From Acholoe squamosa (taxonomy: Eukaryota; Annelida; Polychaeta; Phyllodocida; Polynoidae), in the NCBI GenBank assembly GCA_949317995.1, contig OX439038.1, positions 75,278,659-75,342,658 of the forward strand: a DNA stretch of 64,000 nt. Reading direction: 5' to 3'. A program made the position numbers and the translations under genes. Shown here piece by piece: positions 1 to 64,000 of the stretch. How positions within the stretch are numbered: position 1 is the first letter of the stretch; each line of letters opens with the position of its first letter. The notes below the pieces were generated by a model. That model had not been told where the DNA came from and searched no databases. It worked only from the letters and a program-made list of their open reading frames with translations.

Positions 1-1480
1 CCAACTAAGCCTGCCTCTATTGCAGATATATTTATAGCCTACACTTCTTGCACTGATGTTTCTTTAAAGAAAAGCCTTAAGTAGAACGTCTTTACAAAAG
101 GGAGGGTCTTTGAGTCTGTGTATATACCTCCATGATGGCATGTATTTGAATGGGCTTGCAAGTTAAAACATAGATTAGAGAGAATGCATGGAATAGCACT
201 GAATGATGAGAGCAGGTCTAAGCAGTTTATGGTGTGATGATGGGACACAAAGTAGAAAATGGGGAACAATGAGAAGGCAGAACAGTTTGTGAGATGTTGT
301 TGTGAGGTATTCATGCACATCATCATAGATGTAATGAGGCTGATCTTTTTGTTCCTAATGTAATTACCTTGCATATAAGGGACACCTGAGTTCATGCCAA
401 CCCTATAAGTTGCACCTGGGGCCAGATCCTGGTCATTTTAATGCCATTCTTTCGAATGAGATCCTAACTTTATGCTGGACTGTAGGGCACTCTGAGGGCA
501 AAGTATTATTCAGTACTGCTCTATAGTACAAAACCCTCCATACTCAGGTAGTCTTCTTATTGAGTCAAATAACCAGCCACTAAAGATTACTACTGCCAGC
601 TCACATGTTCTCTAATATTTGTTGGTTTCAGTCCACTAATAGTTTTCATTTTCCCAAGGTCTATCAGAGGAGAAATAAGCTGCCTTGTTGAAAAAGACAC
701 TAAACGCCTGTGAGGTCTCTAAGGGATAGCCCCTTCCTCACTACTGTAGAGAATTTCGAACCATTTCCCAAGAGGTAAATCCAAGGACGGAGAAGCCCCA
801 CTGGGAGAATAAAAGGTTGAAGTCTGTCATCACCGAGTATCTGGACACAGCAACCGGCTGATGCTCTATGGTGCCGTTTTATTTCAATTCATTTTTTCTT
901 TGTACACAATCAGCAAGGTTCGTATACTGTTATTAATGAGATGAGGAAGTTGGTGAAATTAATACATTGAAATAGGGTAATAACTCTCTCAATACATTAT
1001 AGTTGTTGACATATGCAGTGTTACTCAGCCGGGAAATCAATCTGATCACTCTTCATGCTTTGAAAGTGAATGGTACAAGATAGAGCACCTACACCTGTGA
1101 AAGGAAATTGATTGTAGCACCAAATCTGAAGGAAGGAACCAAAGGCCTTCACAAACCTGGTTGCCCGATTCCACATGACTCCAAGTCACTTAAAAAATAC
1201 ATCATATGACTCAGAGATGCATCATATTAGTAAGGATGTGGTCATTTTCTAACAACAGGGGGTGGTGGGTTTGGGGGGGGGCAACAAATTTCAGACCCCT
1301 CTTATGGGGGAGACAACAATTTTTTCGCCCCTTTTGAGCAAAAAAGCTGGTGCGCCACTAAAGAATAAAAGGAGGGATGGAAAAATTTCAGACCCCTCCG
1401 AGGAGGGGACGGACAGCCATTATCATTGCTTTTGCTATAGTCCTATGTAGGGCTCTAATGTAAACTGACAGCCATTATCA
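1..1480. other. left flank, no gene recognised
   Basis: I see no convincing gene, RNA or complete mobile element here. Open frames are short and lack recognisable motifs. Around 1255-1420 there is a G-rich stretch in which the phrase TTTCAGACCCCTC occurs twice (about 1290 and 1387), suggesting a small local duplication. The sequence becomes recognisable as the repeated module only near 1480, where the motif that precedes the other beta copies appears. Confidence 0.5.
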
Positions 1481-3446
1481 TACAATACCTCATTTAATTG
1501 ATTCAGACCAGGTCATGTTATCCTTGCCATGCAAGTCCACACTTCCATAGTACAACAATCTATATCTGGTAATACTGTTAGATAATCAACAACAAAGAAC
1601 CGCCATGATTCATAACCAAATGCCCAATGTTATGAGTCCATGTGCAAATATTATAAACATGCTTTCATTGAAAATGAGTTTCCCACTGACTCACTATGTG
1701 TACAGTATCACAGCGCTCAGAGTGATTTATCGCACAGGCAATAAGACTAGAGAATATCATTCTCTGCAAAATGGGAAGCAGAACTAGATTTGTAAGATTA
1801 TATTAGATTGGAAATGTCCTTGAGAAGAATATCTGTCACTTATATATGAGCAGACAGATAGTGAGAGTCTGATCATATGAAATATGAAATATGTAAAAGA
1901 TGAAGCCAACTTGTAGGAGCTCCTCAGTTTCTGTAGAGCCTACATTGATAATGTCTATCAGAAAATCCATAAGTATCAACACTCCAACACACATGTACAC
2001 AGATGCAGTACCCAGGCTGGGGAGAGGAAGGCCAAAGGATCGCATGTACATTATAAATTGTAATTATGTCTTCAAGTATTCATAAGTACCATTAGGGTGA
2101 GCTCAACTCAGATAGGAATGATTAATGATGAAACTACCTTCAAAATTATCCTTTAAAACTTGCACTCAGCAAGATGGACTGCTGGTTTACAACATTATAA
2201 ATATAAAATTCAGACTGGCATTCTGATATTTTCAATGGGAAAATAAAATATACCCTGTATTGGCATGATATTGCCAACATGATGTGATTGAACATTTCTG
2301 GTGTATTCATATTTTATAAACGTACTTTGGGGCTTGGGGGGCGGCATTGCAGCTTGGTCCATAGCAATCTCCCTAGAAAACAATCTATTGTCTAAATCTC
2401 TTCACCTGATGTGATAGTCCTTACCTTGAAGGTTCATGAAAATGGGAGGTTGAAATAGTATATGATGTACATGGTAACACAGTCACTTGCTGATCCAACT
2501 AAAACCAGTTTTACAGGATAATTGTCCCATGTGAGGCCTCGTGGTTCCCCAAACCAATTTAACTTTAAATTCTGTTTAAGAGCTTTAGGTAGATTTACAT
2601 GCATGTCCAGTATCAACTCCTCATAGTCTCCTCTCCTACTCATTATCGCAAGTAAAGATAACACATGGCGGTAGGATAATGCGCAATAAAAACCTGCAAC
2701 ATATCCGTGCTCGTAGAAAGGAGTGACACATCCAATAAAGAGTAAACTGATTTAAGCTGTGGCAAAATCCTAGGGATACCACAAGGAACATGGTCAGTGT
2801 GACTATGGACCAATGTGGTTAGCTGGGTCCAAATGGAGCCACCTCTGGTTGAAGGTCAATATTATATTATCACTCCCATCAGTCTGTCACTCCTACTGTC
2901 GACAGTCAATGAGTAATACGCCTTGCTACTTGACACCTGTCACCCAGCACCTTATCAGTGGACTACACCCAATGATGGGAGTGCCTTCTGAGATGGTAAA
3001 GGGTGGTGCCACTCCATGTTATCTTACCAGCACTGATATGAGCAACTGCTGGGACAACAATAAGAATTCAACCAGTGGCATTATAGTGAATGTGATTGTC
3101 ATGCACACCCATCAGAAAGTTCCCCAATCAAACTTAATCTACTGTTAACAAAATGGCTGTTCCCACCCAAATACCCCATAAAGAAGTTGGAACATTCCCA
3201 TTTATTAATAGATTCTCTGGATAATTGACCAGCGATATGTATTTTTATCACATTATAAGCAGGTTGCCTAACACAGAGTCGATGTACCTCCAGTAATTAG
3301 CACTGTAAGTCCACATGGTGCCTCATAACTCATATTTAGTTGTAATTGTGATGCCCAGGAGCTTCAGTATGTTATTGGTTGCTGTAATTCATATCTAGTA
3401 CAACATGGGGTTGATACAACTCGATGTATACTGTCCTAAAGACAGC
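1480..3446 (+). repeat. tandem module, beta block, copy 1
   Basis: This stretch is paralogous to 14830-19030, 26950-32060 and 48380-51990. Shared landmarks in order are the TCATTTAATTG / GGTCATGTTATC block near 1490, the AGCAATCTCCCTAGAAA block near 2365, the ACTAAAACCAGTTTTAC block near 2495, the GCATGTCCAGTATCAACTCC block near 2600, the ACCAGCACTGAT block near 3027 and the GGTTGATACAACT block near 3408. It is shorter than the other copies, having lost the interval that in copy 3 holds a possible CCP-like exon. Open frames inside it are not conserved between copies, so it is probably non-coding. A LINE interrupts it on the right. Confidence 0.75.
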
Positions 3447-4678
3447 ATGTCTTGTTTTCTATATACATCAATTCATTGCCAAAATGTGGAAATTTTGTTT
3501 GTACCCTGTATGCTGACGATGCAGTTATAATGACTGACACGCCAGATGCTATGAGACAAGCCATTATTAATATAAGTGGATGGTGCATAAATAATTCACT
3601 TACTATAAATACCAGTAAAACCAAATGGATGCTGTTTAATGACACTCATGTTGATAATGACCGTTTTGAACTTAACGGTTCAGATTTAGAAAGAGTGTAT
3701 AGTTTCCCTTATTTAGGTGTTACCCTCGACCCTGAATTGACGTTCATAGCCCATAGGACAGCATGTATACGTAATATTAAAAACAAAATTTATCAACTGG
3801 CTAGAATTAGAAAATTCTTAGATATACCATCAGCACTAGATGTATACAAGAGCATGGTTCTACCAACCTTTGACTATTGCGATTACATATGGGATAGAGA
3901 CTATAGAGGTGAAACTTTGGAATTACAATTATTACAAAATCGGGCACTAAGAATTGTTTATAAAGTTAAGCTTGAAGAGCATCCAACTATGACAACAATA
4001 CAAATAAGGGAGTCAAGTGGGTGTTACAAATTAGCTAGGAGAAGGGATTAACATCTATTGTTTTATGCTTATATGTTAGCGATGAATCCTACTCTTATTG
4101 ATGAGAGAAACTTACCTACCAGATTCCATATTGGTAAACGACTAAAAGTTCCTCATTGCTTAAAACCTATATACTTAAAAAGTGCCTATCATAGAGCGTG
4201 TTGTCGCTGGAACCAATTAAAGTCAAGGTACACTCATATTGATACGCTGGTATTGTTTAAAAAGGAAATTAAGAAAGATTACCCGGACTGTTTTATGTGA
4301 TAGCATTATATTGCCTGACTAATAATAATCTAACATCACCTCATCTCATCTCATTACCCTTTGTTGCTAAACATTTCTAATTGAGGTTTTGGTCAGTACA
4401 CTGACACTATAATGTGATTATTACTCTTTTCTTATCTTGTACTTTTATGTTGAACATCCTATGCACTAATTGTGACTTGTACTGGGAGAAGGGGTCTTAG
4501 AACCCCATACACTAAGCCCCATTTTTGCTGATCGTGGCACAATTAGTGCCAACATGTAAAATGTAGGGGGCCTGATCTAACAACCACAATGCGTGGGTAT
4601 CAGGTATTCTTTGATGCATTTACTATGTAATTGTATTAAACCCAATAAACGACATCAAAAAAAAAAAAAAAAAAAAAA
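3447..4678 (+). mobile_element. 5'-truncated non-LTR retrotransposon (LINE 1) with A-tail
   Basis: A non-LTR retrotransposon copy that begins abruptly inside the reverse transcriptase, at the 'LLFSIYINSLP' region just before the YADD motif, and runs through the RT C-terminus, a 3' UTR and an AATAAA signal to a pure A-tail at 4657-4678. Truncation at the 5' side with an A-tail at the 3' side is the normal product of target-primed reverse transcription. The flanks are beta sequence on the left and gamma sequence on the right, so it inserted into the repeated module. The RT resembles the Jockey/CR1 group in its 'YLGVTLD' and 'LPTFDYCDYIWD' motifs; the exact clade is not assigned. No clear target-site duplication was found. 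Confidence 0.88.
3452..4300 (+). pseudogene. LINE 1 reverse transcriptase, C-terminal part
   Basis: One reading frame covers the end of the RT palm and the thumb region. Visible motifs are YADD (within 'TLYADDAVIM', near residue 20), 'YLGVTLD' near residue 88, and 'LQNRALRIVYK', which is typical of LINE RT C-termini. A single in-frame TAA at 4049-4051 separates the frame into 3452-4048 and 4052-4300. Everything before the YADD box, including the endonuclease and the first RT motifs, is missing, so this copy cannot be autonomous. There is no initiation codon of its own; the frame simply enters from the truncation point. Confidence 0.88.
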
Positions 4679-4680
4679 GC

Positions 4681-5284
4681 AAAGTGATTTGATCCATCAA
4701 GGCAAATCTGAAAAAGCAGTAAGCATTAGTTGGAGCTGAGGGAGGACGGTGTTCCTGAAGGACTCTCCATCAAAAGCTCAAAGTAAGGCTTAGTATAGGA
4801 ACAGTCCACAATGTAGGCTTCTGTCATATGGTATAGTCTTCCTTGATTTTGTCCTTATTGTTGGAAGTGCAGATTACTAATTTCCCAATGTCTGAGGATG
4901 GATAAAAAGTGAAATAATATTAAAATAAATCCTCTTCAAGGTATCAGCTGTTTATGCAGCTGCGTGGTAAAGTGATAGGGAATGCCTTTACATCACGTGG
5001 CATCACCATATATTTATTATCTTTATCTTTGACATAGCAGAATCATTATGAAGTGCTGATTCTTCCCATTATCCTTAGTGATCTGATAGTTTTATAGATT
5101 TTATTTTGTAATATTTACATGCTAGATACATGCTTTCCGGTTTTTTCACAGAGCAGCACACTATATGGCAGATGAGACTTGTAAATCTCACCTAATATTA
5201 TCTGTCTCTGAAAAATAATTCTATATTGTTAGACATGCAGCTAAAATGGTGTGATGAAACTCATAGGCATATTTTTTTTTATAA
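4681..5284 (+). repeat. tandem module, gamma block, copy 1
   Basis: Paralogous to 22600-23340 (very similar) and to 32150-32740 and 19030-19430 (more diverged). Shared phrases include TAGTATAGGAACAGTCCACA near 4790, AAGTGCTGATTCTTCCCAT near 5052 and AGATGAGACTTGTAAATC near 5170. The match stops near 5280, where the second LINE begins. No gene is seen. Confidence 0.8.
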
Positions 5285-7630
5285 TTATTGCCGGGAATCA
5301 ATGAGAGCTTCAGAGCTTAATTCACTCCTGAACAGTGTTCTATGTACACAAATGCAATTCTAAGCTATTTAGACGATAAATGCCCTGTCAAAAATATTGT
5401 AATGGAAAAGGTTGACAGAGAATATTGTACTAGAGAGATTATTGAAACTATAAATGACCGGCATGATATGTTATATAATCACAAAGTTACCGGTAATCTA
5501 ATGTATCTCAAGCATGCACGTACACTGACACATAAAATCCAGAGACAGCAGGTGCATGCCAAAGCTGCCGGCACACTAAGACCTTAGATGAATGTCATAA
5601 TGACCCGCACAGGTTTTAGCGTGAAATGAAAGCAATCATTGAACCACAGTCGAAATGTAACGAAATTTACCTGGTAGTTGAAGGTGAACCTGTACCACCA
5701 GAGCAAATAGCTGACTATATAAATGAGTATTTTGCAAGGTGATGTCTTGTATAGGAAGATTTCATGTGGTCAACCAATTACCATTGAGGATATTGATGTT
5801 AATCCCTTTGTATATAACAATGTTGATGGTCTAGGTGTCCTTGATTTAAATGAATTTATAACATATGAAAAAGTGTTTAAACTCATAAAACATATAAATG
5901 TTGACAGATCATCGGGCATAGATAACATCAACAGCCGAGTTCTTAAGGATAGCATGCTATTATTGACAACTCATGTGATGTCCATGTTTACTAACTCATT
6001 AACTTGTGGTATTTTTCCCGAAGCATGGTTATCTGGCTTGTTAGTCCCTATTCCTAAGAAAGGTGAGCTCACCAATATTAAGAATTGGTGCCCGATTACC
6101 CTTCTATCACTACCTGGAAAACTACTGGAAAAATTAGTGCATGAACTTATTTATTCCCACTTAGAGAATAACAATATCCTGCATAAATACCATTTTGGCT
6201 TCCGAAGTGGGAAGGGAACTAGTGATGCAGTCATGGAAGTCCTTGAGGACTAATATGAAGCTCATGATAACAAGCAACATACCATTGGGTGCTTCATAGA
6301 TTATACTAAGGCTTTTGATAGCATTCACCATCTAAGCCTACTACAGAAAATTGATGGCTTGAGAATTCCTCTACTAGTTAAATTATGGTTGAAATCATAT
6401 CTTTGTAATAGGAGGCACAGAACCATAGCCAATGGGAAGGTGTCTATCGAAGCCAATGTGAAATTTGGAGTGCCACAGGGGTCGACCCTCGGTCCATTAC
6501 TATTTGTCTCATTTATCAACGACCTCTGTGACACCCTGACCTTCTGTAAATCGGTTCTTTATGCTGACGACCTATTTTATATGTTATTGGCGAGGATCCT
6601 ATCATTGCCGAGAATCAACTTCAGCAAGACTTAACTGCTCTTAATAGATGGTGTAAACTAAATTACATGACTGTAAATACTGAAAAAAGTATGATAATGA
6701 AATTTGATACTAAAATGAAGCTTAACACCTTGCCAATTCCACATATGCTGATGGGTGATACCCCTCTCCCAGTAACTGATCGTTACTGTTACCTTGGAGT
6801 TGAATTAGATGGACCTCTGACTGTGGTACCCTATGTTAATAAGCTTAAAATGTCTGCTGGGAATAAGCTAAACAAATTAGTTAAACTGCGGAAATTTCTG
6901 AGTGAGACTGATGCACTGTCTATAAAACCACCATTGCGCCCACTTTTGAATACTGCAGTGACTACCTGGGAGGAGCATCCTCAGAAGACCTAATTAAACT
7001 GCAACGCCTACAGAAAAATGGCTTACGTATATGCTTTAAAGCCAGAATTCATGGCAATAGTATTGTTGAGTTACATACAAGGGCATGTCTAGAAATGCTT
7101 GATGTAAGAAGGGACCATCAACTACTAACCTACATGTGGAAACGGTCAACAAACCCAGATATCCACACTAGAGGAGAGCGCAAAGTGGTTTCTACCAAAG
7201 ATGTCCTTTATACCGTGGTGTCAAACTATGGGACTCACTGGACTGTGAAGATTGATGACCTGAAGATTTTCAAACAGAAACTACAGTCCATACTGTAGTA
7301 TATTAGTTTGAAGCAGCTCATTGCCAATTAAATATCTCATACCTATGCAAACCTATACACAGCATGCTATAGTATAATAGTATGTTATAGCACTGATACA
7401 CCTAACCTCTCACTAAATTGCTCACTGCCTGTACAAGACTTACAGAGTAGCACTGCTTTATCTATCATCCAACCGCAGTGTATCTTCCTATTACTAACTA
7501 TAAGGCTGACTATATCTACTAATCTCATATACCCTGGTCAGGTTCCACTTCCATCTTCCGTACACGGCCAATGTACACGGAAGAACGCCACTTGTAAGGG
7601 CGATCTTGTACAATAAACTATATCAATCAA
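5285..7630 (+). mobile_element. second non-LTR retrotransposon (LINE 2), decayed
   Basis: A longer LINE copy inserted in the gamma block. It starts in the linker after the endonuclease, contains the whole RT in several frames, and ends in a 3' UTR with AATAAA at about 7612 followed by a short ATCA-type tail rather than a poly(A). The different tail from LINE 1 suggests a different subfamily. It abuts DIRS element A directly, so the right edge of the ancestral insertion site cannot be read here. Confidence 0.85.
5342..7298 (+). pseudogene. LINE 2 reverse transcriptase ORF, broken
   Basis: Fragments in consecutive frames give a recognisable LINE polyprotein. At 5342-5587 lies the linker upstream of RT. 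At 5723-6634 the RT core reads with 'RSSGIDNI', 'GIFPEAWLSGLLVPIPKKG', 'PITLLSLPGKLLEKLV', 'GFRSGKGTSDAV', 'FIDYTKAFDSIHH', 'GVPQGSTLGPLLF' and 'LYADD', that is RT motifs in the usual order including both catalytic aspartate regions. At 6667-6993 and 7095-7298 the C-terminal region follows in other frames. Breaks include an in-frame TAA at 6251-6253, frameshifts near 6580 and near 6960-7090, and a stop at about 5585. It is a dead copy. Confidence 0.88.
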
Positions 7631-7759
7631 TCAGAGAAAGCCCAAAAATATTTTAGAAATACTAACTTTATTTTCACCGAGCATCACTACCAAGTTATCT
7701 TTAGCATTTTCTGGCATTAGCTTGCAAGAGTTTACGACCAACGTTGGTTATGTCAGTGT

Positions 7760-8796
7760 CTATGTTCTTATGGTAGAATTTTGCAGTAGTAAGTTCATGT
7801 TCACTCTGACTGCCAGTGCCCCAAAGGCAGCTGCCTCTCTGGTAGAATGAGCCCCGTAAGTCTTTGCAGTTTTGACGCCAAACTTGGTTGTGTTTATGCC
7901 GGATTTAGCCAGCGTGGACATGACCCACCTAGAGAGGGTCTGCTGAGTTATGGCCTCATAAGGGGAGATGAAACTAATGAACAACTGTTTCTCCCAAGTC
8001 TTAGCTTCCTGGTCCTATCCAGATAGTCATTTAGGCAAGCCACCACACAGATTTTGGGTTCTTCCACAAGGGCCCTCAAAATAAGGGAGTCCAGTGGGTC
8101 CCCCAGCCTGTTGTGCTTTAAGAGCGACTTCTGGTGGAAAATGAAGTAGTCATCTTCCCTAGACATTCTATCTATAAAGAGGCCCATGATGGTTTGGCCC
8201 CTTTGTGCTGTTACCAAGAGTAAAAGCATCAACAACTTGAGGGACAACAGCTTGAGGGATAGCTTAGCATTTTCTCCCAACTAGTGATTTCTGTGAGCAC
8301 TTTATGTACGTCCCAGAACGTGTCATGTTTGGGCTGTGGTGGATTACACTCATATGACCCGTTGAGAACTTGACATACATTTTTATGCTGAGTTGTTTTC
8401 AAATGATGGTAGGAGGGCTGATAGGGCACACCGTGCTGTGTTTATAGCACTGTAGCTGTAACCTTCTATCTGTAATTCCTTAAGAAACATACAAATTTGG
8501 GGTATAGTAGGCCCTAATGTGGGGATGTTTTGCTCTTTACAAAATTCACACCATTTCTTGACATACACATTATATGCTGAGTGAGTTCCAGTTCTCCAAG
8601 CATCCAGAATGAGATCAACTGTTTCATGGTCATAACCTTCTTGCTTTAGTGTTTTGGTGAGTAAAAAAGCCAGGCCACCAAAGGAATCCTTTGTATCCTG
8701 TCGGGGTTTCTTGGTTGTCCGTGTTGTCGGAGGTTTCCGTTGGCCCTTCTGAACTGCATTCTCTCCAGACTGCTGCCCAACAGAGTGCCGAACCAT
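7760..8796 (-). pseudogene. DIRS element A tyrosine recombinase, broken
   Basis: Three consecutive minus-strand frames make up one recombinase. The first (8796-8383) holds the SAM-like core-binding domain, with 'LILDAWRTGTHSAYNVYVKK' and 'YSAINTARCALSALLP'. The second (8280-7948) contains 'LLLVTAQRGQTIMGL', the box with the first catalytic arginine (family form SAQR). The third (7984-7760) contains 'ITQQTLSRWV' and 'GAHSTREAA', the HxxR box. The terminal catalytic tyrosine region is not clearly readable. At least two frameshifts separate the parts. It would have integrated the circular cDNA of the element. Confidence 0.85.
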
Positions 8797-8846
8797 GGCT
8801 GGCCGGCCAGTCCGGTGTCACCAGTACTGCGTCCGACGGTTGTAGC

Positions 8847-9446
8847 ATCAGGCGTTGTACCAGTCTTCCGACCAGACTGAAAGGAGGGAAGACGTAAGCA
8901 TACCAATTAGTCTATGTCAGAGAGAACACATCTGTTCCTGATGACTCAGGCTCGGGGTTCCAGGACACAAACTTATCTAATTTGTTGTTTGTACGGGATG
9001 CAAACAGGTCTATGTCTGGGGTCCCCCACCTGGCACATAGTTTAGCAAAGATTTTTGCGTTAAGCTCCCATTCAATGTCATCTGAGAAGTGGCGATTTGA
9101 AATCTGCTAACACATTCTCGATTCCTGGAATGTGGGCTATAAGTAGTCACATGTCCCTCTCCTCACACCGTTCCCAGATTTCTTTTGCCATTTCATCACA
9201 CTCTATTGACTTCACCCCACCCATCTTGCGTATGTAGGCTAGGGCAGTGGTACTATCAGTTCTGATGTTAATTGTAATGTCCTTTTCCATGACGAGGGCC
9301 TTGAGACCCAGCAGGATGGCTGCTTTCACATTAGTGTGTGTGATTCTTTCTAAAGGTTTCCACCTCCCCCCTGTAGGTATTGGTCCCCTGTGCACACCCC
9401 AACCTCCATCAGAAGCGTCTGTGCATAACTCTGTCAGAGCCTTCAT
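8847..9446 (-). pseudogene. DIRS element A RNase H and linker, broken
   Basis: The RNase H domain reads from 9446 to 9147, with 'CTDASDGGWGVHRG' (first catalytic aspartate), 'HTNVKAAILLGLKAL' (the glutamate of the usual H-x-N-x-x-E box appears changed to lysine) and 'IRTDSTTALAYIRKMGG' (third carboxylate). The following stretch, 9110-8850, encodes 'WGTPDIDLFASRTNNK' and 'WYAYVFPPFSL', motifs that follow RNase H in DIRS proteins and join it to the recombinase. Frames are interrupted by stops and at least one frameshift. Confidence 0.82.
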
Positions 9447-9699
9447 TCCTTATTTTCTTTGAAGCCATTGGGAGGCGGTCACACCACAAACCAATGTCCT
9501 CTAGGCCCCCCTAACCTATGCACATAGTTGCGTCAGAGTTGTCAGCGCACTTTTCTAAAGCTAAATTCTTTTCCCTCTTGAACCATTTGATATGGGCAGG
9601 CCCATATTGCACCCCCAGTAAGTTAGAGACCTACTATACCCGCTACCTGTCAAATGGTCAGCGTTTGTATGGATAACACCTTCACTACCACCCTGTTGA

Positions 9700-10424
9700 A
9701 TTTATCTTTTTTTCCCCTGGTAGGGGTAACTGTCATGGTCAGTGAATTCAGCCTAGAAAGCATAGAAAGGCGATTTCTTGAATAGGGGTAAAAAACTTAT
9801 TTTTCCCTATGGACCACAAAACCCAATTTGCCTAGCTCCCATGCCAACACTTCGGTAGTGTGTTCGCACTTCTCTTGAGTGTCCACCAGAATGAAGGAGT
9901 CATCTAAGTACGAGAAGCACTCATGACCGGCTTCCCTCAATTTCTCAAAGATGGGGATAAGGAGTTCAGTAAAAATCCGTGGGGCACAAGCATGCCTTTA
10001 AATTCATAAATTTTGTTCCTCCAACTGAATCGCAGATATTGTCTGTCTTCCTCCCTGACTAGGACTGAATAGTATGTGTCATCATCCAACATCCTGGGCG
10101 CATCAACTCGACTGCCATTTGAAGATTTTGAAGTGTCTGTACTCCACACTTTTATTCATCTTCGACAAATTTAGAATAAGAAAACTTTAGACAAGAACGT
10201 TTGGGAGGAACCTGGTAAATAACTCCCTTTTCCTCTAGCTTTACTATCTGAATGTCTACCTCCCCCGCTTCTGATTTGCTTAACGCAAAAGGGCCCAGGA
10301 CATTGGTTTGGTTTGGGACCAAATCTTCAAAGGGAATTGTGACCCCTCTTACCATCCCTAAGACCCAAGGGTCTTTGGTAATGGTGGACCATTTGGCAAC
10401 GTAACAGATAACTACCCGCAACAA
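9700..10424 (-). pseudogene. DIRS element A reverse transcriptase, broken
   Basis: The N-terminal RT region (10424-10152) reads 'ITKDPWVLGMVRGVTIPFED' and 'IQIVKLEEKGVIYQVPPK', typical of DIRS RT. The next frame (10149-9937) contains 'LDDDTYYSVLV' with the first catalytic aspartate region, and 'YLRFSWRNKIYEFKGMLVPHG'. Continuing on the same strand in a further frame, the catalytic box reads YLDD at 9910-9899, within 'CFSYLDDSFIL'. A stop then a frameshift follow near 9800. The region is a decayed but almost full-length RT. Confidence 0.83.
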
Positions 10425-10777
10425 AGGTTCATTCCCCTCGGGAAGTGGGTGTTCTGTTGCTTAGCCGGGAACTTGCGTTGCTGTTGCTGGTTCTTTCTGT
10501 AGGCTGGCTTAGCCTTGCCTGGTGCCGGCTGCTGTTTGTCTATTTTACCGGCCATTTTATGAGCCAAATCCACCACCTTAATGGCCTCCTACAGGTCTCC
10601 TCCAAACAGGAACTTAGGGTTCTCTCCCCCCTTCTTCAGAATTTTTAGACTTGGTTATAAGCACCTGTATGATCGGTTCCAACTCTGGAACGACCAGTTT
10701 GCCAGCATTATCTGGTTGGGGATAAGCTGCATGAAGCAGTCGAGATCACCCCTTGTCCTTTTTGATGTGTGCAGTTT
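10425..10777 (-). pseudogene. DIRS element A Gag C-terminal fragment
   Basis: On the minus strand the frame just upstream of RT reads through 'GKLVVPELEPIIQVLITKSK', 'AIKVVDLAHKMAGKIDKQQ' and a Gln/Lys/Pro-rich tail 'AYRKNQQQQRKFPAKQ'. A basic, Gln-rich region ahead of RT fits a retrotransposon Gag-like protein that binds RNA. One stop lies before 'EAIKVV'. The N-terminal part is absent because module sequence replaces it from 10778. This call rests on position and composition more than on a named domain. Confidence 0.6.
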
Positions 10778-11820
10778 ACCAATTTCCTCAGCTCAGAGCA
10801 GCAAGCTACATGGTACAGTTAATACTTAGGTTAATCCCATTAGGTTTCTGAAATATTGGAATTAATGGGCTTCTTAATCAAATATATCCCAAGATCCATT
10901 TAAGTAGCTGGTTGATGCTCTCACAATGAAAGGTCTTTGTGTTTGAAAAGCAACTGACCCATCTAATTGTTACGTGCATATTTAATGCACTAAGCTAGTT
11001 CGTAGGCATGGGACTCCCCTTCAATAAATGTATTCAAAGGGTAGCTAGAGATGGTCTGCGGAATCCCAGATAGGTGAACAAGTGAGAGGTTACTTTGAGC
11101 AATAGCCATTACAAATACAGAACAAGCAATGATAATTTATGTAACCTTGGTTAGAAGAAGTATCAGTCATAAGTGCCAGGACTATATGTAACCTTGGTAG
11201 GGAACAGTACCAATTATAAGCAATGACAATGTATGCAACCTTTGTCAAGGACCATGGCAGCACCAAGCAATGGTTATATATACGGCCCCATTGGAGGACA
11301 GTGTTACCAGCTGACAATAATAATTCATACGTCCTTGGTCGAGAACAGAGTCAATAGCAGACAATGGTAATACATAGGTGAAGGACAGAAGGGTAGCAAA
11401 AAGTGATAACATATGCTGCCCCTGTTCCAGCACAGTGGCAGCTACAAGCAATGATAATGTATACAACCTTGTTCAAGGACAGTGTCAATATGTATACTTC
11501 CTTGTTCACTGTGTCCATAGCAACCAATAAACACAGCTTTGGACAGGAACAGTGTCAATTGTGAGGGACATAATGGTAATGTATTTATTTGACATTATGG
11601 TCCAAGGACAGGCCATGCACGCTGGCCATTCCAATTCCAGGACAGCAGGGTTACATGTGGGGTAGTAACCCAAGGACAGACCATGCAGTTGTTTGTGTAG
11701 GTCCACTACACCACTTTACCCAGCTTTCTAGCAAAGCCGTTCGACAATTACAGCAAACCTTTTGTTTCTCTCCAGCTTTGTGGTGGTATAGACAGACTAC
11801 CTGCAATTGACATAACATTT
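10778..11820 (+). repeat. tandem module, delta block, copy 1 (contains degenerate minisatellite)
   Basis: Closely paralogous to 23411-24610. The match starts exactly where DIRS element A stops, at TGCAGTTTACCAATTTCC. From about 11100 to 11600 the block consists of a diverged repeat of roughly 60 bp built on phrases such as AATGTATACAACCTTGTTCA and AAGGACAGTGTCAAT. The short minus-strand reading frames here (with repeated YITIAW / LSLLVAATV-like pieces) are by-products of this repeat and show no protein family. Confidence 0.78.
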
Positions 11821-11879
11821 TCACAAAATACATTATGTGATCATACTTTCTTTTTCAATGAAAATTCAACCTATGAATA

Positions 11880-12870
11880 ATGCTTTAATGGTATGAATCA
11901 CTCTCATTATGCAGTTCCATTTTCTTCTGAGCAGTGATGATAGCAGTCCCAGTTAATTACTTGAAAGCGGTCGTGCAGCATCCCTTGTTCAAGACATTAC
12001 AATTCATTGCTTTAGGGATTACACAGAACTCAAAACTAATTAATGTTTTCTTTCAATCGATCATAACAGCATAACTCTCCATTTACCATAATCATTAATT
12101 GCTAGGAGTTGCCCCTAGCAGGGATGATCACAGTTGTGCTAATTGTGATTTAAAAAGGGTGGATTTTTTTTAATGCATGAATATTTCTACAATTGAATCA
12201 TTGCGATCTAGAAACAGGTTATTGTGATTGCCATTCTTATACTGTTTAAGATGATGCTCATAATTCAAAAGAATGACCAGAAAAGGCCTCTTACAGCTAC
12301 CCCCAGTTTTTATCTTACCATTGTGCTTTGTGTGATTTGTTTATATCAGCAACTGTAACTACCACATAATCTACCTGATATCTATCTGATTAGGCCTACC
12401 CAAAGTGAAAGAGATAGTGATCTGTGTAAGGAGACATCACAGCTCTAATTTCGCTCTCATAGTGGCAATGCCATGCACGATTAGCCTTAGGTTGTATGTA
12501 CAAAAGATGGCATCTCTTTGTGCCTATGTATCCCTTTGATGCTGGCATGTCTACCACAGTGTTTATCATGGCTGAGTAAACACTGCATAGCAGAATTAGG
12601 AGCACTGCAAAAGGGTGAAGACAACAGTGAATAGTGCTGAGGCCCCCAAACAACTTGAAAGGGGTTTCCTACACACAAATATATATTTAGGATGTATCAT
12701 ATGGGGGGATTCAACAAATGATGCATTTGGCCTTTTTGGCTTCTGGGAGGTACAGTAAAAAATCTAAAGCATCATTCTTCTTTATTCTAGTCACATTTGT
12801 GCTTTATCAGTGTGTTGAAACAGCACAAATGAACAGCTATTAGGAATATTTGAATAGATTTGTTGACCTT
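11880..12870 (+). repeat. tandem module, epsilon block, copy 1
   Basis: Paralogous to 19440-20340, to the split copy 32820-32942 plus 41976-43130, and to 52010-52158 plus 53444-54140. Landmarks are GTGATGATAGCAGTCCCAGTTAA near 11933, GGATGATCACAATTGTGCT-like sequence near 12121, GGAGACATCACAGCTCT near 12429, the GGCATGTCTACCA block near 12543 and AGCACAAATGAACAGC near 12822. No conserved reading frame. Confidence 0.78.
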
Positions 12871-13085
12871 CTGCAATGCTGTCAGAGGTATCTGCCGGAT
12901 TTCAATAATAGCAATAAGGTGTCATAACAAAGACATCTTTTATAGGTTGGTAACAGAAGGGTACTTTGTCAAAACAAATATGGATATGGTTACACCGTCC
13001 AAGAGCAGAATATGTGATCGGCTTATATTGTGCTACATGAAAGATAGGATTTGAGTCTGCATATCCATTTCCTATTAAGCGTTTA

Positions 13086-13196
13086 ATCAATGTTTACCCC
13101 AGCATGAGGTGCTGTTGGCCCATAATAACCCCGAGCCCGCAGGGCGAGGGGTTACTCTGGGCCAATGGCACCGAACGCTGGGGTAAACATTGATTA
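13086..13196. mobile_element. fold-back MITE with 9-bp target-site duplication
   Basis: The sequence folds into one long imperfect hairpin. The left arm begins ATCAATGTTTACCCCAGC and the right arm ends with its complement; the inner arms run through GGCCCATAATAACCCCGAG to a GC-rich tip near 13140. The direct repeat AAGCGTTTA flanks it at 13077-13085 and 13197-13205. A 9-bp duplication would suit a Mutator-like mobilising transposase, but that is inference; there is no coding capacity. The paralogous alpha copies lack the element. Confidence 0.75.
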
Positions 13197-13206
13197 AAGC
13201 GTTTAT

Positions 13207-13551
13207 CTAACAGATTCCCCCATTTTGTATTAATTTCTTACCTTATAACCTCAGAATAAATGCAGGAGAAGAGATTTTCTACGGCGTATCGATAGAAAGT
13301 GATTCCTCGATTCACCATGTTGACACTGAAAAAGTAGACCGGATGTCGGCTATGGAAAAATCATTGGATTCTTATCTATTTTGAACAATATGGAGAATTT
13401 AGGCATGGCATGTTCATATAGGATATCTAAGGATGTTTTCCTTTTAATAACTCGACATGGCACCATTGGATTCTATGCTAACGAGGTGTGCAAACATCAG
13501 GTATGTCAGAAAACTTATTCAAATCCTTCATGTACATTGGTTTCTAGTACC
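13207..13551. other. insert-specific sequence, unassigned
   Basis: This lies between the fold-back element and the tRNA-like region and is absent from the other alpha copies. It contains a short frame (from 13381) without recognisable motifs. It may be the remainder of a larger insertion that brought in the SINE. I see nothing else in it. Confidence 0.4.
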
Positions 13552-13769
13552 GTTCGGATTGGTATAGTGGACAGTGAGTCCGTCTCTTGCCACAGTGGCC
13601 AGGGATCGATTCCCCATAGAACCTGAATGGTTTTTACTGGAAATGAATGGAGAGGTTGACTTTGTATACTTCTCTCATTTATTAACATGTCCAGCTTCTT
13701 GGAGAAGAATAAAAGGTCTCAGAGTTTGGTTAAACCCTGATAACACACAGGGGTTATGACGAAAAAAAA
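13552..13769 (+). mobile_element. tRNA-derived SINE-like element
   Basis: The first 72 bases resemble a tRNA: an A-box-like TTGGTATAGTGG at 13559-13570, a B-box-like GGGATCGATTCCCC at 13602-13615, and outer ends GTTC (13552) and GAAC (13619) that could pair. The anticodon-loop-like TTGCCAC would correspond to a glycine tRNA, but the anticodon stem does not pair. A tRNA-unrelated body follows and ends in an eight-base A run at 13762-13769, the usual structure of a tRNA-headed SINE. No target-site duplication was found. The whole insertion is missing from the paralogous alpha copies. Confidence 0.5.
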
Positions 13770-14829
13770 GCACTGTAGAGGCCAGAATCGTGAGATAGGT
13801 TGTATTAATAATGTATGCATAGATGAGCTTGGTTCTGTTGGACTGAGGAGGAAAGGGATGTATTGGATGTGTCATGGTGAGCCATTGAAGGTTGAATTGG
13901 GGGGACAGCTAGTGAAATGCTTTCATGAATTATTCAAGTTCTATTTATCCACATACTAACTGACCTGTTCTCTGATTACTAAGAAAACAAGCATCATATT
14001 TAGATGGTGTAATCCAAATGTTATTTCATCTGCTGATCACTGTTAAGCTGGATATCTGATGTTGATCTTTGAAATATTGCCCTTCAAAATCCATTGATTC
14101 TTCAAATTGCTGTTAACCTTTTTTTTCAAAGTTAAAAAAATAAAGACCATTATATCTGACAATTAAATGAAGTATTCCATGATATTGACAGGATTCCAGA
14201 GATTCTATATGACAGCTAAAGGCTTTCGAAAGGGTAAGCATCCAGAAAAGAGAAATACAGAATTCCCAAACTTTAAAGGTTGCAGAAAGGGGATCTCAGG
14301 TTCTGGTAGAACCAACAGATTTGTCAAGTGAATGGACATGCAGCCCTATTGGATTAACTAAAAAACTTACTGAATCTAATGCAGATGACAGTTATGAATA
14401 ACTCAAATAGCCAGAATTAAGGGAAATGGTAAGTGTGGGTGAAATTATAAGAAGTGGACCGAAAATATGCAATTAAATGATTTGACTTCGATATGAAAAC
14501 ATTTCTGGTAACAATCTGTCCAGAGACAGTCTTAGGCAATACATAAAACAGGGAGACATTCAACACTAATTCAACTTTAAAAAAACAAATGCTTTGTCTC
14601 TCATCTCTGCCAGATAATTTTATCAAAAGGATTGAATTACATAAAGGGGCCTTTTTGTTTATTATTTAACCATGATGCTATCATCAGAATGACTTCGAGG
14701 TGAAACAGAATGGAAAAGAGAAAAGAAATGTCCACTGTAATTAGTGCCCTGAGACAAGCGTGTTGAGGAACAAAAGGACTGACAAGCCATCACCATCACT
14801 TTTACTGAAGTGCTCTGATGTTAACTGTC

Positions 14830-17800
14830 AGCCATCCTTCATTTAATTGCTTTAGACTGGGTTATGTTATCTTCACGCTGTGTAAGTCCAACCCCCCCAC
14901 CCTCTCCATAGTACAATGTGTGTAAAGTAGTATTTACTCTCAACATTCCTTGCCCCTGGAAATGTTGTAAATTAATTGGTTCCAACAACCATAGTTCATA
15001 TGCCACTGCCCATGTTTATGAGTCACTTTGTGTATGTAAATATGTCAAAGCTTGGTTTGATGGAATGTCATATAACAGTGACCAATTCTATTCAAACATG
15101 GAGGAAGGGTGGCTATACTATCGCTGAACTGATTACAGGATTTAGGTGAGTTGTGAGGTGAGTGCATCAAGTTTTGTCCCTTACATAAGTCTGAAAATCT
15201 GATAAAGTTTCATGCAAGGCTGATAGTAGAAATGGCTGTTGATTTGGATACAGAGACTATATTATAACCCTGACTCCTCCTGGTATTAGTTGATGGAAAG
15301 TAAGCTTTGTTACAATCAATGTGGAGACATGTTGCCACAAATATATGCCAATATACTATTGTACACAAGCTCTCAATTATATGTTCCCAGTCACAAAGCA
15401 GGTCCCTGCATCACATGAAATACACCCTGTATTGGGATTGCATGACCATCATTACATAATTTCTAGTGTATCTAGTGTAGTAAATTTATTGCCACTTAGA
15501 AGAACATTGCAGTTTGGCCCACAGCAATCTCCCTAGAAAGCTCATACCATCAAGTAAAGCTCTGCACTTGATGTTGTAGTCATTACTCTAATGGTTCAGT
15601 AAAATGGGACATTGAAATTATAAGTAAACCATCTCTATATGAGGATATATGGCAATACTTTCACTACATGTTACTTGCTGTTATGACTAAAACCAGTTTT
15701 ACGAAATAATTGTCCCATGTGAGACCTGGATTGGATAGAGTCCTGAATTCCATTGCAACTTTGAGATTGTTTAAGAGGTGAAAGCTGGTTCTTGAGCATG
15801 CACAGTATTAACTCCCTACTTCCCATAGCAAACTGCTCATCATCGCAAGAAAGATACCACACAGCTGTGGGAGTATGTTCAATAATGTTCAGCCTTACCT
15901 GCTACCTATTGGTGTCAGTAGAGAGTATTGACACACTCATTAATGAGTCTACTGTTGGACACTGTGGTGAATTGCTGGGGATAGGAAACGGAGAATGTTC
16001 AGTGAATTATATTGGATCTAAGGGTGACTTTTTGAATGTTAAATTACACATCTGGAGTCTGGAGAACATTTCTCAATAATTTAGATATAGCAGGGGCCAG
16101 AATCACTAGAAACAGACCTTGGAAAGGGTAATGGTGCCAAATAACTCAGCCTGCTGTCATGATTTTAATGTTTGCCTGACAGCCTCCCTAGAGCATTCTA
16201 TTATGCAGTTATTTAGAAATATCAGTCTATTAATAGGAATTAAAATCGATTTTGTATAAGAAACTCTGTATCTGAAATCAATCATCAGGTAATACAACCT
16301 CTGAATTTTACATGTTGACATAAATAGGACAATTTTAGGTAGCTTCACATTCTAAAGTAAAATATGAACACAATTAGTGCCTCAACAATAAAGGCATAAA
16401 TAATATTTCATGCAATCAGTTCCTCAAATATTGCATCCATCAAACTACGATTTGAAAATTAGTAGTAAGAAAAAGATCCCACACATCTGAATATATCATT
16501 CCTAGTGGTGGTTGGTTATTTGCCAGTAAACATCTATGCTAATTGCCTCAGATGATTCGATGGGAAAGAGGAGAGTGGACATGGGACATCTAAGCTTGTT
16601 TTAAAGAACATGACACTTATTGATTCTGTCTTTAATGAGCTGTCAGCTAAGCCTGGCTGTTTATCATCATGCATGTTTTAAAATGCTGCGAACGGGATAA
16701 ATCAATATCTCCTGCTAATTTTTTAGCGTCCTTTTTCATAATTGCAGATAGACCTTTCTCATTGATTTAAAGGACATATAATCCACACACTCACTCACTT
16801 TTTTTTTTATTTTTCTTTCTCAGCAATGACAACTGGGGTGGCTTTTGACTCATGAATCCTGACAGAAGGATTTAAAGATCATCAGATATCCGCCTAGGAT
16901 CCCTATTCTTTGTACTCATGATACTGCACCAGCAGTAATCAGTTCATTATCACATAGTGTGATTTTTACACTAAACAAGAAGGTGCAGTACAAGTAAGTT
17001 TGCCTTGAATTACCATCATACTGGCAGATTTCATTACTGTGAAAGCAAAGGACAGAGTAGTGATGGATGACTAATGTTTGCTTTCTCACTGTAATTATTC
17101 GGTATGCTGATGAGGTATGCTATTGAGATTAGTATTGACCAATCAATGATCCCTCTTAATCTTTTTTTTTTTGAATGAGACTCAACAGCACCATGCAGAT
17201 TATCAGAGGCTGAATGGAAGGGAAGAATGTTCTCCAGGGTATTTTTTTATGTGAGGAAGACAATACAATGGAAGGGGGGCACAGTGCCTGGACCCCCAAC
17301 TACTCACTGCCTTGTGAAAGGTCTGTACCAGGACCTAGTGATGCTTGATAGATTATTCATTGAATCGATTGAATGATCATGAAGGAGCATTTAAAAGGTA
17401 AAGCAATAAACAGGCCAACATAGAGGTAAATCAGGATCATGAATTAAATGAGGATTTCTGATACATGACAGGTCAGTTTTAGATTATCTGGATCATAGAA
17501 TAGTGCTCTGGTGATTTGCAAATTAAGCACTTGCCATGAAAAATGTGTAACCCTTCCTGCCATGCATTTACTACAGCTAATGCTGTGAGTGCCTTTTGAC
17601 ATGCCAAAGTCTGGTGTCGTTCCCTTTAGAGGTCATCTCTCCAGCACTGATGTGAACACCTGCAGGGATGTAAAAATAGAAATCAAGCAGTAGCATAGGA
17701 AAGGTCATGGGCAGATACATCCATCAGAAAATCTTCCAATTAAACTTAACCAACTGTTTAGTAGTGGAGGCTCCACGAGATTTTTGGACCATTCTCTCAG

Positions 17801-19030
17801 AAAGTTACCCAGACAATGCATAAGTTATAGGCTGTTGATAGTCAAAAATTGTAAACATGAGATTTTAAAGAGTAAACATGAGATTTGAGGGGTCACTTGT
17901 AACAACAGTGAGTGTGTTACCTATACATCCTTATATATAATCCACACCCGAGAATGAGATGTCACACTGATCAAGTAAGGGTTGGTGCCCCTTTTCTGTA
18001 TATAAACAACAACACTGTACAATATAAATAACAACACAGTAGTCTGACAACAACTGCTGGGTCTTGTCCTGGAAAAGTCAAACCCGTTTGATATTGAATT
18101 GCAGAGACTCCCCAATGTGAAAGTCTGCAATATTTACATAACATCAGCTTGATTTAGTAACAAAAACATCTTTTTGACAACACAAGCATGCCTGAGATTG
18201 CACACAATGACATCCCCAGGTAAACAAAGAATTTCCTCAACATACAATTTCTACCTTGCAATGACAACAAATACCACATTTTAGTCTATGTTTGTGTCCT
18301 ATTTTATGAGAATAGCTGCAATTCTTTGCAAAAATCGCTTAGTGGAGCTTCACCTATTGGGTGCTTACTTAAATATGACATGCAGATGATTAAACACTAT
18401 CAAAATCTTTTTTTTTGTCTTCATACATGAGAGAAATCAGTAAATTTGAGTCATAGAATTCCTATGTAGAATTCCTACCACTAGAATGTGGCCAATGTCT
18501 GTCCTTTATGCAATTACCCTGATAACTTTGGTAGAAATAACACTGCAACCTTGTGACCAAGCATAACAGTGGAGAAATCCAACACCTATTTCATTTTAAG
18601 CGACTAATATATTTGAGGACTTAAACGTTGTGCAAGGCTTCATTTATTAGACCTGTTCCAAGTACCCAGACATTCTTATCATTGACTTACAGTAAAAACA
18701 ACAAACTAAACACTCTGTTTGAATAGATCGCTATATTCATATCAAATTCCTGACTGTAAACAGCTTCCTATTATTAGCACGGTTGCCAGGCTGGAGCATT
18801 GCTTTTTACATTGTATTACTGTGCACATTATAAACTGTTTGCCTGACACAGATGCTTTGCACCTCAAGTATAGATCTACACCTATAAGGGCAACATGGTA
18901 CGTTATACTTCATGCTCAGTCATCTTTGTGAAGTCCTTATGCAGTAACAGTATGTAATTCATAGAATAGGGTTGATACAACTTGTGATGTCCTGACGAGT
19001 TGCTATGGTACAATGTGTTGATGAGGATCT
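14830..19030 (+). repeat. tandem module, beta block, copy 2
   Basis: One of the fuller beta copies, matching 26950-32060 over most of its length. Landmarks are TAGTACAATGTGTGTAAAGT near 14910, GTTACAATCAATGTGGAGAC near 15309, GCAATCTCCCTAGAAA near 15523, GAGCATGCACAGTATTAACT near 15793, CTATTGAGATTAGTATTGACC near 17119 and CTGACTGTAAACAGCTTCC near 18751. At 17190-17330 it has the counterpart of the CCP-like stretch of copy 3, but there one cysteine codon is changed and the frame is broken. A separate 594-bp element interrupts it at 17761. Confidence 0.8.
17761..18354. mobile_element. non-autonomous TA-flanked inverted-repeat element
   Basis: Absent from beta copies 3 and 4, where the sequence runs straight from ACTGTTTA to TGGGTG. 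Its ends are imperfect inverted repeats: the left end contains GTGGAGGCTCCACGAGATTTTT and the complement of the right end reads GTGAAGCTCCACTAAGCGATTTTT with small gaps. TA lies on both sides (17759-17760 and 18355-18356), as in Tc1/mariner-like insertions. No coding region is seen. The superfamily is inferred from the TA only. Confidence 0.6.
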
Positions 19031-19430
19031 CATGAGTTCTATTTAGTAACGGTCTACTGATTTATGTTGTAGCAATCAAGCAGAAATATAGAGAGGACTA
19101 CATGCATAATGAGAAATTGGCTTCTTTGCAGGGCAGTGCTCTATATGACTGATACTTGCAAATCTCCTCTTTCCCATTTTATCTAGCTCTGAAATAGAAT
19201 TTCTGTATTGACAGGCCTGTAAGATGTACCATGAATTCTCATAAAGGAAGCTGGTAAGATTTCTGTGATGAAACTCATATGCAGGAGATATTAATCTCCA
19301 TATTCTCAATGTTCTTAGATATATTGAATCCTAGAGGAAGGATCATATACCTACAGACTGTGGCCAATTTGACATCTCTGATGTATGTTTACTAACTACA
19401 TGTATTTTCCTGGATCCACACACAGAGAGG
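19030..19430 (+). repeat. tandem module, gamma block, copy 2 (short)
   Basis: A shortened relative of 32150-32740, sharing the AAATTGGCTTCTTTGCAG block near 19115, the GAAACTCATATGCA block near 19267 and the AGGATCATATACCTACA block near 19338. The first half of gamma is missing here. No gene is seen. Confidence 0.65.
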
Positions 19431-19439
19431 ACTGATGGT

Positions 19440-20340
19440 AATGATAATACTTTACCTATGAATTACCAACACTTCACTGCTCTAATAATATATATCACTT
19501 TTACTGTGCAGTATTTTATTTTTAGAATTGGACGAAGTGATGATAGCAGTCCCAGTTAACTAAATGAAAGCAGTCATGCAACATCCCTTGTAGAAGCCAT
19601 TATGATTAATTGCTCTGCGTATAACACAGAATTCACGGTTAACTTCCTGTCAAATCTTAATATTACTTCCCATTTGCCAGTATCATTAGCAGTTGTCCCA
19701 GACAGGGATTATCACAATTGTGCTTATCATAATTAGTTTTGAAAAAAAATGTGATCCTTTATTTACATGAATGTTTGAGAGATTCTGCCATTGAATTATC
19801 TCGATGTAGAAAGAGGGAATAAAATAGGGTTGCATTGTTTGGACAATGATTACAGAGTGTAGTAATGGTTGTCTGAGGATTGCTGACACATTTTCCTATG
19901 GGACAGATTTTATTTTAACCTACTTTTGTCATAGATCAATGTCATTCTCTGACTTCTACCATTTGGAAAGTTTTGAGTAGGAATAATGAACACACTAATC
20001 AACAGCTTAATCACTGAGCCCCTGGCTTCAGTCAGAGCTTGAGTCAAAATGACATTGTGAGTATCTACCTGATAACCCCAAAGTAAAGAGATAGTGCACT
20101 GTGTCAGGAGACATCACAGCTCTAGCCAACCTTCCATGCCTTTACTGTTGGCATATTTACCAGAGTCTTTCTCATAGTGACTGCATACTATACCCTGAGA
20201 TCATGGGCAATGTACAGTTGGGAAGAGAACAGAGAATAGTGCTAAAGCCTCCATATTTAAAGACTAGAACACAACTTGAATTTGGATTGGTATATGTATT
20301 AATAAGTGTGTAAAAGCAGCACAAATGAAAACCTTTGAGG
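19440..20340 (+). repeat. tandem module, epsilon block, copy 2
   Basis: Very similar to 52010-52158 plus 53444-54140, with shared phrases CTCTAATAATATATATCACT near 19480, GATGATAGCAGTCCCAGTTAA near 19539, AGACAGGGATTATCACAATT near 19699 and GGAGACATCACAGCTCTAGC near 20107. It supplies the empty site for the nested insertion at 52159 and for DIRS element B at 32943. No conserved open frame. Confidence 0.8.
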
Positions 20341-22600
20341 AATAGTGAGTGACCTATATGATAAAGGCTATGACGTTTTTTGTAAGAAACTGCACTAAAC
20401 ACTTCTAGGTTATTAGAGAAATTTTGAGGAACACATTTCTGAAATATAGATTAATCTCCTTTAGAGTCCCATCCGCTAGATAAATCTTCATTTACAGCTT
20501 CTTTATAATTGTTCAATTATGAAGATGAACATCTGAAAATGTCCATCTAAATTAACATCAGAATGAAGCTGCTAAGTGCAGTCGTAATGGACAATTTCCT
20601 GGCTGATTTTGATGAGAGGAAGGTCTGTTAAAATTAGACTTGATAGACCTTGGATCTAAATGAATTTGAATCAAGATGAAGGCAGTTAACATGGAGCAAG
20701 CTCATCAAATTTAAGCATCGTTTTCAACTGCATAGGATTGATTCTCATGCACAGGAAACTTTCATGACATAGCTGTAGTGGATAGGACACTATAGCCTGA
20801 CACTGTGTCTCAATACTTAACTCAATCAAAATAAATTCATATCAATATCTTCACCTTTCAGTTGCCATGAATGTCATGACATCATGATACATTCACTGAA
20901 GCTAGTTCCCGATTCAACTAAAACCAGTGCTAGGAAATGATCATCTTGTATCATCACCCTAGGCACAAAGGTTGCTACTGCACTACTTTACAGTCTTGTT
21001 TCCGATTTCCTTGCACTAAGCCACCGATATGAAATCTTGAGTAGATAGCTCTAAACTCCAATTCCAAGAAGGTTATGACTCTAACATTGAAACTGCTTAA
21101 GAATAAGAGCCAGAGACAGATTCCTGGGCATGCACAGTGTCAGCTTCCTCCACCTCCCCCGGCAAACAGCTCATCATCTCGGGATGCCACATGGCTTTCT
21201 GAGAATTAAAAACAGCCTTGCAAGCCACCTATTGATGCAGGTAGGACATATTGACTCATGAATTATTTAGTATACTAATGGGCACTAAAAGGAAATGCTG
21301 GGGGGGCAAAGGCCTGCATATCAAACAGGCGTCAAACAGACAGACCTTCAGAGGGTTTATGGTTCCAACATAGTTAATGATTTGAGGCAACCTCCCTGTC
21401 ATGGTTATAATGATGACCAGAAGGCCTCAGCAGAGCACCAAGCACTGTATTGGTGCTGTTAGTCACAGCAATTACAACCTTTGAATACAGAATATCTTTC
21501 GGTTAATATATTTTATTGGAAAGTCTATGCACTCAGCCATCTGTTGTTTTCAGCTTTGAAGTTTAAAACTACATTTCTGCCCAGTAGATTGTTACCAGGA
21601 TGGTGTAATTAGCCATCACAATACATTATCTGGTCAGGATTATATGATGGCATAACAGAGGGGATATTTTCTCTTTTCCTATCTTTGCTATAATTGCATT
21701 CAATACTAATGATAAACCTACACAATTGACTCCATAGCATCCCCTAGGGGTTTTTTGACAGACATTTATTTTGACTATTCAACTATATATCTATTGTACT
21801 GACTTTGGTAGCAATACTGGGAAGAACTCAGATGGAACAAGAGTAATTTTGAAATAAGACAACAAAGGGGGAGGGGTTTTGTAAAATGGCTTTGATTAGT
21901 CATTTGCCTGTAAATAACAATGCTATTTTCCTTTGATGATAAAAGGAAGAACTTTTACCATATTTCCTGATTAGGATTATGTAAATGAGCAGAGTAGTGG
22001 TAGTTAATATTAGGGTTCATTTATGAAGCATGCCACTTATTCCACTTATTGATTCTTAGCAGTCATCCTAGCCTGACCATTCAATTTCTTTTCTTTATAC
22101 TGTATAAAAGAGTGTTGTCAAAATAACGGTAAAATCCTTGTCCCAATGTTCCCAGCGGTCGAGGCAACAATGGTTGGTATTTTTAGGGTTTCTTACATTT
22201 CCACCCACAGGCTGTACTGACACCAGTCCTTATCAATAACACAAATTTGTGTAACACAAACCTTGCATTGACTGTAATGTTATGCCATTTTGAAATAGCC
22301 TCCTCAGGTGGTGGCAAGTTTGGGGTTTTGTCTGCCCACCTTTTTCTCCTTTAATTATCTGTATCCTTGCCCTTGTCCTCTGTCTTCTTTTATGTGAACA
22401 ATGCATTTATGCCTTTCAGGTAAAAAAATCATCATGGCTTTATGATATGAGGTGACAAAGAACCTTAAAGAATCTGGTCAGTCAGAAAATACTTCCTTCA
22501 TACCAATATCATATTCCTGCATAGTAAAATTAAACATAGAAACACTGCATCAAAGATTGGATATTGCTGACTCATAATGGAACAATACATTTTCCACCAT
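20340..22600 (+). repeat. tandem module, zeta block (beta-related), copy 1
   Basis: Nearly the same as 54140-56580 throughout, with phrases such as CATGGAGCAAGCTCATCAAA near 20691, CAAGCACTGTATTGGTGCTG near 21438 and GTAATGTTATGCCATTTTGA near 22277. It is also a diverged relative of beta: ACTAAAACCAGTG near 20919, GGGCATGCACAGTGTCAGCT near 21127 and the block near 21930-22080 correspond in order to 15680, 15795 and 16500-16680. It is therefore an older duplicate of beta. No gene is seen. Confidence 0.8.
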
Positions 22601-23340
22601 TGTTCTTTTCAAAGGTAAGGGTTAGTATAGGAACAGTCCACAATGTAGGCTTCTGTCATAGTCTTCCTTGATTTTGTCCTCATTGTTGGAAGTGCAGATT
22701 TCTAGTTTCCCAATGTCTGATGAAGGATAAAAAGTGAAATAATATGCTCTTTAAAATGAATACTCTTCAATGTATCAGCTGTTAATGCAGCTGTGTGGTA
22801 AAGTGATAGGAAATGCCTGTACATCACGTGGCATCAGCATATGTTTATTATCTTTATCTTTGACATAGCAGAGTCATTATGAAGTGCTGATTCTTCCCAT
22901 CATTCTTAGTTATCTGATGGTTTTATAGATTTTATTTTGTAATGTTTACATGCTAGATACATGCTTTTAGGCTTTTTCACAGAGCAGCACTCTATATGGC
23001 AGATGAGACTTGTAAATCCCACCCAATATAATCTGTCTCTGAAAAAGAATCCTATATTGTTAGACATGCAGGTAAAATGGTGTGATGAAACTCATAGGCA
23101 TATTTATCTCCGTATTCCGAATGCTTCCAGAGATACTATATCACGCCATATAAAAAAGGTTCATTTATATGCCTATATATAAACTGTGGCCTGGTGTTTT
23201 TGAAATAGCTTCAGGCCTCTTGCTGATAAAATTAGCCTACAGGATCATACTTCAATAATGCACTGTACCAATGTGATCCCTCTGATGTATTTGAAATACA
23301 CCACCTGATCATGTACTGGGCAGTAGGGAGCTGCCAAAAA
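22600..23340 (+). repeat. tandem module, gamma block, copy 3
   Basis: Close to 4681-5284 and giving the empty site of LINE 2: after CTCATAGGCATATTT near 23092 it continues where copy 1 switches into the LINE. It continues into the GGATCATAC and CACCACCTGATCATGT blocks shared with 32640-32710. No gene is seen. Confidence 0.8.
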
Positions 23341-23410
23341 AAGGGCATCCTTATTCATCTGATAAGATTACCACTTCAATATAAGTTTGTGCTTTAGAGG
23401 TTGCTTTTGA

Positions 23411-24610
23411 TGGCCTTGTGTGCAGTTTACCAATTTCCTCAGCCCAGAGCAGCAAGCTACATGGTACAGTTAATACTTAGGAGATTCCCATTAGGTTTCT
23501 GAAATATTGGAATAAATGGGCTTCTTAATCACATATATATATCCCAAGATCCATTTTAGTAGCTGGTTGATGCTCTCACAATGAAAGGTCTTTGTGTTCA
23601 AATAGCAACTACCCCATCTAATTGTTACATGCATATTTAATGCACTGAGATAGTTTGTAGGCATGGGACTCCCCTTCAGTAAATGTATTCAAAGGGTAGC
23701 TAGAGATGGTCTGCAGAATCCCAGATAGGTGAACAAGTGAGAGGTACTTGTCATGAAGGCTTGTTTATTCCAGCTTATAACAGCAATACATCCAGCAAAC
23801 TGACTATTACCAATACCAACCTTCTCAGGTTTGAGTTGGGTATATATATCATAATCTTGACCTTCACCTCAACATTGAGGACAATATGTATGACCTTTGG
23901 CAATGGCCATTACAAATACAGAACAAGCGATGATAATTTATGTAACCTTGGTTAGGTGAAATATCATGCATAAGTGCTGGGACTATATGTAACCTTGGTA
24001 GGGAGCAGTTCCAATTATAAGCAATGACAATGTATGCAACCTTTGTGCCCCATTGGAGGACAGTGTTACCAGCTGACGATAATAATCCATATGTCCTTGT
24101 TCAAGAACAGAGTCAATTGTAGACAATGGTAATACCTAGGTAGGTCAAGGACAGAAGGGTAACAAAGAGTGATAACATATGCTGTCCCTGTTCCATGACA
24201 GTGGCAGCTACAAGCAATAATAATGTATACATCCTTGTTCAAGGACAGTGTCAATATATACATCCTTGTTCACTGTGCCCACAGCAACCAATACACACAG
24301 CCTGGGACAGGAATGGTGTCAATAGTGAGGGAAATAATGGTAATGTATTCATTTGACATTATGGTCCAAGGACAGGCCATGCACGCTGGTCGTTCCAATT
24401 TCCAGGACAGCAGGGTTACATGTGGGGTAGTAACCTAAGGACAGACCAATGTACATGTATTCAGCATGGACATTACCTACAGCAGTTGAAGGACAGTCAA
24501 TGGCAATGTATTCAGTTCAGTCACAGAGGTTTTTTGTGTAGGTCCACTACACCACTTTACCCAGTTTTTTAGCGAAGCCGTTCAACAATTACAGCAAACT
24601 TTTTTTCTCT
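23411..24610 (+). repeat. tandem module, delta block, copy 2 (contains degenerate minisatellite)
   Basis: Matches 10778-11820 from its first bases. It includes a short extra piece near 23745-23890 not seen in copy 1, then the roughly 60-bp degenerate repeat from about 23900 to 24400. No gene is supported; the frames inside follow the repeat. Confidence 0.78.
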
Positions 24611-24880
24611 CCAGCTTTGTTGTGGTGAGAATAGAGTTGTTCCAAAATACAATAAATGCCTCTTGCATTTATTATTGCAAATTAAAGGAGGAAAGTCAAA
24701 TAGAAGAGAAACCCACCTTACGAAAAAGAGTCTTCAATAAACATGTTTTTTTTTTTAAAGACCTTTCAGAATTATTGAGAATTTCGGAATTAATAAGAAA
24801 TGTTCTCCAGACTGATTATCATGCGTCCAGTAATAAACCAAATATCTATTTCATTTTAATGTAGTAAAAAAACTATAAAT
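24611..24880 (+). other. unassigned interval between delta and eta blocks
   Basis: An 80-codon frame starts at 24622 and is lysine/glutamate-rich, but has no motif I recognise. A weak resemblance to 44860-44920 (ATTATTGAGAA followed by CTCCAGAC) suggests it is also module-derived. Nothing else is seen. Confidence 0.3.
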
Positions 24881-25690
24881 ATCCCAATGAGGTAGACTGA
24901 TAGAGGCATCTAAGGAGTTGTCTTGCAAATAGATGAATACTGATACTGAGTCACCAGATCCCCATGTAATTATTTGTAGCCAGGTATCCACACATATGAA
25001 GGGATAGATATTATGTATATGTAGAGAGCTGCATTGCAGGATTGTTTGTCAGTTCTCAAATACATATGGTGGGAGTGCTACTGTGTGAAACAGATTGCTT
25101 ATAATGTAATACTTCATCCATGCACCATGCAATTCCGTTGTCAAGAGGAAGATCATCTCAAGTTCCATGATGGTGTCTCATAGTGTAGAAAAGACATGTA
25201 GATAATGTGTCCGTGTTCCGGATGGTAGTCATTGAAATATCTATATAGTGTAGGTTTGTGACGGAACTCTGTGCAAACATGAAAGCTTGAGTCATTGAGA
25301 TAAATAGACTCATGATGCCTAAATCCCTGCTTACTCTAAACCACAGGCCTACATATTGTATTTTTTTATTTTCTTTTTTTTATAGTTTGTGTACATGATC
25401 AGATAGGGAGATGCTGTCTTAAGTGATGCTAACACCCATATATCTGTAAAATGTAAAGAGGTTTTTAATTGGAAATGTACTGAAATAGACCAAAATGCAC
25501 TCCTTTTTCATCAGTGTCTTTAAGTGAAAGGCCTTTCAGCAAGTAATAACCATTTAATATACTAATAAGAAGGGATAGATGTATATGCTATTGAATATGC
25601 AATTTACATGCAATGTACCTCTTTAAAATTATAAGCTTTCAGGACATTTTATTTAAAAAGTAGCTGTGTGCTCCCTTGGCCAACATTAGT
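24880..25690 (+). repeat. tandem module, eta block, copy 1
   Basis: Paralogous to 45845-46590: TATCCCAATGAGGTAGACTGA occurs near 24882 and 45853, and TGAAACAGATTGCTTATAATG near 25087 and 45979. No gene or conserved frame is seen. Confidence 0.75.
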
Positions 25691-26950
25691 AGAGAGAGTG
25701 CCAAAATAATGTGTCATTACAAAGACATCCTTTATAAGTTGGTAACAGAAGGGTACTTTGTCAAAACAAAATGATATATATAGTTGATTGGACAGATGTG
25801 AGTAATTGCTGTGGGGATATGGTCACAACATCTGTGAGTAGAATTTGTGATTGGCTGAGATTGTGCTCAGTGGAAGATAGAATCTGAGTCTATATATATT
25901 CATTCCCTATGTTGTATATGGTACCTTTTGCATAGATGAGCTCGGTTCTGTTGGACCAATGCTAAAAGGAATGTATTGGATGTGTCATGGTGAGCCACCA
26001 AAGGTTAGATTGTGGGGTCAGCTGGTGAAATGCTGTGATGAAATATTCAAGTTCTATTCATTCACAGATAGATCTGATCTGTCCTCTAATAACTAAGAAA
26101 ACAAGCACCATATTTTAATGATATCATTCAAATGTTATTTCATCTGCTGATTATTTCTAAGTTGCATGTCTGGTGTTGAACTTTGAAATATTGTCCTTCA
26201 AAATCCATTGATTCTTAGAATCGCTTTTTTCATTCTTTTCATTTAGAAAAAAAAAACTCCAATAAAAACAGAAAAATAAAGATTGTCATATATCTGACAA
26301 TTAAAATTCATACTTCATGACATTAACAGGATTCAAGAGATTCTGTACAAGAGCTAAAGGCTTTCAGCAGGGATACATATCCAGAAAAGAAAAATACAGA
26401 AATCCTAAACATTAAAAGGTTACAGCAAGAGAATCTCAGGTTGTGGTAGAGCCAACAGATTTGTGGAGTGAATGAACATGTAACACGATTGGACTAAATT
26501 TAACTTGATCTAATTCAGATGACAGTTATGAATAACTCAAATAGCTATCATGGACAGTAATAGTAAGTGTGGGTGACATGATAAGAAGTGGACCAAAAAA
26601 TGTAATGAAATGAATTGACTTTGATATGAAAACATTTCTGGTAAGTGTCCAGAAACAATCTGAGGCAATACAAAGGGAGATATTCTACATTAATTCAACT
26701 TTAAAAACCAAATTTTATGCCTCTTATCTCTGCCAGATAAGTTTATCGAAAGGATTGAATTACATAAAGGGGTCTTTTTGTTTATTATTTAACCATGATG
26801 CTATCACGAGAATGACTTCAAGGTGAGACAGAATAGAAAAAGGAAAAGAAATATCCACATTAATTAGTGTCCTAAGACAAGTGTGCTGGGAAACAAATGG
26901 ACTGAAAAGCCATCATCATGACTTTTGCTGAAGTGCTCTGATGTTAACTG
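25690..26950 (+). repeat. tandem module, alpha block, copy 2
   Basis: Paralogous to 12880-14830 without the inserted elements, so it is the empty-site reference for that copy. Landmarks are AAAGACATCCTTTATAAGTT near 25721, GATGAGCTCGGTTCTGTTGG near 25934 and AACCATGATGCTATCACGAG near 26792. No gene is seen. Confidence 0.78.
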
Positions 26951-27613
26951 TCAGGCATCCTTCATTTAGTTGCTTCAGACTGGGTCATGTTATTTTCACG
27001 CTGTGTAAGTCCACCACCCCCCCCCCCCCCATCCATAGTACAATGTGTGTAAAGTAGTATTTACTCTCAACATACCTTGCCCCTGGAAATGTTGTAAATT
27101 GATTGTTTCCAACAGCCATAATTCATACGCCACTGCCCATTATTGGCAATCGGTTCCCTACTGACTCCCTATATGTATGATATTTACACTGATGAAGGCT
27201 TTCTGAGCTATTTACTGTGCATTAAATAGGACTAGAGAGCATGTAAGGTTCTCAGTCCATATTGGTAGTGTTATTCAGGAGAAGGACCTGTTTTAATGAT
27301 GTTCCACTAAAATCTTCAACTTTATACTGCACTATTCCACTATGTTTTAACATTATGTTCAGCACTTTTTCTGAAAATAGGAGGAATCCATAAGAGGACT
27401 ATATAAGTTGTGATATATTTCGAGTGCATCAAGTTTTGTCCCTTACGTTAGTCCGAAAATCTGATGAATTTCATGCAAGGTTGATGGCTGTTGATTTGAA
27501 TAGAGAAATTAACCCCAACTCCCCCTGGTATGACTTGATGGAAGGTAAGCTTTGTTACAATCAATGTGGAGACATGTTGTCACAAATATATGCCAATATG
27601 TACTATTGTCTTC

Positions 27614-27615
<2 letters not shown>

Positions 27616-27662
<47 letters not shown>
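27616..27662. repeat. (TA)n microsatellite
   Basis: An almost pure TA dinucleotide run of about 47 bases, seen only in this beta copy. The isoleucine/tyrosine-repeat frames that cross it are artefacts. Confidence 0.97.
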
Positions 27663-27665
<3 letters not shown>

Positions 27666-28156
27666 GTTATAATCTATTTCTAAGCTCTGGATTATATTTT
27701 CCCAGTCACAGAGCAGGTCCCTACATCATTGCACACAAAGCGACATCTGTATTAGATTGAAAATGTGACTAGGAAGATGCATCTCTCACTCATACATGCA
27801 GACAGATGGTGAGGGCCTGATTCCATGGGTTTTCCATGGGATGGCAGAAACTAATTTTCTCCAGTTTGAATGAAATATGCTGGCCAACAATAATTAATCT
27901 GCAGATTATGAACTGACATTTTGACTGAATTCAATTTTTCATGGGGAAATGAAATACGCCGTGTATTGGGGGATGACATTACCAACATAAAGTGATTTCT
28001 GGTGTGTTCGGTACAGTAAAGCTGTTGCATCTTAGAAGGACATTGCAGTTTGGCCCGTAGCAATCTCCCTAGAAACCTCATACCATCATCTAAAGCTCTC
28101 CACTTGTGGTAGTCATTACTCTAATGGTTCAGTGAAATTGGACATTGAAATTCAGG

Positions 28157-29130
28157 TCTTTAGCTACATTTTGGTACTTTGCATGATGAAATACTCCAAA
28201 TACTATGGTCAGAGATATTTTCACGGAATTGGCAAAAAAAAAAAGATAGATTTACATTTATTTAAATTTGTGGCTTTATTTTAATCTAGACTCACAGGAC
28301 TTGGTTTATCTGTAGTGTATACCCGGTGTCATAGTACCAAAACCTCCCTGGTAAGGTCTATATACAGAGGCATAGACTGCCACGGACTCATATCACAGCC
28401 ATATGCATACAGATTGATTTTATTAGTAGCAAATGTTAAAATACATGAATTTGCTTGTCAAAGCAATCTAAAAAAGAAACAATAACGTTTGTAGTGATAG
28501 CTACATTGATAAATTTTAGAATGCACTTTGGTTCGGGTCTTGAATATGCACTGGTCTTGAATTAGCATCAGGGTCAGAGTCTACTTGAAATATATGAGCG
28601 CCCCGCCGCTTATACAGGCGAAAATATCTACAGCGCAAAATCAAGTACGACCACAGTAGCTACAGAAATATAATATCTCAACATAGGATGTCAGCAACAT
28701 GGAGAAATTCAGGATAGCCCCCAACTCAATTGCCTATTATTATATTGTGGCATAACATATAAAAAATGTCATTCTTGGAATTTTTAAACATAATTATCCA
28801 TAATTTTGGATCAAGAAGCAATTCTGTTTTCAGTTATAAAAACCTTATGGAGTGGTTGATAAGATAGAGAAACCTTCTATTAAAGAGGAATAAAATTATG
28901 GTTTCCATGGCAATATCAACAAATGTGCTAAATTTAGGGGAAAACATTCTTTTTGGATTCTAAATAAGGTCATTTTATAGGTAAATAGAGTCTTGGGTAT
29001 AGCATAATCAGATTCTTCAGAAAAGGTTACCCTTGACATGTTTTCACCTAATGTTTTACTCTTTTAGTCAATAACATATTTAGAATATTTGTGGGTATTT
29101 CCCTTAATGTCATGATTTTCCCGGTTTTGT
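28157..29130. other. copy-specific insertion, unassigned
   Basis: Beta copies 1 and 2 run directly from the GACATTGAAAT-like block to the AATAATTGTCCCAT block; here about 0.95 kb intervenes. It holds an A run at 28234-28244 and a short CpG-richer patch (GCGCCCCGCCGC near 28600). I found no coding region and no terminal repeats, so its nature is unknown. Confidence 0.5.
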
Positions 29131-30487
29131 CACAAATAATTGTCCCATCTGAGTCCTTGATAGAGATAGAGTCCTGAATTCCATTGCAACTTAGAGATTG
29201 TTTACGAGGTAAGAGTAAATCTTTGAGCATGCACAGTATCAACTCCCTACTTTGCCTAGAAAACTGTTAATCATCTCAAGTAAAGATATCACATGGCTGT
29301 AGGAGAATGTCCAATAATGTTCAGCCTTGCCTTGCCTGGTACCATTAGGAAGTATTGACACATACATTAATGAGTTTACTGTTGGACATTATGGTGAAGT
29401 ACTGGGGATAGGCAAGGGAGAATAATCAGTGAATTATATTGGATCTAAGGGTGACTTTCTGAGTGTAAAATTAAGCATCTGGTGTCTGAAGACCATTTTT
29501 CAATAATTTAGATATAACAGGTGCCAGATTCTCTAGAAACAGACCTTGGAAATGGTGATGGTGCCAACATATAACAGATAACAGCCTCAACTCAGCTTGC
29601 TGTCATGATTTTAATATTTGCCGGACAGCCTCCCTAGAGCATTCTGTTATGCAGTTAATTGGAAATATCAGTCTATTATTAGGAATTAAAACCGATTTTG
29701 TATAAGAAACTCTGTGTCTGCAATCAATCATCAGGTAATACAACCTCTGAATTTTATATGTTAAGTAAGACAATTCTCGGTTGCCTTACATTCTAAAGTA
29801 AAAGATGAACACAATTGGTGCCTCAGTAATAAAGGCATAAATAATAATTATTTCATGCGAGCAGTTCTGCAAACATTGCATCCCTCAAACTAGGTTTGAA
29901 TATCAGTAGCAAGAAAAAGGTCCCACACACCTGAATATATATTTCATAGTGGTGTTTGGTTATTTGCCAGTAAACATCAGCTAAGCCTGGCTGTTTATCA
30001 CCGTGCATGTTTTAAACTGCTGCAGGCGAGTTTAATCAACATCTCCTGCTAATTTTTCAGCAACCTTTTTCACAACTGTAGACAGACCTTTTTTTATTCA
30101 TTTAAAGGACATATAATCCACACTTTTCATTCATGAATCCTGATAATACAGAAGGATTTAAAGATCATCAGAAATATAATATCCGCCTGGGATGCCTATT
30201 CTTTGTACTCAGGATACTGCACCAGCAGGGATTAGTTCATTATCACATAGTGTGATTTCTACACTAATCAAGAAGGTGCAGTACAAGTAAGTTCGTCTTG
30301 AATTCCCATCACACCAGCAGATTTCATTATTGTGAAAGCAAAGGACAGCATAGTGATGGATGACAAATTTTTGCTTTCTCACTGTAATTATTCGGTATGC
30401 TGATGAGGAATGCTATTGAGATTAGTATTGACCAATTGATGATCCAAATTCATCTTTTTTTTAATGAGACTCAACTGCACCATGCAG

Positions 30488-30610
30488 ATTGTCAGATGCT
30501 GAATGGAAGAGAAGAATGTGCTCCAGGGTATGTCTTATGTGAGGAAGGCATTACAATGGGAGGAGGGCACAGTGCCTGGACCCCCGAACCTACTCACTGC
30601 CTTGTGAAAG
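30488..30610 (+). pseudogene. possible CCP/sushi-like exon, probably decayed
   Basis: The frame reads 'CQMLNGREECAPGYVLCEEG' followed by 'GHSAWTPEPTHCLVK', close to the sushi pattern (C..LNG..., C.PGY.L..., W...P..C). It is preceded by CATGCAG, a possible acceptor, and followed by AAAG|GTGTGT, a possible donor; the bounded piece is 123 bp and phase 1 on both sides, as is usual for sushi exons. Against this, the third cysteine is displaced, the domain would be short (41 codons against about 60), and the paralogues at 17190-17330 and 50690-50790 are broken. It may be a relic exon or chance. Confidence 0.25.
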
Positions 30611-32149
30611 GTGTGTACCAGGACCTAGTGCTGCCTGATAGATTATTCATTGAATTGATTGAATGATCATGAAGGAGCCTTTAAAAGGTAAGACAATACA
30701 TAGGCCAACATGTCTTGATTGAGATTTGACTCATTGATGGAAATGAGGATCCATGAGTTAAATGAGGATCTTTGATACATGACAGGTCAGTTTTAGATTA
30801 TCTGGATTGTAAAATAGTGCTCTTGTGATTTGCAATCTATATGAAGGCATGAGTACATGAGGAGATATGAGAGGTTACCTATGCAAAGCTGTATTTCAAT
30901 TTCATACAGGATTGTTAGATGAATGTCTGTTTGCATGCAGTGATAGCAAAAATAATTTACTATACTATTGTATGTGATGTCCAGGGAAAAAAATCAGCAG
31001 GTTTGTGTAAAAGTAAAAATAAAAAGAATATGGCTATGCTAGCATTCTCATCACTCATTTACTGGCACTCTCCAGAGTCAATTTAGGTAATAGGGCATTT
31101 AAATACTTGCCACGAAAAATGTGTCACCCTTCCTGCCATGCATTTACTACAGCTAATGCTGTGAGTGCCTTTTGACATGCCAAAGTCTGGTGTCGTTCCC
31201 TTTAGAGGTCATCTCACCAGCACTGATGTGAACACCTGCAGGGATGTAAAAATAGAAATCAAGCAGAAAATCTCCCAATCGAACTTAACCAACTGTTTAT
31301 TGGGTGTTTACTTAGATATATAATATGCACATGATTAAACACTATCAAAATCATAGATGAGGGAATTTGGCTTCATTTTCCCATCATTAATTTTTCTGTC
31401 TTCATACATGAGAGAAATCAGTGAATTTGAGTCATAGAATTCCTATGTAGAGTTCCTACCACAAGAATGAGGCCAATATCTGCCCTTAATGTAATTACCC
31501 TGAGAACTTTGGTAGAAATAACACTGCAAGCCTGTGACCAAGCATAACAGTGGAGAAATCCAACACCTATTTCATTTTAAGCAACTAATATATTTGAGGA
31601 CTTAAACATTGTGCAAGGCTTCATTTATTAGACCTGTTCCAAGTACCCAGACATTCTCATCATTGACTAACACCAACAACAACAAACTAAACACTCTGTT
31701 TGGATAGATTGCTACATTCATATCAAATTCCTGACTGTAAACAGCTTCCTATTATTAGCACGGTTGCCAGGCTGGAGCATTACTTTTTACATTCTGATGG
31801 ATTTCATCTCCTCCAGGTCTAATACTGTGCACAGTATAAGCTGTTTGCCTGACACAGATGCCTTGCACCTCAAGTATAGATCTACACCTATAAGGGCCAC
31901 ATGGTATGTTGTAAGTTATGTTCAGTTGTCTTTGTGATGTCCTTATGCAGCAATAGTATGTAATTCATTGCTGCTCCATCTATACAGAATAGGGTTGATA
32001 CTACTTGAGATGTCCTGAAGAGTTGGTATGGTACAATGTGTTGATGAGGATGTCCTCAAACATATGGCGATGCACCACTTATGATAAAACAGCATCAAAA
32101 TAAAAGCAAAAACAACTTTCAATAACTACTTTATTGACTCAATGTGTGC

Positions 32150-32740
32150 AGATGGATAAAAAGTACAATAGACTAACATCGTCTTTAAAATGAAAATCAT
32201 CAGCCATGAATACAATTTTGTTGTAAATTGGTGGGAATGCCTGTATATTAGAGTGGTATGACAGATTTATTCTGATGAAGTGTTAATTCTCATCATCATC
32301 ATTTGTGATTTGAAACAGTTATCTCATGATGCATCATGGGAAATTGGCTTCTTTGCAGAGCAGCACTATATAGCAGAGATCTGCAAAACTTCCCCCATAT
32401 TATCTGTCTCTGAAGTAGAATTCTATATTGTCAGGCATGTAAGCTGTACCATGGATTCTGGAGAAAGAGGCTAAAAAGATGTGATGAAACTCATAGGCAC
32501 TAGGCATCAATCTAGACAGTCCCAAGGTTCTCAGAGATGCTATATTGAACCCTATAGAAAGGATCATATACCTACATACTGTGGCTTAGTGCTTCTAAAG
32601 AGGCATGGGGCTACTCACTGACAAAAGTAACCTACAAGATCATACCTCACTACTAGACTGCACCAATTTGATATCTCTGATGTACGAATAATATGCACCA
32701 CCTGATCATGTTTACAAGCTACATTGTACCTGTATGTACT
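32150..32740 (+). repeat. tandem module, gamma block, copy 4
   Basis: Paralogous to 22725-23330, sharing TGCAGATGGATAAAAAGT-like sequence near 32147, GAAATTGGCTTCTTTGCAGA near 32339 and CACCACCTGATCATGTT near 32696. No gene is seen. Confidence 0.75.
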
Positions 32741-32819
32741 AATGCTGGGGCCAAACAACATTGTATTTCCCTGTGTCCACACAAAGAAACGTAATGATGA
32801 TGTTCCTAAACCTACGAAT

Positions 32820-32942
32820 TCCCAACAACTAATTCCTCTGTATAAGTTACTCTCATTGTGCAGTATTCTATTTCTTTTAAATGGAGGGAGTGGTAGCAGT
32901 ACCAATGAATTAACTGAAAGCAGTGATACAGTTAAAGCCATT
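32820..32942 (+). repeat. tandem module, epsilon block, copy 3, left part
   Basis: The beginning of an epsilon copy (GTGCAGTATTCTATTTCTTTTA near 32857, then AACTGAAAGCAGTGATACAG near 32910). It stops at AAAGCCAT, and the rest resumes at 41976, on the far side of DIRS element B and the DNA transposon. Confidence 0.72.
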
Positions 32943-33129
32943 GGGCATTAATTGCAAATTATACAGTAATGGCTGAACACTGTTACGGGAAACTACTACA
33001 CTGGCACCACCTAAAGCCATCACCTGAACTATGCCCCAGCATCTCTGTTTACTTCCGGCTTCAAGTTTGACAAGGTGCAGACATTTTGTTCTTCTTCCCA
33101 TCATTAAGTTTACATTTATTCAGTTAAAT

Positions 33130-34600
33130 ATGTCAACCAGGAGCAAGACTGCACCCGCTCCAAGTCCACGGCCAAAAAGTCAGCCTCGGCCCTACCTCCT
33201 ACAATAGATCAGGGGATGAAAAATACTCGAAGGTCGGTTCGACAAATTTCAAGACCGTGCTGCCGGCGTCTTTGATAAGCTTGACCAGCTCTTCCCACAC
33301 TCTGTGGATGCTTTTGAAAATGTACAGGTACAGGTACTGTCAAATCAGCATCAAATTGTGTCTAAAGCTGCTAAAAGGAGGTCCCCAAAGTCTACCCCGT
33401 ACACCATCCGCGCTGCCTCGGCCCCCGGCGACAGCGCCATGACTCAGCCCAGTTCGGCGGGTCTCATGCCTCAAGCGGTGGGTATACTGGCTCCCAGTGC
33501 TGTGCCTTAGGACATGGGACAGGTAAAGGCTGTTATGCTGGCGCCCGGAGTGGTGGCTTCTATAGGACAGGCACAGCCCACCATGAGTGCGCTCCAGCTG
33601 TTGACAGCCACACTGCATCATCAACAGCTTATACAACAGATTCCAGCATATCAGACACAGCCACGGCAGCTCTTCCAGCTGGCACACCCAGGACAGCAGC
33701 TGCAGCAGCTCTACCAGCCACTCGCTCAGCCGTCACAGGTTGGTGAACTCTACAAGATGGTGGCACAGGTCCCCCTGACCCAAGCTGCATGCCCCCTCCC
33801 AGTCTTAGCGGCTAGGGCTACATATTTTAACCTCACACCACAGGCTCAGATCCTCTTGAACACGGCACAGCAGTTATACAGCATCAAGGGTAAGGCAACT
33901 CACCCTCATGATTTTGTATTCCGTGGCCCAGCCCAGACAACTATACATAGTCTGGATGTTGCTGTATATATATGGTCTAATCTGCCTATCCAGAGCTTCC
34001 ACCACACTGGAGGCGGATAGGCCACACATTATAAATCACATGCTGGAGGTGATAGAAGATGCTAAGGATTATAAGTGGGATAATGTCCATGTTTGGTCAC
34101 AGGCTGTCCTTACAAAGATAGCCTCAGGCCAGCTTGTCTGGACCAACACAGCTTATAGGAAAAGGATAAGCAACCTAAGGATAAGCAGTCTAAGCGCAAC
34201 AATGGCAACCATCCCGCTCTGAATAGGGCTGATGTGCCATGCCCAGACTGGAACACCGCTACAGGTTGCACCAAGCCACAGGGTCATGTGAAAGGTGGTG
34301 TACCACAGGGCTGTGCTCCCGGCATTCCTGTACTGACCCCCTCACTACACCATGTTGAGATTATGGCTCCCGCCCCTGGACAAAGTAACTCTGATGGATT
34401 TGTTCCTCCTGCTCTCACAAAGTCTAACCATAGTGTCCCCTCTGTGGAAGAGGATGATATTGGTGACTTTGAATGTTGTGTTCCAAGCTTGGAATATGAA
34501 AATGTTCAAGTTCATGCTAGTGTCACCCAGGGCTCTGCTACACTCATAGATGAAGGCCCACACCTAATATTGGGTCCCTCACCACAAGATTTCGCGCCCC
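33130..34600 (+). pseudogene. DIRS element B Gag-like ORF, broken
   Basis: A likely start is the ATG at 33130 (reads 'MSTRSKTAPAPSPRPKSQPR'), followed soon by stops and a frame change. From 33304 one frame continues across a TAG at 33511-33513 to 34020: Gln-rich (repeated QQL and QPLAQP) after a Ser/Ala/Pro-rich start. Another frame then gives 'DRPHIINHMLEVIEDAKDYK' and 'WSQAVLTKIASGQLVW' (34015-34140), and from 34234 'PCPDWNTATGCTKPQGHVKG', a Cys/His cluster like the zinc-binding motif of Gag-type proteins. The parts suggest an RNA-binding structural protein, inactive here. Confidence 0.65.
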
Positions 34601-34675
34601 ATAAGGACACATACTGGCCTATCCAAACATGCACTTCTCTACTCAACAATAAGGCATACTTGTCTCCCAAACTAC

Positions 34676-35123
34676 TTGTCAGCCAGGCTCATGGTTCCCT
34701 CAGGACTATGCACCCACAGATTGGAAGCCCTCCTTCAGAACTACCATGACGCTGAGGTCTGTCAATTTCTCAAATATGGCTGGCCGACTGTTTACACAGC
34801 ACCAGGCCCACTAGAGTCTACAACCAAGAACCATGCATCAGCAGAGGCCTACCCAGCACAGATCCAAGCCTTTGTAGAAAAAGAACTGGAATATGGTGGC
34901 CTTCTTGGCCCTTTAGAGGCTCCACCCTTCACCCCTTGGTCCATCTTGGTCCCCCTTCTTACACAGCCTTATAGGGACTTGGCAGATAGGTGGGTAATTC
35001 TGGATCTGTCCTTCCTGGATCAAGCCTCTGTGAATGACGGAATAACAAAGAACTGCTTCGAAGGAAAATATCACAAATATACTCTACCATCTATTTACGA
35101 CCTTATTACCCAGGTCACACTTA
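34676..35123 (+). pseudogene. DIRS element B reverse transcriptase, N-terminal part
   Basis: The frame reads 'EVCQFLKYGWPTVYTAPGPL', 'KNHASAEAYPAQIQAFVEKE', 'PPFTPWSILVPLLT' and 'WVILDLSFLDQASVNDGITK', the N-terminal RT region of tyrosine-recombinase retrotransposons, ending at 'LPSIYDLITQVTL' where the transposon starts. The open frame runs on to 35293, but that extension is terminal-inverted-repeat sequence and not RT. Across the element, leaving out one TA, the frame would continue with 'ATKLETLF', which fits the 'AKLDL..AF' region with the first catalytic aspartate replaced. Confidence 0.82.
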
Positions 35124-35485
35124 GTCCAAGAGGCCAGACACTTTTATTTTTGTTTTGGGTACCAAAAGGTCTGACGGCAGATTCTTATGTAAAAAAGTCT
35201 CACGAATTCAGATCTGCAATTCTTAAAAAAATCCGACGCTGCGTTTTTGCACAATCGGGGCTTAAAGTAGGTCACCGTCAATTCTCAACATGATAATTTT
35301 ATGTCATTTGGACTTTCAGTTAAGTCCTATCTCTGTTTAATAGGGTAATCTACACCCATATTATCAAGGGTTAGGGTTCTCCTCTTAATGTTCTGCTTTT
35401 AATAAAATAGTTCCCATCATCATTTTCAAGATGGCCACCAATATTTTGCCGATTTTGACAATTTATAAGCATACAGCCACTGTAA
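35124..35485 (+). repeat. left terminal inverted repeat
   Basis: Matches the complement of 41500-41862 with scattered differences, down to the phrase ATTTTGACAATTTATAAG near 35453. The outer 40 bases are the most alike. A 57-codon open stretch crosses this repeat, giving a false extension to the RT frame before it; its mirror image occurs at 41690-41862 on the minus strand. Confidence 0.92.
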
Positions 35486-36305
35486 ACCTTGCCTATCTAT
35501 ATAATGTAACATGACAATGGACATGTTTTTCAGTGTAACAGTGGTAAAATTAATGTTGCCTCAGCTTTAACAGTTAAGAGACAAAATAAGTATATTCCTC
35601 ATCAATCAATAGATACGGATTTATGATAATTTGTATTATATGTGCATAAAATACATTTACCGACTGAAGTGCCATTTAGAGCCTACAAAGCAGATGCACT
35701 TTTAATTTGTGAATTCCTAATGCACATCATCCTTTTTTCTGTATTCATTTTCTCACACATAACATAAGAATGTTCAACTAATCTTGAGAATGCTTTTTAC
35801 CACTAAAGATGGCTTTCCTATAGTATGCTTATGCCCACTGAACTTGGCCGGAGAATCGATCACTCTACTGACCCCCACCCCCAACAAAGAGTTCACAAAG
35901 GTAAGAAATAAGGGGTATACAATATTTTGCATATCATTTCATATTTGCTATAGTGCACAGGAATGTCCCATGCACACATTGAAGAGGGGGGGGGGTCCGT
36001 ATGGTTTGGGTCTGTATGCATAGGAAGGAGGGGGTTGTTCAAATGCATACATGATCAAACTGATGATTTGTGACTATCATTATGGTGTTCATATGTCAGA
36101 TGTGGAAGACAGAAACTGGAATAAATACTTCCATTGACATGCAGACTAGGAGAGTAGGATTGTTTTGTTGCTATCTTTCAATATAATGCAAAACTTGTAG
36201 AGTAGTTTCAACTAATATGCTTGGCTTGCTAGTGCTCTTGGTGATGGTTTGGTGGTGGGTACTAACCTATCTTTTTTGTTTCAGGCAATAGCTCTAAACT
36301 GAACA

Positions 36306-38192
36306 ATGTCTACTAGATACTGCATACTGCATTTTCCATCCAAGAACAATGCTGATAGACAAGGGCTTATAAAAGCATGTGACCAACAAACCTTTGAAAA
36401 AATCAAGTTGGCTGATCAGAAGAGAAGGTCTTACTTGAAGCAATCAAAGTATTTTAGTATCAAATTACCAGAGTACTTAGATGAAAATATGGGATACCAT
36501 GTCAAATGCCTTAAAGACTTCACTGCTATTCCAAAAGATGGAGGTGACAAGAGAATTAAGAAAAATGTACAACAGAAACCAAAATTAAGGTCAAATGTGA
36601 CACATACTACTCAAAATAGCTCTGGTGTGTTTAGACCTGTTTGCATATTCTGTAACCATTACAGGAAAACTAAGAAGGGTAATGTTGAATATCCTGGGAG
36701 TTGTGAAACTGATACAGCTGAAAAAACAATAAAAAGTGCTGCTCTCAAGCTTAGTCATCTTGATATATCATCTAAGATTAGTGGCATTGATATGAAATCA
36801 AAAGAGGTGAAATATCACCATTCTTGCAAGCGAGATTTTCTGAATAAAGCACAGGATGGCAAAAAGAAGTCTGAAAAAATGATCAATCATGAAAATGCTT
36901 TTAGCGAACTCAAAACATACATTCAGGCAGAAATCATTGATAGTCCTAGTAGCATGCTACTAACCACCATTCATGAAAAGTACATCACAATGTTAGGGGA
37001 GTCAACATATTCTGCTGACAGCCTCTGTGCTAAGATATTAAAAGAGTATGGGGATGAAATACAAAAGCACACAGTAGGCCAAAAGAAAGGTGTTATATTG
37101 TATAGTTCAAAACTGACTGCTGATGAGGCAAAGAAACTAGTGTTTTTTGACCACAGCTCTCTGTTTGAGACAGCTGTATTTCTCCGTAGACAGATACTTA
37201 ATATGAAGGAGTGCGGCAAAGAACACATGAATGAATTCTCTGAAGAGGCTCTTGAAAGAAATAGGGAAACTATTCCAAAAGATCTTGAAAGCTTTTTCAC
37301 AATTCTCTACACAGGTAAGGCAACACTTCCTGGTCATGAGAAATCTGTCAGGCTGGTGAAATCAGTCTGTGATGATGTCATATACTGTGCAACAGGAGGG
37401 CGAGTCAAACCCATGAAACATGTAATAATGGGACTTGGTATGAAGAGCATTACAGGTTCAAGAAAGGTAGTTGAAATTCTGAATCGATATGGACATAGTA
37501 TCAGCTATCATTTGGTAGAGGAGAAAGAAACAGAGATAGCTACCGAGATAATGGAGAGAAAACTAGTAACTCCAGATGGAATTAAAAGGAAGGGAGGAAA
37601 GAGTACATCTTTAGCATGGGACAACTATGACGAAATGAATCAAACACTCTCAGGGAAAAACACCCTGCATGACACAGTTGGGATATGCTATCAGAATATC
37701 TGCAATGATCAAGATGAAAAACAAACAGAACCACAGGACACAGACACACAAAGTCAATCTCTGCATACACCTTCCCCCTCATCGAACAGTGATATCAAGG
37801 TTTCAAAGAGAACATTCCATTTCAAGGAGAAACATTTGGAGCCATACAAAAAGAAACCAAAGATAAAAACATTTCAGTATAATGTGAAGTATCTGCCACC
37901 TCCTCCAAATATCACAAGGATAAAGTACCTTGACCACCTATGGGTATTGTCAACTCTAGTGGCAAAGGCCCCCATGTGGGTTGGGTGGAATTCTAGACTT
38001 GCTATTGACAGTCTCCCACTTCACACCATAGCCTACATGGAAAACATCACATTACCACCCACAAGGTTAGATGTTGTTTTGGAAACAATGAAAATATCCC
38101 AAAAGGTAGCAGCGGAATGTGGACAGAACATTGCTGTTGTCCACTATGACCTCGCCATCGCTAAACCCAGCCATGCAGATCCAAGCTTCTGA
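36306..38192 (+). pseudogene. Academ-like transposase, N-terminal part with zinc-finger region
   Basis: Starts at the ATG at 36306, just after a pyrimidine-rich stretch ending in CAG (36284) that could be an intron acceptor. Residues about 109-177 form a Cys/His cluster ('VCIFCNHYRK', 'GSCETDTAEKTIKSAAL', 'YHHSCKRDF') of CxxC...C...HHxxC type, a likely DNA-binding finger. The middle contains 'YCATGGRVKPMKHVIMGLGM', a conserved block of this transposon protein family. Near residue 610 the frame slips: 'VVHYDLAIAK' is followed by 'PSHADPSF' and a stop, while the expected continuation lies in another frame. Confidence 0.82.
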
Positions 38193-38369
38193 AACACCAA
38201 AGTATGATAATTTATTCATCTGCTTTGGTCCTTTCCATATACTCCTGGCCTACTTTGGTGCATTGGGCTATTACTTGGATGGTTCAGGGGGAGAGGACAT
38301 TCTGGTAGAAGCAGAGGTACTGGCCAATGGCTCTCTACAGGGATTCCTTAAAGGCAAGCACTACAACCG
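38164..38369 (+). pseudogene. Academ-like transposase, part after first frameshift
   Basis: Picks up in a new frame right after 'DLAIAK' and reads 'AMQIQASETPKYDNLFICFG', 'FHILLAYFGALGYYLDGSGG' and 'GFLKGKHYNR'. The join lies at 38162-38166, where one extra base (or a loss of two) explains the shift. The last complete codon is followed by CG|GTAGGT, a good splice donor, and the frame would otherwise stop at once, so an intron begins here. Confidence 0.8.
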
Positions 38370-38564
38370 GTAGGTGCTTTCTTTTGACTATATATATAAT
38401 ATTAGTGCTGAAGATATTTGCACATGACCATATCATAAAATGAGATATAATTGATAAATTTCACTTGTAGAAAGTTCTTATATTTCAATTTTCGAAGAAT
38501 AAACACCCACAAATATGTATTTTACCAATATCCACATATCTAATACAGGTATGGTTCCTTCCAG
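38370..38564 (+). other. intron inside the transposase gene
   Basis: Donor GTAGGT at 38370 and acceptor TTCCAG ending at 38564 bound 195 bp. Splicing joins 'GKHYN', the split codon CG|G for arginine, and 'CKRIHPLLAAAMQTLHF', keeping one frame with a smooth protein. The interior is AT-rich with stops in the relevant frame. An upstream AG at 38547-38548 is a less suitable acceptor because it leads into a TAA. Confidence 0.72.
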
Positions 38565-39402
38565 GTGTAAAAGGATCCATCCACTCCTGGCAGCAGCAAT
38601 GCAGACTCTGCATTTCAAGCAGTTTCTGACTGAGAAAGGGACTCTTCCACCGAGGTTAGTAGACATCATCCATGAGTTAAATGACAATGGAAGCCCTGAG
38701 ACATTAGAAAAACTAGAGAATGATGAGGTCTACATAATGTTCATGAATGATTATGAGCAGTATGCTTCCCAGACACTCGATGGTGTGCATGGGAGCACGG
38801 TGAAGTATTGGATGATCTACATTCAGTTAGTTCACACATACCTTGTATTCAGCCGAGCCTGCCGCACAAACGACTACAACTTGTTTGTACATGGACTAGG
38901 AGAAATGTGCCAGCATTTCTTTGCTGGTAACCGACCAAATTACGCAAGGTGGATGGTCCGCTATCATCTAAATCTTCTGAACATTGATGAAAGCCATTCA
39001 GAGGCCCGAGAGATGCTTGAAAATGGAGCACTGTCAATCAGGAGGACTGAAAAGCACTTCTCCAGGACAGCAGTGGACATGACACTAGACCAGACAGTGA
39101 ATAAAGATGCAGCCTCAAGGCTCACTGGGATTTCAGCCTTTTCTCTGTCACCTTCTACACGCACCAAATGGACTGTGACCAAGACAGCACGCAGTGCAAT
39201 AGTTGGCTGTCTCTTATCTGGAGCTGGATTGCTTAAGCATGAGGATATTACATCCGAGCTAAAGCCACAGAGGATAGCAAAAGACAATGAGGACCTGCAA
39301 AGGCTCATTACACAGATTTGTGATTCTATGAACCCTTTTGCACTTCCACCGAACCTGCCCTCTACAGTCTGTCCACAGGTAAAGAAGTACCAGAGGATAT
39401 AA
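38565..39402 (+). pseudogene. Academ-like transposase, central part
   Basis: Follows the intron and contains the best conserved transposase blocks of the element: 'CKRIHPLLAAAMQTLHFKQF', 'LDGVHGSTVKYWMIYIQLVH', 'HFFAGNRPNYARWMVRYHL', 'ALSIRRTEKHFSRTAVDMTL' and 'DQTVNKDAASRLTGI'. Aspartates and glutamates in these blocks are candidates for the catalytic acids, but I cannot assign a DDE triad by eye. The frame is lost near 39350: the expected continuation '...LYSLSTGKEV' is in another frame, so the last residues before the stop at 39402 are not genuine. Confidence 0.82.
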
Positions 39403-41090
39403 GGCAGGATCTCATGGAGTGGAATGAGAAGGGCAAAAAGTGGCTGGAAGATTTTCGGGAAGGGTGCTTTAGTGACCCTGAGAGATTTGAGAAACCAATC
39501 CCTAGTAAAAAAATCAAAAATTTTGCGAGTGCAGCGGTTAAAGTAAAGGTCACTTCCAAGGATGCCAAGATAAAAGAACTGGCAGGAACAAGGGACCTGT
39601 TTGGCAACCTACTGTACCTCAGCAGCAAAGAGGATCTTGATCTTGAGAAAGTGTTTGAGTATCCTCTAACTCCTGTTCCACTTTCACTTGGTTCTGTAGA
39701 TGGCACTATGAATGCAACAAACAAAGCTATGTTGCAGCACAGGATTGAGGAAATTGCTCCTTGTATATCAAGATTTGGAGAGAGTGATGTCATGCTGGTT
39801 GATGCATCATTCTTTCTTTACCAAATTGTAAATCCACCTATCACTTATGGGGAGGTTGCAAAGGATATTCTCACAAGGTTGTGCCAAATGTCTCCCACTG
39901 TGCATTTCATCACAGATCAGTATGAAGTTGTACCCACTATCAAAGACACTACTTGAGCAAAGAGACATCAGAATGAGAAGCAATCTAGCACATCTGTTCA
40001 AATAACTGGCCCAAAGCAGCAGACAAAGGAATGGAAGTCAGTAATCAAATCTGGTGCCTTCAAAACATCATTTGTTAAGTTCCTGCTCAAGGAGTGGGCA
40101 AAAGAATCCTATCTACAAATCCTGGATGGACACTCTGTGTATTTGACTTGTCAGAATGAATGCTTCAAGTTCAGTGTCAAAGATGGAGCCATCATCAGGG
40201 AAAGAATAATTGAGCTAGAATGCTCTCACATAGAGGCAGATACAAGGATAATGTTTCATATGACACATTGCATTGGGCACAATGGACAGGCAGAAATTGT
40301 GGTTAGAGCAAATGATACAGACATATTTGTTTTGCTGCTATATCATTTGTACCACATCTACAAGACACATGCTCTAAAGGCCAAAGTCTGGCTAGATGTG
40401 GGATTATCTAGCAATAACACAAGAAGGTGCATCAGCATCACAGAAATGGTAGATAAACTTGATGGTGATGTCATAAGTGCACTACCAGGGTTGCATGCCA
40501 TGACGGGAAGTGACTACACTCCAGCATTCAGTCACAAAGGGAAAGTGAGGCCACTGAACCTTATGATGAAAAACAAAGCACACACTGACACATTCTCAAA
40601 GCTTGGGGAAGATAATGTAAATCTTGTAGATCTCACACCTGAACTTGAGCCATGGGTCTGTGCATTGTATGGAAAACCAAAGTTCCAGTCTGTAAACAAG
40701 GCAAGACTAGCGATATTTGAAACAAAGTATGCACCCAAAAACAAAGGTGACCTCCTTCAACTCGCAAAAGGGGCAAATCCGAGTAATTTTCCATCAAGTA
40801 AAGCAACATTGGAGAAACAGGTCGAAAGGGCCAATCTTGTAGCTTCAACATGGAAAAGAGCCTGGCATCCAAATCCTCTAATACTGGACCCAGCACAAAA
40901 TGGATGGGAATTGAATGATGGTCACTATGATATAAACTGGTTTGATTGTGCTCAATTCCCCAAATCAATCAAGGACATCCTTCTGAAAACCCCACTTGAG
41001 GATGAAGACCTTGAGGAAGAAGAAGAGATGGCATATGGGGAGAACAGATATGGAAGGGATGAATCAGATGGAGAGGCAGATGAAGAATGA
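39345..41090 (+). pseudogene. XPG/FEN-like nuclease region of the transposon protein
   Basis: One frame from about 39345 to the stop at 41090, interrupted only by a TGA at 39954-39956, probably a decayed arginine codon (CGA to TGA). It reads 'DVMLVDASFFLYQ', like the XPG N-region start, then 'CSHIEADTRIMFH' (XPG-I 'EAEA'-type acids), 'VVRANDTDIFVLLLYHLYH' (the 'SDDSDVFLFG'-type aspartates) and 'LHAMTGSDYTPAFSHKGK' (like the GSDYT.G..G helix-hairpin region). The order matches XPG/FEN1 nucleases of the PIN-like fold. The C-terminus is an acidic tail ('LEEEEEMAYGENRYGRDESD'). It presumably processes DNA flaps or nicks during transposition. Confidence 0.78.
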
Positions 41091-41499
41091 TGGTGAATAT
41101 ATCTTGAGAGCTTCACTGTCAAATATGAAGCAAAATCAAAATATGTGGAACGCACAGTCCTGCTGATTATATTTCTAATATAAATAGAGCATCCATATAT
41201 TTCTGATAAAGTGTTCATCCCTGATAAACAAATTGCTTGATAACTAATAGTCATAGCCCAAAAGATCACATTGTAAGTTAGGTACATAGAGGAAAGCTTA
41301 AAGTGTTTTGTCTGTTCTTCACGTATGTAAGCATTTAGGATGATGTTTAATTGATTTTTTCTGTGCGGAAATGGTCATCAAAGCTGACAAAGAGCTGTAA
41401 ATTTGATCTGATATGTTACACAGAACCTTCTGCATAATTTGACTTGCATGAAAACATAGTAGGGATTGGGTACGTGTGCATTAATAAACGATGATATGT

Positions 41500-41862
41500 T
41501 TTATAGTGGTTGTTTACTTATAAATCGTCAAAATCGGTAAAATATTGGCGGCCATCTTGAAAATGATGTTGGGAACTGTTTTATTAAAAGCAGAACATTA
41601 AGAGGAGAACCCTAACTCTTGATAATATGGGTGTAGATTACCCTATTAAATGGAGATAGGACTTATCTGAAAGTCCAAATGACATATATTTACCATGTTG
41701 AGAATTGACGGTGACCTACTTTAAGCCCCGATTGTGCGAAAACGCAGCGTCGGATTTTTTTAAGAATTGCAGATCTGAATTCGTGAGACTTTTTTACATA
41801 AGAATCTGCCATCAGACCTTTTGGTACCCAAAACAAAAATAAAAGTGTCTGGCCTCTTGGAC
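41500..41862 (-). repeat. right terminal inverted repeat
   Basis: Complement of 35124-35485. It ends CTTGGAC|TA, mirroring TA|GTCCAAG on the left. Differences between the two repeats are mainly single substitutions, so the copy is not brand-new but has not decayed far. Confidence 0.92.
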
Positions 41863-41864
41863 TA

Positions 41865-41975
41865 TCTAGGGTAGCAACCAAGCTTGAAACCCTATTTGCA
41901 CCACCAAACTAGACTTGACTTAACATGTACTCACTTGTATACATGCTTCATATATAAACCTCCAGTACTTACAGT
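41865..41975 (+). mobile_element. DIRS element B, remaining part after the transposon
   Basis: Continuation of the RT of element B beyond the DNA transposon: joined to 35121 with one TA omitted it reads 'RVATKLETLFAPPN' and then stops. At about 41976 the epsilon block resumes with CATTATGATTAATTGC. Element B was therefore truncated, or lost most of its 3' half, apart from the transposon insertion. Confidence 0.6.
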
Positions 41976-43130
41976 GTCGGTGTCATTATGATTAATTGCT
42001 CTGGCGATTAAACAGAATTTCCAGTTAATTGATGTTACCTTTAAACCAATCACAGTATTATTACTTCCCATCTACCAGTATCATTAGCAATTGTCCCTGG
42101 TAGGGATGATCACAATTGTGCTAATCATAATTTTTCATGTTAATCTTTTAATTACCTGAACTTCAGAAAAATTCTGCAAAATTTTAAACCATCCAGATGT
42201 AGAAAGAGGGTACACAACAGGTGTGCAGGGGTGTTTAGACAATGATAAAACACAAGAGAAATCGTTGTCTTAAGACACCTTGTCCTTCAGGGACAGAATT
42301 TACGTTTTAACCTATGTCTGTCATAGATCAATGTCGTTCTCTGAAATTCCTCCATCAGGAAACCTGCAATTTTTGAGCATGAATAATACACTTATATTGT
42401 AGAAAAGATGGAGATGGGGACTACTTCCAGCCAGATCCTCCTGTTCTGTGTCTAAGATATATACCTGTCTACCCATGAATAAAAGCATCAACATATTTGA
42501 TGGAGAAAGTGACACATAGCCCCCTTTGCTATGGTTAAAAGGTTTTACATAGTAGACTTTCTGCATACAGATTAGAGGATATACTCAGACCTGGTATATT
42601 TTTTTTGAGAAAATGCAGGAAGGTTTACAACCTCACATTAGTATAATAGGTGGCATATCAAGTACTGACACTGTATCTAAAGCAATTCAATGTAGTCACA
42701 GATTTATATCCCTCCTCTTAATCGCTGAGCCTCTGGCCTCAGTTAGAGCGTGAGGCAAGATCACAGCATGAGTAGAACTACCTGATAACCCCAGTGTCAG
42801 GAGATAGCAGAGATCTGGTATACCTCGATAGTGACAATGAAGTGCATGATTAGCCCTACGTTGTCTCTACAGAGAATGGCATCGCTTTGCCTGTGTATCC
42901 CTTTGTTGCTGGCATGTCTACCAGAGTGTTTATCATTGTTGAGTGAATACTGCATACCAAGATTAGGGGCAGAGTGAAAAGGCGAACAGTGAACAGTGCT
43001 GAGGCCTTCATATCTTTGAAGTGGGATCAGTATACACAAGTAGATATATTAGCCTACACAGTATATTGTGGTTCATTGGTGTGTTAAAGCAGCACAAATG
43101 AACAGCCATTAGTTAGGAATATTTCAATAG
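41976..43130 (+). repeat. tandem module, epsilon block, copy 3, right part
   Basis: Resumes the epsilon copy begun at 32820. It shares GATTAATTGCTCTG near 41983, GTAGGGATGATCACAATTGT near 42100 and GGCATGTCTACCAGAGTG near 42911 with the other epsilon copies, and ends near AGCACAAATGAACAGCC (43091). No conserved reading frame. Confidence 0.75.
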
Positions 43131-43957
43131 TTTGATTCCAAAATGAAACTGCTTTTTTCCCCCTTTATGGGGGGAGGAGTTAGGATAAAAAAACAACAAA
43201 TTGAGGCAAATGAGAATCTATTACAAAATGATTTTTCAAGACATGTCTTTGTTCATTGATACTTTTATTTCCATAGATTGAATGAACTCTTAATGTCATA
43301 CCATTGTGTTCAGTGAGGTTTATTATCTTATTCCCAACAAAACTAACTTTGCTAGTGAGAAGATGTTTCCTTCATATCCACTGAAGAATGTTGTTCGTGC
43401 TGTGTGAACTGAACCATAGTTCATAACATAACCACATCTTACCATTAACATATTACATACAGCAAATTACATACAGCAAATGACCACTGTACATTGTATA
43501 TATAAAGGCCACGCCAGGTGGAAACAAAGCAAACTGTATTGCCACCAGTATGAATGTCTCCATGTAGTATGATTGATGAATACACATATATCTATGTCAC
43601 TGACAACCTAATAGGGAGTGTGCTCATTAATGTCTTAGTAGTATCAGTCGAGCCATTTCCTTAGGAGATGGATATTGGTATATCAAAATATGGTCAGCCA
43701 TACTGATCCTAGAGATTATAAAATTCCTATTTTATGTCATTCTTGTGTAAATCTGTCCGTCAACCGTTTTATCCATTTGTATGTTCATTTTTATCTTTAC
43801 CATTTGCTTGATACTGTCAATGGACTATTCTGGGTATTATTCATTATTTTACACATTTATTAAATTCTTCGCCACACACGCTCAGGCCCTGCTCACAAGC
43901 TTACAACTCACCGCCCCCCAGTGTGTACAGTGAGCTACTCTTACATCATCCATACCA
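43131..43957. other. unassigned interval
   Basis: No paralogue elsewhere in the window was noticed. It contains a duplicated 15-mer (ACATACAGCAAATTACATACAGCAAAT near 43455), a TATATAAAG near 43500, and a 62-codon frame at 43675 without motifs. I see no gene I can support. Confidence 0.4.
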
Positions 43958-44411
43958 GGATGTTGTGAGAGCCGGACCCATTCCATTTCTGGGCACTGAC
44001 TTACATACCTGTGGACGCATTTCTAGGATGCAGGGAAATTCCACAATCTCCCTTCACCCTGATTAGTCCACATATAAATAGAATCATTACCAGGTATGAA
44101 TACGCGTCAGATCTGACCAGATCCAACCAGACCTGACCAGATCTGACCTGCTGCTACCGGTATATTTCATCACCCTGTGAGCTGCTCACCTGGGTATATA
44201 AGACCCTATAAGCAGCTCCCAGGCAACCTCCCTAGTATATAGAACCTACGACAGGTTGAGCTACAAGCTTAGGGGCAGAGCCTGCACGCTGGTGAGTGTA
44301 TCATTGTTACCACCTATATGTACACTCTGTCATCATGCAATAAACAAGGATCAAAGAACTTCTCTGGATTCAGTGTTCATTACAACATCAACTTGTAACG
44401 GTTCGTTGACA
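43958..44411 (+). mobile_element. possible solo LTR
   Basis: A 454-bp stretch has an LTR-like layout: GTATATAAG at 44194-44202, AATAAA at 44339-44344 downstream of it, and a U5-like end (GTTCGTTGACA). The hexamer ATACCA occurs directly before (43952-43957) and after (44412-44417), which could be a target-site duplication. It does not begin exactly with TG (it starts GGATGTTGTGAG), and no internal retroelement genes lie beside it. A tandem decamer (CAGATCTGAC-like, four units at 44108-44147) lies upstream of the TATA box. It could instead be a host promoter, since GCTG|GTGAGT at 44290 resembles a splice donor. Confidence 0.4.
44108..44150. repeat. 10-bp tandem repeat (four units)
   Basis: Units CAGATCTGAC, CAGATCCAAC, CAGACCTGAC and CAGATCTGAC in direct succession, just upstream of a TATA-like box; in position and form it resembles an LTR enhancer repeat. 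Confidence 0.85.
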
Positions 44412-45002
44412 ATACCAACTCTTGTTTTCTTATCTTTCAGGTAAGTAGCTGTTACCCCTACCTCTGTGGCATGTTAAGGTAGGTGATAGCTATACAGCAT
44501 TTGATGTGCTTGGCCAGCTAAACTACAGGTTCCTTAAAATCTCAGGTCTCATAGAAACCCAGTGGACTTACCATTCAGTGGGGGAGATTACCTTGAACAC
44601 ACTATAGTGTACAGGCTACAGTACGACTAGACACAGCAAATCTGACTCAGAAAAACTCCAGTCATCATACTGATTTGAATTTAATGTGCACAGGGGCGAA
44701 AATGAAAATATACTGATCTCCATGGAAGTACAACTGGAGACATAAGTATTACTCTGTACAAGTAGGCTGTACTTTAATTACACAGGAGGCATCTGGTTTC
44801 ATTCAAATAGCTCCACTTTTTGTTTGTTGAGAAATACCATTGAGGAGGGAATTTCCTAATATTCTATTTGACATTATTGAGAAATATGCTCCAGACAGAT
44901 ACTATGAGGCCATTTATGAAGGAAGAGTATTAGTGAAACAAGAAGAACGTGGCAAGGACCACATATGGGAGTTGCCGCTTCCTGTCTATTTACCTTTACC
45001 TG
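44412..45002. other. unassigned interval
   Basis: Contains a good polypyrimidine-AG (TTCTTATCTTTCAG ending near 44441). No reading frame with a known motif was found. A weak likeness to 24740-24830 suggests diverged module sequence at 44830-44930. Confidence 0.35.
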
Positions 45003-45724
45003 GAGCTTAATTCAAAACATCCTGGGATGTGTAGGCACATATCATTAGACCTGGCCGGTCTACCCTATCTAATGCAGTGGTTGCAGGCCTGTCAAAAATA
45101 GCAAGTCCTGGGATCACTTTACTATTCCTTTTCCAGCACTAAGATCACTGCGATCATAGTGAAAGAATTGCAGAGTGGTTTCACCTGAGTACAAGAGCAC
45201 TTACAGGGAACACTCCTGATCGAAAGAGTGAATTGCCTGCTGCATACATATAGAGGGGAGGGAGGATGTTTGCTGAGTGTCCTTGAGGGCTCTTAGGGCT
45301 ACTCATGCATTAAGTGCACTGTAAGGTCATTCTTCCCTTCTCTCTCTTTGTCTTGGGGGGCACAATGCTTCTAATAGGCAAGCATAAATCATACACTCAT
45401 GGGAACAACTCTTGAATACTGTACGGGGGTCAACTGCACCCTGTGCTCTTTTGTTAGCCCATATGGGGACGGGGAACGATGGTATAAACACTATTGTGAA
45501 GAAGAGTGACTCCACAGCTATTCCTTTATTTTGAAACTCTTACCCCTGTGCCCAGTCAGTACTCCTTGGAATAGTGTAGGAGGGCTGAGGCTAAGATCGC
45601 TACGATCTTAGTGCTGGCTAGGAAATGTGAACGCAGTCTAATCTTAAGATCGTTTAATAGGATAAGGTAGAATAATTCCTAAGATCACTGAGGTTTCGAT
45701 CCCAGGATGTTTTGAATTAACCTC
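45003..45724 (+). mobile_element. palindrome-rich MITE, copy a
   Basis: A 722-bp non-autonomous element whose ends are inverted repeats (GAGCTTAATTCAAAACATCC at the left; complement GAGGTTAATTCAAAACATCC at the right). Near both ends it carries short near-palindromes of the form CTAAGATC-n-GATCTTAG (45143-45167, 45592-45612 and similar). Flanking triplets are CTG and CAG. The short frames inside, repeated in the other copies, show no protein motif. Confidence 0.8.
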
Positions 45725-45844
45725 CAGAATCCATTGTGACTCTCAAATACATCAGGTTATGAAGTCGCAGGGGTCGTCTGACGTCACATGAACAGACAAG
45801 GAAACCATAAAAGTGTTGCAAAGGTTGCTACAAACCAAAACAAC

Positions 45845-46590
45845 GGTAGTTATCCCAATGAGGTAGACTGATGAAGAAATCTAAGGAGTTGTCATGGCAT
45901 TAGATAAATACTCGATCCCCATGTACATGGTAGGATTATTTGTCAGTTCTCACATATATATGATGAGAGTGCTACCATGTGAAACAGATTGCTTATAATG
46001 AAATATCTCATCCCTGCACCATGCAATTGTGATGTCAAGAGGAAGATCATCTTAAGTTCCATTGGACTGTAGAAATTACTTGTTTGTGCTCATGGAGGTT
46101 TTTATTGAAATATTTTCATAGTGTAGTTTTTCCATACACAAATAGGAATGACAGTGTGTTTAACAGAATATCTGAGGAAGATTGAGTGAAAAGGAAATGT
46201 GTGAAAATATCAAAGCTTCAGTCATGGTAGAAATGTAGACCCATGCATGTCTCAATCCCTGGTTAACCTCAACCACAAACCTATATATCGGATAGATATT
46301 GCCCCTGTTTTGTACATTTTAGCCTGGACTATGCTGTTAGTGAATAAGTTTAATCTGAGAGTCAAATCTTAAATGATGCAAATACCCATATCTGTAAAAT
46401 GTAGAGATGTTTGAATAGGATATTTACCTAAAATAGGCAGACCATATGGGAAATGCCCTCATTTTTCCTTCAGCGTCTTTAAGGAGGCGTACATGGATAT
46501 TGAATATGCAATACACATTTAATGTACCACTTTGAAATTCTAATCTCTCAGGACATTTTACCTACCAAGTAGCTAGCCCTTTGGCCAACA
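45845..46590 (+). repeat. tandem module, eta block, copy 2
   Basis: Paralogous to 24880-25690, with the same order of blocks. No gene is seen. Confidence 0.72.
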
Positions 46591-48380
46591 TTAGTACAGA
46601 GAGTGTCAACATAATGTGTCAGAACAGAGACATCCTTTATAAATTGGTTACAGAAAGTTACTTTGTCCAAACAAACTGATATAATACTATAGTGGACAGA
46701 TTTGAATAATAGCTGCAAGATATGGTCAGTTCTCACCATCAGGGAGAGCAGAATATGTGAATGGCTTATCTTGTGCTACATGGAAGATAGGATCTGAGTC
46801 TATATATCCAATCCCTGTGTTAAAACTCTATGCATAGCTGATAAACTCAGTCCTGTTGGATAGAGATGTATGAGTTATGTCGTGGTGAACCACCAGAGGG
46901 TGAATAATGGGACAACTGGTGAAATGCTGATATGAAATATCCAAGTTGAATTCATCCACATGATATCTGGCCAGTCTCCTGATAACTAGGAAAACAAGCA
47001 TTATCTTAGGATGTTGTCATTCAAATGTTATTTCATCTGCTGTTCACTTAGTTAGATTCAGCCATACTATCTTGTGTTGGGCTTTCAAAATCCATTGATC
47101 CTTTACATATCTCTTTACCTGCTTTATTAAGAAAAACAAAATATAAACAGATAAAAAACAAATCCATGGTATGTCCAAATAAGCTATTACTTGCCAATAT
47201 ACATTCTACTCTGAGACAATACATGATTCCAGGAAACATCCAACATTATTGCAACTGAAAATCCATGTGTTTCGTGTCTCATCATTGCCAGATAAGCAAA
47301 TTGGTCTAAAATATTGAATTACAAAAAGGGACCTTTTTGTTTGTTATTTAACCATGATGAAATAATAAGGGTGACTTCAGGGTGAGACAGAAAGGGAAAG
47401 GAAAACAGCCCACTGTAATAATTATTATAAGTGTCTACACTGCAAAAATGGTGTTTAGATCCTAAACACAATTCTAAACATATTCTTGCAACGTTTTTGT
47501 AATCACATTAATTTCCTAAACATGTTTAGCCAAACAATATGCTTAGCTCAAGTGTTTAGAAATCTAGGTGTTTAGGTTCAAAATTTGTGTTTAGATATCG
47601 ATGAAATTTTGTGTTTAGATGTTTGCAGACATTGTATCCATTAAAAAAATAAAGTAATATCTTTTGTTTGTTTTCTCATTTACTGGAGGACATCAGCAGG
47701 TATTTATACTGCAAAGTCTCCAAAGATGTCAGCCACAGCTATATACACATATGTACACACTGCATTACAATAGGAGACTTGAGAAAGTACAAAAGGTTGG
47801 CAGGAAGGACATTGCTTTATACTTTACAAAATAACATGACATAGGTGTAAGTCATGGAGCTCACTGATTATTTTATGGTAATGATGGTGGTGTAAGTTGA
47901 ATTTAGTTGATTTTCTATTGTTGTGTCTATTTTCATAACATTTAATAAAATGACATTATGATAAACAAGGAGTTTGTGGATATTTGTCACAACAATTGAT
48001 TATAACGGTGTGCAGATATTCCATTCAGAGGTAGTGCTGCTACCTGGTGTGGATTTGACATCCAAGTATCTAAATATATTGATGTTTAAATCTAAACACC
48101 TAATATTCAACTGTTTAAACTCTAAACTTCTGAACATGTTTAGCAAAAGTGTTTATGTATTTAGAATAAAAGTGTTATTTTCCTAAATGTGTAGTCGATG
48201 ATACACCTAACTGACATATATGTTTAGGTTTTAAACATGTTTAGACCTAAACATGTTTAAAATCTAAACACCATTTTTGCAGTGTAGAGGGAAGTATGCT
48301 GAGGAACCAATGAACTGACAAGCCATGGTCAACACATGTCCTCTGTGGGGCTTTGATGTTAACGATCAGCCATCATATAC
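46590..48380 (+). repeat. tandem module, alpha block, copy 3 (interrupted)
   Basis: Shares AGAGACATCCTTTATAAATT near 46624, the CTCAGTCCTGTTGGA block near 46847 and AACCATGATGAAATAATAAG near 47350 with the other alpha copies, and is more diverged than they are. An 847-bp element interrupts it at 47438. No gene is seen. Confidence 0.72.
47438..48284. mobile_element. TA-flanked inverted-repeat element with internal AAACATGTTTA repeats
   Basis: The two ends are perfect inverted repeats of about 23 bp (CACTGCAAAAATGGTG inward), with TA at 47436-47437 and 48285-48286. The other alpha copies lack it, so it is a real insertion. The interior has many variants of the palindrome TAAACATGTTTA and of GTGTTTAG, clustered towards both ends. 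The TA duplication suits a Tc1/mariner-type mobilising transposase; there is no coding capacity. Confidence 0.85.
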
Positions 48381-51300
48381 CATCCTTCATCTAATTGCTT
48401 TAGACTGGGTCTTGTTATCTTTATGCTATGTAAGTCCACCCCCCTTAGTAAAATGTGTGTACTGCACTATTTACCCACAGCATACCTTGCCTCCTGGTAA
48501 TTTGTTTATTAATTGGCTCCAACAGCTATTATTCATATGCCACTTCCCATTCTTTGTGTATTTAATTATGTCCTTATTGGCAAAGGGTTTCCCACTGACA
48601 TTTTGAACAATTTACTTTGCCCTAAATAGGACTTGAGAGCATTTATGGTTTTCAGTCAATATTGGTAAGGTTATTCATTATAAGGTTAAAGTGGGTCGTG
48701 AGATACAATGTACATCAAGCTTTTTCTCTTACATAAGTCTGAAAATCTGACTAATTTTATTGCTGGGGTAATAGTAGAAATGGCTGTTGATTTGAATAGA
48801 GAGACCAAACCCAACCTGGTATGAGTTGATGGAAAGTAAGCGGTGTTACAATCAGTGTGGAGACTTGTTCTCACAAATGTAATTATGGCAATATACTATT
48901 CTATTATATTGTACATGTATCTTCATAATACATTAAGTTATGATTTATTTCTAGGCTCTCAAAATATTTTCCCTATCTCAGAGCAATACCCTGAATGATT
49001 GGAAACAAAGCCACATCTGTATATGATTCAAAATCTCCCTGAGAAGATGCATCTCTCATTCACATATGCAGGCAGATAGTGAGAGCCTGATTAAATGAGG
49101 GGTGTAAAATGCTGCACATGAAGCCATCCTGTAGAAGCCCTCTATAGTGATGGCAATTCATTTTCAAGGGGAAATGTAATACACCCTGTATTGAGATGCC
49201 ATTATCAACATAATGTGATTTCTGGTGTATTCAGTTTAGTAAATTACAACTTTGCCTATGGCAATCTCCCTAGAAACCTCATATTGGACACTAAAGCTCT
49301 CCACCTGATATGATAGTCATTACTCTAATGGTTAAAAAAGTGAATTGAGTCAATGAAAAAAATAAATAATCCGTTCTCATGGTAGTAGGTGTGAGTTACT
49401 CAAAGATATGCAAAGATTAATAAAGATACCACATCGGAGAATGTTCTATAATGTTGAGCCTTGCCTGGCACTGGTTTCTGCCAGTAGGAAATGTTGATAT
49501 GCACACATCAATGCGTGAAATCATGAGCACTGTGGTGAAGTGCTGAGAATAGCTATAGAAGACTTAAGGGTGAGTTACTGGGTATTAAATTAAGCCTCAA
49601 CCAGTTAGACCAAGGGAAATTTGAATTTATCAGTTTCCCAAGGAAAGGCATTGGGAAGGGTGATGGTGTAAGGATATCATAGATAACACTCTAGAATGGA
49701 TTTGGAAATTAAGAACAATTTTTATATAAGCAACTCTTTATATGCATCCAAACATCACCTATTACAACCTCTGAATTTGAAAATAAATTTTTGATTGTGT
49801 TCAAAGTAAAACCTCTCTTCATTACAGGTTGAAATAATTAAAACTGTTTTAGGTAGAATTACATTCTAAAGTAAGTAATGAACACAAGCAGTGCCTAAGT
49901 AATAGGGCATACCTACTATCCTCTAGCTAGGATTTGAATAAGTAGTAAGAAAAAGGTTCCACACAGCTGAATATAATTATCATTCATAGTGGTAGTTTGT
50001 TATTTGCCAGTAAATATCTGTGCTAATTGCCTCAGATGATTAGGGTGGGAAAGGCTGCGTAAGATGATGTAAATGAGGAGAGTGGACATAGCACATTCCT
50101 TGGTGTTTTAAACAAGCATGCCACTTATTGATTCTGTCATTAATGAGCTGTCAGCTCAGCCTGGCTATTTATTATCATGCATGTTTTAAACTGCTGTGGA
50201 TGGGCTTAATCAATATCTTATCCTAATCCTATTTTTTTAGAATCCTTTAAAAACTTCCTTATTCATGTTATTATCCACACACCCATGCTCTTTCCTTTTT
50301 CTTGTTTTTCTATCTAAGCAATAAGAAAGTACTAACAATTTGTTCATGTGAGTGACTTAACTATCAGTCCCAATAATACTGCAGGGTTACAAGATCATCA
50401 GATTTCTATCCAACTTGGATATTATTTCATTACATTCATACCACTAGATCAGCAGCAATGTGTTATACATTCATTATACAGTGGTTAACAAGAATGGACA
50501 ATACAAATTGCATCCAATTCCTATTACACTTAAAGATTTCATCATTATGAAAGCAAAGGACAGAGTAGTGATCAATGACTAATTTTTATTTCCTCATGGT
50601 AATTATAAAGTGTACTGATGGAGAATGGTTATGAGATTAGTATTGACCAATTGATGATCCATCTGTACCCTTATTCAAATGGGATTCAACAGTACCATTG
50701 TCAGAGTCTAAAAAGAACCAAAATTAATGTGTTTCATGGTGTTTATTATGTGAAGAAGCCATTGCAATTTTGTGGATGCTTTTCTTTCCCCACAAGGTAG
50801 TAATGCCATGGACAGGAGGAGGGCTCTGGAGGCCATTTCTTAAGGCACTACGACTGCACACAGTCACTACGATTTGAGACCCCAATACTTAGTGTCAGCA
50901 ATCGTAGGTAGTGATCTGTATGATCAGCAGTTATGTAGATATTATATAGCCTTTGGAAGGGCAGTCGTATTGCTGCAGGTGTTACATGACCAATACTGTT
51001 GGGCTGTAATGTCACTAAATTAAGGGACCCTACTACGACTTGAAGGTGAGCAGGATGCCTGGACCACCCCACCTCCCACTACATTATGAAGGGACGATAA
51101 CATGACCTAGTGGTGCATCCACAGATTGCTAATTAAATAGATTGAGTGATCATGAAGGAGAGGTATGGGAGCATCTCAAAGTATCAACTAAACAACACGT
51201 AAGCCAAGATCTCGATTGAGCTTGACATTTGACTTGATGAATGAAATAAGGGTTTATAAATTAAATTTGTTAGACAGTTGACAGAATGGTTTTTTTTAGA

Positions 51301-51990
51301 TATCATGGAATGTAGAATATTGGTCTGTTGATTTGCACTCTCTATGGAGGCTCAAGTATATTAAGCTAATAGATGATGGCTGTCGGGGCCCCTTCCTCCT
51401 ATCTATTAACTACAGCCAAGGGTATGAGTGTATTTTGACATGGTAAAAGCAGGTGAGACTCCCCTTAAAGGTCATTTCACCAGCACTGATTTGAGCACCT
51501 GTAAGGATAACAAATATAAATCAAGCAGGGGCAAAGGAAAGGCCATGGGCAGATAAATCAATGATTATCAGAAAATCCTTCAATCAAATTACCTACTGTT
51601 TACTGGGTGCTTACTTAGATATGTACAGGTGATGAAACGCTATCAAAGTCATATATTAATGAGATCTTGGATTCAAATCCTACATTCATTTCATTGATAT
51701 TATCTGGAGACTTGAACATAGTGAAAAACTTCATCAATTAGACCTGTTTCATGTATCCATACTCTGCAATCATTTACTGGAGGTAATAAAAAACTAACCC
51801 CTGTTTAAGGATACATTGCTATATTCATATTCGATTCCTGACTGTAAACAGCTTCCTATTATTAGCAGACGAGGGCTATACTTTTTACACTCTGATAGAT
51901 TCATATTCCTTGAGGTCTATTACCGTGCACATTATAAGCTGTTTCGCTAACACAGATACCATGCCCCACCAATGTCTAAACCTATACGGG
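48380..51990 (+). repeat. tandem module, beta block, copy 4
   Basis: Shares the landmarks of copies 2 and 3: CAGACTGGGTCTTGTTATC near 48401, GTTACAATCAGTGTGGAGAC near 48845, GCAATCTCCCTAGAAACC near 49260, TTGAGATTAG-type sequence near 50630 and CTGACTGTAAACAGCTTCC near 51838. It is more diverged, with small deletions. The possible sushi-like stretch is not preserved here. No gene is seen. Confidence 0.78.
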
Positions 51991-52009
51991 TCAGAAGGCA
52001 TGTTCAATC

Positions 52010-52158
52010 GTCATCAACCTCACTGCTCTAATAATATAAATCACTTTCACTGTGCAGTATTTTATTTTTAGAATTGGAGGAAGTGATGATAGCAGTCCCA
52101 GTTAATTTAATGAAAGGAGTCGTGCAACATCCCTAGTAAAAGCCATTATGATTAATTG
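52010..52158 (+). repeat. tandem module, epsilon block, copy 4, left part
   Basis: Matches 19460-19600 closely up to GCCATTATGATTAATTG, then is broken by an inserted element and resumes at 53444. Confidence 0.8.
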
Positions 52159-53443
52159 TGGCCAGGTGAGGGAAAACATGCCTCCTGGGGGAAAATGGAT
52201 TTTTAACGTTTAAGTCATGGGCTTTAAAATGAGATATCTTGAGCTAAAATATCCCTGGTAGTTTTGCTGTAATTGCTTGTCAAACATATTAGGTTGGTGT
52301 GTTCAACTGAAAATGGGAAATAAGCTCAAAATGCACTTTATCCTATCATAAACACTAATGATGCAAAAATTGCAGTTTTGTGGAAAAATAACCAAAGGAA
52401 TGTGAGGTATTTGTCATAAAATTGTTTCTACAGGGAATCTTTGAGCTCTGTTTTCGGTTCTGGGTTCCTGAGAATTTTTTTAAAAAGCTTGTGGCAAAAA
52501 GTCCCAATTGGAAAAAGTTGCCTTATCTACCAATTTTCTATGTTTCCATGGCAATCAAAGTTCCAAAAATGGAACATTTTCATTGAAGATGGAATGATTT
52601 TAAGCATACCTCTGGATTCCTTATAGCATATTTGTCAGTGTTTTACCCAGCAGGACGCAACTTCTCGACCCGGACTATGCCCCCGGGGCATTCACGCGCT
52701 GCTCTACGCGTGACAGCAGTCCCTGCTGTGCTGTGCTGTGCTGTGTCAGATTGTAACTCTGGTGTGAGTTTCTAAGGAAAGGCCCCGGGGGCATTCTCGG
52801 GCCAGTGATGCCCCTGGGGCATACTTTAGTTGTTTCTTGTGTAGGAGTAACAAAAATGCCCTGGGGGCATTGATGGAATTGCTGATGCCCCCAGGGCATG
52901 CCATTGTAGATTTCAGATTATAGAAGAAAGGCTATGCCCCGGGTTAATTTGTGGTGTGTGTGATGCCCCCGGGACATAATAGTATTCAGTCTATAATATA
53001 GAAGTAAATGCTATGCCCTGGGGGCATCATCACACATCATCCATATTATGGATGCCCCAGGGGCATGGTACAGAGAACAATGGGGGACAATGCCCTCAGG
53101 GCATTCATAGTAAGGATAATCATACATGCATAAAAAAAATTGACGATGCCCTGGGGGCATCCATGTACTAAACGATGCCCCCAGGGCATAGTCCAATACC
53201 CTATATAGGCCTACATGTCCTGGGAGCATCATCCTTACCATGGATGCCCTGGGGGCATTTTCCCAGACTTGCCATGGGGAGTGTGGGAAAGGGCACGCCT
53301 CAGCCACTGCTGTCCGCGTAATTTTCGCATCACTCCCACGCGGCAGTCTGTAGGCCCCGGGGGCATAGTCCAGGTCAAGAAGTTGTGTCCTGCGTTTTAC
53401 CCATATACTGTCCCCCGGAGGTGCGTTCTCCCCCGTTAGGCCA
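52159..53443. mobile_element. outer inverted-repeat element, carrying the palindrome array
   Basis: Inserted in epsilon. The ends are inverted repeats starting TGGCC, with CCTCC-GGGG-rich inner parts (left 52159-52195, right 53411-53443). The flanks are TAATTG and CAATTG, a probable 6-bp duplication with one change; the paralogue near 19598 shows the undisturbed TAATTGCTCTG. About 490 bp of AT-rich interior (52196-52639) precede a second, inner element. No recognisable protein is encoded. Confidence 0.65.
52650..53393. mobile_element. inner element: array of about 15 ATGCCCC/GGGGCAT palindromes
   Basis: A 744-bp element with inverted ends (GCAGGACGCAACTTCT inward; right end GTGTCCTGC) flanked by the perfect 10-bp direct repeat GTTTTACCCA (52640-52649 and 53394-53403). 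Between the ends, about 15 copies of a GC-rich palindrome (ATGCCCC-n-GGGGCAT and close variants such as ATGCCCTGGGGGCAT) recur at irregular 15-70-bp spacing. A 9-11-bp duplication is typical of Mutator-like elements. The proline/glycine-rich frames that cross it reflect the palindrome, not a gene. Confidence 0.85.
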
Positions 53444-54140
53444 CAATTGCTCTGGGGATAACACAGAATTCATGGTTAATTTCCTGTAATATCAATCAAA
53501 ATATTGTCCCAGACAGGGATTATCACAATTATGTTTATCATGATTAGTTTTGATAATAAACATGATCCTTTAATTACATGAATGTTTGAGATTCTGCCTT
53601 TGAATTATCTAGATGTAGAAAAAGGGAATAAAATAGGGTTGCATTGTTTGGACAATGATGACAGAGTATAGTAATGTTTATCTGAAGATTGCTGACACAT
53701 TTTCCTATGGGACAGATTTTATTTTAACTTATTTTTGTCATATATATCAATGTCATTCTCTGACATCCACCATTTGGAAAGTTTTGAGTAGGAATAATGA
53801 ACACACTGATCAACAGCTTAATCACTGAGCCTCTGCCTTCAGTCAGAGCTTGAGTCAAGATGACATTGTGAGTATCTACCTGATAACCCCAAAGTAAAGA
53901 GATAGTGCGCTGTGTCAGGAGACATCACAGCTCTAGTGAACCTTCCATGCCTTTACTGTTGGCATATTTACCAGAGCCTTTCTCATAGTGACTGGATACT
54001 GAACCCAAAATTATGGGCACTGTAAAGTTGGGAAGAGAACAGAGAATAGTGCTAAAGCCTCCATATCTAAAGACTTAAACACAACTTGAATTTGGATGGG
54101 TACATGTATTAATCAGTGTGTAAAAGCAGCACAAATTGAA
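53444..54140 (+). repeat. tandem module, epsilon block, copy 4, right part
   Basis: Continues the epsilon copy, close to 19605-20340 throughout, including GGAGACATCACAGCTCTAG near 53919. No gene is seen. Confidence 0.8.
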
Positions 54141-56580
54141 AACCTTTGAGGAATAGTGTTGACCTATATGATAAAGGCTATGACGTGTTTTGTAAGAAAC
54201 TGCACTAAACACTTCTAGGTTTCTGACATTATAAGAGAAATTTTGAGGAACACATTTCTAAAATATGGATTTATCTCCTGTAAGAAGACCCACCCACTAG
54301 ATAAATCTTCATTTATAGCTTCTTAATAATTGTTCAATTATGAAGATGAACATCTGAAAATCTTCATCTAAATTAACATCAGAATGAAGCTGCTAAGTGC
54401 AGTTGTAATGGACAACTCTCCTGAATTTCCTGGCTGATTTTGATGAGAGGAACATCTGTTAAAATTAGATTTAATAGACCTTGGATCTAAATGAATTTGA
54501 ATCGAGTTGAAGGCAGTTAACATGGAGCAAGCTCATCAAATTTAAGCATCGTTTTCAACTGCTTATGATTGATTCTTATGCATAGGAAACTTTCATGACA
54601 TAGCTGTAGTGGATAAGACACTATAGTCTGACACTGTGTCTCAATACTGAGTTAAATCAAAATAAATTCATATCGATATCTTCACCTTTCAGTTGCCATG
54701 AAAGTCATGATATCATGATACATTCACTGAAGCTAGTTCCTGATTCAACTAAAACCAGTTCTAGGAAATGATCATCTTGTACCATCACCCTAATGCACTA
54801 CTTTACGGTCTTGTTTCTGGTTTCCTTGCACTAAGCCACCGATATGAGATCTTGAGTAGATAGCTCAAGCTCCAATTCCAAGAAGGTTATTACTCTAACA
54901 TTGAAACTGCTTAAGAATAAGAGCCAGAGACAGATTCTTGGGCATGCACAGTGTCAGCTCTCTCCACCTCCCCCCTGCAAACTGCTCATTATCTTGGGAT
55001 GCCACATGGCTTTCTGAGAGTTAATAACAGCCTTGCCAGCCATGTTTTGATGCATTTAGAACATATTGACACGTGAATTAATTAGTATACTAATGGGCAC
55101 TAAAAGGAAATGCTAGGGGGAGCAAAGGGACCAAAATCAGGGAGACTTTGGATCAGGGGTTCTTTACCAGACCAAATGAGGCCAACTATGGTCAGACCCA
55201 AGGTACTGAAGTTGATCAATATATATAACCTGCATGTATAGTTCTAGGGAGAAGGCTGGTGTTCTGCCTGCATATCAAAGAGGTGTCGAACAGACAGACC
55301 TTCAGAGGGTTTATGGTTCCAACATAGTAAATGATTTCAAGCAACCTCCCTGTCATGGTTATAATGATGACCAGAAGGCCTCAGCAGAGCACCAAGCACT
55401 CACTGTATTGGTGCTGTGAGTCACAGCAATTACAACCTTTGAATACAGAATATCTTTTGATTAATATTTTTATTGGGAAGTCTATGCACTCAGCCATCTG
55501 TTGTTTCCAGCTATGAAGTTTAGAACTACATTTACTGCCCAGTACATTGGTACCAGGATGGTGTAATTAGCCATCAAAATACATTATCTGGTCAGGATTA
55601 TATTATGGCATAACAGAGGGGATATCTTCTCTTTCCTATCTTTACTATAATTGCATTCAATACTAAATGATAACCCTAAAGTAGGGTGTGTAACCTACAC
55701 AATGCATCGCATAAGTTCATTTTAACAGAATTTTATTTTGACTATTCAACTATATCTATTGTACTGACTTTGGTAACAATACTGGGATGAACTCAGATAG
55801 AACAAGAGTAATTTTGAAATAAGAAAACAAAGGGGGAGGGGTTATGTAAAATGGCTTTGATTAGTTATTTGCCTGTAAGTAACAATGCTATTTTCCTTTG
55901 ATGATAAAAGGAAAACCTTTACTGTATTTCCTGATTAGGATTATGTAAATGAGCAGAGTAGTGGTAGTAAATATTAGGGTTCATTTATGGAGCATGCCAC
56001 TTATTGATTCTAAGCTGTCATCCTAGCCTGACCATTCACTTTCTTTTTTTTCAAAACTGGTGAGATGGGTTTTAATCGATATCTCACCCTGGCTTGTCAG
56101 CATCATTCCCAACCCCACTCACACTGTATAAAAAAGTGTTGTCAAAATAACGGTAAAATCCTTGTCCAAATATTCCTAGAGATCCAGGAAACAACAGTCG
56201 GTATTTTTAGGGTTTCTTACATTTCTACCCACAGGCTGTACTGACACCAGTCCTTATCAATACCACAAATTTGTGTAACACAAACCTTGCATTGGGTGTA
56301 ATGTTACGCCATTTTGAAATAGCCTCCGCAGGTAATGGCAAGTTTGGGGTTTTGTCTTCCCACCTTTTTCTCCTTTAATTATCTATGTCCTTGCCCTTGT
56401 CCTTTGTCTTCTTTTATGTGAACAAGGTATTTGTGCCTTTCAGGTAAAAATCATCATGGCTTTATGATATGAGGCGACAAAGAGCCTTAAAGAATCTGGT
56501 CAGTCAGAAAATACTTCCTTCATACCAATATGATATCCCTGCATAGTAGAATTAAACATAGAAACACATCATCAAAGATT
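54140..56580 (+). repeat. tandem module, zeta block (beta-related), copy 2
   Basis: Almost collinear with 20340-22600, differing by substitutions and short indels. It ends with CATCAAAGATTGGA, matching the sequence near 22551, exactly where the palindrome-rich MITE begins. No gene is seen. Confidence 0.82.
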
Positions 56581-56581
56581 G

Positions 56582-57312
56582 GAGCTTAATTCAAAACATC
56601 CTGGGATCCTAACCCCGGCGATCTTAGTGTAGGCACATATCATAAGACCTGACTGGTCTACCCTATGTAATGCAGTGGTTGCAGGCCTGTCCAGAATAGC
56701 TAGTCCTGGGATCACTTCACTATTCCATTTCCACCACTAAGATCACTGCGATCTTAGTGAAAGAAATGCATAGTGGTTTCACCTGAGTACAAGAGCACTT
56801 ACAGGGAACACTCCTGATCGAAAGAGTGAATAGCCTGCTGCATACATAAAGAGGGGAGGGAGGACGTTTGCTGAGTGTCCTTGAGGGCTCTTAGGGCTAC
56901 TCATGCGTTAAGTGCACTGTAAGGTAATTCTTCCCTTCTCTCTCTTTGTCCTGGGGGGAGGGCACAATGCTTCTCATACATTCATGGGAACAACTCTTGA
57001 ATACTGTACGGGGGTCAACTGCACCCTGTGCTCTTTTGTTAGCCCATATGGGGACTGGGAAAGATGGTATAAGCACTCTTGTGAAGAAGAGTGACTCCAC
57101 AGCTATTCCTTTATTTTGGGACTCTTACCCCTGTGCCTAGTCAGTTCTTCTTGGTAAAAGTGTAGGAGGGCTGAGGCTAAGATCGATGCGATCTTAGTGC
57201 TGGCTAGGATATATGTGAACCCAGTCAACTCTTAAGATCGCTTAATAGGATAAGGCTGATTTATTCCTAAGATCGCTGGGGTCGTGATCCTAGAATGTTT
57301 TGAATTAAGCTC
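56582..57312 (+). mobile_element. palindrome-rich MITE, copy b
   Basis: A full copy of the family seen at 45003, with the CTAAGATCACTGCGATCTTAG palindrome near 56743 and its relative near 57177. Flanking triplets are TTG and CAA. It is joined directly to an inverted partial copy on its right. Confidence 0.85.
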
Positions 57313-57547
57313 CAAGAGTGTTCCCTGTTAGTGCTCTTGTACTCAGGTGAAACCACTATGCATTTCTTTCACTAAGATCGCAGTGATCTTAGTGCTGGAA
57401 AAGGAATAGTGAAGTGATCCCAGGACTTGCTATTCTTGACAGGCCTGCAACCACTGCATTAGATAGGGTAGACCGGCCAGGTCTTATGATATGTGCCTAT
57501 ACTAAGATTGCTGGGGTTGCGATCCCAGGATGTTTTGAATTAAGCTC
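57313..57547 (-). mobile_element. palindrome-rich MITE, inverted partial copy
   Basis: Complement of the first 240 bp or so of the family, ending in TTTTGAATTAAGCTC at 57547. It lies head-on against copy b, so copy b probably inserted into it and the rest of the older copy was lost. Confidence 0.8.
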
Positions 57548-57549
57548 CA

Positions 57550-60331
57550 GGGCAGCAGAAGTGACCAATGCATCAGTGCAGCATCGGTGAATTTGGGGGT
57601 TAGTGCACAATCTAGCCCAGAGGTTATTTTTTAACATGCTATGATTGCACCCTGAAAGTCTTACCAAAGTTCTCATAGGAATAGCCTTGACGAATTTGCG
57701 ATTGGCTAAGAATGTGTGCAATTGTAGTGCCTAGCAGAATGATGTGCCAGTGCTGTATGGTGGCTGCAGGATCCTTTGCAAGTATGAAAACCTGTAAGGT
57801 TAACCTAAATTATTTGTCCCTAAGAGGGTTAGTACAGACTTCCCTGATGAGCGTCGAAGTGTCTCCTATTTGCAGGAGCAGAGTTCTAATAACAGGCAGG
57901 CCTTCACTCTAGATTGAAACAGGATAACAAGTCTACTAGGAACAATAAAATGCGATGTGAAGATTGCCAGTCATTCACTGAAGTACATTTTTGGAGCACA
58001 AGCAGTAGGGGAGCTCTCTAATAATGATAAAAAAGCTTGTACCATTAAACCTTTCATACTTGGTGAATCATGGTAGATAAGAGTAAAAACTATTTACATT
58101 ATAGTATTAAGAAGTACATGTGAGGAAAAAGGCACTTTAAAACCGTTTAAGATGGGCTGAGAACACCTGGATCAGGCCTAATCAATATACCCATTTTTTT
58201 TAGTCACCCACGTACATCTCTTCACAGGCATTCCTGCTGGCTGAGGAAATGGGCAGATGTTGTGTGCTTTAAGGCAAAAGATAGTCAAAGGACTGGCTCG
58301 TGGGTGAAAGGTACTGATGATAAGAGGTCTCTATCAAACCTCACTCTTCTCTCACCTGGCTGGAATTAGATGGACCTGAAACCTTGAAATTGATGACTTG
58401 ATAAAAGCAATCCTATCTAATCAAAAGATGGCAGATCCACCGCATTTACAGTACATTCGGTTGCTTTCAAGTATTCAAGGTCCATTGATGGTTTTTAGTC
58501 AATCATAATTATCACTTTCCAGAGAGACCTCTGTGTCTGTGACTATCACAACTACGTCCTTCTTCTTACAGTAAGAGTGATATGCATGATTACTCTTAGC
58601 TCGTCCCTATAGAAGATGGGATCTCTTTGATTCTGGGTATCATTTGCTGACAGTGTGTCTACTAGAGTGAAGTGGTATGATGGTGAGTGAGCAGTGATGA
58701 AGCCTCACAAAGGGAAGTAAAAGTGGGAAAGATATAGACATTTATGTATGTTTTGGCATTGCACAGCAGGAAGGTCATAAAGTATCAAAATAAATGAAGC
58801 AAATGAAACAAGCATCCAAATAAATGAGAAGTTCTAGGCTGTTGGAGCCAATTTTCCTAATTTGAAGATGACAAATGATGTTTGTTTTGTTTGTTTTTTA
58901 CAAAAAACGGGAGTTATCTAAAAAACAACAATCTTTGAGTCAGCGAAGCATTCAACATTCAAACATGTCAAGTTACCTCATCCATCATTGCCAAATAATT
59001 ACATTGCATTTGACAAATTCACTGGGAGAAATATAATCATGAAGGTAGGACCAGGACGTGAGAAAAACAAAGCCGACTGAAATTAGTGTCCAGTGCCAGA
59101 GTGTGTTGAGGAATAAATGAACTGACATGCCATCACCACTGGTGTTGACAGTTAATGCTGTCATTTAAGGGTTGCATACTGCTCAAATGACTGTATTTGT
59201 CATTAGTTAGGATTTTATATCATGCAGCCCAAGCATACCCTGTTGAGGTCAATATGAGTTAACAATATAGTGCATGAATTCTCTCCTGCAGTACATGATA
59301 AAAGGGAATGTAAAGCTGAAGGAAAGATGGTGATCTTAAAGTATCCCTGAGGGCATTGAAGGCTAAAATCTGCTGAATGCCAGACTTCCCTTTCAAACTG
59401 ACCATAATAATGATTCTTGCATCCAGGAAATAACTCTTAAGAGGCAGAACATTGCAGAACTACATGAAAGATATGGTGTGGCAAAGGCCATTCTGATAAG
59501 GTCTCTTGGTGGAGAGGGCCAAGGACCTGGTGACAATACCTGACACTTTCATTCATATATCCTGTAAATGACAATGAATTATTCATTTGCGGTAACGCAG
59601 AGAATTTACCCTTGCTATATATACCTGTGTGATTTCAAATGTTCCACTCCTTTAAAATACACCCTCAACAAAGGGTTCAACTGATATCCTGACCAGGCAG
59701 AAAGCACTTTCCTGCTACACATAATTATGGGCTAGGCTGAGCATTGAGTCCCTTCTTATCAATAATGAATGGCCTAACCGAAGCCAAAGTCTGACCTACG
59801 GGGAGTAGAGGGCTTGGAACCACGTCATTATCCCTGAGTATGAGACAGTTATTTTCAGTATATCTTTTGGTATTCATTGGCCACAGCCCTTTGACGAAGT
59901 AGTTGCTAATCCTGGGATGATGCATATTTACGAGGCTCCAGGCAATGTTATCTAAGTTTGAACTCCTATAGGCCAACCTGATAATGGCTTGGTGTAATCT
60001 CCTGGTAGTAATGGCCAGAACCATCACTGAGTTTATTAGATGATCCTTCCTTAGCATTCAAAACAGCAAAGACTAACAGAACATATGCTGGTAGATAGAA
60101 GGCCTTGAGTGTTTTGTTCTCTAATACATATAAATAGTATTATTTTAAGAATTGGAAATAGGTAAAGATTGGTAGCATTGTCTGGAGGATGCTCCTAGGA
60201 AATGTCCTGTTAAAGTACCCCTTCTCTTAGTGAAACACACCCCTGGTTTTCAATTTTTTGTTTAGCCTTATATCATTATGCTGCAGCCTATGCCCCTGGG
60301 CCCCTGGTGTATACCTATGCCCCATACAATC
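57550..60331. other. strongly diverged module sequence
   Basis: Pieces still match the array: 58150-58370 resembles 63595-63950, 58590-58700 resembles epsilon (the CATCTCTTTG and GTGTCTACTAGAGTG parts), and 59060-59150 resembles the end of alpha (GAGTGTGTTGAGGAA). The remainder is too diverged to place. One longer minus-strand frame at 59725-60057 is listed separately. No other gene is seen. Confidence 0.5.
59725..60057 (-). CDS. unrecognised 110-codon open frame
   Basis: The minus-strand frame from the ATG at 60057 is 110 codons with a protein-like composition ('RRLHQAIIRLAYRSSNLDNI', 'PLLPVGQTLASVRPFIIDKK'). I do not recognise a family, and no paralogue of it was noticed elsewhere in the window. 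It lies in diverged module DNA with no transposon boundary visible. It could be an exon or remnant of an unlisted mobile element, or simply chance. I give no function. Confidence 0.2.
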   Translation of the reverse strand: MLRKDHLINSVMVLAITTRRLHQAIIRLAYRSSNLDNIAWSLVNMHHPRISNYFVKGLWPMNTKRYTENNCLILRDNDVVPSPLLPVGQTLASVRPFIIDKKGLNAQPSP

Positions 60332-60333
60332 AG

Positions 60334-61628
60334 GAGGTTAATTCAAAACATCCTGGGATCGCAAACTCAGCGATCTTAGGAATTATTCTACCTTATCCTA
60401 TTAAGCGATCTTAAGATTAGACTGCTTTCACATTTCCTAGCCAGCACTAAGATTGCATCGATCTTAGCCTCAGCCCTCCTACACTATTCCAAGAATTACT
60501 GACTGGGTACAGGAGCTTAATTCAAAAGATCCTGGGATCCCAACCCCAGCGATCTTAGTGTAGGCACATATCATAAGACCTGACTGGTCTACCCTATGTA
60601 ATGCAGTGGTTGTAGGCCTGTCCAGAAGAGCTAGTCCTGGGATCACTTCACTATTCCATTTCCACCACTAAGATCACTGCGATCTTAGTGAAAGAAATGC
60701 ATAGTGGTTTCACCAGGGTACAAGAGCACTTACAGGGAACACTCCTGATTGAAAGAGTGAATAGCCTGCTGCATACATAAAGAGGGGAGGGAGGACGTTT
60801 GCTGAGTGTCCTTGAGGGCTCTTAGGGCTACTCATGCGTTAAGTGCACTGTAAGGTAATTCTTCCCTTCTCTCTCTTTGTCCTGGGGGGAGGGCACAATG
60901 CTTCTAATAGGCAAGCATAAATCATACATTCATGGGAACAACTCTTAAATACTGTATGGGGGTCAACTGCACCCTGTGCTCTTTTGTTAGCCCATATGGA
61001 GACGGGGAACGATGGTATAAGCACTCTTGTGAAGAAGAGTGACTCCACAGCTATTCCTTTATTTTGGGACTCTTACCCCTGTGCCTAGTCAGTACTTCTT
61101 GGAATAGTGTAGGAGGGCTGAGGCTAAGATCGATGCGATCTTAGTGCTGGCTAGGATATGTGAACCCAGTCAACTCTTAAGATCACTTAATAGGATAAGG
61201 CTGATTTATTCCTAAGATCGCTGGGGTCGTGATCCCAGGATCTTTTGAATTAAGCTCCAGGGGTCAGAGTCCCAAAATAAAGGAATAGCTGTGCACTTAA
61301 CGCATGAGTAGCCCTAAGAGCCCTCAAGGACACTCAACAAATGTCCTCCCTCCCGTCTATATATGTATACAGCAGGCTATTCACTCTTTCGATCAGGAGT
61401 GTTCCCTGTAAGTGCTCTTGTACTCAGGTGAAACCACTATGCAATTCTTTCACTAAGATCGCAGTGATCTTAGTGCTGGAAAAGGAATAGTGAAGTGATC
61501 ACAGGACTTGCTATTCCTGACAGGCCTGCAACCACTGCATTAGATAGGGTAGACCGGCCAGGTCTTATGATATCAGCCTACACTAAGATCGCTGGGGTTG
61601 TGATCCCAGGATGTTTTGAATTAAGCTC
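60334..61628 (-). mobile_element. palindrome-rich MITE, inverted copy split by copy c
   Basis: An opposite-strand copy present as 60334-60509 and 61261-61628, with CAG on both outer flanks (60331-60333, 61629-61631). Putting the two pieces together across the internal insertion makes a collinear family member apart from a deletion, so this is the older, host copy of the nest. Confidence 0.85.
60513..61257 (+). mobile_element. palindrome-rich MITE, copy c, nested
   Basis: A full 745-bp copy inserted into the inverted one. CAG occurs directly before (60510-60512) and after (61258-61260); the same triplet is single in the intact sequence at that place in other copies, so it is a 3-bp duplication. 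The copy is very similar to copy b (56582-57312). Confidence 0.88.
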
Positions 61629-61631
61629 CAG

Positions 61632-64000
61632 ACCTCATGTATTGCATACCTTTTGTCCAGTGACAAAGAGAGTCCTGTCTCCAAGTTAATCAAGGTACTT
61701 TGTTAAATATCTGTGGAGTGAAAATCAATTATTCATCTAGTCGCCAGAGCCAGTGGCCAGTCTACTAACTCACAGCAAAAATAAAGTGGAAAAGGAGCTA
61801 AGATGAGTATTCATGTATCGTCAAATAAATGCAAGCACACCAGTAGATAAAGGCAGGATGTACTTGACAATAAATAAAGGGATTTGAATAGAAAATAAAT
61901 CAACTTACCAAAGTGAAGCTGCAGAATAAACTGTTCATTGCTGCTGGCCCACAATACACAGGCAGGTTGCTTTAACTTTGAAATTTCTTAAAGGGCCAGA
62001 AACAGATTCCCAATCATGCAGAGTGACAAGACACAAATTCCCCTTGCTTTCTTTTCTTCTCAAAATGTCAAATGGGCCTGTGAAAATATTTCATAATAGC
62101 CTCTCCGCCACATATTGAAGTAGGGAGTACTGTTGGATGGATTTATTAGCCCACTGAGAGAAAATGCTAGGAATAGCAGATTGACCGAAGTCAGTGGGTG
62201 GTTAGCTAGATTAGATGGACCACTCTCTGGTTAGAACCTGAAAAATCTGAATTACACAATTCAGAGAGTAGGCTCATGCTTTGCAGATCCTGTGTGAACT
62301 CTGAAACATATAAAAGTTACTTGTCATAGCAGGAGTCAGGGGAACTTTACAAAAGAGAGGCCTTGGGAAGTGATATAATATATCACTTCCCAAGGCCTCT
62401 CTTTTGTCACACAGGTGATAGGCCCTGGCTTGTCATCTGGTCTTATCTCACCTGCCTAAAGGTATGATACATGTAGTGACATCCTTAAATCAATGATTTA
62501 AAACTTCTAAGCCACTCTAGAGAAGATTCACTAAAATAAAGGATGGGGTTACCATAGCATATTGCAGTATTAGGTAACTTGCTTAGTAAAATCCAAAAAT
62601 TGTTCCTATTTAACAACTTTTTGTTAAGTTAAGTTAAGTCAATATTATTGCCCTTCTCATGTTAGGATTGGAACATGTGGTATAAACAAGTTCCTTGCAT
62701 CCCTGCAGATATCACATCATATTAATATTCTATTATTAAAACACAATTTCAGCTGACATTTGCTCATCCAACCCTCATCCCACAGTGACTCTTCACAAAA
62801 TCACTTAGATGCTTCATTTAGAAAGAGGTAAAATCTTGAAAAAATTGTTGAGCACCATGATGGTGGCAGAAATATATAGACTACAGACATTAATTAATTG
62901 TAATGAAGCAAAGGGAACTTTTAGAGTAAATGAGGCAGATAGACACAAGCCAAAATCTCCTAATGTTATGGCTATAAAGAGTTGTTATTAGAAGTAAAAT
63001 GTATTGGCTGCATAGTGAAGATTATTTGATAGGGCAGAGACTGGATATAGATGAAATGGGATAACACATGATACATTATTTGCCACTGAAAGGGTTGTGA
63101 AGATGACTGTAGAATTGTATCCAATTTCCAGAAGAAAACGTTTAACAGGCAGGCCTCTACCAAACATTAAAAAGAGGAAAGTGTGAGGAGGACAGCACAA
63201 AAAAATAATTGGATCTCCGGAAATGAGAGGGGGGCTAAGGCAGTAAAACCCCATACAAATCACAATAACTAAGTCCAATCCTGCAAGAAACACTTTTCAA
63301 TTACATATCATAGAGGAGACAGCTAGTCGAATCAAGAGAGTAGATTTAAAATCATTTTAGAAATTGGTGTGATTTCTCCAAGCAGAATCTCCTGTAGGGA
63401 ACTTATTTAGAAATGGACCATAAAACACCAACAGATTAGCCATATCCCTCATGATGTTGGCCACATGCATATTTCCTTTATAAAAGTAGTGTACAAAAAG
63501 GAAAGAGATAAATAGCAGAAGTACATTTTTATAGGAGCCCAATAAGGGAGCATAAAAGACAAAACGTGTATTATGAAAAAGAATTAAGACATCGGGCTGA
63601 GAAAGCCTCCAGGGCTGGGCTTGAGGCTTAATCAATTTACTAGTTTTTATTCACCCACTTACACCTTTTCAAAAACCTTACTGTTAGCTTACGAAATGGG
63701 CAGATTCTGTTTGTTACACATTTAGAGCAAAACATCGGATAGGTCATCCCTTTAGCCATGGCTCTGCTTTAACTCCATTGACTCTTAACAGATAATGGAA
63801 CGACATAGTTACTCAGTGATAAAAGTATTATTGTAGAAAAATGGATTAAAGATAATCCAAAATGACTGGATCCTGGTTGGATGGTACTGATGATAACACG
63901 TTTCTAATCAACCTCGTCCCTCATCTGATGAAGATTCCACTATCTTGTTAGATGGGAGAAGGGAACTTAAGAGAGATAGCTGTAGCTGTGCGTGTCCCTG
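61632..64000. other. strongly diverged module sequence, right flank
   Basis: At 61950-62350 the order of zeta/beta landmarks is visible (GGGCCAGAAACAGATTCCCAATCATGCAGAGTGACAAG corresponds to the block near 21108), and 63595-63950 is paralogous to 58150-58370. A perfect 59-base palindrome lies at 62349-62407. Short frames (62809, 63293, 63635) have no motif. No gene is supported. Confidence 0.5.
62349..62407. repeat. perfect 59-base palindrome
   Basis: 29-base arms around a single central base at 62378, left arm beginning ACAAAAGAGAGGCC. The counterpart positions in other copies (near 16095 and 29545) have only one arm, so the second arm arose by local inverted duplication. Confidence 0.95.

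Follow-up and report, generated by a model that had tools for sequence, protein, structure and literature searches.

A palindrome-bearing element nested in a non-coding insertion

The DNA analyzed here is a stretch of 64,000 nucleotides, hereafter called the window, which carries a 744-bp element with inverted ends (Table 1). The terminal inverted repeats (TIRs) comprise 45 bp each (52650-52694 / 53349-53393) and are 89% complementary, and both are directly abutted by a perfect 10-bp direct repeat, GTTTTACCCA, as was described in the initial annotation of this DNA. The statement that the region is AT-rich holds for 2 kb of the flanks (36% GC), but not for the element itself (53% GC; 45% for the spacers alone).

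Within the element are 15 palindromes of 15 bp that conform to the pattern ATGCCC(YNR)GGGCAT, one of which resides in each inverted end, 27 bp in from the tip. A search for ATGCCCYNRGGGCAT with at most one mismatch yields 13 matches in the 64 kb, all of which fall within the element, compared to 0.02 for shuffled sequences. This difference rules out a chance origin and agrees with the array of about 15 GC-rich palindromes noticed at the outset. When up to three mismatches are permitted, there are 22 matches in the window, 15 of them in the element, compared to 6.5 expected. A simple satellite in the window is likewise ruled out, as the only matches outside the element carry three mismatches and occur at chance level. 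Among internal palindromes, the 15 palindrome columns average a pairwise identity of 0.87, a value that arises partly by construction because sites were chosen for similarity, versus 0.27 and 0.28 for the flanks (0.26 expected).

Table 1. Features of the palindrome element in the window
Feature	Position	Strand	Remarks
Left target-site duplication, GTTTTACCCA	52640..52649	.	10 bp
Non-autonomous MULE element, whole	52650..53393	+	744 bp; family consensus 739 bp
Left 42-bp family end	52650..52691	+	27-bp tip + palindrome 1
Palindrome 1, ATGCCCCCGGGGCAT	52677..52691	.	Within TIR
Palindrome 2	52780..52794	.	
Palindrome 3	52808..52822	.	
Palindrome 4	52856..52870	.	
Palindrome 5	52885..52899	.	
Palindrome 6	52934..52948	.	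3 mismatches in window copy; family consensus intact
Palindrome 7	52963..52977	.	
Palindrome 8	53013..53027	.	
Palindrome 9	53052..53066	.	
Palindrome 10	53090..53104	.	
Palindrome 11	53146..53160	.	
Palindrome 12	53175..53189	.	Right flank repeats TIR flank AGTCC
Palindrome 13	53215..53229	.	2 mismatches vs pattern
Palindrome 14	53244..53258	.	
Palindrome 15	53352..53366	.	Within right TIR
Right 42-bp family end	53352..53393	-	27-bp tip + palindrome 15; 4 differences vs left end in window copy
Right target-site duplication, GTTTTACCCA	53394..53403	.	10 bp

The spacing of the palindromes, which had been called irregular, is not so. The 12 inner spacings measure 28/29 bp (five), 38-40 bp (three), 48-50 bp (three) and 56 bp (one), and they concentrate at a period of 10 (R = 0.82; P = 0.0006, corrected for scanning periods). 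This signal weakens when possibly duplicated spacings are removed (P = 0.003-0.03) or when one spacing of 29 bp is kept and compared to a jitter null (P = 0.007). The five spacers of 13/14 bp exhibit weak mutual similarity (P = 0.003), and therefore the 29-bp spacing may be inherited; both tandem and inverted duplications are present inside the short element. A mirror layout of the palindromes about the center of the element (P = 0.0014 when all spacings are permuted) was not relied upon, given that P is only 0.014 when the inner spacings alone are permuted. Loss of one central CpG from ATGCCCCCGGGGCAT would suffice to produce most palindrome variants in the window copy. CpG decay after insertion was withdrawn as their source because the family consensus already carries these variants. 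CpG is strongly depleted across the entire window (positions 1-64000; o/e 0.25; TpG/CpA 1.3), which suggests that the germline of this invertebrate host may be heavily methylated.

The element is contained in an outer non-coding insertion (52159-53444) with TIR-like GTGGCC ends and AATT/AATTG on both sides. This outer insertion has no counterpart in a duplicated segment of the window, where 19471-19612 runs on into 19608 onward, whereas 52158 and 53445 are 1286 bp apart. The duplicated segment thus provides an empty site of the outer insertion, but not of the palindrome element. Long segmental duplications are present elsewhere in the window at 81-95% identity, with some other pieces inverted: 13816-17521 / 25929-30835, 19608-22561 / 53445-56583, and a set of three copies at 45001-45726 / 56580-57314 / 60512-61259. 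Long open frames at 36303-41090 belong to an unnamed element, and one of these has a weak match to DUF6589 that is below cut-off. Searches with Rfam (gathering scores) and ARAGORN gave no matches.

A homogeneous family of short copies

The source genome (1.48 Gb, 63 contigs) was searched for relatives of the window element. Of 615 first-look candidates, 40 were scored, including the window copy, and every one is full length at 96-100% identity. Thirty copies were aligned to yield a 739-bp consensus that retains all 15 palindromes; 29 of these are 99.2-100% identical to this consensus, and the window copy is 98.3% identical. Searching with a 30-nt tip pattern that has Y at three positions gives 226 matches (114 + 112), whereas the reversed-pattern control gives none. 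Many copies with the same ends exist in the genome, and the proposal that this is a mobile element is supported. Among about 100 tip places listed of the 226, the distances between neighboring tips are 739 bp, 1.1-5.9 kb and, in two instances, about 25-26 kb.

Palindrome arrays are found in every copy counted when at most three mismatches are allowed, with 14-15 palindromes in each of 41 short copies and 15-56 in each of 26 middle-sized copies (1.1-5.9 kb), as well as in the two copies of approximately 25 kb. The 713 spacings over the first 20 middle-sized copies are most commonly 29 bp (198), 50 bp (58), 28 bp (41) and 48 bp (40). A search of viral contigs gave no match to the palindrome-pair pattern or the tip, and the eight matches to a 20-mer, none of which carries an exact ATGCCCYNRGGGCAT, approximate the number expected by chance (an estimate). 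One bacterial match with two palindromes (L001) was judged by eye to be a short tandem repeat and was taken as unrelated. Elsewhere, a palindrome element carries a nested insert of 3 kb (L057:2214-5224), Crypton-like in appearance, whose tyrosine-recombinase frame matches DUF3504 (4.9e-21) and Phage_integrase (3.2e-11).

Coding relatives of approximately 25 kb

Two large copies with the same ends, C5 (25,413 bp) and C3 (26,259 bp), carry 89 and 108 palindromes, respectively. They reside at different genomic sites, each with a perfect 9-bp duplication, and long stretches of their three pieces are 99.8-99.97% identical. A MULE transposase (DDE) domain, PF10551, is split over two exons in these copies; the joined peptides score 4e-9, which is above the curated cut-off and rests on guessed splice sites, and a single exon alone scores 7.3e-5, which is below it. 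Two OTU-protease half-domains (1.6e-4, below the curated cut-off, and 3.8e-5, above it) and matches to ZSWIM1-3 domains are also present. The initial annotation proposed to look for an autonomous relative with the same ends; a larger coding relative with these ends exists, with MULE and OTU exons, and we presume that the approximately 25-kb copies are the autonomous members.

From these data, we conclude that the window element is a non-autonomous, MITE-like derivative of a family of Mutator-like (MULE) DNA transposons. The copies are short, non-coding, bounded by TIRs, high in number and homogeneous (the 30 aligned copies are 98.3-100% identical to the consensus), which are the attributes of MITEs. 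With regard to MULE membership, a MULE transposase is present in an element with the same ends, and the target duplications fall in the range of 8-10 bp, with 9 bp usual for the family and the 10 bp of the window copy unusual. TIRs longer than 100 bp, which are typical but not universal in MULEs (excerpts of PMC5225508 list two of 14 Aedes families with TIRs <60 bp), are not found here, as 42 bp are common to all end classes examined. The shared ends and target duplications suggest that the window element was moved by the MULE transposase.

The arrays of the 25-kb copies are interior rather than subterminal: inward from the left end, the first internal palindrome is reached after about 4.4 kb. 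Some 28 palindromes are placed between the two OTU open frames or at their edges, and a second array lies directly upstream of a MULE exon. The arrays consist of ~79-bp tandem units (palindrome, 14 bp, palindrome, about 35 bp). The same array has 16 palindromes in one copy (L066:398-1112) and 35 in the other (L069:419-1954), which explains most of the size difference between C5 and C3, and because the surrounding sequence is 99.8-99.97% identical, it appears to be a fast-changing minisatellite. Sharing of the array with a simple satellite, which the initial annotation named as a refutation, is thus found in part and in an unexpected form, since tandem units do occur in the large relatives, but they do so inside the element.

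Among homologous units, only some comparisons show greater likeness among palindromes than among spacers. Unit identities for the two palindromes (A/B) and the 14-/35-bp spacers are 0.84, 0.93 and 0.83, 0.75 in array 1; 0.76, 0.95 and 0.78, 0.86 in array 2; and 0.97, 1.00 and 0.89, 0.95 in array 3. In 19 units with distinct spacers, the spacer lengths (13-14 and 33-38 bp) are nevertheless kept.

A palindrome common to all transposon end classes examined

The first 42 bp are common, with 0-4 differences, to all six end classes examined and to one further copy that has a 3-bp insertion. This shared segment consists of the tip (27 bp) and, directly after it, one palindrome of 15 bp (bases 28-42). 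In the 25-kb copies, the match between the left and right ends spans exactly 42 bp; certain other end classes resemble one another as far as about base 57-62, and more than the palindrome may therefore be partly kept. No other inner sequence is shared by all the mobile members examined, and for this reason we consider the palindrome a candidate transposase site. Maize MURA binds a region of the TIR that would include the position of the palindrome.

The family and its ends, the coding relatives, and the arrays of all members counted are established by these data, whereas we infer both which protein binds the palindrome and that this binding benefits movement. Specifically, because all end classes share the 42 bp that include it, the palindrome is probably a binding site for a transposase dimer. 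We assign a probability of roughly 60% to the reading that the window holds a short MULE-family element in which the end palindrome is the inner transposase-dimer site and the internal palindromes are reiterations of it. A dimer would bind the inner part of each 42-bp end, and the internal palindromes, mostly 29 and about 50 bp apart, would repeat this site such that the array recruits many transposase dimers and thereby favors the capture and pairing of ends. Such an advantage could explain why the non-coding members are largely palindrome array. Putative binding of a dimeric protein, as suggested at the outset, is the best reading of the array.

Several observations run counter to the dimer-site reading. 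Among these are the selection of sites by similarity, the resemblance of some end classes beyond base 42 and the lack of TIRs over 100 bp. Another is the interior position of the arrays in the 25-kb copies, which favors an enhancer or a minisatellite over subterminal sites. A further one is that palindromes have changed no less than spacers since the recent burst, as evident by 14 non-CpG changes at 215 palindrome sites versus 34 at 476 spacer sites (29 copies), and so there is no sign of recent selection on the palindromes.

This last result would be expected if the arrays have no function and are a palindromic minisatellite that hitch-hikes in a MULE, growing and shrinking by unequal exchange. 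The ~79-bp tandem units, the array-length difference that largely distinguishes the two 25-kb copies, the tandem and inverted duplications within the short element, and the weak residual similarity of its 14-bp spacers are all in accord with this proposal. However, a functionless array does not account for the presence of the same motif at bases 28-42 of all end classes, for the persistence of palindromes and spacer lengths where the spacers are unrelated, or for the many palindromes kept in all copies counted, and we consider this explanation unlikely.

Alternatively, the palindromes might be sites for host AP-2 (TFAP2), a predicted cluster of which could open chromatin or drive transposase expression in cells that express AP-2, such as germ cells or ectoderm; the arrays of the large copies, between or beside coding exons, would then be intronic enhancers. 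Excerpts of the AP-2 literature give the consensus as GCCN3GGC, GCCN4GGC, GCCN3/4GGG or SCCYSRGGS (PMC5392957), and also as GCCN3-5GGC (PMC9877354). SCCYSRGGS begins at 15 places in the element compared to two in the rest of the window, and other sampled 744-bp stretches hold at most one. Of 848 palindromes chosen by their arms alone (23 loci of related copies), 818 have YNR as the center triplet, and the host has one TF_AP-2 locus with five exon matches above cut-off. GCCN5GGC matches 12 of the 15 window palindromes, but an in-register SCCYSRGGS is present in only 10. The fit to AP-2 is good but incomplete: the ATG/CAT arms go unexplained by any published consensus found, as does the retention of the palindrome as part of the 42-bp transposon end, and so we regard a role for AP-2 as improbable. 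A longer AP-2 motif from HT-SELEX exists, and its strings gave no match in the open-access literature.

Comparison with other transposons

Among known elements, the closest parallels are with MULEs such as Muta1 of Aedes aegypti, which has reiterated subterminal repeats (excerpts of PMC5225508). The family described here resembles these in its MULE transposase, its target duplications of 8-10 bp, its reiterated short end motif and its non-autonomous derivatives that share ends. It differs in that only 42 bp are common to all ends, that the motif is a 15-bp GC palindrome found also inside the 25-kb copies, and that OTU exons and target-site scars (see below) are present.

Other superfamilies offer partial likenesses, each of them drawn from excerpts of the reports cited. 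Galileo carries multiple sites for its THAP transposase, which its authors propose to form higher-order synaptic complexes (PMC3688188), and it shares with our family, as do Foldback-type elements, multiple (here putative) transposase sites in internally repetitive ends. However, Galileo belongs to the P superfamily, whereas the coding relative here is a MULE. The palindromic motif in the ends of piggyBac is bound by two CRDs of a transposase dimer (PMC11707139), in which it resembles the putative dimer site described here; piggyBac differs in its TTAA target, its one or few palindromes and its transposase. Hermes has BED sites, with multiple transposase sites in its ends (PMC10368747).

Exact strings of the palindrome or the tip gave no match in the open-access literature, and in the same literature, mostly listings, we found no description of a MULE with arrays of up to about 100 GC palindromes, including between coding exons. 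Excerpts of PMC3688188 describe a binding-site role of the Foldback and Phantom repeats as untested. A MULE family with a single palindrome that is both in every end class and repeated up to about 100 times would offer a clean natural setting for a similar question, namely whether movement is aided or impeded by reiterated transposase sites.

Target-site scars five nucleotides outside the ends

Target duplications were compared for 69 copies with both flanks, and one duplicated site was dropped to leave 68 sites. Perfect 9-bp duplications are present at 28 of these; 29 carry one to three mismatches, and 11 are strongly imperfect, a class that includes the window copy by virtue of its perfect 10 bp. 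Mismatches concentrate at positions 3-4 and 6-7 of the duplication, each pair being 6-7 nt away from one end of the element, left or right. The GC that begins the tip is found exactly 5 nt outside an end at 32 of the 68 sites, as compared to a background of 5.6% per side, from which about 11% of copies are expected to have it at one side by chance. Its distribution is uneven: among perfect duplications, two of 28 carry it, compared to 24 of the 29 with one to three mismatches and six of the 11 that are strongly imperfect (Fisher 4e-9 for the first two classes). In sites with one to four mismatches, 36 sides differ from their partner at outward bases 6-7, and 30 of these read GC; by our own count they represent 26 sites, such that the GC differs from the other duplication copy at 26/68. 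A target-site preference is ruled out as the cause by the scarcity of GC among perfect duplications and its prevalence on differing sides. Random mutation of the duplications is unlikely, since short copies are about 99.6% identical to the consensus.

When all 136 flanks were compared to the tip (GCAGGAC) across spacers of 0-15 nt, only a spacer of 5 stood out, with at least two matching nucleotides in 38 flanks (3-11 at other spacers), at least three in 19 (1-4) and at least four in 10 (0-3). The intervening 5 nt match the partner duplication at all but 13 of 155 positions, and four copies that bear a scar on each side account for 12 of these 13 (own count). Many sites thus read as a tip, 5 nt of target, and the start of a tip. 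Among short copies, the scar GC is present in 20 of 40, and among middle-sized ones in 12 of 26; neither 25-kb copy has it.

We interpret these scars, tentatively and at somewhat less than even odds, as fossils of transposition in which a MULE joins one end 5 nt outside the other on the same strand at the resident site, in a figure-eight or circle of the kind used in IS256-like copy-out, with the arrays serving to pair the ends. In this figure-eight or circle scheme, the 3′ strand of one end would be joined 5 nt outside the other end; in a hairpin scheme, it would be joined to the opposite strand outside its own end. The joined strand would then be cut off to leave about 2-4 nt of tip in place of target bases. 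Because both ends are identical over the scar length, the circle and hairpin models predict the same scar. The scar might also derive from a polymerase or a quasi-palindrome, yet its constant distance of 5 nt points to the geometry of a transposase. No integrated end-end junction was found in the genome (both exact 12-nt tips, 0-25 nt apart), a result that does not refute copy-out given that such junctions need not integrate.

IS256-type elements form circles, and the junction within such a circle would read end-spacer-end, resembling the scar. The DDE transposase of these elements is related to that of MULEs (excerpts of PMC5225508). IS256 is bacterial, however, and here the only traces are scars of about 2-4 nt, with neither a circle nor an integrated junction seen. 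It is possible that the scars provide new evidence on how eukaryotic MULEs move. The question of whether these relatives of bacterial IS256 pass through an end-to-end joined intermediate becomes testable from sequence alone through the scars.
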